The notes: generated by a model not told the origin, from the sequence alone. 59,976 nucleotides of DNA from Nitrospira sp. UW-LDO-01 (GCA_002254365.1 NIUT01000012.1:1-59976), one strand, 5' to 3'. Counted from the stretch's first letter, positions 1 through 59,976 are shown. Numbers and translations are program-made.

Positions 1-931
1 AGGTACGCAGTGCCTGACGAACGATTTCCTCCACGACGAGGAAGTAATGCGCGAAGCGTTTGTGTCGGATGATCGCCAACTCTTTTTCAATCCGGCCTTG
101 AATGGTTTGGGTGATGGTTCCATATCGGTCGTGCGCACCGGCATAGGTTTGCTTTTTGAGCGTCAGGAAGGCGTCATCATCGGTCAGCTGCCGAAACGCT
201 GGGAAAATGGTTTCGCCGAAACGCCAGTCGCTGTAGCAGGCTTTGGCAATACGAAGGGTGTTCTCGACCGCTTCCGGTACGTGAGGAAACTGAGAGGCCA
301 TGCGTACCGGAGGCATCAGCCATTGTGTGGGTGCACAGCAGGCTTCGTTCGATAGGCGCGACAGCGTTGTGTTGAGTGCAATGGCACGCAAAAGGCAATG
401 TGTGGAAAAGTCATTCGCGTGCGTAAAGTAGACGCGGTTGGTTGCGACGGGTGGGAGGCCAAGACGGAAACTGACAAGAAGGGTCTTGTGCATTGCCGGT
501 CCTGGCGTCAGCTCAACATAGAGATCTTGCCGTGATTCCTCAGCCCAAGCCGTGAGTGCCGCTTCGTCGTCCGTGATTACAATCAGGCCGTCGCGGTAGC
601 GGGTTACTGACAGGAGGAAATTGAATGAAGGGTTGCCGTGTCGCTCCGATAGGAGCCGACAGAGATTGGTGTAGCCATTCGGCGTTTTCGCCAGTAAGAC
701 GGCACGGTGCTGGTCAGTCGTCAGTTCAGCGCCAAGGATCGGCCTCAGCCCTCGGTGTTTGGCCTGTTCGATAAAGCGAATGGCTCCGTACAATCCATTC
801 GTGTCCGTTAAGGCTATGGCTGATGATCCTTGCTGCTGTGCCACCGTGCAGAGTTCTTCCAGTGATGATACTCCGCGCATTGGCGAGTACGTGGAATGGA
901 TATGGAGATAGACGAATTGCACTACCGCCAT
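1..931 (-). CDS. dnaE2: DnaE2-like error-prone DNA polymerase III alpha subunit (partial, N-terminal 310 residues)
   Basis: The frame runs off the left edge, so only the first 310 codons are visible. The N-terminus is a PHP domain: HIHSTYSPMRG at residues 10-20 and LTDTNGLYG at about 41-49. Replicative DnaE usually has TDHG at the second motif; here it is TDTN, so one metal-ligand His is missing, as is usual in the DnaE2 (ImuC) branch. The ATG overlaps the stop of the upstream ImuB-like gene by 10 nt, implying translational coupling. In known imuB-dnaE2 cassettes this polymerase extends past DNA damage during mutagenic repair. A replicative DnaE is the alternative, but the PHP change and the neighbour favour DnaE2. 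The catalytic palm domain lies outside the window. Confidence 0.85.
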   Translation of the reverse strand, partial: MAVVQFVYLHIHSTYSPMRGVSSLEELCTVAQQQGSSAIALTDTNGLYGAIRFIEQAKHRGLRPILGAELTTDQHRAVLLAKTPNGYTNLCRLLSERHGNPSFNFLLSVTRYRDGLIVITDDEAALTAWAEESRQDLYVELTPGPAMHKTLLVSFRLGLPPVATNRVYFTHANDFSTHCLLRAIALNTTLSRLSNEACCAPTQWLMPPVRMASQFPHVPEAVENTLRIAKACYSDWRFGETIFPAFRQLTDDDAFLTLKKQTYAGAHDRYGTITQTIQGRIEKELAIIRHKRFAHYFLVVEEIVRQALRT

Positions 932-2109
932 CGTAATGTCCGTCCCCAAGCCACGGCCTGCTCACCGAATTGTGCGCGAATCTGATCCAGTGCCAGCGAA
1001 AGTCTGTGTGCGCGTGGAAGCACGGCTGCTGCCGGTTCGTCGAAGAGCAGCAGCTGTTGGCTCGGTGCTTCCAGTCGACTGACTTGAAGTGTCAGCCGGG
1101 TGAGACGGACTCGTCGACGGAAGCTGCGATAGAACAAGCCTGTCAGTACCGGCTGGAGGTCAATTTCCCAGTATGTGCCTTGAGTCAAGATCTGTTGGGC
1201 TGTCTGCTCGACGTGGTCACTATGTCGAACGGTCAGCATAATAAGACGGCACACGCGCTGTTGCTGCCGAAGCGTGGTGCAAATTTGCTCTAATAATCGA
1301 TGCAGCCGTCCCAGTACGAGGGCATCATCCACTTCATCTGGATCGAGGTAAGCGGACCGTTCGATGGTCGGCTGAGTGATCGGTGAGTGAACGGGAGACG
1401 AATCGATTCCTAAGGCCCACTCGTGCAGCAAATTGGCCGGATCGCCTAAGGCGGCATGCAGTTGCGCAAATGAGATGGATGCGATTGCGCCAAGTGTATG
1501 CAGGTTCAGGTCTTCCAATCGCTGTGAGAGTCGAGCGACGTGGGATCGCTGGAGGCCGGGAAGATAGAGGGTCGGTAATGGCGCGAGGAATGATGCTTCG
1601 GCTCCTGGAGGAATTGATAAGACTTGGGGTGGCTTCGCCAGCGTAGTGGCCGCGAGTTGTGAGACCAATTTGTTGCCGGCCAACCCGATGAGACTGGGCC
1701 ATTTCTGTTGATCGATCAGTTCTCGACTGATGCGGGTGGCAGTATCGATCGGAGGGCCGAAGAGTCTGGTTGTGCCGGTGAGGTCGAGGAACAGCGAGCC
1801 TGGCCTGATCGATTCCCATGTTGGTGCAATGCCTGAGATCCGCTGTTGAAGTTCATGATGGGCTGCGTGCAGGAGTGACGAATCGGGAGGGATGACGCGT
1901 AGTCCCGGGCAGATCAGCCGTCCAATCTCCAGAGCGATTCCGGGTTGAAGGCCTTCATGGAGCGCTTCGAGTGAAAGCTCTCGAATCAACGCTCTGGGCG
2001 TATGGATTGGTGCAACAGCCACGGGTCTATTTCGCAGTGCACTGTCAGCAGACCGAGCCAGCGCGATCTGAAAAGAGGGAATCTGGAGACAGACGATATG
2101 GCGGTCCAT
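922..2109 (-). CDS. imuB: ImuB-like Y-family DNA polymerase homologue (probably catalytically inactive)
   Basis: This 395-residue protein has Y-family (DinB/ImuB) architecture, but the catalytic carboxylates are degraded. The first acidic motif is replaced by LQIPSFQIAL near the N-terminus, and the second keeps only D109 in LFLDLTGTTRLFG, with no following Glu. ImuB proteins are known as inactive Y-family adaptors that bring the DnaE2 polymerase to the clamp. A canonical beta-clamp pentapeptide, QLLLF, lies at residues 352-356, which fits that role. The gene is first in a two-gene minus-strand unit with dnaE2. No imuA or lexA lies upstream; the divergent neighbour is rpsF. No convincing LexA operator was recognised by eye. 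Confidence 0.85.
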   Translation of the reverse strand: MDRHIVCLQIPSFQIALARSADSALRNRPVAVAPIHTPRALIRELSLEALHEGLQPGIALEIGRLICPGLRVIPPDSSLLHAAHHELQQRISGIAPTWESIRPGSLFLDLTGTTRLFGPPIDTATRISRELIDQQKWPSLIGLAGNKLVSQLAATTLAKPPQVLSIPPGAEASFLAPLPTLYLPGLQRSHVARLSQRLEDLNLHTLGAIASISFAQLHAALGDPANLLHEWALGIDSSPVHSPITQPTIERSAYLDPDEVDDALVLGRLHRLLEQICTTLRQQQRVCRLIMLTVRHSDHVEQTAQQILTQGTYWEIDLQPVLTGLFYRSFRRRVRLTRLTLQVSRLEAPSQQLLLFDEPAAAVLPRAHRLSLALDQIRAQFGEQAVAWGRTLRWR

Positions 2110-2259
2110 GACAAGTTGATGCAGTAGCCAATGGTTACATTAAAGTATTTTTCTGTCAATGAGAAGAAGCTCGTATGAAGTCGGCAATCAGATTGTGGAA
2201 GCACGTCTCTACTCTCAGTCAAGGGTTCCATCGATGGAGGAAGTGGGCTCTGCGATTCA

Positions 2260-2289
2260 TTGACAGTGTAAGAACCCCTATGGTACCGT
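2260..2289 (+). promoter_or_regulatory. Candidate sigma70 promoter for the rpsF operon
   Basis: A perfect -35 TTGACA (2260-2265) is followed after 18 bp by TACCGT (2284-2289), a weak -10. It lies about 80 bp upstream of rpsF, in the 260-bp divergent gap with imuB. The weak -10 makes the call tentative. Another TTGACA faces imuB at about 2150 with no clear -10. Confidence 0.35.
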
Positions 2290-2310
2290 CCTCCGTTCAT
2301 TGTGCTAGAT

Positions 2311-2346
2311 AGGCACCCTACACCTCGCTCCCGACTGGTTCGGGGG
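2311..2346 (+). promoter_or_regulatory. Hairpin in the rpsF leader, possible S6:S18 autoregulatory site
   Basis: CTCCCGA (2328-2334) pairs with TCGGGGG (2340-2346) around a 5-nt loop, preceded by an ACACC word, just before the Shine-Dalgarno AGGAGGA of rpsF. Leaders of rpsF in many bacteria carry an RNA motif bound by the S6:S18 complex. The position fits, but the full consensus could not be verified by eye. Confidence 0.3.
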
Positions 2347-2369
2347 CCATTGTCCAGGAGGATTACTGC

Positions 2370-2717
2370 ATGGAGCTCTACGAGTCTCTGTTTATTATTC
2401 GTCCGTCCCTTTCCGATGAGGACACCAAAACACTCATCGACAAGATGAAAGCGGTTGCCGACAAGACCGGCGCGCAATTCATCAAAGCCGAAAACTTAGG
2501 GAAGAAAAAACTCGCCTACGAAGTGCGTCGCGAGCGAAAGGGGACCTACGGCTATTTTTACTTTAAGGCACCGAACAACACCGTCGGTGAGCTGGAACGG
2601 GCCTATCGCTTGGAAGACGATATCATCAAGTTTCTGACGGTTCATCATGAGAAGCCATTAGTGGAGCGGCATCCAGTGGAAGCTGCGTCGCAGGAGTCAG
2701 ACGGTGGCCGGATTTAA
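2370..2717 (+). CDS. rpsF: 30S ribosomal protein S6
   Basis: The 115-residue product begins MELYESLFIIRPSLSDE, the typical S6 N-terminus, and contains the family core (LGKKKLAYEVRRERKGTYG and a YRLEDDIIKFLTV segment). S6 binds the central domain of 16S rRNA as a heterodimer with S18, whose gene follows after ssb. The start is fixed by AGGAGGA seven bases upstream. The 3' end overlaps ssb by 14 nt. The rpsF-ssb-rpsR order is common in bacteria and supports the identification. Confidence 0.97.
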   Translation: MELYESLFIIRPSLSDEDTKTLIDKMKAVADKTGAQFIKAENLGKKKLAYEVRRERKGTYGYFYFKAPNNTVGELERAYRLEDDIIKFLTVHHEKPLVERHPVEAASQESDGGRI

Positions 2718-3102
2718 CAAAGTCATCTTACTCGGAAACCTCACTCGGAATCCCGAGCTTCGGTATACGCCGAGCGGGACGCCGGTAGCCAGTTTTGGCT
2801 TGGCGGTCAGTCGCCGGTTTAAACAGGGCGACGATTTGAAGGAAGAAGTGTGTTTTGTCGATATTGTGGTCTTTGGTAAACAAGCCGAACATTGCGGGCA
2901 GTATCTCAGCAAGGGGAACGGCGTGATTGTCGAGGGTCGGTTGCAACAGCGCCGATGGGAAACCGAAGATGGGCAAAAGCGCAGCAAGCATGAAGTGGTG
3001 GCCCAGACCGTGACGTTTATGCCCAAGCGTCAAGATGGTGGCGCCAGTACCGAACCTCCGATGCATGATGAACCCGGCTATGAGACAGGCGACGAAGGTT
3101 AA
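2704..3102 (+). CDS. ssb: Single-stranded DNA-binding protein lacking the canonical C-terminal tip
   Basis: The 132-residue protein opens with the OB-fold signature MAGFNKVILLGNLTRNPELRY and carries the usual FVDIVVFGKQAE and VEGRLQQRRWE segments, so the DNA-binding domain is complete. Translation starts at a GTG inside the end of rpsF. SSB coats single-stranded DNA in replication and repair, and normally recruits partners through an acidic tail ending in DIPF or similar. Here the tail is very short and ends PGYETGDEG, acidic but without the hydrophobic tip. This could be a secondary SSB, with another copy elsewhere carrying the partner-binding tip. Confidence 0.93.
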   Translation: MAGFNKVILLGNLTRNPELRYTPSGTPVASFGLAVSRRFKQGDDLKEEVCFVDIVVFGKQAEHCGQYLSKGNGVIVEGRLQQRRWETEDGQKRSKHEVVAQTVTFMPKRQDGGASTEPPMHDEPGYETGDEG

Positions 3103-3126
3103 TGACAGGCATATGAGGAGGCAGTG

Positions 3127-3384
3127 ATGGATCGAGGTGAAAATGAACGTGGGGGTGGTGGGGGTGGACGGCTGTTCCAACGGAGACGTCCCTGCCGGTT
3201 TTGTCTGGACAAAGCACCGATTGACTTTAAGGATGCCGGACTACTTCGGAATTTCTTGACGGAGCGAGGACGCATTGTTCCACGTCGGATTTCAGGCAAT
3301 TGCATGCGGCATCAACGTGAGCTAACGGTGGCCGTCAAGCGGGCTCGGCATATCGCCATCATCAGCTTTGCTGAGGAGCGATAA
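3127..3384 (+). CDS. rpsR: 30S ribosomal protein S18
   Basis: The product has 85 residues with the S18 core: [17 protein letters not shown], a variable loop, then [20 protein letters not shown]. The ATG at 3127 was chosen over a GTG one codon earlier because GAGGAGG (3115-3121) lies five bases upstream of the ATG. A Gly-rich N-terminal run (six glycines) precedes the fold. S18 pairs with S6 on the 30S platform, and the two genes flank ssb. It is probably co-transcribed with rpsF and ssb; the gap to ssb is only 24 nt. Confidence 0.97.
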
Positions 3385-3446
3385 CGAAGGTGATCGGTGA
3401 GATCAATGCCCTGGGATGGGGCGGTGGTATATCGTCGAGGGGACTC

Positions 3447-4040
3447 ATGGGCGTCTTAACGCCGAAAATCGTGGATATCACGGATGAGGGCCTTTCGCTG
3501 TCCGGAGACCTGACGGGGGACGAGCTGGGACTGACGGACGCGGATGTATCCATTCGCGGAACGATGTCGGTCGGATTGGAGCTTCGTCCAATCGAACGGA
3601 GCATCTATGTGACCGGCGTGGTGGAAGGGACCGCAGGTCGGCAATGTGTCCGCTGCCTGAAAGAGTTTGACGAGCCGGTGGCCTTTTCCTTACGCGTCGT
3701 CTATGAGCGAGAGGTGAAATCCACAGGGTCTACCGGGAAACGGGACGGAGCGCGAAAGAAGAAAGCAGTGGTATCGCCTACGGCCGAGGAGGAAGAGCCG
3801 AACGACGATCTCTATTACTTTACGGGTGATCATCTGGATTTGGCGCCGATGTTACGAGAGCAGGTAATCTTGGCGTCCCCAATGCACCCGTTGTGTACGA
3901 ACGACTGTCTTGGTCTCTGTGCCCGCTGTGGGCACGATTTGAATGGAGGGCCCTGTCGTTGCGGTGACGTACCGGTGGGAGGCCCATTTGATGTGCTGCG
4001 TACGATGAAAGAGAAGCTGAGGGACGTCGGACAGCGCTGA
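3447..4040 (+). CDS. YceD/DUF177 family protein with Cys-rich C-terminus
   Basis: DUF177 proteins are typically encoded just before rpmF, as here, and are linked to 23S rRNA accumulation in plants and some bacteria; the biochemical role is not settled. The ATG at 3447 gives a 197-residue protein whose start (TPKIVDITDEGLSLSGDL) aligns with the family N-terminus. A GTG 19 codons upstream lacks family similarity, while GAGGGG sits four bases before the chosen ATG. Cys motifs CVRC (middle) and CTNDCLGLCARCG plus CRC near the end look metal-binding. A basic Lys/Arg-rich insert lies around residues 90-110. Confidence 0.85.
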   Translation: MGVLTPKIVDITDEGLSLSGDLTGDELGLTDADVSIRGTMSVGLELRPIERSIYVTGVVEGTAGRQCVRCLKEFDEPVAFSLRVVYEREVKSTGSTGKRDGARKKKAVVSPTAEEEEPNDDLYYFTGDHLDLAPMLREQVILASPMHPLCTNDCLGLCARCGHDLNGGPCRCGDVPVGGPFDVLRTMKEKLRDVGQR

Positions 4041-4076
4041 GTCGCGGTCCGAATCGAGGGGGAAGAAGGAGTTACC

Positions 4077-4262
4077 ATGCCGAATCCGAAACATAAACAC
4101 TCACGGGCCAGACGCGATAAGCGTCGTACCCAAAAACTGCGAATGACCCCACCGGGGATGGCTGTGTGCCCACAGTGCCATGAGTTAAAGCTTCCGCATT
4201 ACACCTGCTTGAATTGCGGGACCTATAAGGGCAAAGCCGTCATTCAAGTCGAAGAAGCCTAA
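4077..4262 (+). CDS. rpmF: 50S ribosomal protein L32
   Basis: The 61-residue protein starts MPNPKHKHSRARRDKRRTQ, a typical basic L32 N-terminus, and has the zinc-ribbon pairs CPQC and CLNC (the C+ form). A good Shine-Dalgarno (AAGGAG) precedes the ATG. It sits between the DUF177 gene and plsX, the usual bacterial arrangement linking ribosome and fatty-acid genes. L32 is a small structural protein of the large subunit near the peptidyl-transferase region. Confidence 0.96.
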   Translation: MPNPKHKHSRARRDKRRTQKLRMTPPGMAVCPQCHELKLPHYTCLNCGTYKGKAVIQVEEA

Positions 4263-4488
4263 GCCGACTGTCAATCGATGGTTGACGCCCCACAGCGGCA
4301 GGTGTTCAGGGGTCTCTTCGTATCTGATGGCATGGGCTTCGGGCTGTGCCAGACTGGTATACGTGGAGGCCGGTAACATGTTCAAGCTGGTCTGTGGCAA
4401 GAAGGGTTCAGCGCGTCAGATCTGATCCCAGGGGGCGACACGTGGGTAGCCTGTCTTTCCGACACCATCCGTGAATACCACAAGCCGC

Positions 4489-5508
4489 ATGAAGATCGCG
4501 CTCGACGCGGTGGGGGGAGATCATGGCCCGGCACCTTGTGTGGAGGGTGCGCTCCAGGCTGTGAAAGAGTGCGACGTCGAGGTTATTCTTGTCGGCAACG
4601 AAGCCATCCTGAAACAAGAGTGCGAGCGTCAATCCGTTCATGACCCTCGCCTGTCCATCAAGCACGCCTCTCAGGTCGTTGAGATGCACGAGTCGCCTGC
4701 TGCAGTGGCTCGAAAGAAACGGGATTCGTCGATTTGGGTTGCGACGGAGTTAGTCAAGAGCGGCGAAGCCGGGGCTGTGGTAAGCCCTGGGAATACGGGG
4801 GCAAGCATGGTGGCCTCGTTCTTCGTCTTAGGGCTGATCAAGGGGGTTGAACGACCGGCGATCGCCACAAGTCTTCCGACGTTGACCGGAGAGGCCATCA
4901 TGCTCGATGTCGGAGCGAATGTAGACTGCTCCGCCAACCATCTCGAACAATTCGCCTTGATGGGGAACGAATACGGCAAGCATCTGCTCGGCAAGCCGAA
5001 TCCTCGTGTGGGATTACTCAGCATCGGCGAAGAAGATAGTAAGGGGAATGAGGTCACGAAGGAAGCGTTTAAGTTGCTCAAGTCGAGCTCGATGAATTTC
5101 GTGGGGAATGTCGAGGGACGCGATGTCTATAGCGGGATCGCGGATGTTGTCGTCTGCGATGGGTTTATCGGAAATGTCGCGTTGAAGATTTCCGAAGGCG
5201 TTGCCGAGATGATCAAGCGGCTGCTCCTGAAGGAAATTTCAGGACACTTCTTCGGTCGACTCGCGTATCCCCTCATTGCCGGCCCACTGGCAAATCTCAA
5301 GCGGAAAATAGACTATGCTGAATTCGGTGGGGCCCCGCTGCTGGGCGTGAATGGGGTGACGATGATCTGTCATGGTCGGTCGTCGGCGAAGGCCATCAAA
5401 AATGCGATCCGACGGGCCAAGGGGATGGCCGAGGGCGGGGTGCGAGAGCTCATTCAGCGAGACATTGAGGAAAGTCATTCCCGTCCGGCGATGGAATCAG
5501 GGCGATGA
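4489..5508 (+). CDS. plsX: Phosphate acyltransferase PlsX
   Basis: The ATG at 4489 gives 339 residues beginning MKIALDAVGGDHGP, the PlsX hallmark; a GTG six codons upstream would add residues not seen in the family. Further conserved stretches are SPGNTGA and CDGFIGNVALK. PlsX makes acyl-phosphate from acyl-ACP for phospholipid synthesis and is a peripheral membrane enzyme. Its stop overlaps the fabH start (ATGA), so the two are coupled. The 226-bp gap upstream shows no strong Shine-Dalgarno for either start, so the exact start is slightly uncertain. Confidence 0.95.
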   Translation: MKIALDAVGGDHGPAPCVEGALQAVKECDVEVILVGNEAILKQECERQSVHDPRLSIKHASQVVEMHESPAAVARKKRDSSIWVATELVKSGEAGAVVSPGNTGASMVASFFVLGLIKGVERPAIATSLPTLTGEAIMLDVGANVDCSANHLEQFALMGNEYGKHLLGKPNPRVGLLSIGEEDSKGNEVTKEAFKLLKSSSMNFVGNVEGRDVYSGIADVVVCDGFIGNVALKISEGVAEMIKRLLLKEISGHFFGRLAYPLIAGPLANLKRKIDYAEFGGAPLLGVNGVTMICHGRSSAKAIKNAIRRAKGMAEGGVRELIQRDIEESHSRPAMESGR

Positions 5509-6479
5509 AGGCTTGTATTTCTGGCACCGGCTCGTATACGCCTGCCAAGATTCTGACGAATGCGGATCTTGAACAGATGGTGGCCACGTCCGATGAGTGG
5601 ATTCGCGAGCGGACCGGCATCCGCGAGCGGCGTCTTGCAGCGACAGGAGAGGCCTGCTCGGACCTTGCAGTTCAGGCCGGGAAGCGGGCCTTGGCGTCGG
5701 CAGGCCTGACGGCTGCTGATCTCGACATGATTTTGGTGGCCACATGTACGGGGGATTACCCGCTTCCAGCTACAGCCTGTCTCGTCCAGCATCAACTTGG
5801 GGCGATGAAGGCTGCGGCGTGCGATCTTTCGGCTGCGTGCTGTGGGTTTGTCTATGCGCTTTCCGTTGCGGATGCTTATGTGAAGAGTGGGATGCGGCAC
5901 GTGCTGGTGATCGGAGCTGAAGTCATGTCCGCGATCACGGACTGGACCGACCGGAACACCTGCGTGTTGTTTGGAGATGGAGCTGGAGCGGTTGTGGTCA
6001 GCGCGAGTGATGGGGAGCGAGGAATTCTCTCCACACATCTTCGCTCTGACGGAACACTGTGCGACCTGATCATGGTACCGGGTGGTGGTTCCCGTATGCC
6101 CGCTTCTGAAAAGGTGGTTGAAGAGCGCCTCCAGTACATCAAGATGAAAGGCAATGAAACGTTCAAGGTTGCGGTCCGAACGCTGGAAGAGATTGCTCGG
6201 ACGACGTTGTCTGCCAATAATCTTCGAGTGGAAGATATCGATCTCTATGTGCCGCACCAGGCGAATATACGAATTCTCAAGGCGGTGATTGAACGGTTGG
6301 GCCTTCCGGTCGAGAAGGTGCTCCTGAACGTGGATCGGTATGGGAACACATCGGCGGCCTCCATCCCCATTGCGCTTGATGAAGCGGTTCGTGAGGGGCG
6401 TGTGAAGGCTGGTTCCTTGGTGATGCTGGGTGCCTTTGGAGCGGGCCTCACGTGGGCGTCAGCCGTCATTAGGTGGTAG
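5505..6479 (+). CDS. fabH: 3-oxoacyl-ACP synthase III (KAS III)
   Basis: The 324-residue enzyme catalyses the first condensation of fatty-acid synthesis, acetyl-CoA with malonyl-ACP. The catalytic Cys is C112 in DLSAACCGFVYAL; the other triad members are in VPHQANIRIL (His) and YGNTSAASIPIAL (Asn). Length and order match the bacterial family. It overlaps plsX by 4 nt. After fabH there is a 120-bp gap containing a likely new promoter for fabD, so fabD may be transcribed separately as well as by read-through. Confidence 0.97.
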   Translation: MKACISGTGSYTPAKILTNADLEQMVATSDEWIRERTGIRERRLAATGEACSDLAVQAGKRALASAGLTAADLDMILVATCTGDYPLPATACLVQHQLGAMKAAACDLSAACCGFVYALSVADAYVKSGMRHVLVIGAEVMSAITDWTDRNTCVLFGDGAGAVVVSASDGERGILSTHLRSDGTLCDLIMVPGGGSRMPASEKVVEERLQYIKMKGNETFKVAVRTLEEIARTTLSANNLRVEDIDLYVPHQANIRILKAVIERLGLPVEKVLLNVDRYGNTSAASIPIALDEAVREGRVKAGSLVMLGAFGAGLTWASAVIRW

Positions 6480-6561
6480 GTGTGGATCTGTCTGGAGTCA
6501 AGAGAAGTATTGAGTTGACTCCTCCTGGATACGGGCGAGCGGCTTGTAAAAACTTTTCCCG

Positions 6562-6592
6562 TTGACTTTGCACGGGATTTCTAAGATATCTA
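6562..6592 (+). promoter_or_regulatory. Candidate fabD promoter giving a nearly leaderless mRNA
   Basis: TTGACT at 6562-6567 is followed by overlapping -10 candidates GATATC/ATATCT/TATCTA at 6585-6592 (spacing 17-19). The last hexamer ends seven bases before the fabD ATG, and no Shine-Dalgarno is present. Transcription would start at or just before the start codon. Confidence 0.4.
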
Positions 6593-6599
6593 ACGCCCC

Positions 6600-7535
6600 A
6601 TGACGCAAAAAATCGGTCTCGTGTTCCCTGGACAGGGGTCTCAATCAGTCGGGATGGGAAAGGCACTCTATGATGCCTACCCCTCCTTGAAAGCAGTGTA
6701 CGATGAGGCTTCCTCGGTTCTGGGATATGACGTGGCGGAGTTGTGCTTTACTGGACCGGCAGAACGGCTTAATCTGACCGAATTCACTCAGCCAGCCTTG
6801 CTTGTCAGCAGCATCGCTGCCTGGAAACTCTTTGAGCCGGTTGGGATCAAGCCCATTGCAGCCGCAGGGCATAGTTTGGGCGAATACTCCGCGTTGGTTG
6901 CGGTCGGTGGGGTTACCTTTCCTGATGCCGTTGGTTTGGTTCAGAAACGTGGACGGTACATGTCCGAGGCCGTTGCCCCTGGAACCGGCCTTGTCGCGGC
7001 ACTCTTAGGATTAACCGCTGAAGTTGTTAAAGAGGTCTGTCATGCTGCCTCATCAGTCGGCGTAGTCGCGGCCGCAAATTTCAACTCACCTGGGCAGATC
7101 GTGATTGCCGGCGAGAAGGCGGCGGTGGAGCGAGCGATCGCGTTGGCGAAGGAGCAAGGCTGTAAAAAGGCTATTCCGTTACCTGTCAGTGTGCCGGTGC
7201 ACACGCCCTTGATGCAGCAAGCTGCTGATCGGTTAGCCAAGGACCTCGGTGCGGTGCGATGGTCGGATCTCCGTGCACCACTCGTGAATAACGCAGAGGC
7301 AAAGGCGATCAGTCGCGCAGGGGAGATTCAGGCATCATTGATTCGCCAGCTGCCTTCTTCCGTTTTATGGCAAGATACGGTGCAGGCGATGGGGAACATG
7401 GGTGTGACGACTTTTGTTGAGGTCGGCCCAGGCACAGTGTTGACCGGTTTGATCAAGCGAATTTTGCCTGGCGTGACTTTATTGAATGTGAACGACCCGA
7501 AATCCTTAGATGCGACACTCAAGGCGCTGAGCTGA
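6600..7535 (+). CDS. fabD: Malonyl-CoA:ACP transacylase
   Basis: The 311-residue protein begins with LVFPGQGSQSVGMG and has the nucleophile motif GHSLGEYSA, with Ser92 as the predicted acyl-enzyme residue. The conserved VPVHTPLM segment carries the catalytic His. FabD transfers malonyl groups from CoA to ACP, supplying the elongating condensing enzymes. It lies in the conserved fabH-fabD-fabG-acpP-fabF order. The ATG lacks an upstream Shine-Dalgarno and is preceded closely by promoter-like hexamers. Confidence 0.97.
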   Translation: MTQKIGLVFPGQGSQSVGMGKALYDAYPSLKAVYDEASSVLGYDVAELCFTGPAERLNLTEFTQPALLVSSIAAWKLFEPVGIKPIAAAGHSLGEYSALVAVGGVTFPDAVGLVQKRGRYMSEAVAPGTGLVAALLGLTAEVVKEVCHAASSVGVVAAANFNSPGQIVIAGEKAAVERAIALAKEQGCKKAIPLPVSVPVHTPLMQQAADRLAKDLGAVRWSDLRAPLVNNAEAKAISRAGEIQASLIRQLPSSVLWQDTVQAMGNMGVTTFVEVGPGTVLTGLIKRILPGVTLLNVNDPKSLDATLKALS

Positions 7536-7611
7536 CAGGAGATTGTCCTAAGGAAAGACGAAGTCACGAACCGCTTTGTCGTCTGTTAACGAGTTATTGG
7601 AAAGGTCTGCG

Positions 7612-8355
7612 ATGTCACTACAAGGGAGAACCGCTATTGTAACCGGTGCCGCTCAGGGTATCGGTCGTGCGATTGCCGAAGCGTTGGCTCAAGCGGGGGC
7701 GGACATAGCCGTCGCCGATCTCGACCCCAGCCGTTCCGCGGAAACTGTGGCTGCGGTAGAGAAAATTGGGAGAAAGGCGTTGAACCTCAAAGTCAACGTG
7801 GCTGATACCGGTGAAACCAAGTCCATGGTCGAGCAAGTGCTCAAGGCTTGGGGAAAGGTGGACATCCTGGTCAACAATGCCGGGATCACTCGGGACGGCT
7901 TATTGTTACGGATGAAAGAAGAAGATTGGAACCTGGTCCTTCAGATCAATTTGAACGGCACCTTTAACTGTACAAAGGCGGTCTTGCAGCCGATGACGAA
8001 GCAGCGGTATGGTCGTATCGTCAACATTGCCTCGATTGTTGGGGTGATTGGGAATGCAGGGCAGGCAAACTATTCGGCGTCGAAGGCAGCCGTCATCGGC
8101 TTTACGAAGACAGTGGGGCGGGAATATGCCAGTCGTAATGTGACGGTTAATGCGGTGGCGCCGGGTTTCATCGATACGGCGATGACCCATGGGCTTTCCA
8201 CTGATGTCAAGGACACCTTACTCAAGCAGATTCCACTGGGTCGCTTGGGGACGCCGGCTGACATTGCTGCAGCTGTGCGTTTCTTGGTCTCCGAGGAGGC
8301 CGCCTACATCACGGGTCATGTGTTGCACGTAAACGGCGGTATGTTGATGGTATAA
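7612..8355 (+). CDS. fabG: 3-oxoacyl-ACP reductase
   Basis: This is a short-chain dehydrogenase of 247 residues from the ATG at 7612, chosen because GGAAAGG lies six bases upstream and the protein then opens MSLQGRTAIVTGAAQGIG with the Rossmann TGxxxGIG motif. A TTG 12 codons earlier is less likely. NNAGITRD, the catalytic Ser in NIASIVGVIG and the YSASK pair are all present. FabG reduces 3-oxoacyl-ACP with NADPH in each elongation cycle. It is flanked by fabD and acpP. Confidence 0.96.
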   Translation: MSLQGRTAIVTGAAQGIGRAIAEALAQAGADIAVADLDPSRSAETVAAVEKIGRKALNLKVNVADTGETKSMVEQVLKAWGKVDILVNNAGITRDGLLLRMKEEDWNLVLQINLNGTFNCTKAVLQPMTKQRYGRIVNIASIVGVIGNAGQANYSASKAAVIGFTKTVGREYASRNVTVNAVAPGFIDTAMTHGLSTDVKDTLLKQIPLGRLGTPADIAAAVRFLVSEEAAYITGHVLHVNGGMLMV

Positions 8356-8445
8356 AGACAGCGAGTCTCGTGAGCGAATGGCCGTCACAGATCCCCGTGT
8401 GGCGGTGCAGGTGAGCGTATACCGGGGAAGGAGGTAGTCAGATCG

Positions 8446-8679
8446 ATGGCCACTGTAGAAGAACGAGTGAAGAAAATTATTGCCGAGCAGCTGGGCGTAG
8501 AGGAAGCCGAGGTTACACCGGAGGCCTCTTTCGTTGAAGACTTGGGAGCGGATTCGCTCGATACGGTCGAGCTGGTGATGGCACTTGAAGAAGAATTTTC
8601 GATTGAAATCCCCGATGAGGATGCCGAGAAAATTCTGACGGTCGGGAAAGCGCTGGACTACATTAAAGAAAAGTCTTGA
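8446..8679 (+). CDS. acpP: Acyl carrier protein
   Basis: The 77-residue acidic protein contains [12 protein letters not shown], where the Ser of DSL receives the 4'-phosphopantetheine arm. It has the usual four-helix ACP length and composition. A strong Shine-Dalgarno (GGAAGGAGGT) precedes the ATG, consistent with the very high expression typical of ACP. It carries growing acyl chains among FabD, FabG, FabF and PlsX. The stop is two bases from the fabF ATG. Confidence 0.98.
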
Positions 8680-8681
8680 AC

Positions 8682-9944
8682 ATGGGCGCAGGCGAATCAG
8701 ATCGGCCAACTCGGCGCGTCGTTGTCACCGGTCTTGGTCTGGTGACTCCGTTGGGTACTGGGGTCGAAAAGACCTGGAATGCCATTTGTGCTGGCGAGTC
8801 GGGTATCGCCAGGATCACACGATTTGATCCGACCGGCTATGATGCCCAAATTGCAGGCGAGGTGAAGGACTTCGATCCGGCTCGGTTCATCGAAAAAAAA
8901 GAGATCAAGAAGATGGATACGTTCATCCACTACGCTGTCGGTGCAGCGCAGTTGGCCGTGGACGATGCAGGATTAAAGGTCTCGCCGGAAGAGGCCACAC
9001 GAGTTGGGGTGTATATCGGTTCCGGGATCGGCGGTCTCGGGTCGATCGAACATTATCATGATGTGCTCATGGCCAAAGGGCCTGGCCGGGTCTCACCATT
9101 TTTTATCCCGATGACCATTATCAACCTCGCCTCCGGGCAAGTGGCGATTCGGATCGGAGCCAAAGGGCCTAATTCCTGTGCCGTGACGGCTTGCGCCACG
9201 GGCAATCATTGCATTGGAGATGCCTACCGCCTGATACAACGAGGTGAGGCCGATGTCATGGTGGCCGGTGGTGCCGAAGCGGCGGTCACTCCGTTGGGTG
9301 TTGCAGGATTCGCAGCCGCAAAGGCATTGTCCTTCAGGAATGATGAACCGACCAAGGCGAGCCGTCCCTTCGACAAGGATCGTGATGGATTCGTATTGGG
9401 CGAAGGAGCAGGGGTTGTCGTAATCGAAGAACGTGAGCATGCCATCCGGCGTGGGGTGAGAATATACGGGGAGATCATCGGGTACGGGATGAACAGCGAC
9501 GCGTACCACATTACGGCTCCACCGGAAGAGGGCGAAGGGGCTGTGCGGTGTATGGAACTTGCCCTAAAGGATGCAGGAATATCCCGTGATCAGATCGGCT
9601 ATATCAATGCGCACGGGACATCGACGATGGCCGATGCGATTGAGACTCGCGCCATCAAACAAGTATTCGGTGAGCAGGCCTATCGTATTCCCGTTAGCTC
9701 AACCAAGTCCATGACGGGGCATTTGCTCGGTGCGGCCGGTGGAATCGAAGCGGTCTTCAGCATCCTGGCGTTGTTCCATGGGATGCTCCCGCCCACGATT
9801 AATCTGAATGCTCCTGATCCAGCCTGTGACTTAGACTATATTCCCAACAAGGCTCGGTCAGCTGCGATTCAGGTGGCCTTGTCTAATTCGTTCGGATTTG
9901 GCGGAGTGAACGCCTGTTTGATTTTCAAGCGACTGGACACGTAA
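8682..9944 (+). CDS. fabF: 3-oxoacyl-ACP synthase II (KAS II)
   Basis: The 420-residue enzyme carries out condensation in chain elongation. The catalytic Cys (about residue 171) is in [10 protein letters not shown], and the two His residues are in INAHGTST and [11 protein letters not shown]. The N-terminal [15 protein letters not shown] is typical. The ATG was preferred to a TTG two codons upstream that overlaps the acpP stop. It closes the fab gene set, and rnc follows after 13 bp, as in many bacterial genomes. Confidence 0.97.
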
Positions 9945-9957
9945 CACGCATGCCTCA

Positions 9958-10665
9958 ATGATGCCTGCCTCTTCTGCCGACTCCTCACGTGCCTTCTTGA
10001 AATATCGATTCACGGATGACAATCTTTTGGAAGAGGCGCTCACGCATAAGTCGTATGTGAATGAGCGTCGGGAGCCTGGTCGCACGCACAATGAACGCCT
10101 TGAGTTTTTGGGAGATGCTGTTTTATCGCTGATTATCAGTGATTATCTGGCGAGACGATATCCCGAATTGAGCGAAGGAGCGCTCTCCAAACTCAAGGCA
10201 CAGCTGGTGAGCGAGACGCCCTTAGCGAATGCCGCTCGACGGCTGGATCTTGGGCGTTATCTGAGGCTTGGTCGAGGAGAGGAACGGTCCAAAGGAAGAG
10301 ATAAAACGTCATTATTGGCTGACGCGCTGGAGGCCGTTATTGCCGCGGTTTATCTGGATGGAGGCTTTGAGGTCAGCCGTGATTTCACGGTCGATATTCT
10401 CGTCGATGAGCTGCACCAACTTGATGCCGTCCATGAACAACCCGGCGGTGATGATTACAAAACGCGCTTTCAGGAATGGTGCCAAAAGCGGTATGAGGTG
10501 TTGCCCCAGTACCTGGTGGTGCGCGAAACTGGACCGGACCATCAGAAGACCTTTGAGGTGGAAGTGCACGTGAATCAGAGAGTGGTAGGGGTTGGACGGG
10601 GAAATAGTAAGAAAGAAGCGGAACAGGAGGCCGCGCAGCACGCGCTGGGGAAGAGGGAGCATTGA
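9958..10665 (+). CDS. rnc: Ribonuclease III
   Basis: The 235-residue protein has the RNase III signature ERLEFLGDAVLSL and the second acidic cluster SLLADALEAVIAAVYLDGG, followed by a C-terminal double-stranded RNA-binding domain (from about residue 160, ending GRGNSKKEAEQEAAQHAL). It cleaves structured RNA such as rRNA precursors as a dimer. Two ATG codons lie side by side at the start; either is possible. acpP-fabF-rnc is a widespread order. Confidence 0.97.
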   Translation: MMPASSADSSRAFLKYRFTDDNLLEEALTHKSYVNERREPGRTHNERLEFLGDAVLSLIISDYLARRYPELSEGALSKLKAQLVSETPLANAARRLDLGRYLRLGRGEERSKGRDKTSLLADALEAVIAAVYLDGGFEVSRDFTVDILVDELHQLDAVHEQPGGDDYKTRFQEWCQKRYEVLPQYLVVRETGPDHQKTFEVEVHVNQRVVGVGRGNSKKEAEQEAAQHALGKREH

Positions 10666-10739
10666 GGTAGCATTTCGCCGGAAATCGGAGCTGCTACAAT
10701 GTCGGGCCATGGTGATTGGAAGAGTATGGGAGGACGGTG

Positions 10740-11345
10740 ATGTTCAAGCAAACTAGATGGCGGATACTGGCGGGGGGACTGATCGGTCTGATGCTGTTGG
10801 TCTCAGGAATCGGGTTGTTGCCTGCAGCGGACAACACGCCCAATTCAAAGACGGATACTCCGAAGAGTGCACGGGCCATTATTAAGACAAAATTCGGCGA
10901 TCTCGAAATCAAGTTCTATCCGGATGTGGCGCCCAAGCATGTGGAGAATTTTATCCAGTTGGCCAAAGCGGGTTTCTACAATGGGACAATTTTTCATCGC
11001 GTGATTCCAGGATTCATGATCCAAGGGGGAGATCCGAATACAAAGGATTCTCTGAAAAAAGACACCTATGGCCAGGGTGGTCCCAGTCATACGGTGAAGG
11101 CTGAGTTCAGTGACATCCCGCATAAGCGTGGCATCCTCTCGATGGCTCGGGCCGCGGATCCGGATTCTGCGGGATCTCAGTTTTTCATCGTGGTAGAGGA
11201 TTCTCGATTTCTTGATCGTAAATACTCGGTGTTTGGAGAAGTGACGAAAGGTATTGGTGTGGCTGATAAGATCGTGAATATGCCACGTGACGAACGTGAT
11301 AATCCACGGGAACGTGTAGAAATGACCGTGACCATTGTGGAGTAG
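10740..11345 (+). CDS. Exported cyclophilin-type peptidyl-prolyl isomerase
   Basis: From the ATG at 10740 (GGGAGG six bases upstream) the 201-residue product begins with a signal peptide: a basic MFKQTRWR, then a hydrophobic core to about residue 30. The cyclophilin domain follows, with FHRVIPGFMIQGGDP, the SAGSQFFIV active-site segment and FGEVTKG. It should accelerate Pro isomerisation during folding in the periplasm. A TTG eight codons upstream is less likely. The gene stands alone after rnc. Confidence 0.93.
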   Translation: MFKQTRWRILAGGLIGLMLLVSGIGLLPAADNTPNSKTDTPKSARAIIKTKFGDLEIKFYPDVAPKHVENFIQLAKAGFYNGTIFHRVIPGFMIQGGDPNTKDSLKKDTYGQGGPSHTVKAEFSDIPHKRGILSMARAADPDSAGSQFFIVVEDSRFLDRKYSVFGEVTKGIGVADKIVNMPRDERDNPRERVEMTVTIVE

Positions 11346-11553
11346 TATTACGGCTGCTCGTGAGTCTCATCGCGGGTGTTCGGGCCCCTGTGCGTGACGG
11401 TGCGGCCTTCTCCGGCTTCCGTATACGTAAGCCTGTCACGTGTGTCTACCTGAGGTTTCCGCCTTCCGAGGGGGAGCTTTTGTAGGATTCCCCCCAACCC
11501 AGTTCGCACGTATCCTCAACCCTGGTTGTTCGAGCCATCAAAGGAGGGGGAGG

Positions 11554-11943
11554 ATGCTATCCATCGTGACGCGCCGGATGTATCGTCGGCTTGAGGCTGA
11601 GTACCCCTGCTGTTATCTGATGCCCCATTGTGTGAGACTCGCTGCTATGCGGGATATTTCACTCAATGGGTTTCGGGTCCGGTGTCTTTCTGCCCCTCTT
11701 GCACAAACAATCATACGGGTTCAACTCTGGTTGCCTGGCCAGAAAGATGGTCTCGAGATTGATCAAGCGGTCGTGCGATGGACAGAACCGTACGAATTCG
11801 GGGTTCAGATTGTCTCCCTCTCGAACGATGCAGATCGTCGGTTGGCAGGGCACATCGAACAACTCTTGCACCGGCAAGCCTCGGGTGGATCCGCTGAGGA
11901 TGTGCGAGGACAAGCGAGCAAGTTGCTGAAGCACAGAGTCTAA
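11554..11943 (+). CDS. PilZ domain protein
   Basis: The 129-residue protein is essentially a single PilZ domain. The RxxxR element is in TRRMYRRLE near residue 10, and the second c-di-GMP-binding element is RDISLNGFRV (DxSxxG). The ATG at 11554 follows a run of GGAGG; a longer frame starting at 11440 lacks domain similarity in its extra part. PilZ proteins transmit c-di-GMP signals to motility, secretion or exopolysaccharide machinery. A c-di-GMP-riboswitch-like stretch lies just downstream, and a second PilZ gene is at about 45.4 kb. Confidence 0.85.
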   Translation: MLSIVTRRMYRRLEAEYPCCYLMPHCVRLAAMRDISLNGFRVRCLSAPLAQTIIRVQLWLPGQKDGLEIDQAVVRWTEPYEFGVQIVSLSNDADRRLAGHIEQLLHRQASGGSAEDVRGQASKLLKHRV

Positions 11944-12134
11944 CTCCGAACGGTCGCTACCCAACCCCTGACGTGATGTACTGCATCCGACACAACCTGA
12001 TGCTTCCGACCCGCCCCCCCCACACAGAGTAAAGTGATGAAGAAGGATTCTTTGGTTCGGTGCATTGTTGGCGAACCTGGCGCACAGCCGAACAGATTCT
12101 CCAGACATTCCTAGCCCGCATTATTCCTAACGCT

Positions 12135-12248
12135 TTGTAACGAAACCGCCAAGACGCCACGTGAGGCGGGCACGCGGAGCCTTGAGAGACCAAGGCATAC
12201 TTGAACAGTATGTCGAAGTCAGGATGGGTGAGCCTGCCTGGCTACGGG
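12135..12248 (+). ncRNA. Structured RNA candidate resembling a degenerate c-di-GMP-I (GEMM) aptamer
   Basis: The 375-bp gap between the PilZ gene and the convergent minus-strand gene has no credible gene but shows a chain of hairpins. CCGCC/GGCGG (12146-12150/12165-12169) is followed by GCCTTG/CAAGGC (12179-12184/12191-12196) and CATACT/AGTATG (12196-12201/12207-12212). The order AAACC-stem-GGGCACGCGGAGCC recalls the GEMM-I core GGGACGCAAAGCC, with one inserted base and two substitutions, and a 3' segment near 12230-12248 resembles the closing strand. No plus-strand gene follows within 1.9 kb, so it would be an orphan or relic. Confidence 0.3.
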
Positions 12249-12318
12249 AAACTCACGGTCAGACTAGTCGGACCAGCGTGTCGGCGGTGACAGTAAATGC
12301 GTTCATGACTAATGCAGG

Positions 12319-13017
12319 CTAGTGTTGATGGTGGCAGCCGGGACCGTGGGTGTGTTCGTCAGGGCGTGGAGCAGGCATGAACGATTGTCCTGGAAGAAAG
12401 ATGTGCCCAGGTTCGTGCTTCTTCTTCAGGTGATCCGCAATCTCAGGGTGGTGTGTTTTCACGTAGCCAACTAGTCCTCCAAGAAATCGGCTGGACTGAA
12501 AGTCCTTACCCGAAAACGTCGAGACGAACCTGTCGATTCGATCCAAGACTGCTGGCGCGTCTGATACATCGGCGATCTGTTCAGGGTTCTGCTTTTTGAA
12601 GCTGTCGTATTCTTTTCGGAGGTGTTCTGCAAACACCGGCATGGGAGCAGATGGTATATGGAGGGGGCTGAGTGTGCGCCGGAGGGCCTGAAGCGCCGTG
12701 ATCACTTCGGCATCTTGTCCGTCACGCCGTCCTTCAAAATAACTAAACGTAATGACTTCAATCAAATTAAAGAGGGCAACGGCCTTCTGTCCCCCCGATT
12801 CGTCGAGTTCTCGATAGAACTCTCGGCGGACCGGTAAGAACTGCTCACTGAGCCGTTTCTGTTGGTAATCGCTTCCGGTATCGAGATAGCTGCACTCAGT
12901 GGGGCAGGAGATTCGAGTGATGCGATGTTCGCCGCAGCAGAGGCTGCAGATCGAACCGCTTAGCGCGGGACATGGGCGCTTCCCTTTGCGGTCATGACAA
13001 TACGCACAGGCGTTCAT
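12319..13017 (-). CDS. Cys-rich, putative zinc-binding protein of unknown function
   Basis: The 232-residue product is not recognised as a named family. Its first 45 residues hold metal-ligand-like motifs: CAYC, CSLCCGEHR, and two further Cys in SCPTECSYL. The middle is predicted helical and contains no catalytic signature. The C-terminus is His-rich (EHTHGPGCHHQH), a second possible metal site. No signal peptide is seen, so it is probably cytoplasmic. Its start overlaps the stop of the upstream NHL-type gene by 4 nt, so the two are co-translated; function may be linked but cannot be stated. Confidence 0.7.
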   Translation of the reverse strand: MNACAYCHDRKGKRPCPALSGSICSLCCGEHRITRISCPTECSYLDTGSDYQQKRLSEQFLPVRREFYRELDESGGQKAVALFNLIEVITFSYFEGRRDGQDAEVITALQALRRTLSPLHIPSAPMPVFAEHLRKEYDSFKKQNPEQIADVSDAPAVLDRIDRFVSTFSGKDFQSSRFLGGLVGYVKTHHPEIADHLKKKHEPGHIFLPGQSFMPAPRPDEHTHGPGCHHQH

Positions 13018-13997
13018 TTTGTTGGCCCTTCTGGGGTTGTCTTTGGAGGGGGAGGAATGAACCCATAGTCGGCGAGGGTACGCTTCTCACCTTTGGATTT
13101 AGCTGATGACGGAGTTTCCAGCCCGTTCATTTCAGCCGCGTGGACATAGTAATAGGGAACCAAGATGAGATTGTTCGTGCGGTCGATACCGATGTCGGCT
13201 GGAGCAAGGAGATACTCTGCGATGACTTGGAATCGGTGGTCTCTGGTCATTCGCCAAATCTTCCCTTTGGTGAGATCCGACACGTACATATTGCCCCACT
13301 GATCAAAATCAACGCCGCTCAGGTTTTGGAACCGACTGGTGAAAAATCCGTTCGCCTCCAGTTCGGTCAACTGTCCGTCAGGGGTGATCTCCAGAATTTT
13401 CCCTTTGTCCCAGCTCACGGCAATGAGGTGGTGAGTTGTGGGGTGGACGGCGAGCCCTGCAGGGCCTGCGAGGCGGTCGTCGTGGATCAAGAGGTCGACC
13501 CGATAATTGTCCGATGGAGTGATGCGGTAGATGGAATTGGCGTTCTGATCGGATAAGTAGAGCAGACCAGTAGGTGAAGCCGTCACATCGGTCAAGGAGA
13601 CCGGTGATCGGGACGGCGGCGAACAGGAGACAGTGATCAGGAGTTTGCCGGTGGTCTTGTCGAAGCCCTTCAGTTGATCAAGATCGACAACGTAGAGGAT
13701 GGACCCGACTAGGGCCATGCCCTTGGGAGCGTGCAGAGCGATGTCGGCCACACCGCCTTGAATAAACTTGAGGCTGATAATCTTCCCCTCGGTATTCAGT
13801 TTTGTGATGAAACCGTTATTATCACGAGCCTCAGGTTCTCCATTGATATTTGAGATAAAATATTCTTTCCCTGAGGGATCTCCGATAAAGCTATTAGGGG
13901 TCTCCAACCCAGTGATTTGCGCTGCCTCACTGGGGAGGGAAAGCCCAACCAGCAGTGCTGCAACAAGGATGGGTTGTTGAGAGCAAGATAAGGGCAA
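13014..13997 (-). CDS. Secreted beta-propeller protein (SMP-30/NHL-like)
   Basis: The 327-residue protein has a hydrophobic N-terminal segment (LVAALLVGLSLPSEAAQ) typical of a signal peptide, then repeated propeller blades with motifs such as GLLYLSDQNANSIYRI, HHLIAVSWDKGKILEI and GNMYVSDLTKGKIWRM. These resemble the SMP-30/gluconolactonase or NHL fold. No lactonase metal site could be assigned with confidence. A Pro-rich tail (PPPPKTTP) ends the protein. The start codon is a TTG, so the exact start is uncertain. It is coupled to the downstream Cys-rich gene. Confidence 0.7.
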   Translation of the reverse strand: MPLSCSQQPILVAALLVGLSLPSEAAQITGLETPNSFIGDPSGKEYFISNINGEPEARDNNGFITKLNTEGKIISLKFIQGGVADIALHAPKGMALVGSILYVVDLDQLKGFDKTTGKLLITVSCSPPSRSPVSLTDVTASPTGLLYLSDQNANSIYRITPSDNYRVDLLIHDDRLAGPAGLAVHPTTHHLIAVSWDKGKILEITPDGQLTELEANGFFTSRFQNLSGVDFDQWGNMYVSDLTKGKIWRMTRDHRFQVIAEYLLAPADIGIDRTNNLILVPYYYVHAAEMNGLETPSSAKSKGEKRTLADYGFIPPPPKTTPEGPTK

Positions 13998-14125
13998 CGG
14001 AGGGGTATCCCAGGATTAGACTGGTGATCATCGTATCGAAGGGGTAACGAGACTGTCAAGAAACGACACTGAGGGATATCGTGGATGGACCTTGATCCTG
14101 TCCGCCCACGCATCATCATCCGGCG

Positions 14126-14155
14126 TTGACTTGCATAAAATTCCCCTGCTAAGTT
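14126..14155 (+). promoter_or_regulatory. Candidate folD promoter
   Basis: TTGACT (14126-14131), an 18-bp spacer, and TAAGTT (14150-14155) precede folD by about 40 bp in the divergent gap with the minus-strand propeller gene. The position and -35 are good; the -10 is moderate. Confidence 0.5.
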
Positions 14156-14197
14156 GCCAGAAAATTTACTGACTTACCTGTGAGAGGGAGGAAGATC

Positions 14198-15058
14198 GTG
14201 GCCGCACAATTGATTGATGGCAAAGCGTTGGCGCAACAGGTCCGTGATCGGCTGGCACAAGAATCGGCAGAGCTGTTGGCGAAAAAGAGTGTCGTGCCTG
14301 GTCTTGCCACCATCTTGGTCGGCGATGATCCTGCGTCACATGTCTACGTGAAGAACAAACAAAAGGCCTGTGAAATGGCCGGCATCTATGTTGACGACCA
14401 CAAGCTCCCAGCCTCTACGAGTCAGGCCGACTTGCTGGCGCTTATCGAAAAAAAGAATACGGATCCCAAGATTCATGGCATCCTGGTTCAGTTACCCTTG
14501 CCCAAACATATCGACAGCAAAGTGGTTCTCGAAGCTGTTTCTCCGTTGAAGGATGCGGACGGGTTTCATCCCTACAACTTCGGTCGACTGGTAGAGGGCC
14601 ATCCCGTGTTTGAAGCCTGTACACCCAAGGGCGTGATTAAGATGATTGAGTCTGCAGGGGTGACCATTGAGGGGAAACGGGCGGTTGTCGTCGGACGGAG
14701 CAACATTGTGGGGAAGCCGCTGGCGCTGATGTTGCTGCAGCGGAACGCGACCGTCACTATTTGTCATTCAAAAACGAAGGATCTCCCCGCGGTTTGCCGC
14801 GAAGCCGACTTGTTGCTCGTCGCGATCGGGAAAGCGAAGTTTGTGACGGCGGACATGGTGCGCGAAGGAGCAGTGGTCATCGATGTGGGTACGAACAAGA
14901 CGCCGGAGGGAAAGCTGTGCGGCGATGTGGATTTTGAGCCAGTGAAGCAGAAGGCTGGCTGGATCAGTCCCGTACCTGGGGGTGTGGGTCCCATGACAAT
15001 TGCCATGTTGTTGGAGAATACGGTCGAGTCCGCGAAACGATCCGCAGGACTGAAATGA
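14198..15058 (+). CDS. folD: Bifunctional methylene-THF dehydrogenase/methenyl-THF cyclohydrolase
   Basis: The GTG at 14198 is preferred, with AGGGAGG seven bases upstream; it gives 286 residues. The substrate-binding segment YVKNKQKACEMAG includes the conserved catalytic Lys region. GILVQLPLPKHID, VVGRSNIVGKPLA and PVPGGVGPMTIAMLLENT are family signatures. FolD interconverts 5,10-methylene- and 10-formyl-tetrahydrofolate in the cytoplasm. It heads a short run with metF and panB, all using C1-tetrahydrofolate. Confidence 0.97.
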   Translation: MAAQLIDGKALAQQVRDRLAQESAELLAKKSVVPGLATILVGDDPASHVYVKNKQKACEMAGIYVDDHKLPASTSQADLLALIEKKNTDPKIHGILVQLPLPKHIDSKVVLEAVSPLKDADGFHPYNFGRLVEGHPVFEACTPKGVIKMIESAGVTIEGKRAVVVGRSNIVGKPLALMLLQRNATVTICHSKTKDLPAVCREADLLLVAIGKAKFVTADMVREGAVVIDVGTNKTPEGKLCGDVDFEPVKQKAGWISPVPGGVGPMTIAMLLENTVESAKRSAGLK

Positions 15059-15068
15059 GAGGGCGATC

Positions 15069-15956
15069 ATGAGCCGAGAGCCGCAGCGTTTGATCGATGT
15101 CCTGAATCGCGGGACCTTCGCCGTCACCGTTGAATATAACCCTCCCAAAGGGACGAATATCTCTGCAGTCCTCGAGAATGCTAAACAGCTGGTGGGGCGT
15201 GTCCACGGCGTGAATATTACCGACAATACGGCTGCAGTCGTTCGAGCCGGCTCGCTTCCAGTCTGTCGCTTACTGTATGAGTTGGGACATGATCCTGTGA
15301 TGCAACTGACCTGTCGTGACCGCAATCGGATTGCCATGCAATCTGATCTGATGGGCGCCCACATGCTGGGGATCAGAAACATTTTGTGCCTCACGGGCGA
15401 TTATCCCACGGTGGGAGACCACAAAGAAGCCAAGCCGGTCTATGACCTTGATTCGGTCCAAGTCATGCGGCTGGTGCAAGGCTTGAACAACGGTAAAGAT
15501 ATGATGGGTAACAAGCTGGATGGGTCCACGGCGTTCACCATCGGGGCAGCCGTCACACCGGAGGCCGAACTCGTCGGGCCGGTATTGGCGAAATTTGAAG
15601 TGAAAGTAAAAGCCGGTGCTCAGTTTTTTCAGACCCAAGCGGTCTATAACCCTGATGTCTTTGCCAGTTTTATGAAACAGGTTCAGCCATTCAAGGTGAA
15701 GGTGCTGGCGGGAATTCTCGTCTTGCGGAATCACAAGATGGCCGAATTCATGAATGCCAATATCCCAGGCATGTCCGTGCCGCAAGAGATGATTGATGAA
15801 CTCAAGGCCGCCGGTGATCGGTCTGAAGATGTCGGGGTCGATATTGCTGTGCGATCAATCAAGGCGGTTCGCCCCCATTGTGATGGAGTCCATCTCATGG
15901 CGATCAAGGCCACGCATCGATTGGCTGAGATCATCACCAAGGCAGAATTGGGCTGA
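15069..15956 (+). CDS. metF: 5,10-methylenetetrahydrofolate reductase, MetF-type catalytic subunit
   Basis: The 295-residue protein contains the MTHFR TIM-barrel motifs FAVTVEYNPPKG, GVNITDNTAAVVRAG, QLTCRDRNRIAMQSD and NILCLTGDYP. It would reduce methylene-THF to methyl-THF with FAD, feeding methionine synthesis or C1 assimilation. It lies 10 bp after folD and overlaps panB by one base. It lacks the Cys-rich C-terminal partner domain, which is encoded separately at 20.6 kb (metV). That resembles the MetF/MetV complexes known in acetogens, which use other electron donors than NADH alone. Confidence 0.9.
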   Translation: MSREPQRLIDVLNRGTFAVTVEYNPPKGTNISAVLENAKQLVGRVHGVNITDNTAAVVRAGSLPVCRLLYELGHDPVMQLTCRDRNRIAMQSDLMGAHMLGIRNILCLTGDYPTVGDHKEAKPVYDLDSVQVMRLVQGLNNGKDMMGNKLDGSTAFTIGAAVTPEAELVGPVLAKFEVKVKAGAQFFQTQAVYNPDVFASFMKQVQPFKVKVLAGILVLRNHKMAEFMNANIPGMSVPQEMIDELKAAGDRSEDVGVDIAVRSIKAVRPHCDGVHLMAIKATHRLAEIITKAELG

Positions 15957-16744
15957 TGACGATCCTCGAAGTTCAGCAGTATAAACGAGAACGTAAGAAG
16001 CTCGTCGTCGTCACGGCCTACGATGCGTTGTTTGCAGGCATCGTCGAGCAAGCGGGTATCCGGGTCATCTTAGTTGGAGATTCCCTAGGTGTGGTCGTGC
16101 AGGGAAAGGCCAATACGCTTTCTGTGACGATGGAGGACATGCTCTACCACACCAAACTAGTGGCGGGCGCTGCGCCACGCGCTCTGGTCATCGGTGATAT
16201 GCCGTTTATGTCCTATCAAGTCAGCACCGAAGAAGCGGTGCGTAACGCAGGCCGATTGCTCCAAGCCGGCGCCGCCGCGGTCAAGCTCGAAGGCGGCGCC
16301 GTCATGGCTGATCGGGTCAAAGCGATGACCAGTCTGGGGATTCCCGTCGTGGGCCATCTGGGCATGACGCCCCAATCCGTTCATTCGCTCGGTGGGTATA
16401 AAGTCCAAGGGAAGGTGGAGGATCACGCCGCCAAATTGCTGGACGATGCAAGAGCGCTTGAAGCGGCTGGAGCATTTGCTCTTGTGTTGGAGGCGATCCC
16501 GGCCGAGCTTGCCAGAAGGGTCACTCAGGCGCTGTCGATCTCCACCATCGGGATTGGGGCTGGGCCGCATTGTGACGGCCAAGTTCTTGTGCTCTACGAT
16601 CTCCTCGGTCTCTTCGATACCTTCGTTCCAAAATTCGTGAAGACCTACGCGCACCTGAAAACGGACGCGCTCCAAGCCTTGAGCCGGTACAAAGAAGAAG
16701 TCGAGCAGGGGAGATTTCCGAGCGACTCGGAAAGCTATCATTGA
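15956..16744 (+). CDS. panB: 3-methyl-2-oxobutanoate hydroxymethyltransferase
   Basis: This 262-residue PanB opens the pantothenate pathway by transferring a hydroxymethyl group from methylene-THF to 2-oxoisovalerate. Family motifs include VVVTAYDALFAGIVEQAG, ILVGDSLGVVVQG, GDMPFMSYQ, VKLEGG, VGHLGMTPQSV and IGIGAGPHCDGQVLV, covering the Mg ligands and catalytic Glu region. Start and stop of metF overlap (TGATG). It shares a folate cofactor with the two genes before it. The gene converges with apaH, with only 7 bp between. Confidence 0.96.
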   Translation: MTILEVQQYKRERKKLVVVTAYDALFAGIVEQAGIRVILVGDSLGVVVQGKANTLSVTMEDMLYHTKLVAGAAPRALVIGDMPFMSYQVSTEEAVRNAGRLLQAGAAAVKLEGGAVMADRVKAMTSLGIPVVGHLGMTPQSVHSLGGYKVQGKVEDHAAKLLDDARALEAAGAFALVLEAIPAELARRVTQALSISTIGIGAGPHCDGQVLVLYDLLGLFDTFVPKFVKTYAHLKTDALQALSRYKEEVEQGRFPSDSESYH

Positions 16745-16751
16745 CCGGTAG

Positions 16752-17570
16752 TTAGTCTCGGCCGGTTACCGCAGTGCATGGCACCTGGAAAAAGTTCTGG
16801 TCTTCCAGGCATACGGCAGTGAGCTCCCTTCCCCATACGCAACCACTATCGATCGAGAGAAGATGGTCTTCGCGGTGAAGCCCTAAGGCAGCCCAGTGCC
16901 CGAAGACAATCGTTGTGTCGAGATGCTTCCGGTTCTCGATCGTAAACCAAGGAAAGTATCCAGAGGGGATATGGTCTGGAGATCCGTTATATGACGACTC
17001 CATACGACCATCAGGTGAACAGGCTCGGAGTCGCGTCAAGACCTTGATGATGGTCGCGAGGCGGGTCAGGCCAGTCAAGCCTGACGACCATTGAAGGTGT
17101 TTGCTGGGATACAAGGCTTTGAGAATATCTCGGTAGGAAGGGCCCTGTAAGCCGGTCTCAACCTCACGAGCCAGTTTCTCCGCGTCATCGACTGTCCATT
17201 GCGGGAGCAAACCCGCATGGACCATCGTAAAAGAGCCTTCGCGATAGAGCAGGTGCTGGTGCCGTAGCCATGTGAGGAGCTCGTCGCGATCGGGTGCGTC
17301 AAGGATGGGTTGCAGGGTGTCCTCGGGTCGAAGCCTGACAATGTTCTCGGCCGCAGACAAAAGGAATAGGTCATGGTTGCCCAAGACGGCAACCGCGCTC
17401 TCTCCAAGCTGTTTGATCAAGCGGAGGACACTCAGTGAGTCGGGGCCACGGTTGACCAGATCGCCGACAAACCAGAGGCGATCTCTGGAAGAATCAAATC
17501 GAATGTGCTGGAGGAGGCGTTGCAAGGGCTCGTAACAGCCCTGCACATCGCCGATCGCGTAGGTGGCCAT
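16752..17570 (-). CDS. apaH: Symmetrical bis(5'-nucleosyl)-tetraphosphatase
   Basis: The 272-residue protein has metallophosphatase motifs GDVQGCYEPLQ, WFVGDLVNRGPDS, LGNHD, a mid-protein HAG (MVHAGLLPQW) and FGHWA, in the order of ApaH. It hydrolyses Ap4A to ADP and can remove Np4 caps from RNA. Length matches the family. The kinase gene upstream on the same strand ends about 100 bp before it. Separation from panB is too short for an independent terminator. Confidence 0.95.
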   Translation of the reverse strand: MATYAIGDVQGCYEPLQRLLQHIRFDSSRDRLWFVGDLVNRGPDSLSVLRLIKQLGESAVAVLGNHDLFLLSAAENIVRLRPEDTLQPILDAPDRDELLTWLRHQHLLYREGSFTMVHAGLLPQWTVDDAEKLAREVETGLQGPSYRDILKALYPSKHLQWSSGLTGLTRLATIIKVLTRLRACSPDGRMESSYNGSPDHIPSGYFPWFTIENRKHLDTTIVFGHWAALGLHREDHLLSIDSGCVWGRELTAVCLEDQNFFQVPCTAVTGRD

Positions 17571-17671
17571 GAGTCCTCATGAGGGTACCGCGGCGTGTCT
17601 GACGGTGCAAGCACTTTGCTGCGAAATTCTGGTCGGTTTCAGTCGCGGAGCTTCACTGCGCACCATGCGTT

Positions 17672-19708
17672 TCAGGCCGCGTTTTCCAACCAGGGCGCCA
17701 ATGCGTGATGCAGCTGATCGAAGGTAAAGGGTTTGGCCAAGTATCCATCCATCCCGGCCGCCAGGCACTGTTCTCGATCGCCCTCCATCGCATTGGCTGT
17801 GAGCGCGACAATGGGGAGGCGGCGACGCTGGGGGCGGCGGTTTTCTTGTTCGCGAATCAACCGAGAAGCGTTCAGGCCATCAAGGTTCGGCATCTGGCAA
17901 TCCATGAGAATCAAATCGTAGGATCGGGCGTTGACTGCATCGAGCACTTCCCGTCCATCTTCGGCAATCTCCACCGTACATCCCAACAACTCCAGCATCG
18001 CCACGGCGATTTCACGGTTCACGACATTGTCTTCTGCGAGCAAGACGGTTCCGTGGAGAGTGGCTGGAGCCTGTTGAAGCGCTGTTAGGACTGATGACAT
18101 TTTGTTGTCCGGACCAACCTCCAGCGGAACGGTAAACCCGAACGTCGAGCCGAGACCTGGTGTGCTTTCGAGGTCAACGGTTCCTCCCATCAGGTGAACA
18201 AGCTGTTTGACGATTGTGAGACCGAGACCCGTTCCTCCAAACTTGCGGGTCGTTGATCCGTCTGCTTGGGCAAATGCATCGAAAACGTGGGCCTGCGATT
18301 CACATGGGATGCCGATACCGGTATCACGAACCGTGACACGAAGGAGGATCTGTTCCGGATCACGCTTGAGGCAGTCTGCGCACACGGCGATTGATCCGGT
18401 GGTGGTAAATTTAATGGAGTTTCCGATCAGATTCAGTAGGATTTGCCTGAGTCGTGTCGGATCTCCCCGGAGCACCGTGGGAATGGTCGGCGTTACTGTG
18501 GCGGATAGGGAAAGCCCCTTTTGGCGAGCGGCTTCTGAAAAGAGCTTGACTGCATCATCAAGGAGGTGGGAGAGGTCAATATCGGTGTGCTCGAGCTGGA
18601 GCTTCCCGGCCTCGATCTTTGAGTAATCCAGAATGTCATTGATGATTGTGAGTAATGAGGCGGCAGATTGTTGCACGGTATGAGCCATATGGCGTTGTTT
18701 CTCGGTGAGAGGAGTCGCCAGGAGCAGTTCGGTCATGCCGAGAACTCCGTTCATGGGGGTACGGATTTCATGACTCATATTGGCCAGGAATTGAGACTTT
18801 GCGACACTGGCCGCTTCGGCGGCATCTTTCGCGAGCGTCAATTCTTGTTGAACAACCTTGAGCGTCGTAATGTCCGAGGCGACACCCAAGAAACTTGTGA
18901 TCGCCCCTTCGGGATTGTGTAAAGCTGTGATAGTCAGGAGGACGGTGAGTCGACTCCCATCCTTTCTAATGTAGGTCCACTCATGGGCATTGGGAAGTCC
19001 TCGACGACACTTTTCGACGAAGACGTCAAAGCCTGGTTCTAAGTCAATGCCAAGCTCCGCAGAAAATGCCTGGGCACGTGCCACCACTTCCTGGGGGTCG
19101 TGGAAAATCGCTGGTGTCTGTTTCCCAACCAATTCTTCAGCCGAGTAACCCAAGAGCTGTTCAGCGGCAGGATTGAACACGCGGATGATTCCATCCGGTG
19201 TCGCCGAGATGATGGCGTGCCCGGCATTGTCCAGGATCGCCTTCTGAAACTCAGACAAGTCGCGAAGCGCTTGTTCCGTGCGCTTCTGTTCACCGATGTC
19301 TCGTACGGTGGCCTGTAAACCCGTTTGTCCCTTCAATGTAATTCGAGTCAGCAGGACGGTCGCCGCGAAGTTTGGTCCGTTGATACGGCGATGGGTCCAT
19401 TCAAAAAAGTGCGATCCGTTCTCCATGGCTTGTCGAATCACTTTTGGGGCTTTATCGGCTGAGCATTCGCCGTCTGGCTGGAGAACAGGCGATACATCCC
19501 ATGGGCCTAGTGTGGTGAAGTGCTCGATGCTCATGGCTCCGAACAGGGCAACGGTTGCAGGATTGCATGTGGTGAATTTCCATTCCGGCGGAAACAGCAG
19601 CATGATGGCGTCACGCGACGATTCGAACAGTTCACGGTACTTGGTTTCGCTTTCCCGTAATGCCTGCTCTGTCTGGATATGTTCCGATGGCTGATTCATG
19701 TCAGACAC
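17672..19708 (-). CDS. Cytoplasmic hybrid sensor histidine kinase (PAS-PAS-HisKA-HATPase-REC)
   Basis: The 678-residue protein has two PAS domains (about 17-135 and 148-275), a HisKA dimerisation domain with phospho-acceptor H313 in MSHEIRTPMNG, an ATPase domain with DTGIGIP and GGTGLGLTIVKQL, and a C-terminal receiver with LLAEDN and the phospho-acceptor D603 in LMDCQMPNLDGL. No membrane span or signal peptide is visible, so it should sense a cytoplasmic cue through the PAS domains. No Hpt or cognate regulator gene lies beside it. The start is a GTG; an ATG three codons on is an alternative. Confidence 0.93.
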   Translation of the reverse strand: MSDMNQPSEHIQTEQALRESETKYRELFESSRDAIMLLFPPEWKFTTCNPATVALFGAMSIEHFTTLGPWDVSPVLQPDGECSADKAPKVIRQAMENGSHFFEWTHRRINGPNFAATVLLTRITLKGQTGLQATVRDIGEQKRTEQALRDLSEFQKAILDNAGHAIISATPDGIIRVFNPAAEQLLGYSAEELVGKQTPAIFHDPQEVVARAQAFSAELGIDLEPGFDVFVEKCRRGLPNAHEWTYIRKDGSRLTVLLTITALHNPEGAITSFLGVASDITTLKVVQQELTLAKDAAEAASVAKSQFLANMSHEIRTPMNGVLGMTELLLATPLTEKQRHMAHTVQQSAASLLTIINDILDYSKIEAGKLQLEHTDIDLSHLLDDAVKLFSEAARQKGLSLSATVTPTIPTVLRGDPTRLRQILLNLIGNSIKFTTTGSIAVCADCLKRDPEQILLRVTVRDTGIGIPCESQAHVFDAFAQADGSTTRKFGGTGLGLTIVKQLVHLMGGTVDLESTPGLGSTFGFTVPLEVGPDNKMSSVLTALQQAPATLHGTVLLAEDNVVNREIAVAMLELLGCTVEIAEDGREVLDAVNARSYDLILMDCQMPNLDGLNASRLIREQENRRPQRRRLPIVALTANAMEGDREQCLAAGMDGYLAKPFTFDQLHHALAPWLENAA

Positions 19709-20144
19709 TTCAGAAACGATAGGGGAAGACAGATTTCATTGTATGGGTGGGAACGACGGTCACTCGATGGAAATGTGGTGCGCAATTGCGTTGCCGGAGA
19801 CAGCGCTGTCCGCCCATCGATGTTTTGTGTAAGTGGTCTGAATCCTCAAGAAAATTTCATCACATTTTCCGCGAAAAATCGAGCTGTTCGAGATATTGCT
19901 CCTTGAGGCGAGTAGAGAATTACACCACGTATGCTTCGTTAAGGCCCGCTCTTGCTCTACGGGGAATACGCGGATGAATGTAGGGGGAAGGCAATTCGTC
20001 GATTGGTTTGATTTCTTTCAGATGGAGAGTGCGGCTGGGCCAGTGCTTGATTGATACGGTGACATTGACTGGTCGCCCTGAGCCCGTCGAAGAGCTTAGG
20101 GTGAACGGAAAGTTAAGGCGCTTATGGGATGCTACACCAGGAGA
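19709..20144 (+). other. Intergenic region between kinase and queF
   Basis: This stretch separates the start of the kinase gene from the end of queF, both on the minus strand. It holds a REP-like hairpin (annotated separately) and a TACAAT -10-like hexamer facing the kinase at about 19740, with no clear -35. No gene was recognised. Confidence 0.6.
20075..20102 (+). repeat. REP-like hairpin (CCCTGAGC ... GCTTAGGG)
   Basis: A 9-bp stem, 20075-20083 with 20094-20102 including two G-T pairs, closes a 10-nt loop CCGTCGAAGA. It is followed by TGAACGG. Sequences of this form (CTGAGC...TCGAAG...) are widespread dispersed intergenic repeats in many bacterial genomes. Here it lies just downstream of queF and could also act as a weak transcription barrier. 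Confidence 0.6.
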
Positions 20145-20573
20145 TTACAGCTTTTGTGTAGGGTAGCGAGCCTCAATCTTGCTCGAGAGCCCGCCTCGTG
20201 CCGTGAATGTGCCGGTCACTGTTGCCCACACAGGCCGACAGGATGTGACGATATCCTGGAGGATACGGTTCACGGCGTTCTCATAGAAGATCCCGAGATT
20301 CCGGTACGCGTGGATGTACATTTTGAGTGCCTTGAGTTCAAGGCACTCTTTATCCGGCATGTAGTGGAGCGTGATCGTGCCGAAATCCGGCAAATTTGTT
20401 TTGGGGCAAATCGCCGTGTACTCTGGAATTTCGATGGTAATCTCATACCCCTTATACTGATTGGGGAAGGTTTCAATCTCGGGCAAGGGGGCGGTGATGC
20501 CGCTTTTGGCATGCCGCTCATTGTAGCCGAGCTTGGTGGCCTTAGGTTTTCTTCCGACCGTTTCACGTTTCAC
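20145..20573 (-). CDS. queF: NADPH-dependent 7-cyano-7-deazaguanine reductase
   Basis: The 142-residue, single-domain QueF reduces preQ0 to preQ1 in queuosine biosynthesis. The active-site Cys is in ICPKTNLPDFGTI, and the QueF NADPH-binding motif is ELKALKMY. The conserved FENAVNRILQDI and C-terminal ARGGLSSKIEARYP regions are present. The assigned GTG start lies within a 7-bp tandem repeat (TGAAACG on the coding strand), so the N-terminus (MKRETVGRKPKA) may be a by-product of the repeat. No other queuosine gene is in the window. Confidence 0.93.
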   Translation of the reverse strand: MKRETVGRKPKATKLGYNERHAKSGITAPLPEIETFPNQYKGYEITIEIPEYTAICPKTNLPDFGTITLHYMPDKECLELKALKMYIHAYRNLGIFYENAVNRILQDIVTSCRPVWATVTGTFTARGGLSSKIEARYPTQKL

Positions 20574-20581
20574 GTTTCACG
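20561..20581 (+). repeat. Three-copy 7-bp tandem repeat (TTTCACG) at the queF start
   Basis: TTTCACG occurs three times without a break (20561-20567, 20568-20574, 20575-20581). On the queF strand each unit supplies a GTG in a different frame, and the middle one is the apparent start. Slippage here would change which frame is open at the N-terminus or the Shine-Dalgarno spacing. Confidence 0.8.
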
Positions 20582-20586
20582 CCTCA

Positions 20587-20835
20587 CTACACTTGTTTCA
20601 TCCAATCAGTCTGACCGATCTTTTCCAGTTCGAGGTACAGGGAGACCCATGGACACTTCATCTCAGGGTAGACCTCGCACAGTCCACCTTTCCGGACTCC
20701 TCCGCAGGGACCATGTGCCATGAATTTGGGGCACTCGGCCTTAAGTGTGTTATCAGGAATCGGGGGGCGCTTATGCACTCCACCAACATGAGTCCCAGCC
20801 TCGTCTTCGCCGGGGATTAGTACTCGCAGTGCCAT
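20587..20835 (-). CDS. metV: MetV-like Cys-rich subunit (MTHFR C-terminal domain family)
   Basis: From the ATG at 20835 the product is an 82-residue protein with the pattern CPKFMAHGPCGGVRKGGLCEV and a following KCPW. This is characteristic of the methylene-tetrahydrofolate reductase C-terminal domain family, known as MetV in acetogens. MetV is an iron-sulfur/zinc partner of MetF. Here metF is encoded 5 kb away with folD. A TTG start 12 codons upstream is possible. The gene is 13 bp from queF on the same strand, so the two are probably co-transcribed. Confidence 0.8.
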   Translation of the reverse strand: MALRVLIPGEDEAGTHVGGVHKRPPIPDNTLKAECPKFMAHGPCGGVRKGGLCEVYPEMKCPWVSLYLELEKIGQTDWMKQV

Positions 20836-21278
20836 GCACCGCAGTGTAAACAGATTGTGGTAGATCGGCAATCTCTAAACATGAATTGGCATGCATAAAC
20901 CAAGCAATCTCTCAGCAACCAGTTCCATCACTTGGGGCAAATGGCCTACGTCCGACCGTCGGGCCTAGGTCTTCTTTTGAAAACCTTGGGCCCTCTTTGA
21001 AGTTGCGTTGATTTTCGTGACGTTATACTATCTTTGGGGATTTGTGGCAGCCTGCAGCCCGGTGGAATTACCGGCTGTGCAGAGAAAAGGCCGTACAAAC
21101 ATTGACAGTCTTTTTTCAGCTTTGCTAGGATGCCCAAGGGTTGGTGGTTCGGTTAGGGCGTGCCGAATAGTTCAAACCCTCAAGCCCTCAAGTTTTCATT
21201 CGTGAGTCATGATGTCGGTAGCGTGGCGAAAATATGCGCAACGGTATGCCGTTGCCAACGATATAAGGGAGGTGCCTA
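20836..21278 (+). other. Intergenic region and 5' leader of the oxidoreductase operon
   Basis: This gap between divergent metV and the oxidoreductase operon has no gene. It contains the strong promoter annotated separately and a leader of about 140 nt with a stem (21238-21244 with 21249-21255, loop TATG) just before the Shine-Dalgarno. A leader this long could hold regulation, but no known riboswitch was recognised. Confidence 0.5.
21102..21131 (+). promoter_or_regulatory. Strong sigma70-type promoter of the 2-oxoacid:ferredoxin oxidoreductase operon
   Basis: A perfect TTGACA (21102-21107) and TAGGAT (21126-21131) are separated by 18 bp. Transcription would begin near 21138, leaving a leader of about 140 nt before the first gene. 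Confidence 0.75.
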
Positions 21279-22172
21279 ATGAGCCTTGATTATGTCAAGT
21301 TCTCCAACGGATTTGAAAAGTTTATGCCGAAGGAATATCGAGATTTGGTAGAGCATGGACCGTTTGGAAAGAAGGTCTCGGTTTCACAGGTGGGTAGTTT
21401 CAAGGAAGTGCTCGAAGAGCATCCCATGTGTGCAGGTTGCGCGATGACCCTCTTCATTCGTCTGGCCATGGTGGCGTTCCCCAATCCGGAAGACACGATT
21501 ACCGTCGGGACCGCCGGTTGTGGTCGTCTCGCTATTTCTCAAGCTGCGATCCCCTTTGTCTATGGCAACTACGGCGATCAAAACGGAGTGGCGAGCGGCC
21601 TTTCACGTGGTCTCCGCCTTCGCTTCGGCGACAAGCCTAAAGATGTGGTCGTGATGGCCGGCGACGGAGGAACAGCCGACATCGGGTTCCAGCAAGTGCT
21701 CCATTCGTGGTTCCGCAAGGAACGATTTACGACCATCATGTTGGACAATGAAGTGTATGGAAATACCGGTGGCCAAGAAAGCGGTATGACCAACCGCGGT
21801 GCGGTGTTGAAGATGGCCCCTCTCGGGAAGAAGTTCGAGAAGATGGACATGCTGCAGATGGCGAAGGTCGCGGGTTGCGCCTATGTGGCCACTGTGGTGC
21901 CGAATAATCCACGTCGTGTGGAAAGCGTCATCAAGAAAGCCGTGCTGATCGCACGCGAAGTGGGATCGACCTATATTCAAGCATACACATCGTGCAACAT
22001 TGAGTATGCCATTCCAACCGATAAGGTCATGGAAGACGCGAAGACGGTTGAAAATGATCGATATCAGTTCACGGAGTATGTCAGTGAAGAAGCGAAGCAG
22101 TACCTCACTGAGCGCTATGGCTACAAGGAATTTCTTGCCAAGCCGGCTGCTGCAATTCCTAACAAGGCCTAA
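21279..22172 (+). CDS. 2-oxoacid:ferredoxin oxidoreductase, beta (TPP-binding) subunit
   Basis: The 297-residue protein has the thiamine-diphosphate signature GDGGTADIGFQQVL...NEVYGNTGGQ, and the [4Fe-4S]-ligand Cys in HPMCAGCAM, TAGCGR and TSCNIEY, as in PorB/ForB. It is the catalytic subunit that binds the acyl-TPP intermediate in pyruvate or 2-oxoglutarate synthase. AAGGGAGGTG precedes the ATG. It is the first gene of a five-gene operon with order beta-gamma-delta-epsilon-alpha. Substrate choice (acetyl-CoA or succinyl-CoA) cannot be read from the motifs. Confidence 0.93.
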   Translation: MSLDYVKFSNGFEKFMPKEYRDLVEHGPFGKKVSVSQVGSFKEVLEEHPMCAGCAMTLFIRLAMVAFPNPEDTITVGTAGCGRLAISQAAIPFVYGNYGDQNGVASGLSRGLRLRFGDKPKDVVVMAGDGGTADIGFQQVLHSWFRKERFTTIMLDNEVYGNTGGQESGMTNRGAVLKMAPLGKKFEKMDMLQMAKVAGCAYVATVVPNNPRRVESVIKKAVLIAREVGSTYIQAYTSCNIEYAIPTDKVMEDAKTVENDRYQFTEYVSEEAKQYLTERYGYKEFLAKPAAAIPNKA

Positions 22173-22193
22173 GCGAACGAAGGAGAGTCCACG

Positions 22194-22910
22194 ATGGCAA
22201 AGCGCTTCAATATTCGAATGGCAGGTGTCGGCGGACAGGGCGTCGTGACCGGATCGCATATTCTGAGCACGGCCGTCATCAATGCCGGTGGTGAAAGCAC
22301 AATCGTGCCGTTCTATGGGTCGGAAAAGCGAATGGCGCCGGTCGAAAGCTATGTGCGAGTTTCAGATGAACCAATCTATGAGATCGGCGAAATTACCTTC
22401 CCGCACATCATTATTATCTTCCACCCTCAAGTCATTACCCACGGCAAGTCATACACGATGCCGTTCTACTTCGGCTTGAAAGAAGATGGGATTGCATTGA
22501 TCAATAATGATGGGCCGATGAATCTCCATCGAGATCAAGCGGCTGAGCTGAAAGAGAGGCGTGCGAAGCTGTATTACTTCCCGGCCACGAAGATCTCGTT
22601 GGAAGTGGCAGGAATGGACCTCGCGACCAACATGGCACTGATGGGCTGTATCGGAGCGATTACAGGGTTGACGACCATGGCCGGACTGGATCAGGCCGTG
22701 AAGGACCGGTTCCTAGGGAAAGGCTTCGTCGTGTCTGGTGGTACGGCCGCCCTCGACAGTGTTGTCGAGCGGAAGTTCAAGAAGAAGCAAGAGCTGATCG
22801 AGAAAAACGTTGCCGTCATGCGGGCCGGATGGAACTACGCTGTTGATCATGGTTGGGCTGCGGCCGATGTCAAACGGGTGGAAGAGCCTGTTGCAGCAGC
22901 CACCGCGTAA
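22194..22910 (+). CDS. 2-oxoacid:ferredoxin oxidoreductase, gamma subunit
   Basis: The 238-residue protein starts with FNIRMAGVGGQGVVTGSHIL, the glycine-rich signature of the gamma subunit family, and continues with the usual IVPFYGSEKRMAPVESYVRVS segment. It binds the CoA-side region of the complex. It lies 21 bp after the beta gene with a GGAG Shine-Dalgarno. Its C-terminal extension, beyond about residue 200, is helical and charged. Confidence 0.92.
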   Translation: MAKRFNIRMAGVGGQGVVTGSHILSTAVINAGGESTIVPFYGSEKRMAPVESYVRVSDEPIYEIGEITFPHIIIIFHPQVITHGKSYTMPFYFGLKEDGIALINNDGPMNLHRDQAAELKERRAKLYYFPATKISLEVAGMDLATNMALMGCIGAITGLTTMAGLDQAVKDRFLGKGFVVSGGTAALDSVVERKFKKKQELIEKNVAVMRAGWNYAVDHGWAAADVKRVEEPVAAATA

Positions 22911-22930
22911 CCGGTTATAAAGGAGTTTCC

Positions 22931-23254
22931 ATGTACCTCGTAGCCGATATCAGTGTCGAGATTTGTGCCGCGAAGAGTTGTAAGCTCTGTACGCAGTACT
23001 GTCCGGAAGCCAACACCATCCTGTACAGCGATGAGATGGGTAAAGATCAAGGGTTCAAGTATGGATCCGCGTATGTCGCGGTCGACCGGTGTAAAGGATG
23101 TGCGCAATGTGTGTGGGTCTGCGACACCATGGCGAAGAATAATGCCATCAAGATGATCATGATCGACCAACTGCCGAAAGCGGCATTGACGGACAATGTT
23201 ACGTACGGAGAAAAGAGCACCACGGCGGTGTTAGCAAGTCCGGTTGTCGGGTAA
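22931..23254 (+). CDS. 2-oxoacid:ferredoxin oxidoreductase, delta subunit (two [4Fe-4S] ferredoxin domain)
   Basis: The 107-residue protein has two cluster motifs: CAAKSCKLCTQYCPEA (Cx4CxxCx3CP) and CKGCAQCVWVCDTMA (CxxCxxCx3C). It is the electron-wire subunit that exchanges electrons with external ferredoxin. AGGAG stands upstream of the ATG. The gap to the gamma gene is 20 bp. The first motif has four residues between the first two Cys instead of two, as in five-subunit enzymes of autotrophs; this is a family feature rather than damage. Confidence 0.9.
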   Translation: MYLVADISVEICAAKSCKLCTQYCPEANTILYSDEMGKDQGFKYGSAYVAVDRCKGCAQCVWVCDTMAKNNAIKMIMIDQLPKAALTDNVTYGEKSTTAVLASPVVG

Positions 23255-23270
23255 GGAAAGGGAATCAGGC

Positions 23271-24035
23271 GTGGCAATCACACAAGATACGAGAGAGCGA
23301 ATCATCGTGCCGGGTCCGGCTGGGTTCCATCCACCGTCTGCGGCTCAGTTAGGTGTCGACCTGCCAGATCCAGGGCAGGGGTTGTACTATGGCCTTCTGG
23401 AGCCAAACGAGGAAGTTGTCATTGAAGAAATGGCTCGCAAAATGCTGACGAGCCCGAATGCGACAATTTTCCCTGGTCCCCTGCTCTTGTGGGCCTGGAA
23501 CGATCACGCGGTAGAAAAAGCAAAGGCAACATTGGAAATCGCCGCACAGATCCCGGAAGTCATGATTATTCCGATGCCGGACTATCGTCCGAAGTATCCG
23601 AAGATCGATCCGGAAGAAGTCATCAATCCGAATCACCCTAATCTCACGATTTGGGGCAACAAGATCGAGGCCTGTATCTTCATCGGCGTGCATTGCCATT
23701 ATGCCAATCTCACGCTCAAGATGATCCGGGCAGGAACCAATTGCTGCACCATGGCGATCTGTGCCGAACAAGGCCATGAGGATGCCATGCTCACGATTCG
23801 GGACTCTGATACTCTGAAGATCAAGCGTGTCGCGCAGATTTTCAAGCGTGTCCGCGAGCAGATGGGCATCAAGTTGCCGGAGAGCGGAGAGAATGTCCGT
23901 TTTACCGGTACACAATCCAAGGTTCATGGTGGTAAAACCCATACCAATCCAATGGCGTTTGCTCCGACTCCTGGTGGAGCGGGCAGCGCAGCGATGTTCG
24001 GCCATTCTGCGGACCAGATGAAGCGAGAAGGATAG
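23271..24035 (+). CDS. 2-oxoacid:ferredoxin oxidoreductase, fifth (epsilon-like) subunit
   Basis: The GTG at 23271 gives 254 residues starting MAITQDTRERIIVPGPAGF; a frame starting 9 codons earlier overlaps the delta gene and is less likely. The protein has no recognised cofactor motif. It contains VHCHYANLTLKMIRAGTNCCTM, with several Cys and His, and a Gly/Ala-rich tail. A fifth subunit of this kind accompanies the oxidoreductases of Hydrogenobacter-type rTCA organisms; its role is unknown. Position inside the operon is the main evidence. Confidence 0.8.
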   Translation: MAITQDTRERIIVPGPAGFHPPSAAQLGVDLPDPGQGLYYGLLEPNEEVVIEEMARKMLTSPNATIFPGPLLLWAWNDHAVEKAKATLEIAAQIPEVMIIPMPDYRPKYPKIDPEEVINPNHPNLTIWGNKIEACIFIGVHCHYANLTLKMIRAGTNCCTMAICAEQGHEDAMLTIRDSDTLKIKRVAQIFKRVREQMGIKLPESGENVRFTGTQSKVHGGKTHTNPMAFAPTPGGAGSAAMFGHSADQMKREG

Positions 24036-24076
24036 GCTGAGCGAGCAGCTCACCGTCCATATAGAGAGGTGCGAAT

Positions 24077-25411
24077 ATGAGCGAAACCGAAGTGAAGAGC
24101 AATCCCCAGGGCGATCCGATCACCAGCGTGGCGGCTCCGACGAGCGCTAAAAAACAAGATCCGCATGGTGAAGCAAAACGACAGAAAGTGGTGACTCCTG
24201 AATACATGTTTCTTGAGGCACCGCGCACGAAGGAATTTATCACGGGCAGCGAAGCGGCCAAGGAGGCTATTCGCCGGTCAAACGTGGATTTAGCCATTGC
24301 CTATCCGATCACACCTCAGAGTGAAACCATGCAGCTGGTCGGAGTGCTCTACGGCGAAGGGTACGTGAAAGAGTATTATCGTGGTGAAGAAGAAGTCGGT
24401 GTCATGGCGGCCATCGCCGGAGGCTCTCGCGCCGGCGTTCGATGCTATACGGCTACTGCGGGACCCGGTACGTTGCGAGGATTGGAAGGTATTGCGTCAT
24501 GGCCAGGCCACCGGCTTCCGGTAGTTGCCATGTTCACCTGTCGCGTCGTCAACGCGCCGCTTGCCATTCAGCCGGACAATATCGAAGTCGCCTATCTGCT
24601 GAATTGCGGAATGATCGTGTTCCATGCTGAAAATCAACAGGACATGTTCGACTTCACGCTAGCAGGTTTCACGATCAGTGAGAAAAACGATGTGACCTTG
24701 CCGGTGGGGGTGTGCTGCGATGGGTTCTTTGTAACACACGCACGTGGCTACGTGCGGATGCAAGATCGTGGGATCAAGTTGCCGCCACGTGAGGCCTGGC
24801 GCGGTGCCGTGCCGGTGCTCGATGCGGAGAATCCTCCCGCTCGTCTGTCTCGTGATGCCCCAGTTCAGAAGTCGAACTTCATGGCTTACAACATTCATGC
24901 GGTCTGGCAGCAAGAAGTGTGGGCGGCTGTCGAACGGTCGCGTAAGTATATCAATCAGTACATGGGCGGCCTACTGACCGCAGAAAACGTCGATGATGCC
25001 GAAGTGATCATCATTGCGTCCGGCAGCGCAGCAGCGCAATCGCGTGAGGCCGTGCGGCTCTGTAAGGACAAGGGGATGAAGGTAGGATTGATCAAGGTCC
25101 GCTCACTCCGCCCGTTTCCGACGAAGGAGCTCCGCCAGTTGTGCGCGAAGGCCAAGCTCATTGTGGTTCCAGAATTCAACTACGTCGGTTGGCTGGCTAA
25201 GGAAGTAGCAACTGCCATTTATGGTTTCTCCAACGCGAAGATCATCGGCGGCCCTCGTGTCTACGGTGGGCAATCGATGCCGGTAGAGTTGATCGTGGAT
25301 GAAGTCGAGTCTGGTCTGACAGGTAAGAAGTCCACGAACGTCGCGATGTCGCAGGTCATGGGTGGTGCCGTCAATCCAGACGAAGTTGCTCAGTTTATGC
25401 GCAGCATCTAG
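24077..25411 (+). CDS. 2-oxoacid:ferredoxin oxidoreductase, alpha subunit
   Basis: The 444-residue protein carries the pyrimidine-binding domain of the enzyme: FITGSEAAKEAIRRSNVDLAIAYPITPQSE, EEEVGVMAAIAGGSRAGVRCYTATAGPG, then a C-terminal domain with VGLIKVRSLRPFPTKELRQL. It pairs with beta to form the active site. A disordered N-terminal extension of about 45 residues precedes the domain. It closes the operon and is followed by a strong terminator. In the rTCA cycle such enzymes carboxylate acetyl-CoA or succinyl-CoA with reduced ferredoxin. Confidence 0.93.
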   Translation: MSETEVKSNPQGDPITSVAAPTSAKKQDPHGEAKRQKVVTPEYMFLEAPRTKEFITGSEAAKEAIRRSNVDLAIAYPITPQSETMQLVGVLYGEGYVKEYYRGEEEVGVMAAIAGGSRAGVRCYTATAGPGTLRGLEGIASWPGHRLPVVAMFTCRVVNAPLAIQPDNIEVAYLLNCGMIVFHAENQQDMFDFTLAGFTISEKNDVTLPVGVCCDGFFVTHARGYVRMQDRGIKLPPREAWRGAVPVLDAENPPARLSRDAPVQKSNFMAYNIHAVWQQEVWAAVERSRKYINQYMGGLLTAENVDDAEVIIIASGSAAAQSREAVRLCKDKGMKVGLIKVRSLRPFPTKELRQLCAKAKLIVVPEFNYVGWLAKEVATAIYGFSNAKIIGGPRVYGGQSMPVELIVDEVESGLTGKKSTNVAMSQVMGGAVNPDEVAQFMRSI

Positions 25412-25432
25412 GCAGCGCGTTGTTATGAAATG

Positions 25433-25470
25433 AAAAGAGCCTGTCCGGGAAACCGGGCAGGCTCTTTTGT
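25433..25470 (+). terminator. Rho-independent terminator of the oxidoreductase operon
   Basis: AAAAGAGCCTG (25433-25443) pairs with CAGGCTCTTTT (25458-25468). An inner CCGG/CCGG pair sits around GAAA, and the run ends in TTTTGTTGTG. The stem is long and GC-rich, just after the alpha subunit stop. Confidence 0.9.
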
Positions 25471-25548
25471 TGTGATGTGGCGCGTTTCTCGTGATGCGTA
25501 TGCCGTGAACTGTCGGCGAACCACGATTTGCGAGATATAAGGCACAAC

Positions 25549-25797
25549 TTATCCCTGTATCTCGTCTTCCACCATTTCCTCGCTGGCAGGCATCCCGTAG
25601 GCGACATATTTGGCGTAGGACAGGTAGATCCCGGCACTGTCCGTCATAGCTTTGGACCCGGCCGTCAGCCGAACGACTTTGTCGGAGCCTGGAGGTTCAA
25701 TGTTTTGGAGCATGCTGACGTGATCGTGCAGGAGCCGGATATATCGCTCCACAGCTGATTCGACGTCTTTATAAGCTTTCAGAATATCATCTGTCAT
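25549..25797 (-). CDS. Small hypothetical protein, helical
   Basis: From the ATG at 25797 (GGGAGG six bases upstream on the minus strand) the product is 82 residues, starting MTDDILKAYKDVESAVERY. It is acidic and mostly helical, with no cofactor motif, signal peptide or Cys. It diverges from the Rsm22-like gene with only 38 bp between the two starts, so they share a regulatory region. Function is unknown. Confidence 0.65.
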   Translation of the reverse strand: MTDDILKAYKDVESAVERYIRLLHDHVSMLQNIEPPGSDKVVRLTAGSKAMTDSAGIYLSYAKYVAYGMPASEEMVEDEIQG

Positions 25798-25823
25798 GGT
25801 TGTCCTCCCTGATACCTTGAGCA

Positions 25824-25829
25824 TACACT
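25824..25829 (+). promoter_or_regulatory. -10 box (TACACT) giving a leaderless transcript of the Rsm22-like gene
   Basis: TACACT ends six bases before the ATG at 25836. No Shine-Dalgarno lies between them, and a clear -35 was not identified. The start of transcription would coincide with the start codon. Confidence 0.4.
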
Positions 25830-25835
25830 ACGCCT

Positions 25836-27014
25836 ATGCAACGCCTCAACGCTACCATTTCTGCGCCCATCCTTGATGCCATTCACGAACTGATTGCTTG
25901 GGAGGCCCTTTCCTCAAAGCATGTTGCAGAGGCTGTAGGGCAACTATCCAGCTTCTTTACGATAGAGCGAAGGGCTCTCAACCAAAAGTATATGGCAGAC
26001 AGGCTCCTCCGAGCGGGCTATCTTCAATATTTTCTGCCGGTCAATCTTGTCAAGATCCAGCTTTTGCTGGATGAGATCCCTGTTCTTGGAGTGGATAGCG
26101 GCTTCTCAGTGTTAGACCTTGGTTCAGGCCCTGGTACCGGAGCATTGGCAGTCCTCGACTGGTGGCATCAACAGCGATCGTCTCATGGCCTGTCCGTAAC
26201 CGCTGTCGATGGATCCTCGGAGGCGCTCAAACAGGCCAAGCAGTTGTGGGATCGATACTGTCAGGCAGCTGGTGTTGGAACAGTACGGCTGCAGGCCTAC
26301 GAAGGGGATCTTGAGGGAGGAGCCTGGCTCGAACGGGTTAAACAGCTGGGACACTTTGACCTTATTATCGTCGCCAATTCTTTGAACGAGATATATGCAG
26401 ATGCAAAAGACCCAATCGAGATGCGTTCCGGCCTGGTCAACGAGTGCTTATCATTGCTCACCCCGCACGGTACCGTCATGATCGTAGAGCCGGCACTACG
26501 CGAAACGTCCAGAGGGTTACTTCACGTGCGTGACAGATTGCTCCAAGAGAAATGCTGCACCATTTATAGCCCTTGCCTGCATGAAAACGACTGCCCGGCC
26601 ATGATCAACCCACATGATTGGTGCCATGAAGAACGGACGTGGGACCCACCGGCTGTGATTAAGAAAATCGACGAACAAGTCGGCTTTATCAAAGATGCAC
26701 TGAAGTTCTCCTATCTGTTACTACGCAAAGACGGCAAGACCATCGTCGAGCGGCGTCCCGATGTGTATCGAGTCGTGAGCGAGTTGCGAGAAATGAAGGG
26801 CGAAAAAAGAGCCTGGTTGTGCAATGAACAAGGCCGACAAGAAGTCGGACGGCAAGACCGACTCGCTTCTGCTCAGAACCAAGCATTCGACCGATGGCAT
26901 CGCGGCGCTATCGTGCAGATTGAAAAGATTGTTCGCAAAGAACGAGGGGGGAAGGTGTCCACGCTGGGACGAATTGAACAGGATGTGGCGGTGCGGATCA
27001 TTCGTCCTGCCTAA
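25836..27014 (+). CDS. Rsm22-like SAM-dependent methyltransferase
   Basis: The 392-residue protein has a Rossmann methyltransferase motif (FSVLDLGSGPGTGAL, about residues 90-104) and the Cys-rich Rsm22 segment YSPCLHENDCPAMINPHDWCHEERTW (split here by short gaps in the family), with C and H positions that bind a metal cluster. Rsm22 proteins act on the small ribosomal subunit in mitochondria, and bacterial homologues are probably rRNA methyltransferases. It lies alone between the oxidoreductase operon and the higBA group, with a -10 box directly before the ATG. Confidence 0.8.
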   Translation: MQRLNATISAPILDAIHELIAWEALSSKHVAEAVGQLSSFFTIERRALNQKYMADRLLRAGYLQYFLPVNLVKIQLLLDEIPVLGVDSGFSVLDLGSGPGTGALAVLDWWHQQRSSHGLSVTAVDGSSEALKQAKQLWDRYCQAAGVGTVRLQAYEGDLEGGAWLERVKQLGHFDLIIVANSLNEIYADAKDPIEMRSGLVNECLSLLTPHGTVMIVEPALRETSRGLLHVRDRLLQEKCCTIYSPCLHENDCPAMINPHDWCHEERTWDPPAVIKKIDEQVGFIKDALKFSYLLLRKDGKTIVERRPDVYRVVSELREMKGEKRAWLCNEQGRQEVGRQDRLASAQNQAFDRWHRGAIVQIEKIVRKERGGKVSTLGRIEQDVAVRIIRPA

Positions 27015-27091
27015 CATCTGATCAAGACAGCAAAGTATTTGCTTGTTCCAGAGCCTTCTGCGGCGATGTGCTGCATGTCGTGAGCCAATGA

Positions 27092-27121
27092 TTGACCATA
27101 TGTCACGTGGCAGTCTACGCT
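27092..27121 (+). promoter_or_regulatory. Candidate higB promoter, leaderless
   Basis: TTGACC (27092-27097) and TACGCT (27116-27121) are spaced 18 bp apart. The -10 ends seven bases before the GTG of higB, and no Shine-Dalgarno is seen between. Confidence 0.5.
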
Positions 27122-27128
27122 CTTATTC

Positions 27129-27410
27129 GTGATCAAAACGTTTGCCGATCGCCACACTGAAGGGCTGTACAGTGTGGGTAGGGCGAAACAATTTCCAGCC
27201 GAGATTTAGATTGTGGCATTAAGAAGGCTGCAATACCTTGATGCGGCCTCACGCGTTGATGATTTGAAGGTTCCTCCGAGCAATCGATTGCATAAGTTGA
27301 AGGATGATCGAGAGGGTCAGTATTCGATCTCGCTAAATATGAAGTGGCGAATCTGCTTCCGATTCGTCGACGGTGATGCATATGATGTCGAATTAACTGG
27401 TTATCATTGA
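27129..27410 (+). pseudogene. higB: HigB/RelE-type toxin gene with an internal amber codon
   Basis: Reading from the GTG at 27129 gives MIKTFADRHTEGLYSVGR then AKQFPAEI, a stop (TAG 27207-27209), and in the same frame IVALRRLQYLDAASRVDDL, RLHKLKDDREGQYSISLN, KWRICFRF. Together these match a full-length HigB mRNA-interferase toxin across the stop. The stop sits where a CAG or similar codon would be expected, so a single C-to-T change explains it. Reinitiation at a GTG two codons after the stop could make a shortened protein of 65 residues lacking the first strand. The intact antitoxin gene follows. Confidence 0.85.
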
Positions 27411-27411
27411 G

Positions 27412-27738
27412 ATGATGCCTGGCATGAGTATTCTCAACAAGGGTTCCAGGAAGGTTCATCCAATGCATCCTGGTGAGATGCTGCGTGAAGATTTTCTACC
27501 CGACTATAAACTGACCGTGTCAGGTTTTGCCAAGGCTATTGGCGTGTCGTGCCAAACCGTCAACGAGGTGCTTCGAGAGCGACGTGCCGTCAGTCCAGAA
27601 ATGGCGCTGCGGCTCTCTCGTTTGTTCGGTAACACCCCGGAGTTTTGGTTGAATGCCCAGCGAGCGGTTGATCTGTGGGAGGCGGCAAAACAGGCTAAGA
27701 GGAAAATTAATCGCATTGCGCCATTGACTGCCGCATGA
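27412..27738 (+). CDS. higA: HigA-type antitoxin, XRE family
   Basis: The 108-residue protein contains the HigA signature HPMHPGEMLREDFLPDYKLT, followed by a helix-turn-helix (VSGFAKAIGVSCQTVNEVL, RRAVSPEMALRLSRLFGNTPEFWLNAQ). It binds and inhibits HigB and represses the operon. Start choices at 27412, 27415 and 27424 are close together. It begins two bases after the higB stop, as usual for higBA. It remains intact while its toxin partner is broken. Confidence 0.92.
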   Translation: MMPGMSILNKGSRKVHPMHPGEMLREDFLPDYKLTVSGFAKAIGVSCQTVNEVLRERRAVSPEMALRLSRLFGNTPEFWLNAQRAVDLWEAAKQAKRKINRIAPLTAA

Positions 27739-27740
27739 CC

Positions 27741-27971
27741 GTGTTAAAAGAACATGATCGAGTAATATTAGCTACTGATGTGTCCACTGAAGGTCTTGCA
27801 GCAGCCGATGTAGGAACGGTTGTGCATGCCTACTGAGGCGATCAGGCCTACAAAGCGAAGTTCTTTGCCTTGAAAGGCAAGACCGCTGTGGTGATCATAT
27901 TGTGAGCTTCCGAGCTGCATCCCGTTAGTAAACGGGAAATCATGCATGTCCGTGAACTTGTCAAACGCTGA
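27741..27971 (+). pseudogene. DUF4926-like small protein with two in-frame TGA codons
   Basis: Reading from the GTG at 27741 gives MLKEHDRVILATDVSTEGL and AAADVGTVVHAY, a TGA (27834-27836), GDQAYKAKFFALKGKTAVVIIL, a TGA (27903-27905), ASELHPVSKREIMHVREL, then a normal stop at 27969. The pieces, kept in one frame, match DUF4926, a small SH3-like protein often found with toxin-antitoxin genes. Arg or similar codons changed to TGA explain both interruptions. It begins two bases after higA. Selenocysteine is not a plausible reading for this family. Confidence 0.75.
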
Positions 27972-28064
27972 CAGCAGCATTGAGATTCTATTCTCTCCTA
28001 ATGTGAAAGCCTCCATCTACTGAGCCATGGGGGGAAATGCCAAGAAGACTGAACAAGCAGGGCC

Positions 28065-28091
28065 GAACAGAGGACGTGGCGTCCTCTGTTC
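28065..28091 (+). repeat. Perfect 12-bp stem-loop
   Basis: GAACAGAGGACG and CGTCCTCTGTTC form a perfect 12-bp stem with a TGG loop. No T-tract follows, so a classical terminator is unlikely. It sits about 45 bp before the next gene, inside the probable leader, and may be a protein or RNA-structure signal. Confidence 0.7.
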
Positions 28092-28137
28092 ACCTAAAGA
28101 CTGGGTGCGAGAGAAACAAGAGCATCGTTGAAGGCCT

Positions 28138-28551
28138 ATGAGTTTATCGCGGTTTCTTACATTTGGGATCGCACTATTCATGTCATGCACGGCAGAGGCA
28201 GCGTGTTTGTTGAATGACTACTCAGTTCGCAACGAGTTCGAGAAAAGTCTTGCAGTTGTCACTGGGGCTGTAGTTGGCGAGCGCGTGACACCTGAACACA
28301 AAGGTCGTTATGAAGGAGTGACATACACGGTAAAGCTTCAAGACCCCTTTCGAGGTCGCGTCTCGCCAACTTTTGAGCTCTTTAGTGAGAATAGTAGTGG
28401 CCGTTTCCCAATGATCAAAGGGATGGAATGCCTTCTGTTCATCTATGACTATGGAGACGTTCTGGCTGTCGATAACTGTGGTAACTCAGGCCTACTAACA
28501 GAAAGACACAAAGAACTACATGCGGTGCGGGATTTAGCAAGGGACAAGTGA
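28138..28551 (+). CDS. Exported hypothetical protein
   Basis: The 137-residue protein has a signal peptide (MSLSRFLTFGIALFMSCTAEA) followed by a short domain with VVTGAVVGERVTPEHKGRYEG, TYTVKLQDPFRG, SENSSGRFPM and four Cys in the mature part. This pattern resembles small secreted proteins annotated as hypothetical in many proteobacteria. Their function is unknown. A weak GAAGG Shine-Dalgarno precedes the ATG. No operon partner is evident. Confidence 0.65.
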   Translation: MSLSRFLTFGIALFMSCTAEAACLLNDYSVRNEFEKSLAVVTGAVVGERVTPEHKGRYEGVTYTVKLQDPFRGRVSPTFELFSENSSGRFPMIKGMECLLFIYDYGDVLAVDNCGNSGLLTERHKELHAVRDLARDK

Positions 28552-28564
28552 CGTTGACTTGGCT

Positions 28565-28744
28565 TCAGTCCGCTTCCGGTTCCGAGCTGCCGTGTTGGTG
28601 GGACACCTTGTCTTCTTCGAAGAGATCCGCCATTTCTTCAGCCATGATGGCATCATCGTCCTGAATGGCGAACACGGGGATTTCTTTTCTTACTTTAGGT
28701 TTGTCTTCCGGCGTGAGGTCTGGTTGTTTTGGCGTGTCACTCAT
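28565..28744 (-). CDS. Small acidic hypothetical protein
   Basis: From the ATG at 28744 the product is 59 residues, MSDTPKQPDLTPEDKPKV at the start, rich in Asp, Glu and Pro and likely disordered, with QDDDAIMAEEMADLFEED in the middle. No domain is recognised. The -10-like TATACT ends six bases before the ATG, with no Shine-Dalgarno, so the mRNA is probably leaderless. It shares its strand with the zinc-ribbon gene upstream (38 bp away). Confidence 0.55.
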   Translation of the reverse strand: MSDTPKQPDLTPEDKPKVRKEIPVFAIQDDDAIMAEEMADLFEEDKVSHQHGSSEPEAD

Positions 28745-28750
28745 AGTCTT

Positions 28751-28756
28751 AGTATA
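28751..28756 (-). promoter_or_regulatory. -10 box (TATACT) giving a leaderless transcript
   Basis: On the minus strand TATACT is followed by AAGACT and then the ATG of the small acidic protein. A -35 at the usual distance is not clear. Confidence 0.45.
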
Positions 28757-28782
28757 CACTAACGACGGGAGCAGGAGCTGAA

Positions 28783-29142
28783 TTATTCAAAGGCCTCCAA
28801 CGAGGATCTCTCGACGAACTGTCGCTGACATCCTCGACAGGTCACAAAGTAGTAAGCGTCCCGTACTGACAAGGTGGCTCGAAGGTCCAGGCTAACCCCC
28901 CGGTGATTGCAGGCGGTGCAGGAGATCTCCTTGAGCCTGAATGGCACATCTGGTTGTGTCCGCAGATAAAACTCCATGTCGGTATGGACTGGAAACGTAT
29001 AAAAACACTTCTTGCAGATGCCCCGCCAGTCTCCGTCAGCTCCCATGGAGCGTTCATCAATGGCAAAGCTTGACTGCTTACAGATAGCGCATGGGACCGT
29101 GTCCAACCGCCGTTCCACTTCTTGCTGCGTGAGCGTGACCAT
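28783..29142 (-). CDS. Zinc-ribbon hypothetical protein
   Basis: From the ATG at 29142 the 119-residue protein has four CxxC motifs: CAIC, CKKC, CTAC and CRGC, suggesting two zinc ribbons. Conserved-looking text such as GDWRGICKKCFYTFPV and RDAYYFVTCRGCQRQF surrounds them. The role is unknown; it could bind nucleic acid or protein. The start is supported by a promoter whose -10 (29149-29154) lies six bases before the ATG, with no Shine-Dalgarno. A longer frame starting at 29178 would overlap that -35 region. Confidence 0.65.
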   Translation of the reverse strand: MVTLTQQEVERRLDTVPCAICKQSSFAIDERSMGADGDWRGICKKCFYTFPVHTDMEFYLRTQPDVPFRLKEISCTACNHRGVSLDLRATLSVRDAYYFVTCRGCQRQFVERSSLEAFE

Positions 29143-29148
29143 AAGAGG

Positions 29149-29178
29149 AGTATAGCGGGCGAGGAAAAGAAATCGCAA
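29149..29178 (-). promoter_or_regulatory. Promoter of the zinc-ribbon gene, leaderless
   Basis: On the minus strand TTGCGA (29173-29178), an 18-bp spacer and TATACT (29149-29154) are followed by CCTCTT and the ATG. Its -35 lies about 28 bp from that of the divergent phosphatase promoter, so the two share a control region. Confidence 0.65.
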
Positions 29179-29205
29179 CTGGGGTCGTAATGCTTGTGAG
29201 AATGC

Positions 29206-29233
29206 TTGACGCTCCTCCAGAGCAGGCTATACT
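29206..29233 (+). promoter_or_regulatory. Promoter of the tyrosine-phosphatase gene, nearly leaderless
   Basis: TTGACG (29206-29211), a 16-bp spacer and TATACT (29228-29233) precede the ATG at 29243 by nine bases. The spacing leaves a leader of two or three nucleotides at most, and no Shine-Dalgarno is present. Confidence 0.7.
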
Positions 29234-29242
29234 CACCATGCT

Positions 29243-29674
29243 ATGCACATGATTACGGATCAGCTATTGGTCGGAAACATTGACGACGCACAACAGCCAC
29301 CGGCGGTCGTTGGGACCCTATTGCTGGTGGCTGAAGAGTTGGTCGTCACCCCTGCTCCCTGGATGGATTACCGCCACATTCCTTTTCGAGAGTTTGCTAA
29401 GGCTGATCCTGCCAAGTTGATGGAAGCGGTGCAATGGCTTGAATTGCGGCCACCGACAGAGCGAAAACTGGTGTGCTGCCGGGCCGGCATGGGGCGATCG
29501 GTTTCCGTCGTTATGGCCTACCTGTGTTGTGTGGAAGGGAAGTCCTACGACGAAGTGCTGAAACTCGTCATGACACGGCACCCTGGTGCCATGCCGCTGC
29601 CGAATCTACAAGTCGCCATTGAGCAGGTCCGTCAACTCCGCCGCTCCAGGTCGTCTCCCCAGGCTAGCGTGTAA
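29243..29674 (+). CDS. Dual-specificity/tyrosine phosphatase-like protein
   Basis: The 143-residue protein is a small cysteine phosphatase. The phosphate loop is VCCRAGMGRSVSVVMAYL, containing CX5R (C-R-A-G-M-G-R); the usual His before the Cys is Cys here. The Asp region is around PFREFAKADP. Such proteins dephosphorylate Tyr/Ser/Thr or other substrates in the cytoplasm. The target is unknown. The transcript appears leaderless. The downstream gene mutM is about 90 bp away. Confidence 0.85.
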   Translation: MHMITDQLLVGNIDDAQQPPAVVGTLLLVAEELVVTPAPWMDYRHIPFREFAKADPAKLMEAVQWLELRPPTERKLVCCRAGMGRSVSVVMAYLCCVEGKSYDEVLKLVMTRHPGAMPLPNLQVAIEQVRQLRRSRSSPQASV

Positions 29675-29764
29675 CATCATTCTCGATTTCATTCCAGAAT
29701 CTTGCCTTTCCCTCCTCCTCGTGGCTTAATGCCGCACGTTTTCCACTCAGAACACGGTGACAGG

Positions 29765-30610
29765 ATGCCTGAACTTCCCGAAGCTGAAGTTGTCGCTCGA
29801 CAAATCCGAGCAGGTCTCCTCGGAGCACAGTTGACCGATGTGTGGATCGGACGAGCGGATATTGTTCGAGAGGGATATGACACCGCGCGGTGGTATTGCG
29901 GTGGCACCCTCCGGTCCGTTGAACGGTTCGGCAAAAGTGTCGCCTTGGGATTTGTGAATAGTCACGCTTGTCGCTATGTCGTGGCCGAGTTGGGGATGAC
30001 CGGCCTGCTGTTGTTCCAATCAACCACGACGAAACATCCACAGCACGTTCATGTGAAACTGTCATTCGAGGGGGGGCGCGAACCAGAATTACGGTACTGG
30101 AACCCCCGCAGATTCGGGCGCCTATCGCTTTTAGATAAAGCGGGATTGGATCGGTATCGCACCCGCCGATTTGGGCTCGATCCATTGGCTGTGTCTCAGC
30201 AAGACTTTGTGCGACTGTTGCAGGAGCGACGTGGGAGGCTTAAGGCCCTCCTGATGCATCAACAAGTCATTGCCGGCATCGGGAATATCTATGCAAACGA
30301 GATTCTCTTCCGGGCTGGTCTACACCCGAATCTCCAGGTGAGTCAGCTATCGGTGCGCAAGATCGAAACACTTTATACGATCATGTGTGAGGTTCTGGAT
30401 GAGGCGATTAGGCATGGGGGATCGAGTGTGCGAGACTTTTTTGCCCCTGACGGGAGCGAGGGGCAATACAAGCGGCGGCATCTGGTCTATGGGAAAGAGG
30501 ATCGGCCGTGTCCGAATCAATGTGGTGGAGTGATTCAGCGCCTTCGGGGAGAACGAAGCTCATATTTTTGCCCTCGATGTCAGGCTGTGCGATCGAAGCG
30601 ACATGCCTAG
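29765..30610 (+). CDS. mutM: Formamidopyrimidine-DNA glycosylase
   Basis: The 281-residue protein begins MPELPEAE, with Pro2 and Glu3 as the catalytic nucleophile and base after Met removal. The helix-two-turn-helix IAGIGNIYANEILFRAGLHP and a C-terminal zinc finger (CPNQCGG, then CPRC) are complete. It removes oxidised purines such as 8-oxoguanine. The ATG at 29765 follows GACAGG, a weak Shine-Dalgarno. A longer frame from 29702 lacks the conserved terminus. Confidence 0.96.
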   Translation: MPELPEAEVVARQIRAGLLGAQLTDVWIGRADIVREGYDTARWYCGGTLRSVERFGKSVALGFVNSHACRYVVAELGMTGLLLFQSTTTKHPQHVHVKLSFEGGREPELRYWNPRRFGRLSLLDKAGLDRYRTRRFGLDPLAVSQQDFVRLLQERRGRLKALLMHQQVIAGIGNIYANEILFRAGLHPNLQVSQLSVRKIETLYTIMCEVLDEAIRHGGSSVRDFFAPDGSEGQYKRRHLVYGKEDRPCPNQCGGVIQRLRGERSSYFCPRCQAVRSKRHA

Positions 30611-30710
30611 GTCGTAAAACCTTGTTATATTTTCAATGCTTAGGATGATGTCAGGAAAATCGTCCATTGCTAGGCCTTTTGATCCCCTCCCGATTAGTTC
30701 CTCTGGCGTC

Positions 30711-30740
30711 TTGAGTCATCCTGTCAGTTTCAGCTAGAAT
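30711..30740 (+). promoter_or_regulatory. Promoter of the rTCA (acl-suc) operon
   Basis: TTGAGT (30711-30716), an 18-bp spacer and TAGAAT (30735-30740) lie 43 bp before aclB. The -10 resembles that of the oxidoreductase operon (TAGGAT), and both use an 18-bp spacer. Confidence 0.7.
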
Positions 30741-30783
30741 CCCGCTCCCCTATTTGCCTAAGTTACTACGAAGGAGAATTCGC

Positions 30784-31980
30784 ATGGCTAAGGTGTTGGA
30801 AGGCCCCGGCATGGGGCTGATGAAGAAGTGGGGGATTCACGTCCCCAACTATGTCGTCGTCACGTCCGTTGACGAACTGACCAAGCTCGGACAAGCCAAT
30901 GACTGGATGAAGACCTCGAAGTTGGTGGCGAAGGCGCACGAGGCACTCGGCTCACGTTTTAAGCTCGGTCTGGTCAAGGTTGGTTTGGATCTCAACAGTG
31001 CAATCGCAGCGACAAGGGAAATGCTCGGTCGGCAGGTCGGCAGCATCACTGTGTCGCAGGTCATTGTTTCAGAGATGGTTCCACATAAAGAGGAATACTA
31101 TTGTGCTGTGAAGTCTACCCGCGAAGGCAGCGAGATTCTTGTCGCCAATTGCGGTGGGATCGAAGTTGAGTCGAACTGGGATCGTGTGAAACGTCTCTGC
31201 TTGGAAGTCGGACAGGCCCCCTCGGCGGGTCAGCTTGAAAAACTTTCAAAAGAGGCCGGATTTACGGGCCCGCTCGCGAAAAAGATGGCCGATTTTTCCG
31301 GCAAGATGTTTACCTGTTTCGATACCGAGGATGCGCAATATCTCGAAGTGAATCCCGTCGTGACACGCGAGAGTGATGGCGAGTTGGTCGCGCTTGATGC
31401 GGTCACGTTGCTGGACGGTGACGCCAAGTTCAGGCATCCGGATTGGAACTTTCAATTTGCAGCTGAATTCGGCCGTTCTTACAGCAAGGATGAAGTAGAA
31501 GTCATGGCGGTCGACAGCAAGATCAAGGGCTCGGTAAAGTTTATCGAGATTCCAGGTGGGGACACGGCCATGCTGCCGGCCGGCGGCGGCGCGAGTGTCT
31601 ATTATTCCGATGCCGTCGTGGCACGTGGCGGCAAGCTGGCAAACTACGCGGAGTATTCCGGTGATCCTCCGGACTGGGCCGTGGAAGTACTGACGGAAAA
31701 AGTCTGCTCGTTGCCCGGTATCAAGAACATCATCGTCGGTGGGGCGATTGCGAATTTTACCGACGTCAAGAAGACCTTCGGCGGCATCATTAACGGATTT
31801 CGCAAAGCGAAGGGCGATGGCAAGTTAAAGGGCGTGAAGATCTGGGTGCGCCGAGGCGGGCCGCGTGAGAAGGAAGGTCTCGATGCAATGCGCGCACTCA
31901 AGGACGAGGGCTTCGACATCAACGTCTTCGACCGCAACACCCCACTGACGGACATCGTCGATAAAGCGTTACAAAAGTAA
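30784..31980 (+). CDS. aclB: ATP-citrate lyase, small subunit
   Basis: The 398-residue protein is related to succinyl-CoA synthetase beta (ATP-grasp) and matches the AclB subunit length of green sulfur bacteria. Family text includes MGLMKKWGIHVPNYVVV, the ATP-grasp region YCAVKSTREGSEILVANCGG, EVNPVVTRESDGELVALD and LPAGGGASVYYSDAVVARGG. With AclA it cleaves citrate to acetyl-CoA and oxaloacetate, the key reaction of the rTCA cycle. GAAGGAG precedes the ATG at 30784. It heads an eight-gene operon. Confidence 0.95.
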   Translation: MAKVLEGPGMGLMKKWGIHVPNYVVVTSVDELTKLGQANDWMKTSKLVAKAHEALGSRFKLGLVKVGLDLNSAIAATREMLGRQVGSITVSQVIVSEMVPHKEEYYCAVKSTREGSEILVANCGGIEVESNWDRVKRLCLEVGQAPSAGQLEKLSKEAGFTGPLAKKMADFSGKMFTCFDTEDAQYLEVNPVVTRESDGELVALDAVTLLDGDAKFRHPDWNFQFAAEFGRSYSKDEVEVMAVDSKIKGSVKFIEIPGGDTAMLPAGGGASVYYSDAVVARGGKLANYAEYSGDPPDWAVEVLTEKVCSLPGIKNIIVGGAIANFTDVKKTFGGIINGFRKAKGDGKLKGVKIWVRRGGPREKEGLDAMRALKDEGFDINVFDRNTPLTDIVDKALQK

Positions 31981-32055
31981 CGAGCTATCAGCTATTAGCC
32001 ATCAGCGGTCGGCTGAATGCCGAGCGCTGGAAGCTTCACTGTTGGAGGACTTTCG
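31981..32055 (+). repeat. Word-repeat spacer aclB-aclA
   Basis: The spacer is built from similar words (AGCTATCAGC, AGCCATCAGC) followed by a partial complement (GGCTGAATG), allowing an imperfect hairpin around CATCAGC/GCTGAATG, before the Shine-Dalgarno GGAGG of aclA. Confidence 0.55.
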
Positions 32056-33876
32056 ATGAGTATTCTGGCCAATAAAGACACCCGCGTAGTGATTCAGGGT
32101 GGTGCCGCCGGTGTCAATGCAGCCCGCCGGATGGCGGAGTTCTGCTACCTGATTAAGCGCCCCCTCACGGTCGAGGCATTCGTCTACCCGCCCGATGCCG
32201 GCAAGACCAATGAGGTACCGTACGGCAGCGGACTGATCGCGATCCCCATATATAAGACGATCGCGGACGCGACGAAGAATCATCCCGCCATCAACACGAG
32301 CCTCGTCTACATCGGAGCCGACCGCGCCATGAAGGGCGGCATGGAAGCGCTGGACGATCCGAACATCAAGGTCGTCTCGATGATCACCGAGGGTGTGCCC
32401 GAGAAGGACGCAAAGTTGCTCGGCGCCCATGCGCGGAAGCTCGGCAAGGTGTTCAACGGCCCATCTTCAATTGGCATCATCTCGGCGGGAGCCTGCCGTT
32501 TGGGTGTGATCGGTGGTGCGTTCGACAACTTAGTCCTCTCGAAGTTGTATCGCGAAGGTTCGTTCGGCGTTATTACGAAGTCCGGCGGTCTCTCGAACGA
32601 AATTATCTGGATCTGTTCGCAGTTCGCCGATGGCATCACGACGGCCATCGGGATCGGTGGTGATGCCTATCCTGGGACTGACTATGTGAGCTACCTCGAG
32701 ATGTTCGAAAACGATCCGCAAACCAAGGCGGTCGTCATTGTCGGCGAAATGGGCGGCGATCTCGAGGAGCGTGCAGCGGAGTGGTATGGCGCGAAGAAGC
32801 GTCGCGTGAAGTTGATCGGCGTGGTCTCCGGGTTCTGTCAGGAGAGTTTGCCCAAGGGCATGAAGTTCGGCCATGCAGGCGCCAAAGAAGGCATGAAGGG
32901 CGAGGGGTCGGCTCGTTCCAAGTCCGATGCACTCAAGAAGGCCGGTGCCGTTGTCCCACCGACGTTTGGTGCGCTTGGTCCGGTCATCAAGGAAACCTAT
33001 CAAGAACTGCTTAAGTCCGGTCAGGTGAAAGAGCCGGTGGAGCCGGCGGTTCTGCCGAAGTTGCCCAAGTCCGTCGAGGAGGCGATGAAGGCAGACGAAG
33101 TGATGGTGGCTCCGCTGATCCGGACCACGATCAGCGACGATCGCGGTGACGAACCTTGCTACGACGGTTACCCAGCTTCCGAGTTGATCAATAAGGGCTA
33201 CGAAATTCCACATGTCATTGGCCTACTCTGGGACAAGCGTCTCATCTCAAAGCAGGAAGCGGAAATCATCAAGCGCATCATGATGCTCTCGGCTGACCAC
33301 GGGCCTTGTGTCAGCGGCGCCTACGCCACGATTCTGGCGGCTTGCGCCGGTATCGGCTTGTCGCAAGCGGTGGCTGCTGGCTTGATCATGATCGGGCCCC
33401 GTTTCGGTGGTGCGGTGACGGACGCCGGTCGTTGGTTCAAGTACGCGGTCGACAACAAGATGAATGTGGACGAGTTTCTGGCGTACATGAAGAAAAATGT
33501 CGGCCCGGTACCCGGAATCGGTCACCGAGTGAAGAGCTTGCGTAATCCGGACAAGCGGGTGAAGGAGCTTGTTGGCTACGTGAAAAGCTTGCACATCAAA
33601 ACGCCGTGCCTCGATTTCGCCTTGGCTGTTGAGCAAGTCACGGCAGTGAAGAAAGATAACTTGATTCTGAATGTGGACGGCACGATGGCTGCGGTTCTGG
33701 TTGACCTGGGCTTCCCTGTCGACAGTTTGAACGGCTTCTTCATCTTGTCGCGCACGATCGGATTGATCGGCCACTGGGTTGATCAGAAGCGTCAGGACAG
33801 TCGTTTGATCCGGCTGTTCGATTACCTGGTGAATTATGCAGCCCCGAAGCGACGGGAAGTGCCGCCGTTGAAATAG
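32056..33876 (+). CDS. aclA: ATP-citrate lyase, large subunit
   Basis: From the ATG at 32056 (GGAGG seven bases upstream) the product has 606 residues, close to AclA of Chlorobium. The N-terminal part is like succinyl-CoA synthetase alpha, with the phospho-His motif FGHAGAKEGMKGEG (H273), and the C-terminal part is like citrate synthase (SADHGPCVSGAYATILAACAG). It thus has both the phosphotransfer and citryl-CoA lyase modules. A frame opening 13 codons earlier is not family-like. Gene order aclB-aclA is the usual one. Confidence 0.96.
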   Translation: MSILANKDTRVVIQGGAAGVNAARRMAEFCYLIKRPLTVEAFVYPPDAGKTNEVPYGSGLIAIPIYKTIADATKNHPAINTSLVYIGADRAMKGGMEALDDPNIKVVSMITEGVPEKDAKLLGAHARKLGKVFNGPSSIGIISAGACRLGVIGGAFDNLVLSKLYREGSFGVITKSGGLSNEIIWICSQFADGITTAIGIGGDAYPGTDYVSYLEMFENDPQTKAVVIVGEMGGDLEERAAEWYGAKKRRVKLIGVVSGFCQESLPKGMKFGHAGAKEGMKGEGSARSKSDALKKAGAVVPPTFGALGPVIKETYQELLKSGQVKEPVEPAVLPKLPKSVEEAMKADEVMVAPLIRTTISDDRGDEPCYDGYPASELINKGYEIPHVIGLLWDKRLISKQEAEIIKRIMMLSADHGPCVSGAYATILAACAGIGLSQAVAAGLIMIGPRFGGAVTDAGRWFKYAVDNKMNVDEFLAYMKKNVGPVPGIGHRVKSLRNPDKRVKELVGYVKSLHIKTPCLDFALAVEQVTAVKKDNLILNVDGTMAAVLVDLGFPVDSLNGFFILSRTIGLIGHWVDQKRQDSRLIRLFDYLVNYAAPKRREVPPLK

Positions 33877-33932
33877 TGCTGAGTAACCAGCGCTGAGTTC
33901 TGAGTGAGGAGTTATTCTCGGCACTCAGCACT
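33875..33932 (+). repeat. Inverted repeat with CTGAGT words, aclA-acnA spacer
   Basis: AGTGCTGAGT (33875-33884) and ACTCAGCACT (33923-33932) are perfect 10-bp complements; the left arm includes part of the aclA stop codon. CTGAGT occurs three times in the first half of the spacer. No T-tract follows, so termination is unlikely. Confidence 0.75.
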
Positions 33933-33954
33933 TCAAGCTCTAAGGAGATAAGTC

Positions 33955-36201
33955 ATGTCCATGGATCTCGCCAAAAATCTCTATGCCAAGATGCCGGGAG
34001 TCTTCGAAAAGGCTCGAAAGAAATTCGGACGACCGTTGACGCTGGCGGATAAGATTCTCGTTTCGCACGCTGACAACTTCGATACGCAGAATTGGGAGCG
34101 TGGCAAAGCCATGTTGGCGCTGCGCCCTGATCGTGTGGCGATGCAGGACGCGACGGCCCAGATGGCTGTCCTACAGTTCATGCAGGCGAACAAGAAGAAG
34201 GCTGCAGTGCCGAGCACGATCCACTGCGACCACTTGATCCGTGCTGAAATGGGTTCGGAGAAGGATCTCACACGTGCCTTGGATGAAAACAGAGAGGTTT
34301 ATAACTTCCTTGCGTCCGCTGCCAAAAAGTACGGGATCGGCTTCTGGAAGCCAGGTGCGGGGATCATCCACCAGGTGGTCTTGGAAAACTATGCGTTCCC
34401 CGGCTGCTTGATCATCGGGACCGATTCACACACGCCGAACGGCGGTGGGTTGGGAGGCTTGGCGATCGGTGTCGGTGGGGCGGATGCTGGCGAAGTAATG
34501 GCCGGTTTGCCCTGGGAAGTGCTCCATCCGAAATTGATCGGGGTGAAACTCACCGGTAAGCTGAGTGGCTGGGCCTCTGCAAAAGATGTGATCCTCTATC
34601 TCTGCGGCCTGCTGACGGTGAAGGGTGGGACGAATAAGATTGTCGAGTACTTCGGCCCGGGCGCCGAAACGATCAGTGCCACAGGCAAAGGTACCATTTG
34701 CAACATGGGCGCAGAGCTGGGTGCGACCACATCGGTCTTCCCATTCGATCAAAAGATGGTCGATTATATGACTATTACCGATCGGGCAGATCTGGCGAAG
34801 TTAGCTCAGGCGAACAGGGCCTTGTTGACGGCTGATCCAGAGGTGATGCAGGCTCCGGAGAAGTATTACGATCAGATTGTTGAAATCGACCTCTCGAAAC
34901 TCGAACCCCATGTGGTGGGACCGCACACGCCGGACCTTGCCAGACCGATTTCGAAGCTGAAAGCCGAAGCCCAAGAGAAAGGGTATCCGGTCGAATTGAA
35001 AGCAGCCTTGATCGGGAGCTGTACCAATTCATCCTACGAAGACATCAGCCGCTCGGCCCATGTGGCTCAGCAAGCATTGAAGGCTGGGTTGAAGGCGAAA
35101 GCCTCCTTTCTCATTTCTCCAGGGTCGGAGCGCATCTACCACACGATGAAGCGTGATGGATTCTTGGAGACATTTGAAAAGCTCGGCGGTACCGTCCTGT
35201 CGAATTCGTGCGGTCCCTGCATCGGCCAGTGGAAACGTGCGGACGGGGTCAAGGGCAAAGCCGATTCAATCGTCAGCTCCTTCAACCGGAATTTCCCAGG
35301 CCGGAACGACGGGATCAGCGAAACGCTGTCGTTCTTGGCAAGTCCGGAGGTCGTCACGGCATACGCGATCACCGGTAATTTGGGCTTTGATCCGGTTAAT
35401 CAGGCGGTCAAGGGCGCTGACGGCAAAGAATTCAAGTTCCAAGCTCCGGTCGGTGAGGAATTGCCGGCCAAGGGGTTTGCCAAGGGTGAAGAAGGCTATG
35501 TGGCACCTGCTGAAAATGGTGAAGGACTCACTGTCGATCTTCCGCCGACCAGTGAACGGCTACAAGTATTGCAGCCGTTCCCAAAATGGGATGGCAAGGA
35601 TTTTGACAAGCTGCCGCTCTTGATCAAGACTAAGGGCAAGACCACGACCGACCATATTTCTCCCGCTGGCCCCTGGCTCAAGTTCCGCGGCCACTTGGAC
35701 AAGATCAGCGACAACATGTTCCTCGGTGCGAATAATGCGTTTGCTTCGGAGCCGGGGAAAGGGGTCAACGTGTTGACTGGTGAGGAAAACCTGACGATCG
35801 CGAAGATCGCTCGAGACTATAAATCAAAGGGCATTGGATCGATCGTGGTTGGCGATGAGAATTACGGCGAGGGCAGCAGCCGCGAACATGCGGCGATGTC
35901 GCCGAGGTTTCTGAACGTGCGGGCCGTGATTACGAAGAGTTTTGCACGCATTCACGAAACCAATTTAAAAAAGCAAGGGATCTTGGCGTTGACCTTCGCT
36001 GACCCGAAGGACTACGAGAAGATCGAGCAGCAGGACCGCATCAGTGTGACGGGGCTGAATAGTCTGGCTCCTGGCAAGCCGGTGCAGGTAACGATTCACA
36101 AGGCGGATGGGAACGCGCTCACCATCCAGGCGAACCACAGCATCACGGCACAACAGATCGCGTGGTTCAAGGCGGGTTCGGCGCTCAATGCGTTGAACTA
36201 A
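33955..36201 (+). CDS. acnA: Aconitate hydratase (aconitase)
   Basis: The 748-residue protein has the cluster Cys in GSCTNSSYED and NSCGPCIGQW, the substrate motif IGTDSHTPNGGGLG, and the C-terminal swivel domain (DENYGEGSSREHAAM). Length and arrangement match the mitochondrial-type/AcnA branch rather than AcnB. It interconverts citrate and isocitrate, in the rTCA direction running toward citrate. A good AAGGAG precedes the ATG, and the gap to icd is 24 bp. Confidence 0.95.
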   Translation: MSMDLAKNLYAKMPGVFEKARKKFGRPLTLADKILVSHADNFDTQNWERGKAMLALRPDRVAMQDATAQMAVLQFMQANKKKAAVPSTIHCDHLIRAEMGSEKDLTRALDENREVYNFLASAAKKYGIGFWKPGAGIIHQVVLENYAFPGCLIIGTDSHTPNGGGLGGLAIGVGGADAGEVMAGLPWEVLHPKLIGVKLTGKLSGWASAKDVILYLCGLLTVKGGTNKIVEYFGPGAETISATGKGTICNMGAELGATTSVFPFDQKMVDYMTITDRADLAKLAQANRALLTADPEVMQAPEKYYDQIVEIDLSKLEPHVVGPHTPDLARPISKLKAEAQEKGYPVELKAALIGSCTNSSYEDISRSAHVAQQALKAGLKAKASFLISPGSERIYHTMKRDGFLETFEKLGGTVLSNSCGPCIGQWKRADGVKGKADSIVSSFNRNFPGRNDGISETLSFLASPEVVTAYAITGNLGFDPVNQAVKGADGKEFKFQAPVGEELPAKGFAKGEEGYVAPAENGEGLTVDLPPTSERLQVLQPFPKWDGKDFDKLPLLIKTKGKTTTDHISPAGPWLKFRGHLDKISDNMFLGANNAFASEPGKGVNVLTGEENLTIAKIARDYKSKGIGSIVVGDENYGEGSSREHAAMSPRFLNVRAVITKSFARIHETNLKKQGILALTFADPKDYEKIEQQDRISVTGLNSLAPGKPVQVTIHKADGNALTIQANHSITAQQIAWFKAGSALNALN

Positions 36202-38457
<2,256 letters not shown>

Positions 38458-38468
38458 AAAACGAGAGG

Positions 38469-38509
38469 AAGGGGTGAGAAGTGAGGTGTAGAGTTTCACC
38501 TCACCCCTT
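38469..38509 (+). repeat. Nested inverted repeats, icd-frdB spacer
   Basis: AAGGGGTGAG (38469-38478) complements CTCACCCCTT (38500-38509), and within it GTGAGGTG (38481-38488) complements CACCTCAC (38497-38504) around an 8-nt loop. The two stems overlap and are alternative structures. No T-run follows. Confidence 0.75.
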
Positions 38510-38536
38510 ACCGTTCACCCCGCACTGGATTGAACA

Positions 38537-39250
38537 ATGGCTCAAGAATCAAGCGAGAATGTGATCGATCAACCTGAGGTCATGAAGCCTCGGATGGTCA
38601 CGATCGAAATTGCCGGCAAGAAAGTTGACGTACCGGAGGGGATTACTGTCGTCCGTGCGATGTGGTATGCCGGGATTGATGTCGTGCGTGGCGTGGGTTG
38701 TCTTGGTGGATTCTGCGGCGCCTGTGCCACGTACTATCGGACGAAAGATGATCCAAAAGTGAGAACCTGCCTCGCCTGTCAGATGGCGGTACAGGACGGT
38801 ATGTCATTTACGATGATGCCACCCTTCCCGGCCCGGAAGGCCACGTACGACATTCAGACACTTCAAGACCCCAAACAAGATTTGTTCAATCTCTATCCGG
38901 AAGCGCCGCTGTGCCGAAATTGTAATGCCTGCACCGAGGCCTGTCCGCAGAAAATCGATGTGCGGGAAGGGGTCTGGAAGGCCGTTTTCGGCGACTTCAA
39001 GAGCGTTTCCGAGATGTTTATGGATTGTGTCATGTGCGGCATGTGCACGCCGGTCTGCATTGCCGACATTGCGCCGAATCTCGTCGCCCTCTATGTCAGT
39101 CGTGCGCAGGGAGCGCATTTTACCGACAAGCCGGCCGGGCTCGACACCAGAATCAAAGAGATTCAAGATGGCACGTTTAAGGACGAATGGGCCAAGATTC
39201 TCAAAATGAATGAGGAAGAATTGGCCGAACATTGTGCAACGGTGAAATAG
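38537..39250 (+). CDS. frdB: Fumarate reductase/succinate dehydrogenase-like iron-sulfur protein
   Basis: The 237-residue protein has a plant-type [2Fe-2S] N-terminal domain (CLGGFCGACATYY then CLAC) and a C-terminal domain with CRNCNACTEACP and CVMCGMCTPVC, giving further clusters. That is the arrangement of Sdh/Frd B subunits. No membrane anchor gene is in the operon, so the complex with the flavoprotein is probably soluble, like cytoplasmic fumarate reductases of other rTCA organisms. The electron donor is unknown. Confidence 0.82.
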   Translation: MAQESSENVIDQPEVMKPRMVTIEIAGKKVDVPEGITVVRAMWYAGIDVVRGVGCLGGFCGACATYYRTKDDPKVRTCLACQMAVQDGMSFTMMPPFPARKATYDIQTLQDPKQDLFNLYPEAPLCRNCNACTEACPQKIDVREGVWKAVFGDFKSVSEMFMDCVMCGMCTPVCIADIAPNLVALYVSRAQGAHFTDKPAGLDTRIKEIQDGTFKDEWAKILKMNEEELAEHCATVK

Positions 39251-39265
39251 CCGCCAGACCATCAG

Positions 39266-39282
39266 CTCTCAGCTTCTGAGAG
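39266..39282 (+). repeat. Perfect 7-bp hairpin, frdB-frdA spacer
   Basis: CTCTCAG-CTT-CTGAGAG lies 16 bp after the frdB stop. A second small stem, TAGCT-GAA-AGCTA (39301-39313), follows just before frdA. Both are built from the same AGCT/CTCAG vocabulary as other spacers in the operon. Confidence 0.7.
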
Positions 39283-39316
39283 ACGGTGGGTGAACGTTGG
39301 TAGCTGAAAGCTAGAC

Positions 39317-40900
39317 ATGGACATTCACGCGCTCCAGCAGATCGTACATCAGACTCGGGATGCCCGGCGTAAGCAGACCATCCCCAAGTTTTCTCCGACA
39401 GACCGAGACCACCTGATTCACAAGTACCATCCGGATTTTCGTGCGAGCGCCTACCGACCGATCAAGTTCGGTCCCAACGAAGGCGACAAAACCGTCGTCG
39501 AACTCGCGACCTTGCTCGAAGGTGACAGCTCCATCCAGGATAACGCCGATCTCACACCCCAATATTCATGCGATGTCTTGGTTATCGGTGGTGGAGGCGC
39601 CGGTTGTGCCGCGGCGTTGCATGCTCATCATGCCGGTGCAAAAACGATTCTCGCGACCAAGCTGCGTCTCGGCGATTCCAATAGCGTGATGGCGCAAGGC
39701 GGGATGCAGATTTCCGTTGCCCCTGAAGACTCCCCGGTCACGCATTTTATTGACACGCTCAAGGGCGGGCACATGGAGAACGACCATGCCTTGCTCAAAG
39801 TCATGGTCGAAGAGGGGCCCTCGATCGCGAAATGGCTCTTGGAGTTAGGTGTGCTGTTCGATCGCCAAGCCGACGGCAATCTCCATGTGAAGAAGGGCGG
39901 AGGGAGTTCCAAGCCGCGCCTGTTGACCTGTTCCGATTACACGGGCCTCGAAATCATGCGCGTTCTGAAAGATGAGGTCATCAATCAAAAGATTCAATTG
40001 TTGGAGTTCGCTGCCGCCGTTGAGCTGTTGAGCGATGGCCAAGGGACCTGCACCGGGGCTATTTTTAGAGATCTTGATAATCAGCGGCATATCGTGGTCG
40101 CAGCCAAGTCAGTGATTTTGGCAACCGGTGGCATCGGTCGGCTGCACATTCAAGGATTTCCGACGAGTAATCACTATGGGGCGACTGGTGACGGGCTCTG
40201 TCTGGCCTATCGCATGGGTGCCAAACTCGCGCATGTCGATACGTTTCAATATCACCCGTCCGGTGCGGTCTATCCCGAGCAATTGATCGGGGCGTTGGTC
40301 ACTGAGGGAATTCGCTCCGAAGGCGGGCACCTGGTGAATGCGAAGGGCGAACGGTTCGTCAACGAACTTGACACACGGGATGTCGTATCCTCGTCGATCA
40401 TCCGTGAATGTGAAGAAGGGCGTGGGATCAGAACGATGTCCGGCCGCGTCGGTGTCTGGCTCGATACGCCGTTACTGGATGCAGAACATGGGTCAGGGAC
40501 GGTGGAGAAGCATTTCCCAGCCATGATGATGCAGTTTGAGCGCTTCGGGATCGATATCAGTAAGGATCCGGTCTTGATCTATCCGACGCTCCACTATCAG
40601 AACGGCGGGGTAAAGATCGATACGAACTCAGAAACCAACGTCAAAAATCTGTTCGTCGCTGGAGAAGCTTCCGGAGGGCTGCACGGGCGAAACCGTCTCA
40701 TGGGGAATTCGTTGTTGGACCTCATGGTATTCGGCAAGCGATCAGGGTTGACGGCCGCCGGTCGCGCCAAGTCGATGAAACAGGGTGCGCTGACCCTCAG
40801 GCATGTGCAACAGTTCCGTGCCGAAGCAAAGAAGCAGGGGAACGCCAGTGGTGTCATCTCGCCGATGATCTTGCCGGCGTATACAAGAAAAGTTGGCTAG
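39317..40900 (+). CDS. frdA: Fumarate reductase flavoprotein-like subunit, probable non-covalent FAD
   Basis: The 527-residue protein has the FAD dinucleotide fold VLVIGGGGAGCAAALHA (about residues 90-106), the substrate region FQYHPSG and TEGIRSEGG (catalytic Arg), and LHGRNRLMGNSLLDLMVFG. In SdhA/FrdA the FAD is attached to a His in a SHTV motif; here the sequence is SNSVMAQGG, with Asn at that place, so FAD is expected to be non-covalent, as in aspartate oxidase and some soluble fumarate reductases. An N-terminal extension of about 85 residues is unusual. It pairs with the frdB gene. Confidence 0.85.
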   Translation: MDIHALQQIVHQTRDARRKQTIPKFSPTDRDHLIHKYHPDFRASAYRPIKFGPNEGDKTVVELATLLEGDSSIQDNADLTPQYSCDVLVIGGGGAGCAAALHAHHAGAKTILATKLRLGDSNSVMAQGGMQISVAPEDSPVTHFIDTLKGGHMENDHALLKVMVEEGPSIAKWLLELGVLFDRQADGNLHVKKGGGSSKPRLLTCSDYTGLEIMRVLKDEVINQKIQLLEFAAAVELLSDGQGTCTGAIFRDLDNQRHIVVAAKSVILATGGIGRLHIQGFPTSNHYGATGDGLCLAYRMGAKLAHVDTFQYHPSGAVYPEQLIGALVTEGIRSEGGHLVNAKGERFVNELDTRDVVSSSIIRECEEGRGIRTMSGRVGVWLDTPLLDAEHGSGTVEKHFPAMMMQFERFGIDISKDPVLIYPTLHYQNGGVKIDTNSETNVKNLFVAGEASGGLHGRNRLMGNSLLDLMVFGKRSGLTAAGRAKSMKQGALTLRHVQQFRAEAKKQGNASGVISPMILPAYTRKVG

Positions 40901-40904
40901 TGAT

Positions 40905-40948
40905 GAGGACTGAGTAAAGGCACGATTCGCCCTCGGTCCACAGTCCTC
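40905..40948 (+). repeat. Inverted repeat, frdA-sucC spacer
   Basis: GAGGACTG (40905-40912) and CAGTCCTC (40941-40948) are perfect 8-bp complements. Similar words (CTCGGTCC, CCTCGGTAC) repeat in between and after. No T-tract follows. Confidence 0.7.
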
Positions 40949-40982
40949 GGTACTCCGTCCTGAAGCGACGATAAGGAGCGAT

Positions 40983-42161
40983 ATGAACGTTCACGAGTTT
41001 CAAGCGAAGTCATTGTTTGCTCAATTCGGTGTGCCGGTGCCGCGAGGTAAGGAGATTACGTCTCCTGAAGCGGCGACCGCCTGGGCCACTGAACTGAATA
41101 CGCCCGTGTTTGTCGTGAAGGCACAGATCCATGCCGGCGGCCGAGGGAAGGCCGGTGGAGTAAAAATCACCAAGGACAAGGCGGCGGTGGCAGGATTTGC
41201 GAAAGAACTCATCGGTAAGACGCTGGTGACGCATCAGACCGGACCGAAGGGTCGCCAGGTTCATCGGCTGTTGATGGAGGAGGGGGCGAACATCGCCAAG
41301 GAACTCTACCTATCGATTCTTGTGGATCGCGAGACGGGGTGGCCTACGTTTATCGCCAGCACAGAGGGCGGAATGGAAATCGAAGAGGTGGCCGCCAAAA
41401 CTCCGGAAAAGATCATCAAGGAACCGATCGATCCTGCCGTGGGATTTCAGGGATACAACGGGCGGAACATCGCCTTTGCCCTTGGGCTTCAGAACATCGA
41501 GCCGACCGCTATGAATCCGTTCATTAAAATGCTAGGGAATCTGTACCGCTTGTTCATGGAGAAGAACTGCGCCCTGGTCGAAATCAATCCGCTTATCATC
41601 ACGAAAGAAAAGACCGTCGTGGCGCTGGACGGGAAAGTCTCGTTCGACGACAACGGGCTCTTTAAACATGAAGATGTCCAGAAGATGCGCGATCTGAACG
41701 AAGAAGAGCCGCTTGAAATCGAGGCGACGGCGAATAATCTGAACTATGTCAAGCTCGACGGCAACATCGGTTGCATGGTGAATGGGGCTGGTCTGGCGAT
41801 GGCTACGATGGACGTCATCAAGTTGGCAGGCAGCGAGCCAGCGAACTTCCTGGACGTGGGCGGAGGCGCGACGAAAGAGACGGTTGCGGCAGGATTCCGG
41901 ATTCTGCTGAAAGATCCGAACGTCAAGGGCATCTTCATCAACATCTTCGGTGGGATCGTGCGCTGTGAACGTATTGCTCACGGGGTCATCGAAGCAGCCA
42001 AGGAAGTGAAAATCAACGTGCCCCTCGTGGTCCGACTGCAGGGGACGAATGCCGAAGAGGGGCGCAAACTGTTGGCAGATTCAGGATTGAAGCTCGATGT
42101 CGCCAACGATCTGTGGGAAGCCGCCCAAAAAATCGTGAAATTGACCGGCAAGGCAGCGTGA
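40983..42161 (+). CDS. sucC: Succinyl-CoA synthetase beta subunit
   Basis: The 392-residue protein starts [22 protein letters not shown], an ATP-grasp fold as in SucC, with [14 protein letters not shown] and EINPLIIT. It activates succinate to succinyl-CoA using a nucleoside triphosphate, needed before the 2-oxoglutarate synthase step. The ATG is preceded by AAGGAG. It is followed by sucD after 156 bp, longer than usual. It ranks among the most conserved genes in the window. Confidence 0.96.
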
Positions 42162-42317
42162 GCGAAAGGTGCGACGGGCCAGTCTTCAGTGCTCGCCCAC
42201 CGCGCACAGATGAGTCAATTAGATTATCGGACAGAGTTCGGCGGTCTGTGGATGCGCGCAGTATGAAGACCGACCCGGCACACCTTCTTAAAAAGGAAGG
42301 TAAGAAAAGAGGAAACC

Positions 42318-43190
42318 GTGAGCATTCTCGTCAATAAGAATACACGAGTAGTGGTACAGGGAATTACGGGAAAAGAAGGTTCGTTCCACGCGACTCAATG
42401 TAAGGCCTACGGGACCAAGGTGGTCGCTGGTGTCACGCCTGGCAAGGCAGGGCAAGAGGTTGAGGGGATCCCTGTGTTCAACACGGTGGCGGATGCGGTG
42501 AAAAAGACCGAGGCCGATACGTCGCTGATTTTCGTGCCGCCGCCGTTTTGTGCCGATGCTATTTTGGAAGCAGCTGACGCAGGAATCAAACTTGTGATTT
42601 GCATCACCGAGGGGATTCCGGTCAATGACATGGTAAAAGTGAAACGGGCCTTGCGCGGCCGCGATGTCCGGTTGATCGGCCCGAATTGCCCAGGAGTGAT
42701 TACGGTAGATGAAGCTAAGATCGGCATCATGCCGGGTTTCATTCACAAGAAGGGTGTTGTCGGCGTGGTGTCACGCAGTGGGACCTTGACTTATGAAGCG
42801 GTCCACCAGCTCTCGACATTGGGCTTAGGCGAAACTACGTGCGTAGGAATTGGTGGTGATCCTGTGAACGGCACAGGGTTCGTGGATGTCCTCCCTCTGT
42901 TTGAAAAAGATCCCGAGACTCAGGCCATTGTCATGATCGGCGAGATCGGCGGCGATGCGGAAGAAAAGGCCGCTGAGTTCGTCAAGAAGAATGTCAAGAA
43001 ACCAGTCGTTAGCTTCATCGCGGGCATTACGGCACCTCCTGGCCGTCGCATGGGTCACGCCGGTGCCATTATCTCCGGTGGCAAGGGGACGGCATCTGAA
43101 AAGATGAAGACGTTGGAAGCCGCGGGTGTCACGGTCGTGAAGAATCCGGCTGAGATCGGAGAGGCAGTGAAGAGGGCATTAGGACGGTAG
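42318..43190 (+). CDS. sucD: Succinyl-CoA synthetase alpha subunit
   Basis: The 290-residue protein begins [21 protein letters not shown] and has the phosphorylated His in [12 protein letters not shown] (H247). It forms the heteromeric enzyme with SucC. The start is a GTG with GAGGAAA upstream. Its opening resembles that of AclA (MSILANKDTRVVIQGG), reflecting their common ancestry. It is the last recognised gene of the rTCA run; no clear terminator follows directly. Confidence 0.96.
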
Positions 43191-43275
43191 GCATTCTAGC
43201 AGTGTGGTGACAAGCCCAAAAACGAGCTCGGGAAAGGAGCCCTGCCTGATGTCACGAACGTCCGGAGAATACCGC

Positions 43276-43401
43276 GCAGGCTGTTCAGAAAGGCCATCCA
43301 GCAAGGCCGCAGCGAGCGAAGAGGCGAATCGCACTCTCTGCCGTACGTTGAGCCTCTGAGCGAGGCGAGAACTCCGCTGCTGGACTTCGTCAACGGCCTG
43401 C
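43276..43401 (+). repeat. MITE-like palindromic repeat
   Basis: The 126-bp element begins GCAGGCTGTTCAGAAAGGCC and ends GGACTTCGTCAACGGCCTGC; the ends are imperfect inverted repeats. Its middle has GAGGC...GCCTC and CGAGCG-type words. Elements of this form are dispersed through Nitrospira and other environmental genomes, as recalled from general knowledge. No coding capacity is present. Confidence 0.65.
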
Positions 43402-43540
43402 TAACGGACAGTATCAAACCTCTCCGTTCACCCGGGTCCATGTAGCCGTCTCAGACTTCGACTCGCAGGGTAGTGATAAGCCCTGCACCACCATCCAAAA
43501 GGATCCGTGCTTCTGTTGGTCAACCCGATCTGGATACCCA

Positions 43541-43573
43541 GCAGGTTGTTCAGAAAGGTCATCCAGCAAGGGA
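43541..43573 (+). repeat. Truncated copy of the palindromic repeat
   Basis: GCAGGTTGTTCAGAAAGGTC is nearly identical to the left end of the element at 43276 and continues ATCCAGCAAGGG, after which similarity stops. Only the left arm remains. Confidence 0.7.
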
Positions 43574-44374
43574 AGAGGTGTGCCCGTATAGCTGCTCCAC
43601 AGTGACGAAAGAGCGCCCTTGGCTGGTTTTGCGCCAGTGTGATCGGACTTCCTCTCAAAACATGCCATCTCTCAATTCGCGTGATGCCACCGTGAGTGGC
43701 CGAGCTGAGGTCCGTTGTAGCACCACCAGAACCCATTGAACTCAAATGCCTTTGCCAGGCCGTCGACTCCCGCGTCTTTTCCCAGGCACATGTCATGCGG
43801 AAGCAAAGCCGGTATCGCGCCTTGACGAGTTCCGGAGATGCGAGGTTGGAGCAGCTAGTTAGTTCGGACGTAATACAGACGAGGGAAGCCGTATGTACCG
43901 ATCTTATGATGGCCATCCTGGCATATTGGATTTATCGATAGCTCCAATCCGTTTTATCTATTTTAAAAAACGAACGCGGGGTTGCTACTGTTGGCGCCGA
44001 CTGCGGAATGTATACGAAAGGAGCACCCCTTGTGGTTGCTATGAGGTCGGCTGTTTTAACCATTCCAGTCGTCAATTCAGTTGAGGAATCGGGTTATGTT
44101 TCAACCACATCGAAAATGAACTCCAGTCGGCTACTGTCCGAGGCTGTTGAGGAAAGGTCTGCAAGCATTGAACGGTGCTGTCCGCTGTTCCGAGTGGTGG
44201 GAGTGCAGGACACTCGGATGTGCGCTGAGGTCATCAAGGTTCACGATGGGTAGGAAACGACCTATACATACAACGGAGGTCGGGGACGGTCGAGAATTCC
44301 GTTCTCGGCTGTGTCCAGGCTTTACGACCAGAAGTCGTCGAAGGGGCTATGTTCTTTATTTGGGAGGGTGATGA

Positions 44375-45226
44375 ATGAAAACTAGAATTTCGGCGATGAT
44401 TTTCCTCCTCTGCGCCGTTGGTACGGCTCAGGTGGCGCGGGCCGAGGATCCATACACTGCACGGGTCGCTGATCCCTATGCGTTATCCTCCGGTCTGCCC
44501 AATATGTCGTCTGGTACGATCGAGCCCTATCTCTCCTTTATGGCAGGTATCGCAATACCGTTCAGTCAGGACGCCACATTTAGGGATGGAAGTACACCGA
44601 CAGTGGACCGAGATGTCGACTATCAGAACAAACAATCGATCGGTGGTAACGCGGGGGTTTGGTTTCCAACCAGAAACAAGTTGGTGGGATTCGATCTTGG
44701 GGTTGAGATCACTGGTTTTATTTGGTATCCGGACGTGGCCTGCTGTCGGGAAAACTTTAATGGAGTGCCGGCAAACAATTCCCAAGGGTTTGAGGGTACC
44801 ACGACTGAGATCCAAGGTATCTACGTTGGTTCAAATTTCCTGATTCGCCGACCGATGGCGATTTCCGAGGCCTATCCCAACGGGCGGTGGCACCCCTACG
44901 TCGGGATCGGTGTGGGAGCACATCAGCTCGCAATGCGGCCAGGTGGTGCCAGGGGAGCTGAGTTTGCGAATCCTCTCACTGATCAGCGGGATACGTCTAT
45001 TGCCTTTATGGGCGTGGGAGGAATCAAGGCCCATCTGTTCAAGTACGTGGCCGCGTTTGTGGAGGCGAAGTATGTTCGAGCCTTTCATGACGATCTGAAC
45101 ACGGATCGGTTCGGACAGTCCTTAGCCTTTCAAGGTACTGGTCTCATCCTAAATCAATATGAGTCCACGATCAGCACGATTTTTGTGCATGCGGGCTTAT
45201 CGATTCACTTTGACATCAAGCCGTAG
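44375..45226 (+). CDS. Outer-membrane beta-barrel protein
   Basis: The 283-residue protein has a signal peptide (MKTRISAMIFLLCAVGTAQVARA) and a mature part of alternating short strands and turns, ending in HAGLSIHFDIKP with a hydrophobic, aromatic-rich C-terminal strand typical of barrels. Family text such as YVGIGVGAHQL and FVEAKYVRAFHDD resembles OmpA-like/OMP beta-barrel domains. It probably lies in the outer membrane; function unknown. GGGAGGG precedes the ATG, and a strong terminator follows. A pair of adjacent Cys (ACC) is present in one loop. Confidence 0.8.
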   Translation: MKTRISAMIFLLCAVGTAQVARAEDPYTARVADPYALSSGLPNMSSGTIEPYLSFMAGIAIPFSQDATFRDGSTPTVDRDVDYQNKQSIGGNAGVWFPTRNKLVGFDLGVEITGFIWYPDVACCRENFNGVPANNSQGFEGTTTEIQGIYVGSNFLIRRPMAISEAYPNGRWHPYVGIGVGAHQLAMRPGGARGAEFANPLTDQRDTSIAFMGVGGIKAHLFKYVAAFVEAKYVRAFHDDLNTDRFGQSLAFQGTGLILNQYESTISTIFVHAGLSIHFDIKP

Positions 45227-45243
45227 GTTCTCACCAGATTTAG

Positions 45244-45279
45244 ACAGTCCCCTATCGACAGCGGTAGGGGACTGTTATT
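45244..45279 (+). terminator. Rho-independent terminator of the beta-barrel gene
   Basis: ACAGTCCCCTA (45244-45254) and TAGGGGACTGT (45265-45275) form a perfect 11-bp stem, followed by TATTC. The T-run is short, but the stem is strong and well placed. Confidence 0.85.
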
Positions 45280-45405
45280 CAAAAATGTTCTAACTCCCGG
45301 TCTTTTCCCTTCTTCTCTCATTCCTGTTTTTCGGGTAAGACACAACATCAGTTGATATGCTTCCAAGGTAAGGCAAAGTATGTTGCTATTAGATAGCAAA
45401 GACGC

Positions 45406-45759
45406 TTAGGCGGGTACTGAGAGGAGGTTTGTCTCTAAGGCGAGCTCTTGTGACACGACTCGATCCAGTCGGTGGCGAGCGAGTGTCGGCACACGGATGA
45501 ATTCCACACCGAATGTCTGATCCTTCACCCATCGGATTTTCCCGAGCTCGATGAACAAAGACGATGTGGGGTCAGGTAAGAGGACGCTCAGCTTAATGTA
45601 GCTACCCATTAAGACGGTCCGGTCACAGTTCACGGAACAGCCGGTCAGGGAGATATTTGAGATGGTTCCTTCTCCGACAAATGGGGCCCCTCCAAAGATG
45701 ACCGGATAGGCGACGGAAAGCCGATGATGAATTCGCCAGTTCACAATCGTATTAGCCAT
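45406..45759 (-). CDS. PilZ domain-like protein
   Basis: The 117-residue protein starts MANTIVNWRIHHRLSVAYPV, with the R-xxx-R-like WRIHHRL region, and contains TISNISLTGCSVN (N/DxSxxG) as in PilZ. It should bind c-di-GMP or be a degenerate relative. AAGGAGG precedes the ATG. It lies downstream of the secretin gene on the same strand, separated by 305 bp. This suggests a link between second-messenger signalling and the secretion/pilus apparatus. Confidence 0.75.
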   Translation of the reverse strand: MANTIVNWRIHHRLSVAYPVIFGGAPFVGEGTISNISLTGCSVNCDRTVLMGSYIKLSVLLPDPTSSLFIELGKIRWVKDQTFGVEFIRVPTLARHRLDRVVSQELALETNLLSVPA

Positions 45760-46064
45760 TGGTTTAGCCTCCTTCCTGCTCTATCAGTCTGTTAGGGATG
45801 CAGCATAGTCAGGCGGAGAGCAAAGTGCCATTCCTCTGAGGAGGGGCTTCGGACCTGTCCAATAGAGAGCATTGGACTGTGGGGACTGATCTATCGCCAT
45901 CTGATTCGTGCTTCAACTCTATAAATAATCAACATATTCAATGTGATGCAGGCGCACGATCTACGGCCTTGCAACTTGTCGTACAAGCCGCTCGCCAGCT
46001 CACGCTTTGCGCAGAACGAGCGGTGGATATGGTGGTAGCCAGAAGCGCTTATAAGCCAGGAGGG
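45760..46064 (-). other. Intergenic region between secretin and PilZ gene
   Basis: No gene was recognised in these 305 bp. A perfect 7-bp hairpin GTCCAAT/ATTGGAC (45857-45863/45871-45877) lies between the two minus-strand genes without a T-tract. A TATGCT -10-like box faces the PilZ gene at about 45805. Confidence 0.55.
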
Positions 46065-47810
46065 TTAGGGTCTGCTGGGCCTGTCACTAGGGGAGCCTTG
46101 GGGCATGACCGCAGGAGGCTCGAGGCGCTCAAGCATATCTTGCTTGAGTCTGGTCGGTTCCTCAATCCGATTGTCACGCTGCAAGGAATTGACATCTCGT
46201 GCTTTTCTGGCGTTGAGTTCGGCCATGTCTGCGTCGTCTCGAATCAAATGCGGGGTCAAAAAGACAAGCAGGTTCAATTTCTCAGTCTGGCGATTCTGTG
46301 ACTTAAACAACCACCCCAGCCATGGAATATCGCCTAAGAGAGGGATCTTCTTTTCGCTCAGTGTAATGTTGTCGCGCACTAACCCCCCGATAACGAGTGT
46401 CTGTTGGTCTTGAGCGATAGTTGTCGTCTCCATGGAGCGCTTGGTGGTGGTGGGGCCGACGGGGATGCTGGCTGAGCCTGCCCCGATCGTTTGAGCGACA
46501 TTCTCCGCGATCGCGGTAATCTCTTGCTTGATTTCCAGCCGGATCAGGTCATCTTCAAGCACTTGGGGAGTTAACTCCAAGGTCACGCCGACGTCTTTCC
46601 GTTCGATCGTCACCAATGTTCCACCCGTGATGCCTTGGGCTTGCCCGGTTGGGAATGGTCGATTTTCACCGACAACGATCTTTGCCTTTTGGTTATCGGC
46701 GGCTAACACCTGAGGGGTGGAAAGGATGTTCGTATCGGTGAGGTTCATCAGGAGGTTCATAAATGCCCGCACATTCACGGTGTTCAACACGGTCACCGCG
46801 CCGCCAGTCGCCCCACCTGCCGCCACACCACTGATGGCTTGCGCAACGGAGGCGAGTTCCTCTGGCGCTCGGTTGAATCCACCGATCCCTTGCAGAAATC
46901 CAGACTTTCCCGCGCCTAATACCTGAGTTGGGTCGGTGCCGATTTGCCGTAAGCGGTCAACTTGAACTTCCAAGATTACTGCTTCAACAAAGACCTGTTT
47001 ACGCCGGATGTCTAAGTCATGAATCACGGCATGGATGTGAGTCCATGCATTTTTGGTTGAGCTGACGATAATTGAGTTCGTGGCCTTATCTGCAAACACC
47101 TGGACAGGAGCTTCAAATTCCGTCAGCGGCCTGATCGGGGGCCGAACGCCGGGTGTGATTTGAGCCACGGTTTGAGAGCGGGCCACTAAATTGGTAAGAA
47201 CCGCAGCAAGATCTGTGGCGTTGGCGTGTTTGAGCTTGTAGACAAACACCCCCCGCTCAGGCGGGAGATCACCCATCGGTACGATTTGATAGAGATTGCC
47301 ATCCTTTTTAACGACCGCGATGCGAGCCGCTTCGAGTGCCGCCACGAACATGCTGAACGCCTGGTCCGGAGAGACTTTGGTTGGGGAAAATGCCGATATC
47401 TTTCCCCCTTGCTTTTTGATGGTTTCATCCAGCACGAAGTTTTTGCCGGTGAGCTCCCCAATGAACCTGGCAAAGACAGGGATATCAATTTCGTTGAAAT
47501 CCAGAGAGACCTTGGCCGGTTGCGAGCCCGTTCCTTGGGCGAACAGATCGAGTGGAAAGAGCGCCGACCAGCAGAGTGCCGCCGCTACCAGATAGGTGCC
47601 CACCCATCTAGCCGTAGGTAAAACACGTGGGAGACTTGGATGAAATTGCACGATGGAGCTAGGAATTCCGTGGTTCTCCCGAAAGTCAGCAACTGCGTTT
47701 GACCGTACCATAGGCAGATCCAAGGACACAACCAGGATTACATTTTGTGGTAGTCCGAGCCCGATACTCGTGTTAGCCAGCTCTCCAACTGGGATATGAA
47801 GCATCTCCAA
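46065..47810 (-). CDS. GspD/PilQ-type secretin
   Basis: The 581-codon frame includes an N0-like domain (VSLDFNEIDIPVFARFIGEL), N1-type repeats (VFVYKLKHANATDLAAVLTN), and the secretin C-domain with STPQVLAADNQKAKIVVGE, VGVTLELTPQVLEDD, and SEKKIPLLGDIPWLGWLFKS. It forms the outer-membrane channel of a type II secretion or type IV pilus system. A hydrophobic signal-like stretch lies at about residues 69-91, so the true start may be the ATG at codon 34 or later. No other secretion genes adjoin it; the divergent neighbour is the giant TPR protein. Confidence 0.88.
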   Translation of the reverse strand: MEMLHIPVGELANTSIGLGLPQNVILVVSLDLPMVRSNAVADFRENHGIPSSIVQFHPSLPRVLPTARWVGTYLVAAALCWSALFPLDLFAQGTGSQPAKVSLDFNEIDIPVFARFIGELTGKNFVLDETIKKQGGKISAFSPTKVSPDQAFSMFVAALEAARIAVVKKDGNLYQIVPMGDLPPERGVFVYKLKHANATDLAAVLTNLVARSQTVAQITPGVRPPIRPLTEFEAPVQVFADKATNSIIVSSTKNAWTHIHAVIHDLDIRRKQVFVEAVILEVQVDRLRQIGTDPTQVLGAGKSGFLQGIGGFNRAPEELASVAQAISGVAAGGATGGAVTVLNTVNVRAFMNLLMNLTDTNILSTPQVLAADNQKAKIVVGENRPFPTGQAQGITGGTLVTIERKDVGVTLELTPQVLEDDLIRLEIKQEITAIAENVAQTIGAGSASIPVGPTTTKRSMETTTIAQDQQTLVIGGLVRDNITLSEKKIPLLGDIPWLGWLFKSQNRQTEKLNLLVFLTPHLIRDDADMAELNARKARDVNSLQRDNRIEEPTRLKQDMLERLEPPAVMPQGSPSDRPSRP

Positions 47811-48227
47811 GTCCTTGTCTGCTCAACCGAAACGGAGCAGGTGGGCAGTGTCTTGCCTGTATTCCCTAAACTAATGAATTTCATGAAAAAGCCGATAATC
47901 AATTGAAAAAGGATGGGTATCGGAACAGAGCAAGGAGCAACTCGTTTAAGCCGACTGGCGCTGGTAGGGCATGGACGTCTGTTGTTCGTACAGGAAACTA
48001 GTGGTGGGCGGGCTGGTGCGAGCGCAGTCATAGACCAAAAGCGTAAGGAATAAAGTAGTTAGGTCATTTGATATCAATAGGTTACAAGGCTGCCCGTTGA
48101 ATTTCTACGGTTTCTGACTCCCGAGCATCTTTCTTTCGGTCTTAGGCTTGCTGAGGAGATCAAGCGGGAGACTTCGGAAGAGTGTCCATTGGGCTCTTAG
48201 GCACTGGAGATCTGCTAAGGTTAATCC
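47811..48227 (+). other. Divergent intergenic region, secretin/TPR genes
   Basis: These 417 bp separate the secretin (minus) from the large TPR protein (plus), so promoters for both should be here. No clear -35/-10 pair or operator was recognised. No small gene was identified. Confidence 0.5.
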
Positions 48228-51200
48228 GTGCGTTGGAATAAGAAACCCTCAATAAAATCAGATAAGACGGAGACGATCCGTACGCCGAAGCGTGGGGTAG
48301 TCGGCTACAGCAGGAAGAGTGCGCTGCTGGAAGAGGCGATTACCCAAATGAACGCAGGGAAGTATGGGCGGTCATCCGCTGCGCTCAAGGAACTGCTGGC
48401 CCTCGACCCAGTGAATATGGAGGCGCGACGGCTTTTCGCGACCCTTCATCTTCGACTGGGAAGCCTCATTCCCGCAAGAGAAGCGTTCGACGGCCTGCTT
48501 GCCGAAGCCTTTCAGCGCCAAGACTACTGGCTCGCAGAATCCTTACTCCGTGAGTACCTCGCCGCCGGTCCGCGCTGTGTGCCCTACCTTGAAAAACTTG
48601 GGACCATCTATCAAGAAAAGGGAAATGTCCTTGAAGCCGTTGAAGAGTACGGAAAGGCTGTCGATATCTTAATTGAAGATCCGGATCCCGAACGTCCGGA
48701 TCATGCAGGGCAACTCTATTCAAAAATACGCGAACTGGCCCCGGCGAGCCCTGTGGCGTTTCGCTTGGCTTCCTTTTTTGATGCGGAAACCGGCCAGTTA
48801 GTGCCACGTCAACCGAGTGTCCTCGGGACCGACACTGTCCTACATCAAGACCTTCTTGACGAAGACTCACGGGAAGAAATCGCTCCTTCTAGAGCGGCTG
48901 GAGTGATGCCATGGGAAGTCCAAGTTTCCCCTGAGGGGGTGGGGCCATCGGGTGCAACGTCGTCTCCAGGTGAAAGTGCACAACCAACTACGCAATCCGA
49001 CCGCAGTACTGATCCTCTGCAACACGTTCAGTCTTCTGACCACAGTCTAGACCAGTCGCGCGAGCTTCCAGCTGCCGAGGGAGAACCTGCTGGCATCAAC
49101 GCTCAAACTCATCGACAGGCCGAAGACTCTATCCCAGAGGCTGGACAGGTTCCGACTGTAACGGAGATAGCTCGGTTCACAGAGCAGGAGGTGGCCAGCG
49201 ATTCTCCTCCTTCGCTCGACCCCGTAGATTCCCAAGCAGAGATCTCTATGGCGCCGTTGGACGCGCATCGTGATGTGGTGGATACCGATTCTGCCACGCT
49301 TCAGGCACCGGAGCTAGTGCCGTCTGGAGCTGCAGAGGCAACAGCTGTCGTAGAGGACTGTCCCGCATCCGCAGCGACGAGGGTGGATCCTGAGCAGGCA
49401 GTCGACCCTTCTGGCAGTTTCTCCGCGGATATGGCGGAACCCAGTCTGCCACCCCAGTCTGAGACCGACAAAGAGCCCATCCCATCTGTTAGGACAGATG
49501 CATCACTTTCAGCGTCGATACTGGTCTCAAACAACGAGAAAGCCTCTCGTTCGACCGACCAAGTCGAGCCGATGAAAGCAGAAGAGAGCGCCGGCTCTAC
49601 CGATTCGCCCATCGCTTCCGCACCAGTCGCGGTCGATGAAACAGCTCAGCCTTGGAAGCAACCAGGGTTTTCATGGAAATCCGTCTTTGATACAGCCTGG
49701 AAGTTCGGAGAGCAATCTCCTCCAAAGGATGAGTCAACGGCTCCAGCGCCGACTCGTCTGGATAAGATTGTTACAGACACTCCCCCTGTCCCAACCCCAC
49801 AGGACCAGATGATCCAGGAATCCGGAACAGAGATTCCAACGGGAGAGAAAGAAGCTCAGAAAAAAGATGAAGAGCCGTCAAAATCGCCGATTGCACCAAT
49901 GCCATGGGATCAGGTGCAGGAGTCGGTGCTCTCGATCCCTTCCGTCGAGATGGGTCCTCCGATTGTGGCAGAACCCCTCGAACAATCCGTGGAGCAACCA
50001 CAAGCGTCAGACAGCTCTCCACAAGTTTGTGAGAGTCAACTGCCATCTTCACCATTGACCAAGAGTCCTGCTCCAGAGCCGGACACATTTACGTTTGCAC
50101 AAGATGGTCCAGTCGCGCACTCAGAGGAACGGCACGATTCGGTCGTGGAGACGGGCGAGCCATCCGTGACGAACCAAGATACAGCGCAGATTGCGGAGTC
50201 AGCGCCGTTGTTCTCCCTCGTACAATCATCGCACGCCGACGATGTGGTATCGATTTCCTCACAGGAGTCTCCAGCTCAAACCTGCACCAAGGACTCGAGT
50301 CTAGACTTAGCCACGGATCAGCACGAAGTGCATGGTAACCCGACCGAGTTTTCCATCAAACAAGAGCAGCCCCACCTCAGTGACGTGACTGAGGAGATTG
50401 AGCAAGGTCCCAAGGCGGAATTCCAGACGCCTGATTCTCAACCTGTCGACAAGGCCCTCCCCGAGGAAAGCGAGACCATTCGAGCTGTTGAGCCTGCTCC
50501 CATCGAACCACGTGCAACGGAGTCCATTGTAGAGAATGGTGGGGGCTTGCCCGAGACTCCGCAAGCATCAAGGGTGGTGCTTCCCGACGATCAGTCTCCA
50601 GAGGTGATGAACGTTCAAGCCCGCTCTCCGATTCCTGAGCCCATACCGGCTCAACAAGAGCGGATGGAGGCTGATGACTGGATGCAAGCAGGTCAAGAGC
50701 CTGTTGCGACCGCCGTCGCACCGGCGGACCCGGCGATTCTTGAGCGGCAGGAAGTCAGCCAGCCACTGCCGGCGGCTCACGAGACTGATGCTGCGTTCGT
50801 CGAATCTTCGGGGATCAAGAGGGCGCCGGAGGCGAGAACGCGTGTTGAGGAACCAGCACAGAGGCAAAAATCTACTGCAATTGTAAATGGGCTGGGAATA
50901 GCGATCCTAGGCTTCCTGCGTAGCTGCTTCTCGACCACTCAGGCCATCGTGAGGACTGTGGTCGGGTTGACGCTGCTGATCGGGGTCTGTGCCGCGCTTG
51001 GTCTTGGAGCGCTGGCCCTGACATGGATGATCATGGAAGAACCGCCGTCACCGACTTTTCAGAGTTTTACGACGACGCCGCAACAGACCATCGTTGGGGC
51101 TCAAAAGAATGCATACACGCTGCTGCTTGGGATCGATGCCCCAGCGGGGCAAGATCCTCTCCGCGCTGGGGGTGAGGGGCAATCTGCCATCGGAGACCAC

Positions 51201-52328
51201 ATAACCGCATTGAGTTGCTTCGGAACTCCTGGGGCAGAAACAGGTGATCGGTCGAGTGCGTCCGGCAGCACCATGCGTGGATGGGTTCGAGGATCGGACC
51301 CAATTGGCCAATTCAAGTCGAATCAGGGGACCATTCAAGGATGGGGGAGCCGACATCAGGCGACGCTTGACCGGTATCGTCAATGGCAAAAGCTTCCATT
51401 CGAAGACTGGGGCTACGGTCAACCTGCCCGTCCACCCTGCGAGGCGATGGTGTTTGCCCACCAACTGCATGTAGCCGATGGATTCGTACAAGGGACGGAC
51501 GTTGCTGTCGATCGGCTTGAAACCGACATGGAGATGTGGCGCGTCGTACTGAGCCAGGCACGGACGCTCCCTGTGAAAATGTTGGCGCTGCAAGCGATCA
51601 ACGACGACATTGCCCTCGCCTCGGGGTTGCTCGTCCGTTCGGATTTCGACACAAAACATCTAGGGCGCATCACCAAGTTTGTACGACCTCTCGACCAAGC
51701 CGAGCTGTCGTTGCGGTGGCCGATGCAAAGCGAACTAGTTTCGGCTGGGAAGATCTATGAGAGTCAGTTAAAAGCCGCGAGAGCTGAAGGTCAGGCAATA
51801 TCCGCGATGGTGGTATCGGCACTGCCTTTACCGAAACAGCGCCGGCTCAATGACTATGCCAAGTATTACGAAGCGTCGTACCAAGTCACCGGAGAAAAGC
51901 ATTATGATTCCCTGCCGAAGTGGAAAGACCATCTGCGTTTTCCTGCGGCTGGTGTGATGGATTATCTTGCCAACCCGATTGAGAATCTGGTCGGCATTGC
52001 CCCGCTGCCCGCATGGGATGTGTACAATGGAATGATGGTGGATACAGATGCCCATCTCAGGTTGGCGAGTTTACAGGCGTGGTTGCGACGCGGATCTTCA
52101 GAGGGAGATCTTCCCAACAAGATCGCCAAAGCTGGGCAGAATTTCTACGATCCCTACACGGGCCTCCCGATGTTGGTGAATCAGAAAAAGGGCCTACTGT
52201 ACAGTGTCGGCCACGATGGTAAGGATCAAGATGCAGATCCACAAGTAGATGTGGTCGTAGAGCTTCCCGGCACATATACCTCCGCCAGCCAGGCGAAATC
52301 CTCCGCCTCTTCATCGAAATCGAAATAG
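48228..52328 (+). CDS. Very large TPR, disordered, membrane-spanning protein with pseudopilin-like C-terminus
   Basis: The 1366-residue protein is not a recognised family. Residues 1 to about 200 form TPR-like repeats (ITQMNAGKYGRSSAALKEL, LGTIYQEKGNVLEAVEEYG). From about 215 to 880 there is a low-complexity region rich in Pro, Glu, Ser and Gln, with short repeated words MPWEVQ, FSWKSVFDTAWKFG and MPWDQVQ. A membrane segment lies at about 905-934 (VVGLTLLIGVCAALGLGALAL). The remaining 430 residues are probably periplasmic and end in FYDPYTGLPMLVNQKKG and LLYSVGHDGKDQDADPQVDV, like the calcium-binding tail of pseudopilins. The start is GTG with AAGG upstream. Confidence 0.75.
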   Translation: MRWNKKPSIKSDKTETIRTPKRGVVGYSRKSALLEEAITQMNAGKYGRSSAALKELLALDPVNMEARRLFATLHLRLGSLIPAREAFDGLLAEAFQRQDYWLAESLLREYLAAGPRCVPYLEKLGTIYQEKGNVLEAVEEYGKAVDILIEDPDPERPDHAGQLYSKIRELAPASPVAFRLASFFDAETGQLVPRQPSVLGTDTVLHQDLLDEDSREEIAPSRAAGVMPWEVQVSPEGVGPSGATSSPGESAQPTTQSDRSTDPLQHVQSSDHSLDQSRELPAAEGEPAGINAQTHRQAEDSIPEAGQVPTVTEIARFTEQEVASDSPPSLDPVDSQAEISMAPLDAHRDVVDTDSATLQAPELVPSGAAEATAVVEDCPASAATRVDPEQAVDPSGSFSADMAEPSLPPQSETDKEPIPSVRTDASLSASILVSNNEKASRSTDQVEPMKAEESAGSTDSPIASAPVAVDETAQPWKQPGFSWKSVFDTAWKFGEQSPPKDESTAPAPTRLDKIVTDTPPVPTPQDQMIQESGTEIPTGEKEAQKKDEEPSKSPIAPMPWDQVQESVLSIPSVEMGPPIVAEPLEQSVEQPQASDSSPQVCESQLPSSPLTKSPAPEPDTFTFAQDGPVAHSEERHDSVVETGEPSVTNQDTAQIAESAPLFSLVQSSHADDVVSISSQESPAQTCTKDSSLDLATDQHEVHGNPTEFSIKQEQPHLSDVTEEIEQGPKAEFQTPDSQPVDKALPEESETIRAVEPAPIEPRATESIVENGGGLPETPQASRVVLPDDQSPEVMNVQARSPIPEPIPAQQERMEADDWMQAGQEPVATAVAPADPAILERQEVSQPLPAAHETDAAFVESSGIKRAPEARTRVEEPAQRQKSTAIVNGLGIAILGFLRSCFSTTQAIVRTVVGLTLLIGVCAALGLGALALTWMIMEEPPSPTFQSFTTTPQQTIVGAQKNAYTLLLGIDAPAGQDPLRAGGEGQSAIGDHITALSCFGTPGAETGDRSSASGSTMRGWVRGSDPIGQFKSNQGTIQGWGSRHQATLDRYRQWQKLPFEDWGYGQPARPPCEAMVFAHQLHVADGFVQGTDVAVDRLETDMEMWRVVLSQARTLPVKMLALQAINDDIALASGLLVRSDFDTKHLGRITKFVRPLDQAELSLRWPMQSELVSAGKIYESQLKAARAEGQAISAMVVSALPLPKQRRLNDYAKYYEASYQVTGEKHYDSLPKWKDHLRFPAAGVMDYLANPIENLVGIAPLPAWDVYNGMMVDTDAHLRLASLQAWLRRGSSEGDLPNKIAKAGQNFYDPYTGLPMLVNQKKGLLYSVGHDGKDQDADPQVDVVVELPGTYTSASQAKSSASSSKSK

Positions 52329-52466
52329 GCCTGGTCCGACTACTCCTGGGCTGTCTCATCGGCGCTCCCTTGACAGTACGGAAAGTATTTCACACAATCA
52401 GCGGTCTGCCCACCGTGAAAGGACGGCCATGGAGCACGTACCACCATCAGTTGCGGCGGTCACATC

Positions 52467-53912
52467 GTGAAGAAGGGTACGGTCTGTCCGACTCGGATTC
52501 CGACGCAGATCGTTTCGAACGAAGAGTTCCGCCCCATTCCTCAGACGAGACAGCAGCATCGTGTCGAGCAAGTAGCTGAGGGTCTGATAGAACGGGCGGT
52601 GACTCGTAGCGGAGTGACCAGGCGAGAGTTCTTGAACGCAACCAGCGGAATGGCTGTGGCTCTGTTGGCCATGAACACCGCATTCGGCAGATTTTTTAAT
52701 ATTGAAGAAATCGAGATCTTCGAGACCTCGGCGTTCGCGGAACAACAGGGCGCTCCCTATTTTATCTTCGACGTGCAAACTCACTATGTCGGATCCGGCT
52801 ATGACCCTACTGATGCGGAAGCGAATCGCAAAGGCGCCGTGTCCAAACACGCGTTGCTGTCGTTGCGGCGGTCCATCCGTGAGTCCGGGCTCAATCCACG
52901 ATTGGCTGGTGATCGGGGTACCCTCGATGACTTGTCCTGGAAGAATTTCATCAAGGAAGTATTTTTTGACAGCGAAACCGCGATTGGCCTGATCAGTACG
53001 CCGCCTGGGCCCTATCCACAAGAAGCCGTCGTCCCACCAAAGGAAATGGCCCATATCCGAGACGAGGTTAATCGGTTAGCCGGCTCACAACGGATGTTGG
53101 CCCATGGTCTGGTGACGCCCCAGTTGGGTGTTGCCGATTTGGACTTCATGGCCATGCAAGCCGAGACGCTCAAGGTCGATGCCTGGAAGTGCTACACCGG
53201 ATCCTGTCCAAAGGGATTCGACCGAGGCTGGCGGATGGATGATGAACGGATCGCCTATCCGATGCTGGAGCAAGCGAGAAAACTGGGCATCAAGCGAATC
53301 TGTGTCCACAAGGGACTGCCACTAGGTCCTGTGCCGGACTACAATCATCCGAGAGACTTGATTCGGGCGGCCAAAGACTTTCCCGATCTTAACTTTTTGG
53401 TGTATCACTCGGGTCTTCGAGGTGTCACGTCGATCGAACAGATCTTTGCCAAGACCGGTGAAATTCCATGGACCACAGAATTCTGCCGGATGAAGGAGGC
53501 TGAGCCTGGTATCTCCAATATCTATATGGAGCTGGGATCGACGTTTGCCCAGTTGGTGACCACCTATCCTTTGATTTGTGCGCACCTGCTGGGACGGGTC
53601 ATTCATGCGTTCGGCGTCGACCACGTCTTGTGGGGAACGGATTCGATCTGGTATGGAACACCTCAATGGCAAATTGAAGCCTTTCGACGATTTCAGATTC
53701 CCGAGGCATTGATCCAAGAACACCACTATCAACCTCTGACCAGACAGATCAAAGAACGAATCTTTGGTCTCAATGCGGCGACGGTGTTCGGGATTGATGT
53801 GGAGACGATACGACACGAGGTGCCACGTGACGCTCTGGGCCGGCTCCGTATGAGCTACCTGGAGGAGGGGCCGGAGCCGAGTCGTCGGGTCTATGGGTGG
53901 ATCGCGGGGTGA
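52467..53912 (+). CDS. Tat-exported amidohydrolase-2 family protein
   Basis: The 481-residue protein has a twin-Arg motif with a hydrophobic segment (TRREFLNATSGMAVALLAMN) at about residues 51-70, after an extended N-terminus. The following domain is amidohydrolase-like (FIFDVQTHYVGSGYD, KRICVHKGLPLGPV, FLVYHSGL, HVLWGTDSIWYGTPQWQ), with metal-type His/Asp positions; a TIM-barrel decarboxylase or hydrolase. The substrate is unknown. The Tat export implies a folded metalloprotein in the periplasm. The GTG start has little Shine-Dalgarno support. Confidence 0.8.
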   Translation: MKKGTVCPTRIPTQIVSNEEFRPIPQTRQQHRVEQVAEGLIERAVTRSGVTRREFLNATSGMAVALLAMNTAFGRFFNIEEIEIFETSAFAEQQGAPYFIFDVQTHYVGSGYDPTDAEANRKGAVSKHALLSLRRSIRESGLNPRLAGDRGTLDDLSWKNFIKEVFFDSETAIGLISTPPGPYPQEAVVPPKEMAHIRDEVNRLAGSQRMLAHGLVTPQLGVADLDFMAMQAETLKVDAWKCYTGSCPKGFDRGWRMDDERIAYPMLEQARKLGIKRICVHKGLPLGPVPDYNHPRDLIRAAKDFPDLNFLVYHSGLRGVTSIEQIFAKTGEIPWTTEFCRMKEAEPGISNIYMELGSTFAQLVTTYPLICAHLLGRVIHAFGVDHVLWGTDSIWYGTPQWQIEAFRRFQIPEALIQEHHYQPLTRQIKERIFGLNAATVFGIDVETIRHEVPRDALGRLRMSYLEEGPEPSRRVYGWIAG

Positions 53913-54074
53913 GTTGGGCAACGGTACCCCATGTTCGCTGCCCGCTCAGCACGCACGTAAGAATGATGTGGATAGTTGACCAATAAGAGGTGGTGCTTGG
54001 CGCATGTGCACAATCAAGGCATGGACCAGCCTCGTTCATCATGTGTGACAGGAAAATAGAGAGGAGATGAGATA

Positions 54075-54758
54075 ATGAAGAGTGAAATCCTATATCCGGG
54101 GGCGTTTCCCATGGCCCGTGTGGAGTTAGGCAATGGAGAGCAAATCAAGGCGGAGTCAGGTGCGATGGTAGCCTGCTCGCCGACTATCGATATTGAGAGC
54201 AAGATGGAAGGCGGATTTTTGGGAGCCCTCTCACGAAAGTTTCTGACCGGAGAAAAGTTTTTTTTCCAGACACTCAAAGCCACTCGAGGAGCCGGTGAAG
54301 TCTTGCTGGCTCCGACGGTGCCGGGGGAAATTGTTGTCTTGGAGCTCGATGGGGTCAATGAGTACATGGTGCAGAAGGATGGGTTTTTGGCCGGGGCGGA
54401 TGGGGTGACCATCGACAGTCAGATGCAGAGTATGAGTCGAGGGTTGTTGGGTGGCGAAGGGTTTTTCATTCTGAAGATGAGTGGGAAGGGGATGCTTCTG
54501 CTTAACAGCTTTGGGGCTGTTCACAAGATCGAATTGAAGCCAGGCCAGGAATACATTGTGGACAACAGTCATCTGGTCGCCTGGTCGACCACAACGTCCT
54601 ACAACATTGAGAAGGCCACCTCGGGATGGGTGGCGAGTTTTACCTCGGGCGAAGGCTTTGTCTGTCGATTCCGTGGGCCGGGTGTTGTCTACATTCAGAG
54701 CCGGAATCCTGGTGGCTTTGGAGCGTGGGTCAGACAGTTCATCCCCGTCACTGAGTAG
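54075..54758 (+). CDS. AIM24/TIGR00266 family protein
   Basis: The 227-residue protein starts MKSEILYPGAFPMARVEL and has the AIM24 repeats GEQIKAESGAMVACSP, the aromatic GFVCRFRGPGVVYIQSRNP, and a repeated beta-structure. AIM24 proteins form beta-sandwich folds found in bacteria and mitochondria; function is unclear. A GGAGATGAG stretch precedes the ATG. The next gene (M48 protease) is 134 bp downstream and may be co-transcribed. Confidence 0.85.
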   Translation: MKSEILYPGAFPMARVELGNGEQIKAESGAMVACSPTIDIESKMEGGFLGALSRKFLTGEKFFFQTLKATRGAGEVLLAPTVPGEIVVLELDGVNEYMVQKDGFLAGADGVTIDSQMQSMSRGLLGGEGFFILKMSGKGMLLLNSFGAVHKIELKPGQEYIVDNSHLVAWSTTTSYNIEKATSGWVASFTSGEGFVCRFRGPGVVYIQSRNPGGFGAWVRQFIPVTE

Positions 54759-54892
54759 CGATGGCTGAAAATGGCCACCAACTTTGTTCTCGGCTCGCAG
54801 AAAATCCTCACCGTACCCCGGAGGGTACGCTTCCGGTTTCCGCTTGCCTGCGGCCTCGTTGGCAACCATTTTGAGCTGCCGCAAGTCTTGCA

Positions 54893-56041
54893 ATGACAAT
54901 AGATACTCCTAACGCGCTCTGCTTCGGTGATGAGTTCCCTGCCAGCGGGACGCCTTGCCTTGTCCATGTTGAAGGCCAGGGGTTGACGATCGCGTTTCTC
55001 TCGGATCGTGAGGAGGGCGAGAGTCGATCGGAGTTCGTGGAATTTTCAGAACTCACGATCTCTGCGGGCGGGTTAGATCATAATCAGCTCGTTGCGGCAT
55101 GGGCGAGTTCAGCTGGGCAGCGGACGCTGTATCTGAAAAGCCCCGAGCTCATTCGAGCCTTTCGTCAAGCGGCGCCTGCCCACTTGAGTCAGCCGCTGGA
55201 GCAAGCCGCCGAGCAAGTCCGTCAGGTCCGACAACGGCATCGGGTCGTATGGGGGCTTGTCGGCGGAACGATCCTTGCGGTGATGCTGAGCTTGTGGTTT
55301 GGGAGTGACGTATTAGTTGAACTTGCCGTCAATCGCATTCCGGTCGAGTGGGAACAGAAGTTGGGTGAATCAGCCTATCGTGAGTTTCTGACAGGGCAGG
55401 ATGTGATGAAAGATGGACTCGCGGTGGGTGCGGTCAAGGAAATGACCCAGCGCCTAGCCAGTCATGTGCCCCACAATCCGTATCGATTCGATGTCACTGT
55501 GGTGAAGAGCGATGTCGTGAATGCATTTGCACTACCTGGTGGGTATGTTGTTGTCTTCACGGGCTTGATGAAAAAGGCGGACAGTCCGGAAGAAGTGGCG
55601 GGAGTCTTGGCGCATGAGCTGAACCATGTGCTCCAGCGGCATGGCCTTGAACGGATCATTAAACAGCTGGGGTTTGTGGCCGTCGTGTCGATTGTGTTGG
55701 GCAATCCGCCCGGACTGGGTGGGGTCATGAAACAGCTCGGCATTGAATTGATGACGTTGAAGTTTGGCCGCGCGCAGGAGACGGAGGCGGATACCACCGG
55801 GCTTGATCTACTGCATCGTGCCAAGGTGAACCCCGAAGGCATGATCACGTTCTTTCAGCGACTGGCTGAGAAGGATGATGGGCGAGTCGAGTGGCTCTCC
55901 ACCCATCCGATGAGCAGTGCCAGAGCGGATCATCTCAAAGCACGACTCGCGGAGATGCCAAAGCAGACGTCTGAGCCGTTCTCGTTCGAGTGGTCCAAGG
56001 TTCGCGATGCACTGGGTGTGTCATCAGGCTCTGCTCCGTGA
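54893..56041 (+). CDS. M48 family membrane-associated metallopeptidase
   Basis: The 382-residue protein has a single predicted membrane segment at about 120-142 (VWGLVGGTILAVMLSLWFG), then an M48 domain with the zinc motif VLAHELNHVLQRHG (HExxH) and the downstream Glu in QETEADTTGLDLLHRA. It is thus a BepA/Oma1-like protease acting in the periplasm on misassembled envelope proteins. The first 100 residues have an unrelated beta-rich domain. Its stop overlaps the start of the phosphoesterase gene by 4 nt. Confidence 0.9.
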   Translation: MTIDTPNALCFGDEFPASGTPCLVHVEGQGLTIAFLSDREEGESRSEFVEFSELTISAGGLDHNQLVAAWASSAGQRTLYLKSPELIRAFRQAAPAHLSQPLEQAAEQVRQVRQRHRVVWGLVGGTILAVMLSLWFGSDVLVELAVNRIPVEWEQKLGESAYREFLTGQDVMKDGLAVGAVKEMTQRLASHVPHNPYRFDVTVVKSDVVNAFALPGGYVVVFTGLMKKADSPEEVAGVLAHELNHVLQRHGLERIIKQLGFVAVVSIVLGNPPGLGGVMKQLGIELMTLKFGRAQETEADTTGLDLLHRAKVNPEGMITFFQRLAEKDDGRVEWLSTHPMSSARADHLKARLAEMPKQTSEPFSFEWSKVRDALGVSSGSAP

Positions 56042-56538
56042 GCCGGTCTGGCCTCATCCGCCTCGGAGTCATTGCCGACACACATGGTCTGTTCGATCCG
56101 GCAATTGCGCAGCATTTCCAACATGCCGATCATATCGTTCATGCTGGTGATATCGGCAAGCCTATGGTTATCGAGCGTCTGAAAGACATCGCTCCCGTAA
56201 CGGCGGTCTCCGGCAATGTTGATGGATATGAGGGGAGCGGTGTCCAGTCTGAGGCGATCATCGAGCTCGCAGGGATCCGGATTGCCGTCAGGCATATTTT
56301 GTATGCGAGCGGCAAGCTCACGAATGGAGGACGAGCTTTTCTTGATCGCACTCGACCGGACATTTGCATCTTTGGTCATACGCACCAGCCAACGAGCGAG
56401 TGGCTTGACGGTACATTGCTGTTCAATCCGGGATCGGCCGGCCCCAAACGATTTACGTTGCCTAGGATGCTGGGGATGATCACGATCGGTGCACGGCTGT
56501 CACCGAGACACATTCGTTTGAACGATCGAGTTGTATGA
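56038..56538 (+). CDS. YfcE-type metallophosphoesterase
   Basis: The GTG at 56038 (GTGA overlap with the M48 stop) gives 166 residues opening MSRSGLIRLGVIADTHGLFD, the usual beginning. Motifs are GVIADTHG, HAGDIG, VSGNVDG and FGHTHQP, and NPGSAG. Such enzymes cleave phosphodiesters with Mn; substrate unknown. A longer frame starting at 55990 would run into the protease. Coupling with the M48 gene suggests they are expressed together. Confidence 0.88.
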   Translation: MSRSGLIRLGVIADTHGLFDPAIAQHFQHADHIVHAGDIGKPMVIERLKDIAPVTAVSGNVDGYEGSGVQSEAIIELAGIRIAVRHILYASGKLTNGGRAFLDRTRPDICIFGHTHQPTSEWLDGTLLFNPGSAGPKRFTLPRMLGMITIGARLSPRHIRLNDRVV

Positions 56539-56645
56539 GTGGGCGATTTCTGATGAGGCGCGATGATGCCGAAATCGTGGGTTGTGCTAGGAGAGCTTAC
56601 GCGAGAAGCGAGACGACGGGATTCTTTTGACGAAAGGAGGCTGTG

Positions 56646-57236
56646 ATGAGCAGATTGGGTCAGAGAATGATTGCGATGATGGTGTTGCTGAGCGTAATGA
56701 CGATGAGTACTGCGTGCTATGGTCCGTTCAATCTCACGAAGAATGTCTATCGCTGGAACAGCAACGTGAAAGGTAGCGGCCAGGTCAATGACAAATGGAT
56801 GAAAGAGATTGTCTTCTTCGGCATGTTGATTGTTCCGGCCTATATGTTCTCGGCATTGCTGGACACCTTCATCTTCAACTCGATGCATTTTGGGACAGGT
56901 GAAAGCCCCATCAAGGAGTCCGATCTCGGCAGCGATGGCAGCAAGGTCGTGACAGTGAGCGGGACCACCATTCGATGGACTCCGTTGGAGGACGGTGCAA
57001 CGGTGAGCTTCGATCGCCATGGTATCGTCGAACGCCGGGCCACGATCGTCGCCAGCGCAACGGGCTATCGCCTGGTGGATGAACAGGGGAATCTTCTCTC
57101 GGAAGCCGAGTATGCTGCCGATGGGACGGTTCGCCTACTTAATGGTGAATGCCAGGTTGTGAAGGAGTTGAGCCGGGAGCAACTGAGAACAATCGCCGAG
57201 GATCGGTTCGCAATGGTTGCTGAAGTGGGAAGCTAA
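56646..57236 (+). CDS. DUF3332 family lipoprotein-like protein
   Basis: From the ATG at 56646 (AAGGAGG five bases upstream) the product is 196 residues, with a hydrophobic N-terminus ending STACYGPFNLTKNVYRWN, typical of DUF3332. The Cys follows a lipobox-like STAC, so it may be lipidated. A membrane segment (FFGMLIVPAYMFSALLD) is at about 58-75. The rest is soluble. Function unknown. It converges with a beta-barrel gene. Confidence 0.8.
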   Translation: MSRLGQRMIAMMVLLSVMTMSTACYGPFNLTKNVYRWNSNVKGSGQVNDKWMKEIVFFGMLIVPAYMFSALLDTFIFNSMHFGTGESPIKESDLGSDGSKVVTVSGTTIRWTPLEDGATVSFDRHGIVERRATIVASATGYRLVDEQGNLLSEAEYAADGTVRLLNGECQVVKELSREQLRTIAEDRFAMVAEVGS

Positions 57237-57249
57237 GGAATTGCTGAAA

Positions 57250-57286
57250 GTGAGCTTGGTGCCGGTTCAGCTGGCATCAGGCTCAC
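57250..57286 (+). terminator. Candidate bidirectional terminator hairpin
   Basis: GTGAGC (57250-57255) pairs with GCTCAC (57281-57286) around an inner GCC/GGC. It lies between converging genes. A short A/T-rich tail follows, but no long T-run. Confidence 0.4.
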
Positions 57287-57294
57287 GCGGAAAA

Positions 57295-57978
57295 TTAAAA
57301 GCGTAGTCCAATCCCGAATAATCCATAGTGAGTACGAAAATCAACGGCCAGTCCCTCCCAGTGATAATTTGACGACAGATACCGATACTCGCCAAACAAA
57401 AAAACCGCGATATCTCGCTGTGCATTGAAGAGACTGAGGTGGGGTGTTAGCACGACTTGTGCTCCACCGAGAAACTGATGCGTGAAGGCGCGAGCTGAGT
57501 CAAAATCCCTATCGTCACGTCCTGCGATGTTCGGATTGAGGAGTGTGCCGTGGGACCAACCGATGCCGCCGCCAATGTACGGGCGAATCCTTTCGCCTGG
57601 ATAGCGGAGGATCACGTTGAATGTGGTGTTGATCACGAGCAAGTCGGAACGTCCTGTTTGATCGTTACGTCCATTTGCAATATTAGGAAAGGAGAGGGCT
57701 GTGCCATGAACGTTGGAGTCCATCTCAAGACCCACCATTCTTTTTAGAACGGCTGGAAAGACCCCAATCTTGAACCCTGCACCAAACCCCTGTTGCAGGG
57801 AAGCGGAAACCGTCGTTCCTTGGTTGAAAATATCCAGGTGACCGGGTAGCTTGCCGAGTGCGTATCCACTCAGCTCAATATCCCCGAACTCGGCTGGGAA
57901 CGCGACGTCGGTAAGGATCGGGCAGCAAGACAGTACACTCAGTAGCGCTGCGGATCGTACCAGGGAATCAAGTCCCAT
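57295..57978 (-). CDS. Outer-membrane beta-barrel protein
   Basis: The 227-residue protein has a signal peptide (AALLSVLSCCPILTDVAFPA) and strands such as FKIGVFPAVLKRMVGLEMD, ILRYPGERIRPYIGGGIGW and DIAVFLFGEYRYLSS, ending in a C-terminal strand LFGIGLRF with a terminal Phe, as expected for the outer-membrane assembly signal. It is an OMP-type barrel without a specific identity. Two adjacent Cys lie in the signal peptide and could be a lipobox-like variant. Confidence 0.75.
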   Translation of the reverse strand: MGLDSLVRSAALLSVLSCCPILTDVAFPAEFGDIELSGYALGKLPGHLDIFNQGTTVSASLQQGFGAGFKIGVFPAVLKRMVGLEMDSNVHGTALSFPNIANGRNDQTGRSDLLVINTTFNVILRYPGERIRPYIGGGIGWSHGTLLNPNIAGRDDRDFDSARAFTHQFLGGAQVVLTPHLSLFNAQRDIAVFLFGEYRYLSSNYHWEGLAVDFRTHYGLFGIGLRF

Positions 57979-58010
57979 GGCTCAACAAGAGCGTCAAGGC
58001 AGGAAAATGA

Positions 58011-58043
58011 AAGGGCCTTCCGGAGAGTATCCTGAAGGCCCTT
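58011..58043 (-). terminator. Terminator of the TRL-like gene
   Basis: AAGGGCCTTC (58011-58020) and GAAGGCCCTT (58034-58043) form a perfect 10-bp stem with a 13-nt loop. On the minus strand it is followed by TCATTTTCC, a weak T-run, right after the gene. Confidence 0.75.
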
Positions 58044-58069
58044 ATCACCTAGCGCGTAACGCGAACTGA

Positions 58070-58390
58070 CTAGTTACCGCGAACGATCGTGCACCATTCG
58101 CCAATCACGCCAAGAATGTTCTTGGCAGAGTGATCGACCACCGCAACAGTGGTGATCCCGCCAGCCGCTTTTGCAGCTGAGACACTCGCATCACCGGTGG
58201 CGACCCAACCCAGGATCGACTGGCCGCATGCCTTACCCTCTTTGGAGGCTCCTGATGCGTCGGTGGCAGTATCGCCGTACTTCGCTTCCGTGTAAATCGT
58301 CCCCAACATCGGAGATGCGACAATCATGCAACCTGATGTGCTGAGTCCGATGAGGACTGCGAGAGAAAGTAGAAGGCTCGTCCGCTTCAT
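58070..58390 (-). CDS. TRL-like family lipoprotein
   Basis: The 106-residue protein has a lipoprotein signal (LIGLSTSGCMIVASP; lipobox STSGC) and the TRL-family text GKACGQSILGWVATGDASVSAAKAAGGI. It should be anchored in the outer membrane. Function is unknown; relatives often occur in tandem with other small lipoproteins. It has its own promoter and terminator, with AAGGAGG before the ATG. Confidence 0.85.
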   Translation of the reverse strand: MKRTSLLLSLAVLIGLSTSGCMIVASPMLGTIYTEAKYGDTATDASGASKEGKACGQSILGWVATGDASVSAAKAAGGITTVAVVDHSAKNILGVIGEWCTIVRGN

Positions 58391-58432
58391 GAATCCTCCT
58401 TGTGGATGAAGTTTAATAAACCCTTGTGGCCT

Positions 58433-58450
58433 GCCTAGCTATACCTAGGC
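58433..58450 (-). repeat. Palindrome in the TRL gene leader
   Basis: GCCTAG and CTAGGC flank a 6-bp centre (CTATAC) in the leader, about 40-60 bp before the gene. It could be an operator or an mRNA hairpin. Confidence 0.5.
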
Positions 58451-58465
58451 GAGTCACCGAGCTGG

Positions 58466-58494
58466 AGTATAGTCATATACGTGAAATTCGTCAA
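58466..58494 (-). promoter_or_regulatory. Strong promoter of the TRL-like gene
   Basis: On the minus strand TTGACG (58489-58494), a 17-bp spacer and TATACT (58466-58471) are near-consensus. The predicted leader is about 70 nt. Confidence 0.8.
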
Positions 58495-58620
58495 TCTGAA
58501 AGTTGCTCTGTAATGATATTGTAACATGTGATAAGGAAGGCGAACAGATTCACCTGCGACCTGAATTTGCTCGTGCCTCGCTGACGTGATATGAGTGGGC
58601 AAGCAAGAGTGAGGGTATCT

Positions 58621-59046
58621 ATGCCAATGAAAGCGGGCCTTCTTCAAAATCCTTCTCGAGTACTCGGAATCCTTATCTGTGCGGTGTATCTGTCCGGATG
58701 TTCACTTTTCGGCGGATCATCCCAGAGTTTTTCAATCACGTCGAATCCAATGGGCGCTACCGTGCGGATCAATGGTCAGGAGGTTGGTGTGACGCCGCTC
58801 CAACGTGACGTTTCGCGGCGCGGGGACCTGTTGGTCGAAGTGGAGAAAACAGGGTACAAGAGCCAATTTCGGCAGACCTCCAGAAAGCTGAGTTCCTTAG
58901 GAATTGTCGATGTGATCGGTGGAGCGGTGCTTCTGCTTCCGCTTATTGGTCTGGTCGCACCAGGGGCATGGGAACAGGACCCTGCTGTGATGGGGTTCTC
59001 TCTAGAACCTGCCGCACCATCGTCGGCCTCCACTCCCGCACCCTGA
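58621..59046 (+). CDS. PEGA domain lipoprotein
   Basis: From the ATG at 58621 (GAGGG upstream) the product is 141 residues with a lipobox (VYLSGCSLFGG) and a PEGA domain: FSITSNPMGATVRINGQEVGVTPLQ. A hydrophobic segment (VIGGAVLLLPLIGLVAPG) lies at about 102-119, after the domain. It is probably an envelope-anchored protein with a structural or surface role. A frame starting 10 codons earlier is possible. Confidence 0.82.
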   Translation: MPMKAGLLQNPSRVLGILICAVYLSGCSLFGGSSQSFSITSNPMGATVRINGQEVGVTPLQRDVSRRGDLLVEVEKTGYKSQFRQTSRKLSSLGIVDVIGGAVLLLPLIGLVAPGAWEQDPAVMGFSLEPAAPSSASTPAP

Positions 59047-59406
59047 AGTTGCCGGGATTGTCTGATCACTTTACTGGAGAGCTCGCATAATGGAATAGAT
59101 GTGTATTTAAGGAAATGCACATAGACGATATTTGCTATATCAGTCAGTTCAGTGCTTTGATTTGCAGTCTGGCTTCTCGTAGGTTTTTGTGCCGTCCCGT
59201 CATTCAAGATTGTATGCTCTGCAAGGAGATAGAAAAGTCGTTACGGTGATCATCCATTCATTATAGGCAAGATTCCTTGGTCCCTCCTTAGTGGATGGAC
59301 GCTGCACATGAAATTTTTTGTAAACATTGGAGACGAAGTCAGCTATACTCAGCGGTGTTTTGGTAATAGTGTGAGTACTTAACCACTTTCTAACGGAGGA
59401 GGACTT
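59047..59406 (+). other. Intergenic region before the DUF3015 gene
   Basis: No gene was recognised in these 360 bp. A TATACT -10-like box (59344-59349) precedes the DUF3015 gene by about 58 bp, with no clear -35 at the usual distance. The Shine-Dalgarno GGAGGAGG is immediately before the gene. Confidence 0.5.
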
Positions 59407-59913
59407 ATGTCGAAGAAGGTGCTTTTATTAGCCGTCGCGATCCTGTTTGGTAGCCAGGCAGGACTGGCAATGGCGGCAAATCCAGACACCGGTCCAGGCT
59501 GTGGATTGGGGAAATTAGCTTGGAGTGACTACAAGGGCCAGAAGGAGATTGCGCCTCAGGTGTTGATGGTGACGACGAACGGAACGGGGATGAATACATT
59601 CGCCATTAGCTCTGGGACCTCCGGATGTACGAACGATGGCAAGATCATGGGCCAGCACAAGACGACCATGTTTGCCTCGCTAAACTTTGATGCCCTCACG
59701 GCAGAGATGGCTCAGGGACAGGGTGAACATTTGGCTTCGCTTGCCACACTTATGGGAATTCCAGCCGAGCGGCACGGAGAGTTCTTTGCTATGACCCAGG
59801 AACGGTATACGTCCTTGGTCCAAGCAGGGGAAGCTTCTCCGGTTGCGTTGGTGAAGTCCCTTAACGATGCGGTCGCGGGCCATCCGGTCCTCGCACAAGT
59901 ATCAGTGCGCTAA
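59407..59913 (+). CDS. DUF3015 family exported protein
   Basis: The 168-residue protein has a signal peptide (LLLAVAILFGSQAGLAMA) and the DUF3015 text GPGCGLGKLAW, MVTTNGTGMNTFAISSGTSGC. It should be periplasmic, and probably small and stable. Function is unknown. GGAGGAGG lies upstream of the ATG, and a strong terminator follows, so the gene is a single transcription unit. Confidence 0.9.
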   Translation: MSKKVLLLAVAILFGSQAGLAMAANPDTGPGCGLGKLAWSDYKGQKEIAPQVLMVTTNGTGMNTFAISSGTSGCTNDGKIMGQHKTTMFASLNFDALTAEMAQGQGEHLASLATLMGIPAERHGEFFAMTQERYTSLVQAGEASPVALVKSLNDAVAGHPVLAQVSVR

Positions 59914-59921
59914 GTTATTGC

Positions 59922-59962
59922 AAGGGCCCTGGCATAGTAGTCAGGGCCCTTCTTGTTTCTTT
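59922..59962 (+). terminator. Rho-independent terminator of the DUF3015 gene
   Basis: AAGGGCCCTG (59922-59931) and CAGGGCCCTT (59942-59951) form a perfect 10-bp stem with a 10-nt loop, followed by CTTGTTTCTTTT. Confidence 0.92.
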
Positions 59963-59976
59963 TACGCCGTGCTGCT

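Follow-up and report, generated by a model that had tools for sequence, protein, structure and literature searches.

The window, by which we mean the whole stretch of 59,976 nucleotides from Nitrospira sp. UW-LDO-01 analysed here, carries two divergent genes, one on the minus strand for a type II secretion secretin (gspD, 46065..47711) and one on the plus strand (48228..52328, with a GTG start) for a giant protein of 1366 amino acids. Both open reading frames were confirmed at the positions where the initial annotation had placed them, and its description of a GspD-type secretin diverging from a 1366-residue protein agrees with the Pfam matches and with a near-cut-off score against the NCBIfam GspD model. 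The secretin counts 548 amino acids from the ATG at 47711, which is its likely start rather than the TTG at 47810 to which a TTG-started frame extends, and consists of N0, one N domain and the secretin domain. Between the two genes lies a divergent intergenic region of 516 bp (47712..48227, unstranded), from which they are possibly co-expressed; in 55 related loci the distance from start to start is mostly 325-1150 bp and reaches 3.3 kb. A search of the window against Rfam gave no match. The window also encodes ATP citrate lyase, aconitase and isocitrate dehydrogenase.

The Pfam matches of the secretin cover N0 (E 4e-14), Secretin_N (E 1.5e-11) and Secretin (E 4e-47), and its best NCBIfam match is the GspD model TIGR02517, with 340.9 bits for a cut-off of 351.35, which is a curation threshold; the PilQ, SctC and MshL models fall more than 100 bits short of theirs. 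An orthologue (57-71% identity) sits beside gspE in the T2SS operons of G002, G012, G021, G031, G077 and G104, that is, within the gspC-D-E-F-G-H-I operons of sister genera, and the window secretin therefore belongs, as GspD, to a real type II secretion system. No other secretion genes adjoin it, as the initial annotation had remarked, yet the same genome holds a gspC-E-F-G-H-I run on another contig (C166), with no space for gspD between gspC and gspE, and an orphan secretin lacking its system is thereby rejected. The operon is likewise devoid of gspD in G102 and G073, two complete genomes of the same genus. Two further secretins of this genome were rejected as candidates for GspD, since their gene contexts indicate that they serve other machines: the one on C149, a pilus secretin, is surrounded by pilM/N/O/P-like genes, and the one on C146 comes with an ATPase and pseudopilins of its own.

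How gspD came to lie where it does can be read from a maximum-likelihood tree of 61 GspD sequences, in which all 54 copies adjacent to the giant gene fall on one side of a single branch (support 100/99) and adjacency requires one change, against a mean of 6.7 when shuffled. It follows from this single branch that gspD moved out of its operon a single time, came to lie next to the giant gene and has remained there in 54 of 54 sampled descendants. Meanwhile the genes beyond gspD came to vary by genus: some genera have pyrF-holA-leuS there, and others PilZ together with a gene for an outer membrane protein. The persistence of the pair through these changes on its outer side speaks for some benefit of the pairing, gene order alone being weak evidence.

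The giant is a real, conserved and large protein which bears no annotation in any of the libraries searched. It starts with a TPR domain (residues 1-190, 48228..48797, plus strand as for all features of this gene), with Pfam TPR matches at residues 34-147, and this is the most conserved part of the protein. There follows a tether (residues 191-880, 48798..50867) whose composition is that of an acidic disordered region, with 126 D/E, 41 K/R and just 17 F/W/Y in 690 residues, and then the one strong hydrophobic segment of the protein, a single transmembrane helix (residues 910-936, 50955..51035). Exactly one such segment is found in 76 of 82 full-length relatives, and across these 82 the median net charge of the 25 residues flanking the span is +3 before it and -2 after it. 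Moreover, a short paralogue, to which we come back below, has a signal anchor immediately ahead of the same C-terminal domain, which is the same arrangement as in the giant. Flanking charge and paralogue together suggest an N-in, C-out topology, with the TPR domain and linker cytosolic and the C-terminus periplasmic. Among 79 distinct long forms, identity to the window giant has a median of 74% (minimum 52%) in the TPR domain and of 58% in the periplasmic domain, and linker length ranges from 356 to 1123 residues. Comparison of the TPR domain with a Granulicella TPR protein was uninformative (23% identity). The order of parts proposed by the initial annotation, namely TPR repeats, about 660 disordered residues, one span and a C-terminal region, was borne out, and the architecture fits the scaffold that it had imagined, in the form of one reaching from cytoplasm to periplasm.

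Two short motifs recur in the linker. The first has the consensus P-M-P-W-[DE]-Q-[VI]-[EQ]-E, with 0-5 copies per protein and none in nine of the 79 distinct relatives. In the linkers of these relatives [ILMV]PW[DE][QH] occurs 130 times, against a mean of 0.125 in shuffled linkers, and the second motif, [FL][ST]W[KEND]..[FL], occurs 59 times against 0.175, counts which include related proteins and hence show conservation more than independent events. With such a disparity the first motif is not due to chance; its DNA copies vary at synonymous positions, and most of the motif matches listed in the family genomes fall within the giant gene. The window giant holds one full motif, PMPWDQVQE (residues 557-565, 49896..49922), and one near-copy, VMPWEVQ (residues 226-232, 48903..48923), where relatives have up to five, so that the MPWEVQ/MPWDQ words noticed at the outset are real, although 'repeated' describes the window copy weakly. 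The second motif reads PGFSWKSVFDTAWKF (residues 479-493, 49662..49706). Both are putative docking-type motifs, conserved as such. The first was also considered as a mark of type II secretion and rejected, the genomes with the highest copy numbers being T2SS-less ones of the genus g18.

Past the span, the structure model gives an all-helical periplasmic domain (residues 941-1257, 51048..51998), with no match in Pfam or the PDB, followed by a tail (residues 1258-1349, 51999..52274) made of a helix, a short helix and three strands, with an invariant DP, a YS-G and a D-D loop. The words singled out by the initial annotation as resembling pseudopilin ends were confirmed at residues 1307-1315 (YDPYTGLPM) and 1325-1342 (YSVGHDGKDQDADPQVDV). 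Searches with the giant C-terminus of Pfam, PDB sequences and PHROGs, and of plasmids by tblastn, found no family, and a remote relative of the giant, P0004, gave no match in plasmids. The AlphaFold model of the whole periplasmic domain (about 430 residues) has a pLDDT of 84.6 and a pTM of 0.86, and that this whole domain is a known fold was rejected, as the best Foldseek E was 0.5 and the best VIA-align Z, 7.2, was to designed and helical repeat proteins, an uninformative result. Modelled alone, the last 92 residues (pLDDT 88, pTM 0.78) keep the secondary structure that they have in the full model. With this tail model, the top three of 144 candidates re-ranked by VIA-align are all major pseudopilins, GspG/EpsG (3g20_B, Z 7.4, rmsd 2.8 over 84 residues; 3fu1_B, Z 6.9; 4lw9_B, Z 6.6), with alignments spanning 74-84 of the 92 residues, whilst a type IV pilin comes next with Z 5.2 and the best non-pilin has Z 4.5; Foldseek ranked E. 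coli GspG second, at a weak E of 2.9. The residues invariant among relatives (D1308, P1309, Y1325, S1326, G1328, D1333 and D1341) include the DP and the S-x-G-x-D...D pattern of GspG loops; the tail may bind calcium.

It could be argued that the tail is not truly pseudopilin-like, its DP..G.P and YSVG.D words being convergent and AlphaFold having drawn a common arrangement of alpha-beta hairpins. This would agree with the Foldseek E, with Z values below 8 and with the outcome of hhalign, which aligned the tail to GspG with a probability of 0.3-1.3% over 19 columns, not significant and equalled by 2 of 60 column-shuffled controls. On the other hand, it would have to account for three best structural matches which are all T2SS major pseudopilins, for a secondary structure that is the same in both models, and for the fact that the pseudopilin was guessed from sequence ahead of any structure. 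We hold such convergence to be improbable; it bears on the tail alone and is compatible with any of the readings of the whole protein weighed below. The tail very probably has the GspG pseudopilin fold, as predicted by the models, and the guess of the initial annotation is supported at the level of fold and not by profile comparison. Both things whose absence it had named as speaking against it, a structural match to pseudopilins and co-occurrence with the secretin, were found.

The C-terminal domain of the giant occurs in 135 of 147 Nitrospiraceae genomes, 123 of them read as having the long form and 12 the short form alone, with presence and absence transcribed from search tables and draft genomes adding noise. 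Across the phylum it is limited to this family, except for three remote single-domain relatives in other families (G183, G193 and G298), which lie apart from secretion genes. The short paralogue is about 470-490 residues long, lacks both TPR and linker and, by our reading of the sequence, diverges from btuF, btuC, btuD, a TonB-dependent receptor and cob genes. As the pseudopilin-like tail is thus also present beside genes of vitamin B12 uptake, it is by itself no mark of secretion. In addition, the most widely kept neighbours of the giant gene are an amidohydrolase, AIM24 and an M48 protease, none of which is a secretion gene. From these paralogues, remote relatives and steadier neighbours it could be concluded that the periplasmic module serves in binding or sensing and has no relation to secretion, that the pseudopilin fold was reused in it simply as a stable periplasmic fold, that the TPR domain and tether relay a signal or client to partners in the cytosol, and that gspD lies next to the giant gene by chance. 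If this interpretation were correct, however, gspD would hardly have stayed by the giant gene while its outer neighbours changed, nor would the giant be confined to genomes with a secretin: at least one is found in every genome that has the giant, which is absent from all 8 secretin-less genomes (123/0 vs 16/8; Fisher p 1.7e-7, kinship ignored). The secretin-less genomes are mostly small (1.6-2.7 Mb), which makes joint loss by reduction a fair alternative explanation of this pattern. Taking both sides, we regard the sensing module as unlikely, if still worth keeping in mind.

With GspD itself the giant co-occurs more often than by chance: of the genomes with a completeness of at least 90%, 68 carry the two together, 28 the giant only, 2 GspD only and 13 neither (Fisher p 3e-5, kinship ignored). 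A dedicated T2SS accessory, with a tail that engages GspD or the pseudopilus and a cytosolic part that brings in substrates or the ATPase, would explain this excess, the divergent adjacency to gspD in all 54 sampled descendants of one move, the predicted fold of the tail, and the condition of the giant in three T2SS-less genomes (G009, G010 and G017), which have no motif, G009 having a short linker as well. It would need T2SS-less genomes to have kept the giant for another secretin machine, and it sits badly with the 28 of 96 giant-bearing genomes that are without a GspD orthologue. Of these 28, 22 belong to the genus g18, which has an intact giant, mostly with four to five motifs. Most g18 genomes do have a T2SSG match; in those inspected, the adjoining gspE is just 39% identical to that of the window-type T2SS, and we take it to belong to another machine. 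Conversely, G031 (100% complete) has GspD and no giant, and in G002, G012, G021 and G077 gspD remains in its own operon, far from the giant gene. The 28 genomes and G031 exclude a strict partnership, so that the giant as an obligate T2SS part is rejected, and of the link between giant and secretin proposed by the initial annotation the adjacency and the co-occurrence stand whilst the dedicated partner does not; the secretin partnership is at best lineage-specific. We therefore consider a T2SS accessory distinctly unlikely. More specific, and quite doubtful, is the possibility that a membrane-anchored, non-polymerising pseudopilin-fold domain, held by the TPR hub via its long disordered tether, binds secretins or pseudopili on their periplasmic side and thereby links the assembly or opening of these structures to a client in the cytosol. 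If true, this would make the giant a scaffold of a new class, serving secretin machines with a pilin fold as fixed docking head.

The reading that we tentatively prefer, at somewhat short of an even chance, is that the giant is a general single-span envelope scaffold of the Nitrospiraceae, a mirror image of FimV/HubP which tethers cytosolic clients to a periplasmic site, and not a dedicated part of the T2SS. Its role would be general because 123 of 147 family genomes have it, among them genomes that lack GspD. Cytosolic clients might be bound by the TPR domain and by the repeated motifs, one by each, with the disordered tether supplying reach; the periplasmic domain would anchor the assembly at a place in the envelope, probably one at which a secretin or pilus-type machine is put together. 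GspD would then be a lineage-specific neighbour rather than the only partner. Client binding, the marking of a site in the envelope and service to secretin or pilus machines are what we infer. The scaffold is supported by the conservation of both ends in spite of the variable linker, by the motif excess, by the lack of any giant without a secretin, by the GspG-fold tail, by the stable pairing with gspD and by the precedent of FimV and PilQ (PMC5285504). Counting against it are the short paralogue, which by its place near B12 genes suggests another use of the same module, the mostly small size of secretin-less genomes, and steadiest neighbours that are not secretion genes. In any case, the giant stands out as a large protein, conserved among nitrifying Nitrospiraceae and so far without a name, with a domain order that mirrors that of FimV/HubP and a periplasmic end in which, on present modelling, the pseudopilin fold is reused. 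The single move of gspD and its retention beside the giant gene point to a concrete interaction to test, and the repeated PMPW[DE]Q motif offers a ready bait for the cytosolic partner.

Compared with known systems, the window secretin shares N0, N domain and secretin domain with GspD generally, and has an orthologue in the gsp operons of sister genera, but it is shorter (548 amino acids), with one N domain detected and its gene displaced from the operon. With GspG/EpsG the giant shares the predicted fold of its last 92 residues, the DP-x-x-G-x-P and the S-x-G-x-D ... D loop. In the giant, however, this domain closes a periplasmic part that is helical and held by a plain anchor, and there is no N-terminal pilin helix in the membrane: no prepilin signal (a cleavage site of the GFTLxE type) followed by such a helix could be read in the giant or its paralogues, and the giant has no Pfam pilin match. 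With polar organisers of the PodJ type it shares a cytosolic N-terminus, a disordered part, one span and a periplasmic C-terminus; PodJ has coiled coils and Sel1 repeats.

The closest resemblance in function is probably to the polar landmarks FimV/HubP/TspA. Like them, the giant crosses the membrane once, has a very long acidic region in the cytosol that ends in a TPR domain, and has a further domain in the periplasm. To our knowledge, a short repeated motif such as PMPW[DE]Q has not been described in FimV/HubP. Neither the LysM model of Pfam nor the FimV models of NCBIfam matched the giant, and a FimV_core search drew a blank in its own genome and equally in every control genome, so that this search is uninformative. 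FimV/HubP consists of a periplasmic LysM-like domain, a span, a long acidic cytosolic region and a TPR domain (PMC12918733), and fimV mutants have fewer PilQ multimers and delocalised PilQ, the localisation of PilO being affected as well (PMC5285504). In the giant this order is reversed, with the TPR domain first and the periplasmic part, of a different fold, last; by analogy, then, it probably works like FimV/HubP without being a member of that family.

In one of the compared genomes (G009, locus L078), which has neither GspD nor GspG, the gene order leuS-holA-pyrF-giant suggests that gspD, the secretin gene, has been lost from in between; the giant TPR-containing scaffold protein has there a linker of just 362 residues and lacks the PMPW motif. 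Another genome (G125, contig C37, locus L224) carries a diverged second GspD copy, with 66% identity, in addition to the usual one.

Behind gspD in the window lie the genes of a 283-residue outer-membrane-like protein, which has no Pfam match, and of a PilZ protein (44375-45759); both are found in one deeper genus member (L068), and elsewhere the outer neighbours of gspD differ from this pair. The window also contains a reductive TCA cluster (30754-43190), which encodes parts of ATP citrate lyase, aconitase, a monomeric isocitrate dehydrogenase, subunits of the Fe-S and FAD kinds and succinyl-CoA ligase subunits. The giant gene is followed by amidohydrolase, AIM24-family and M48 protease genes (52467-56041). 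Numerous genera have them in this place, and as neighbours of the giant they are more widespread than gspD; AIM24 is 81-88% identical across the family.

The periplasmic module, including the pseudopilin-like tail, also occurs on a short paralogue of about 470-490 residues with a signal anchor (loci L041-L060), whose divergent neighbours in several genera are btuF-btuC-btuD, a TonB-dependent receptor and cob genes.

Contig C146 of the same genome as the window encodes a 780-residue TPR-plus-secretin protein (L080) that has gspE/gspF-like genes of its own as well as pilin-like proteins, and this gene set is a separate pseudopilus-type system.
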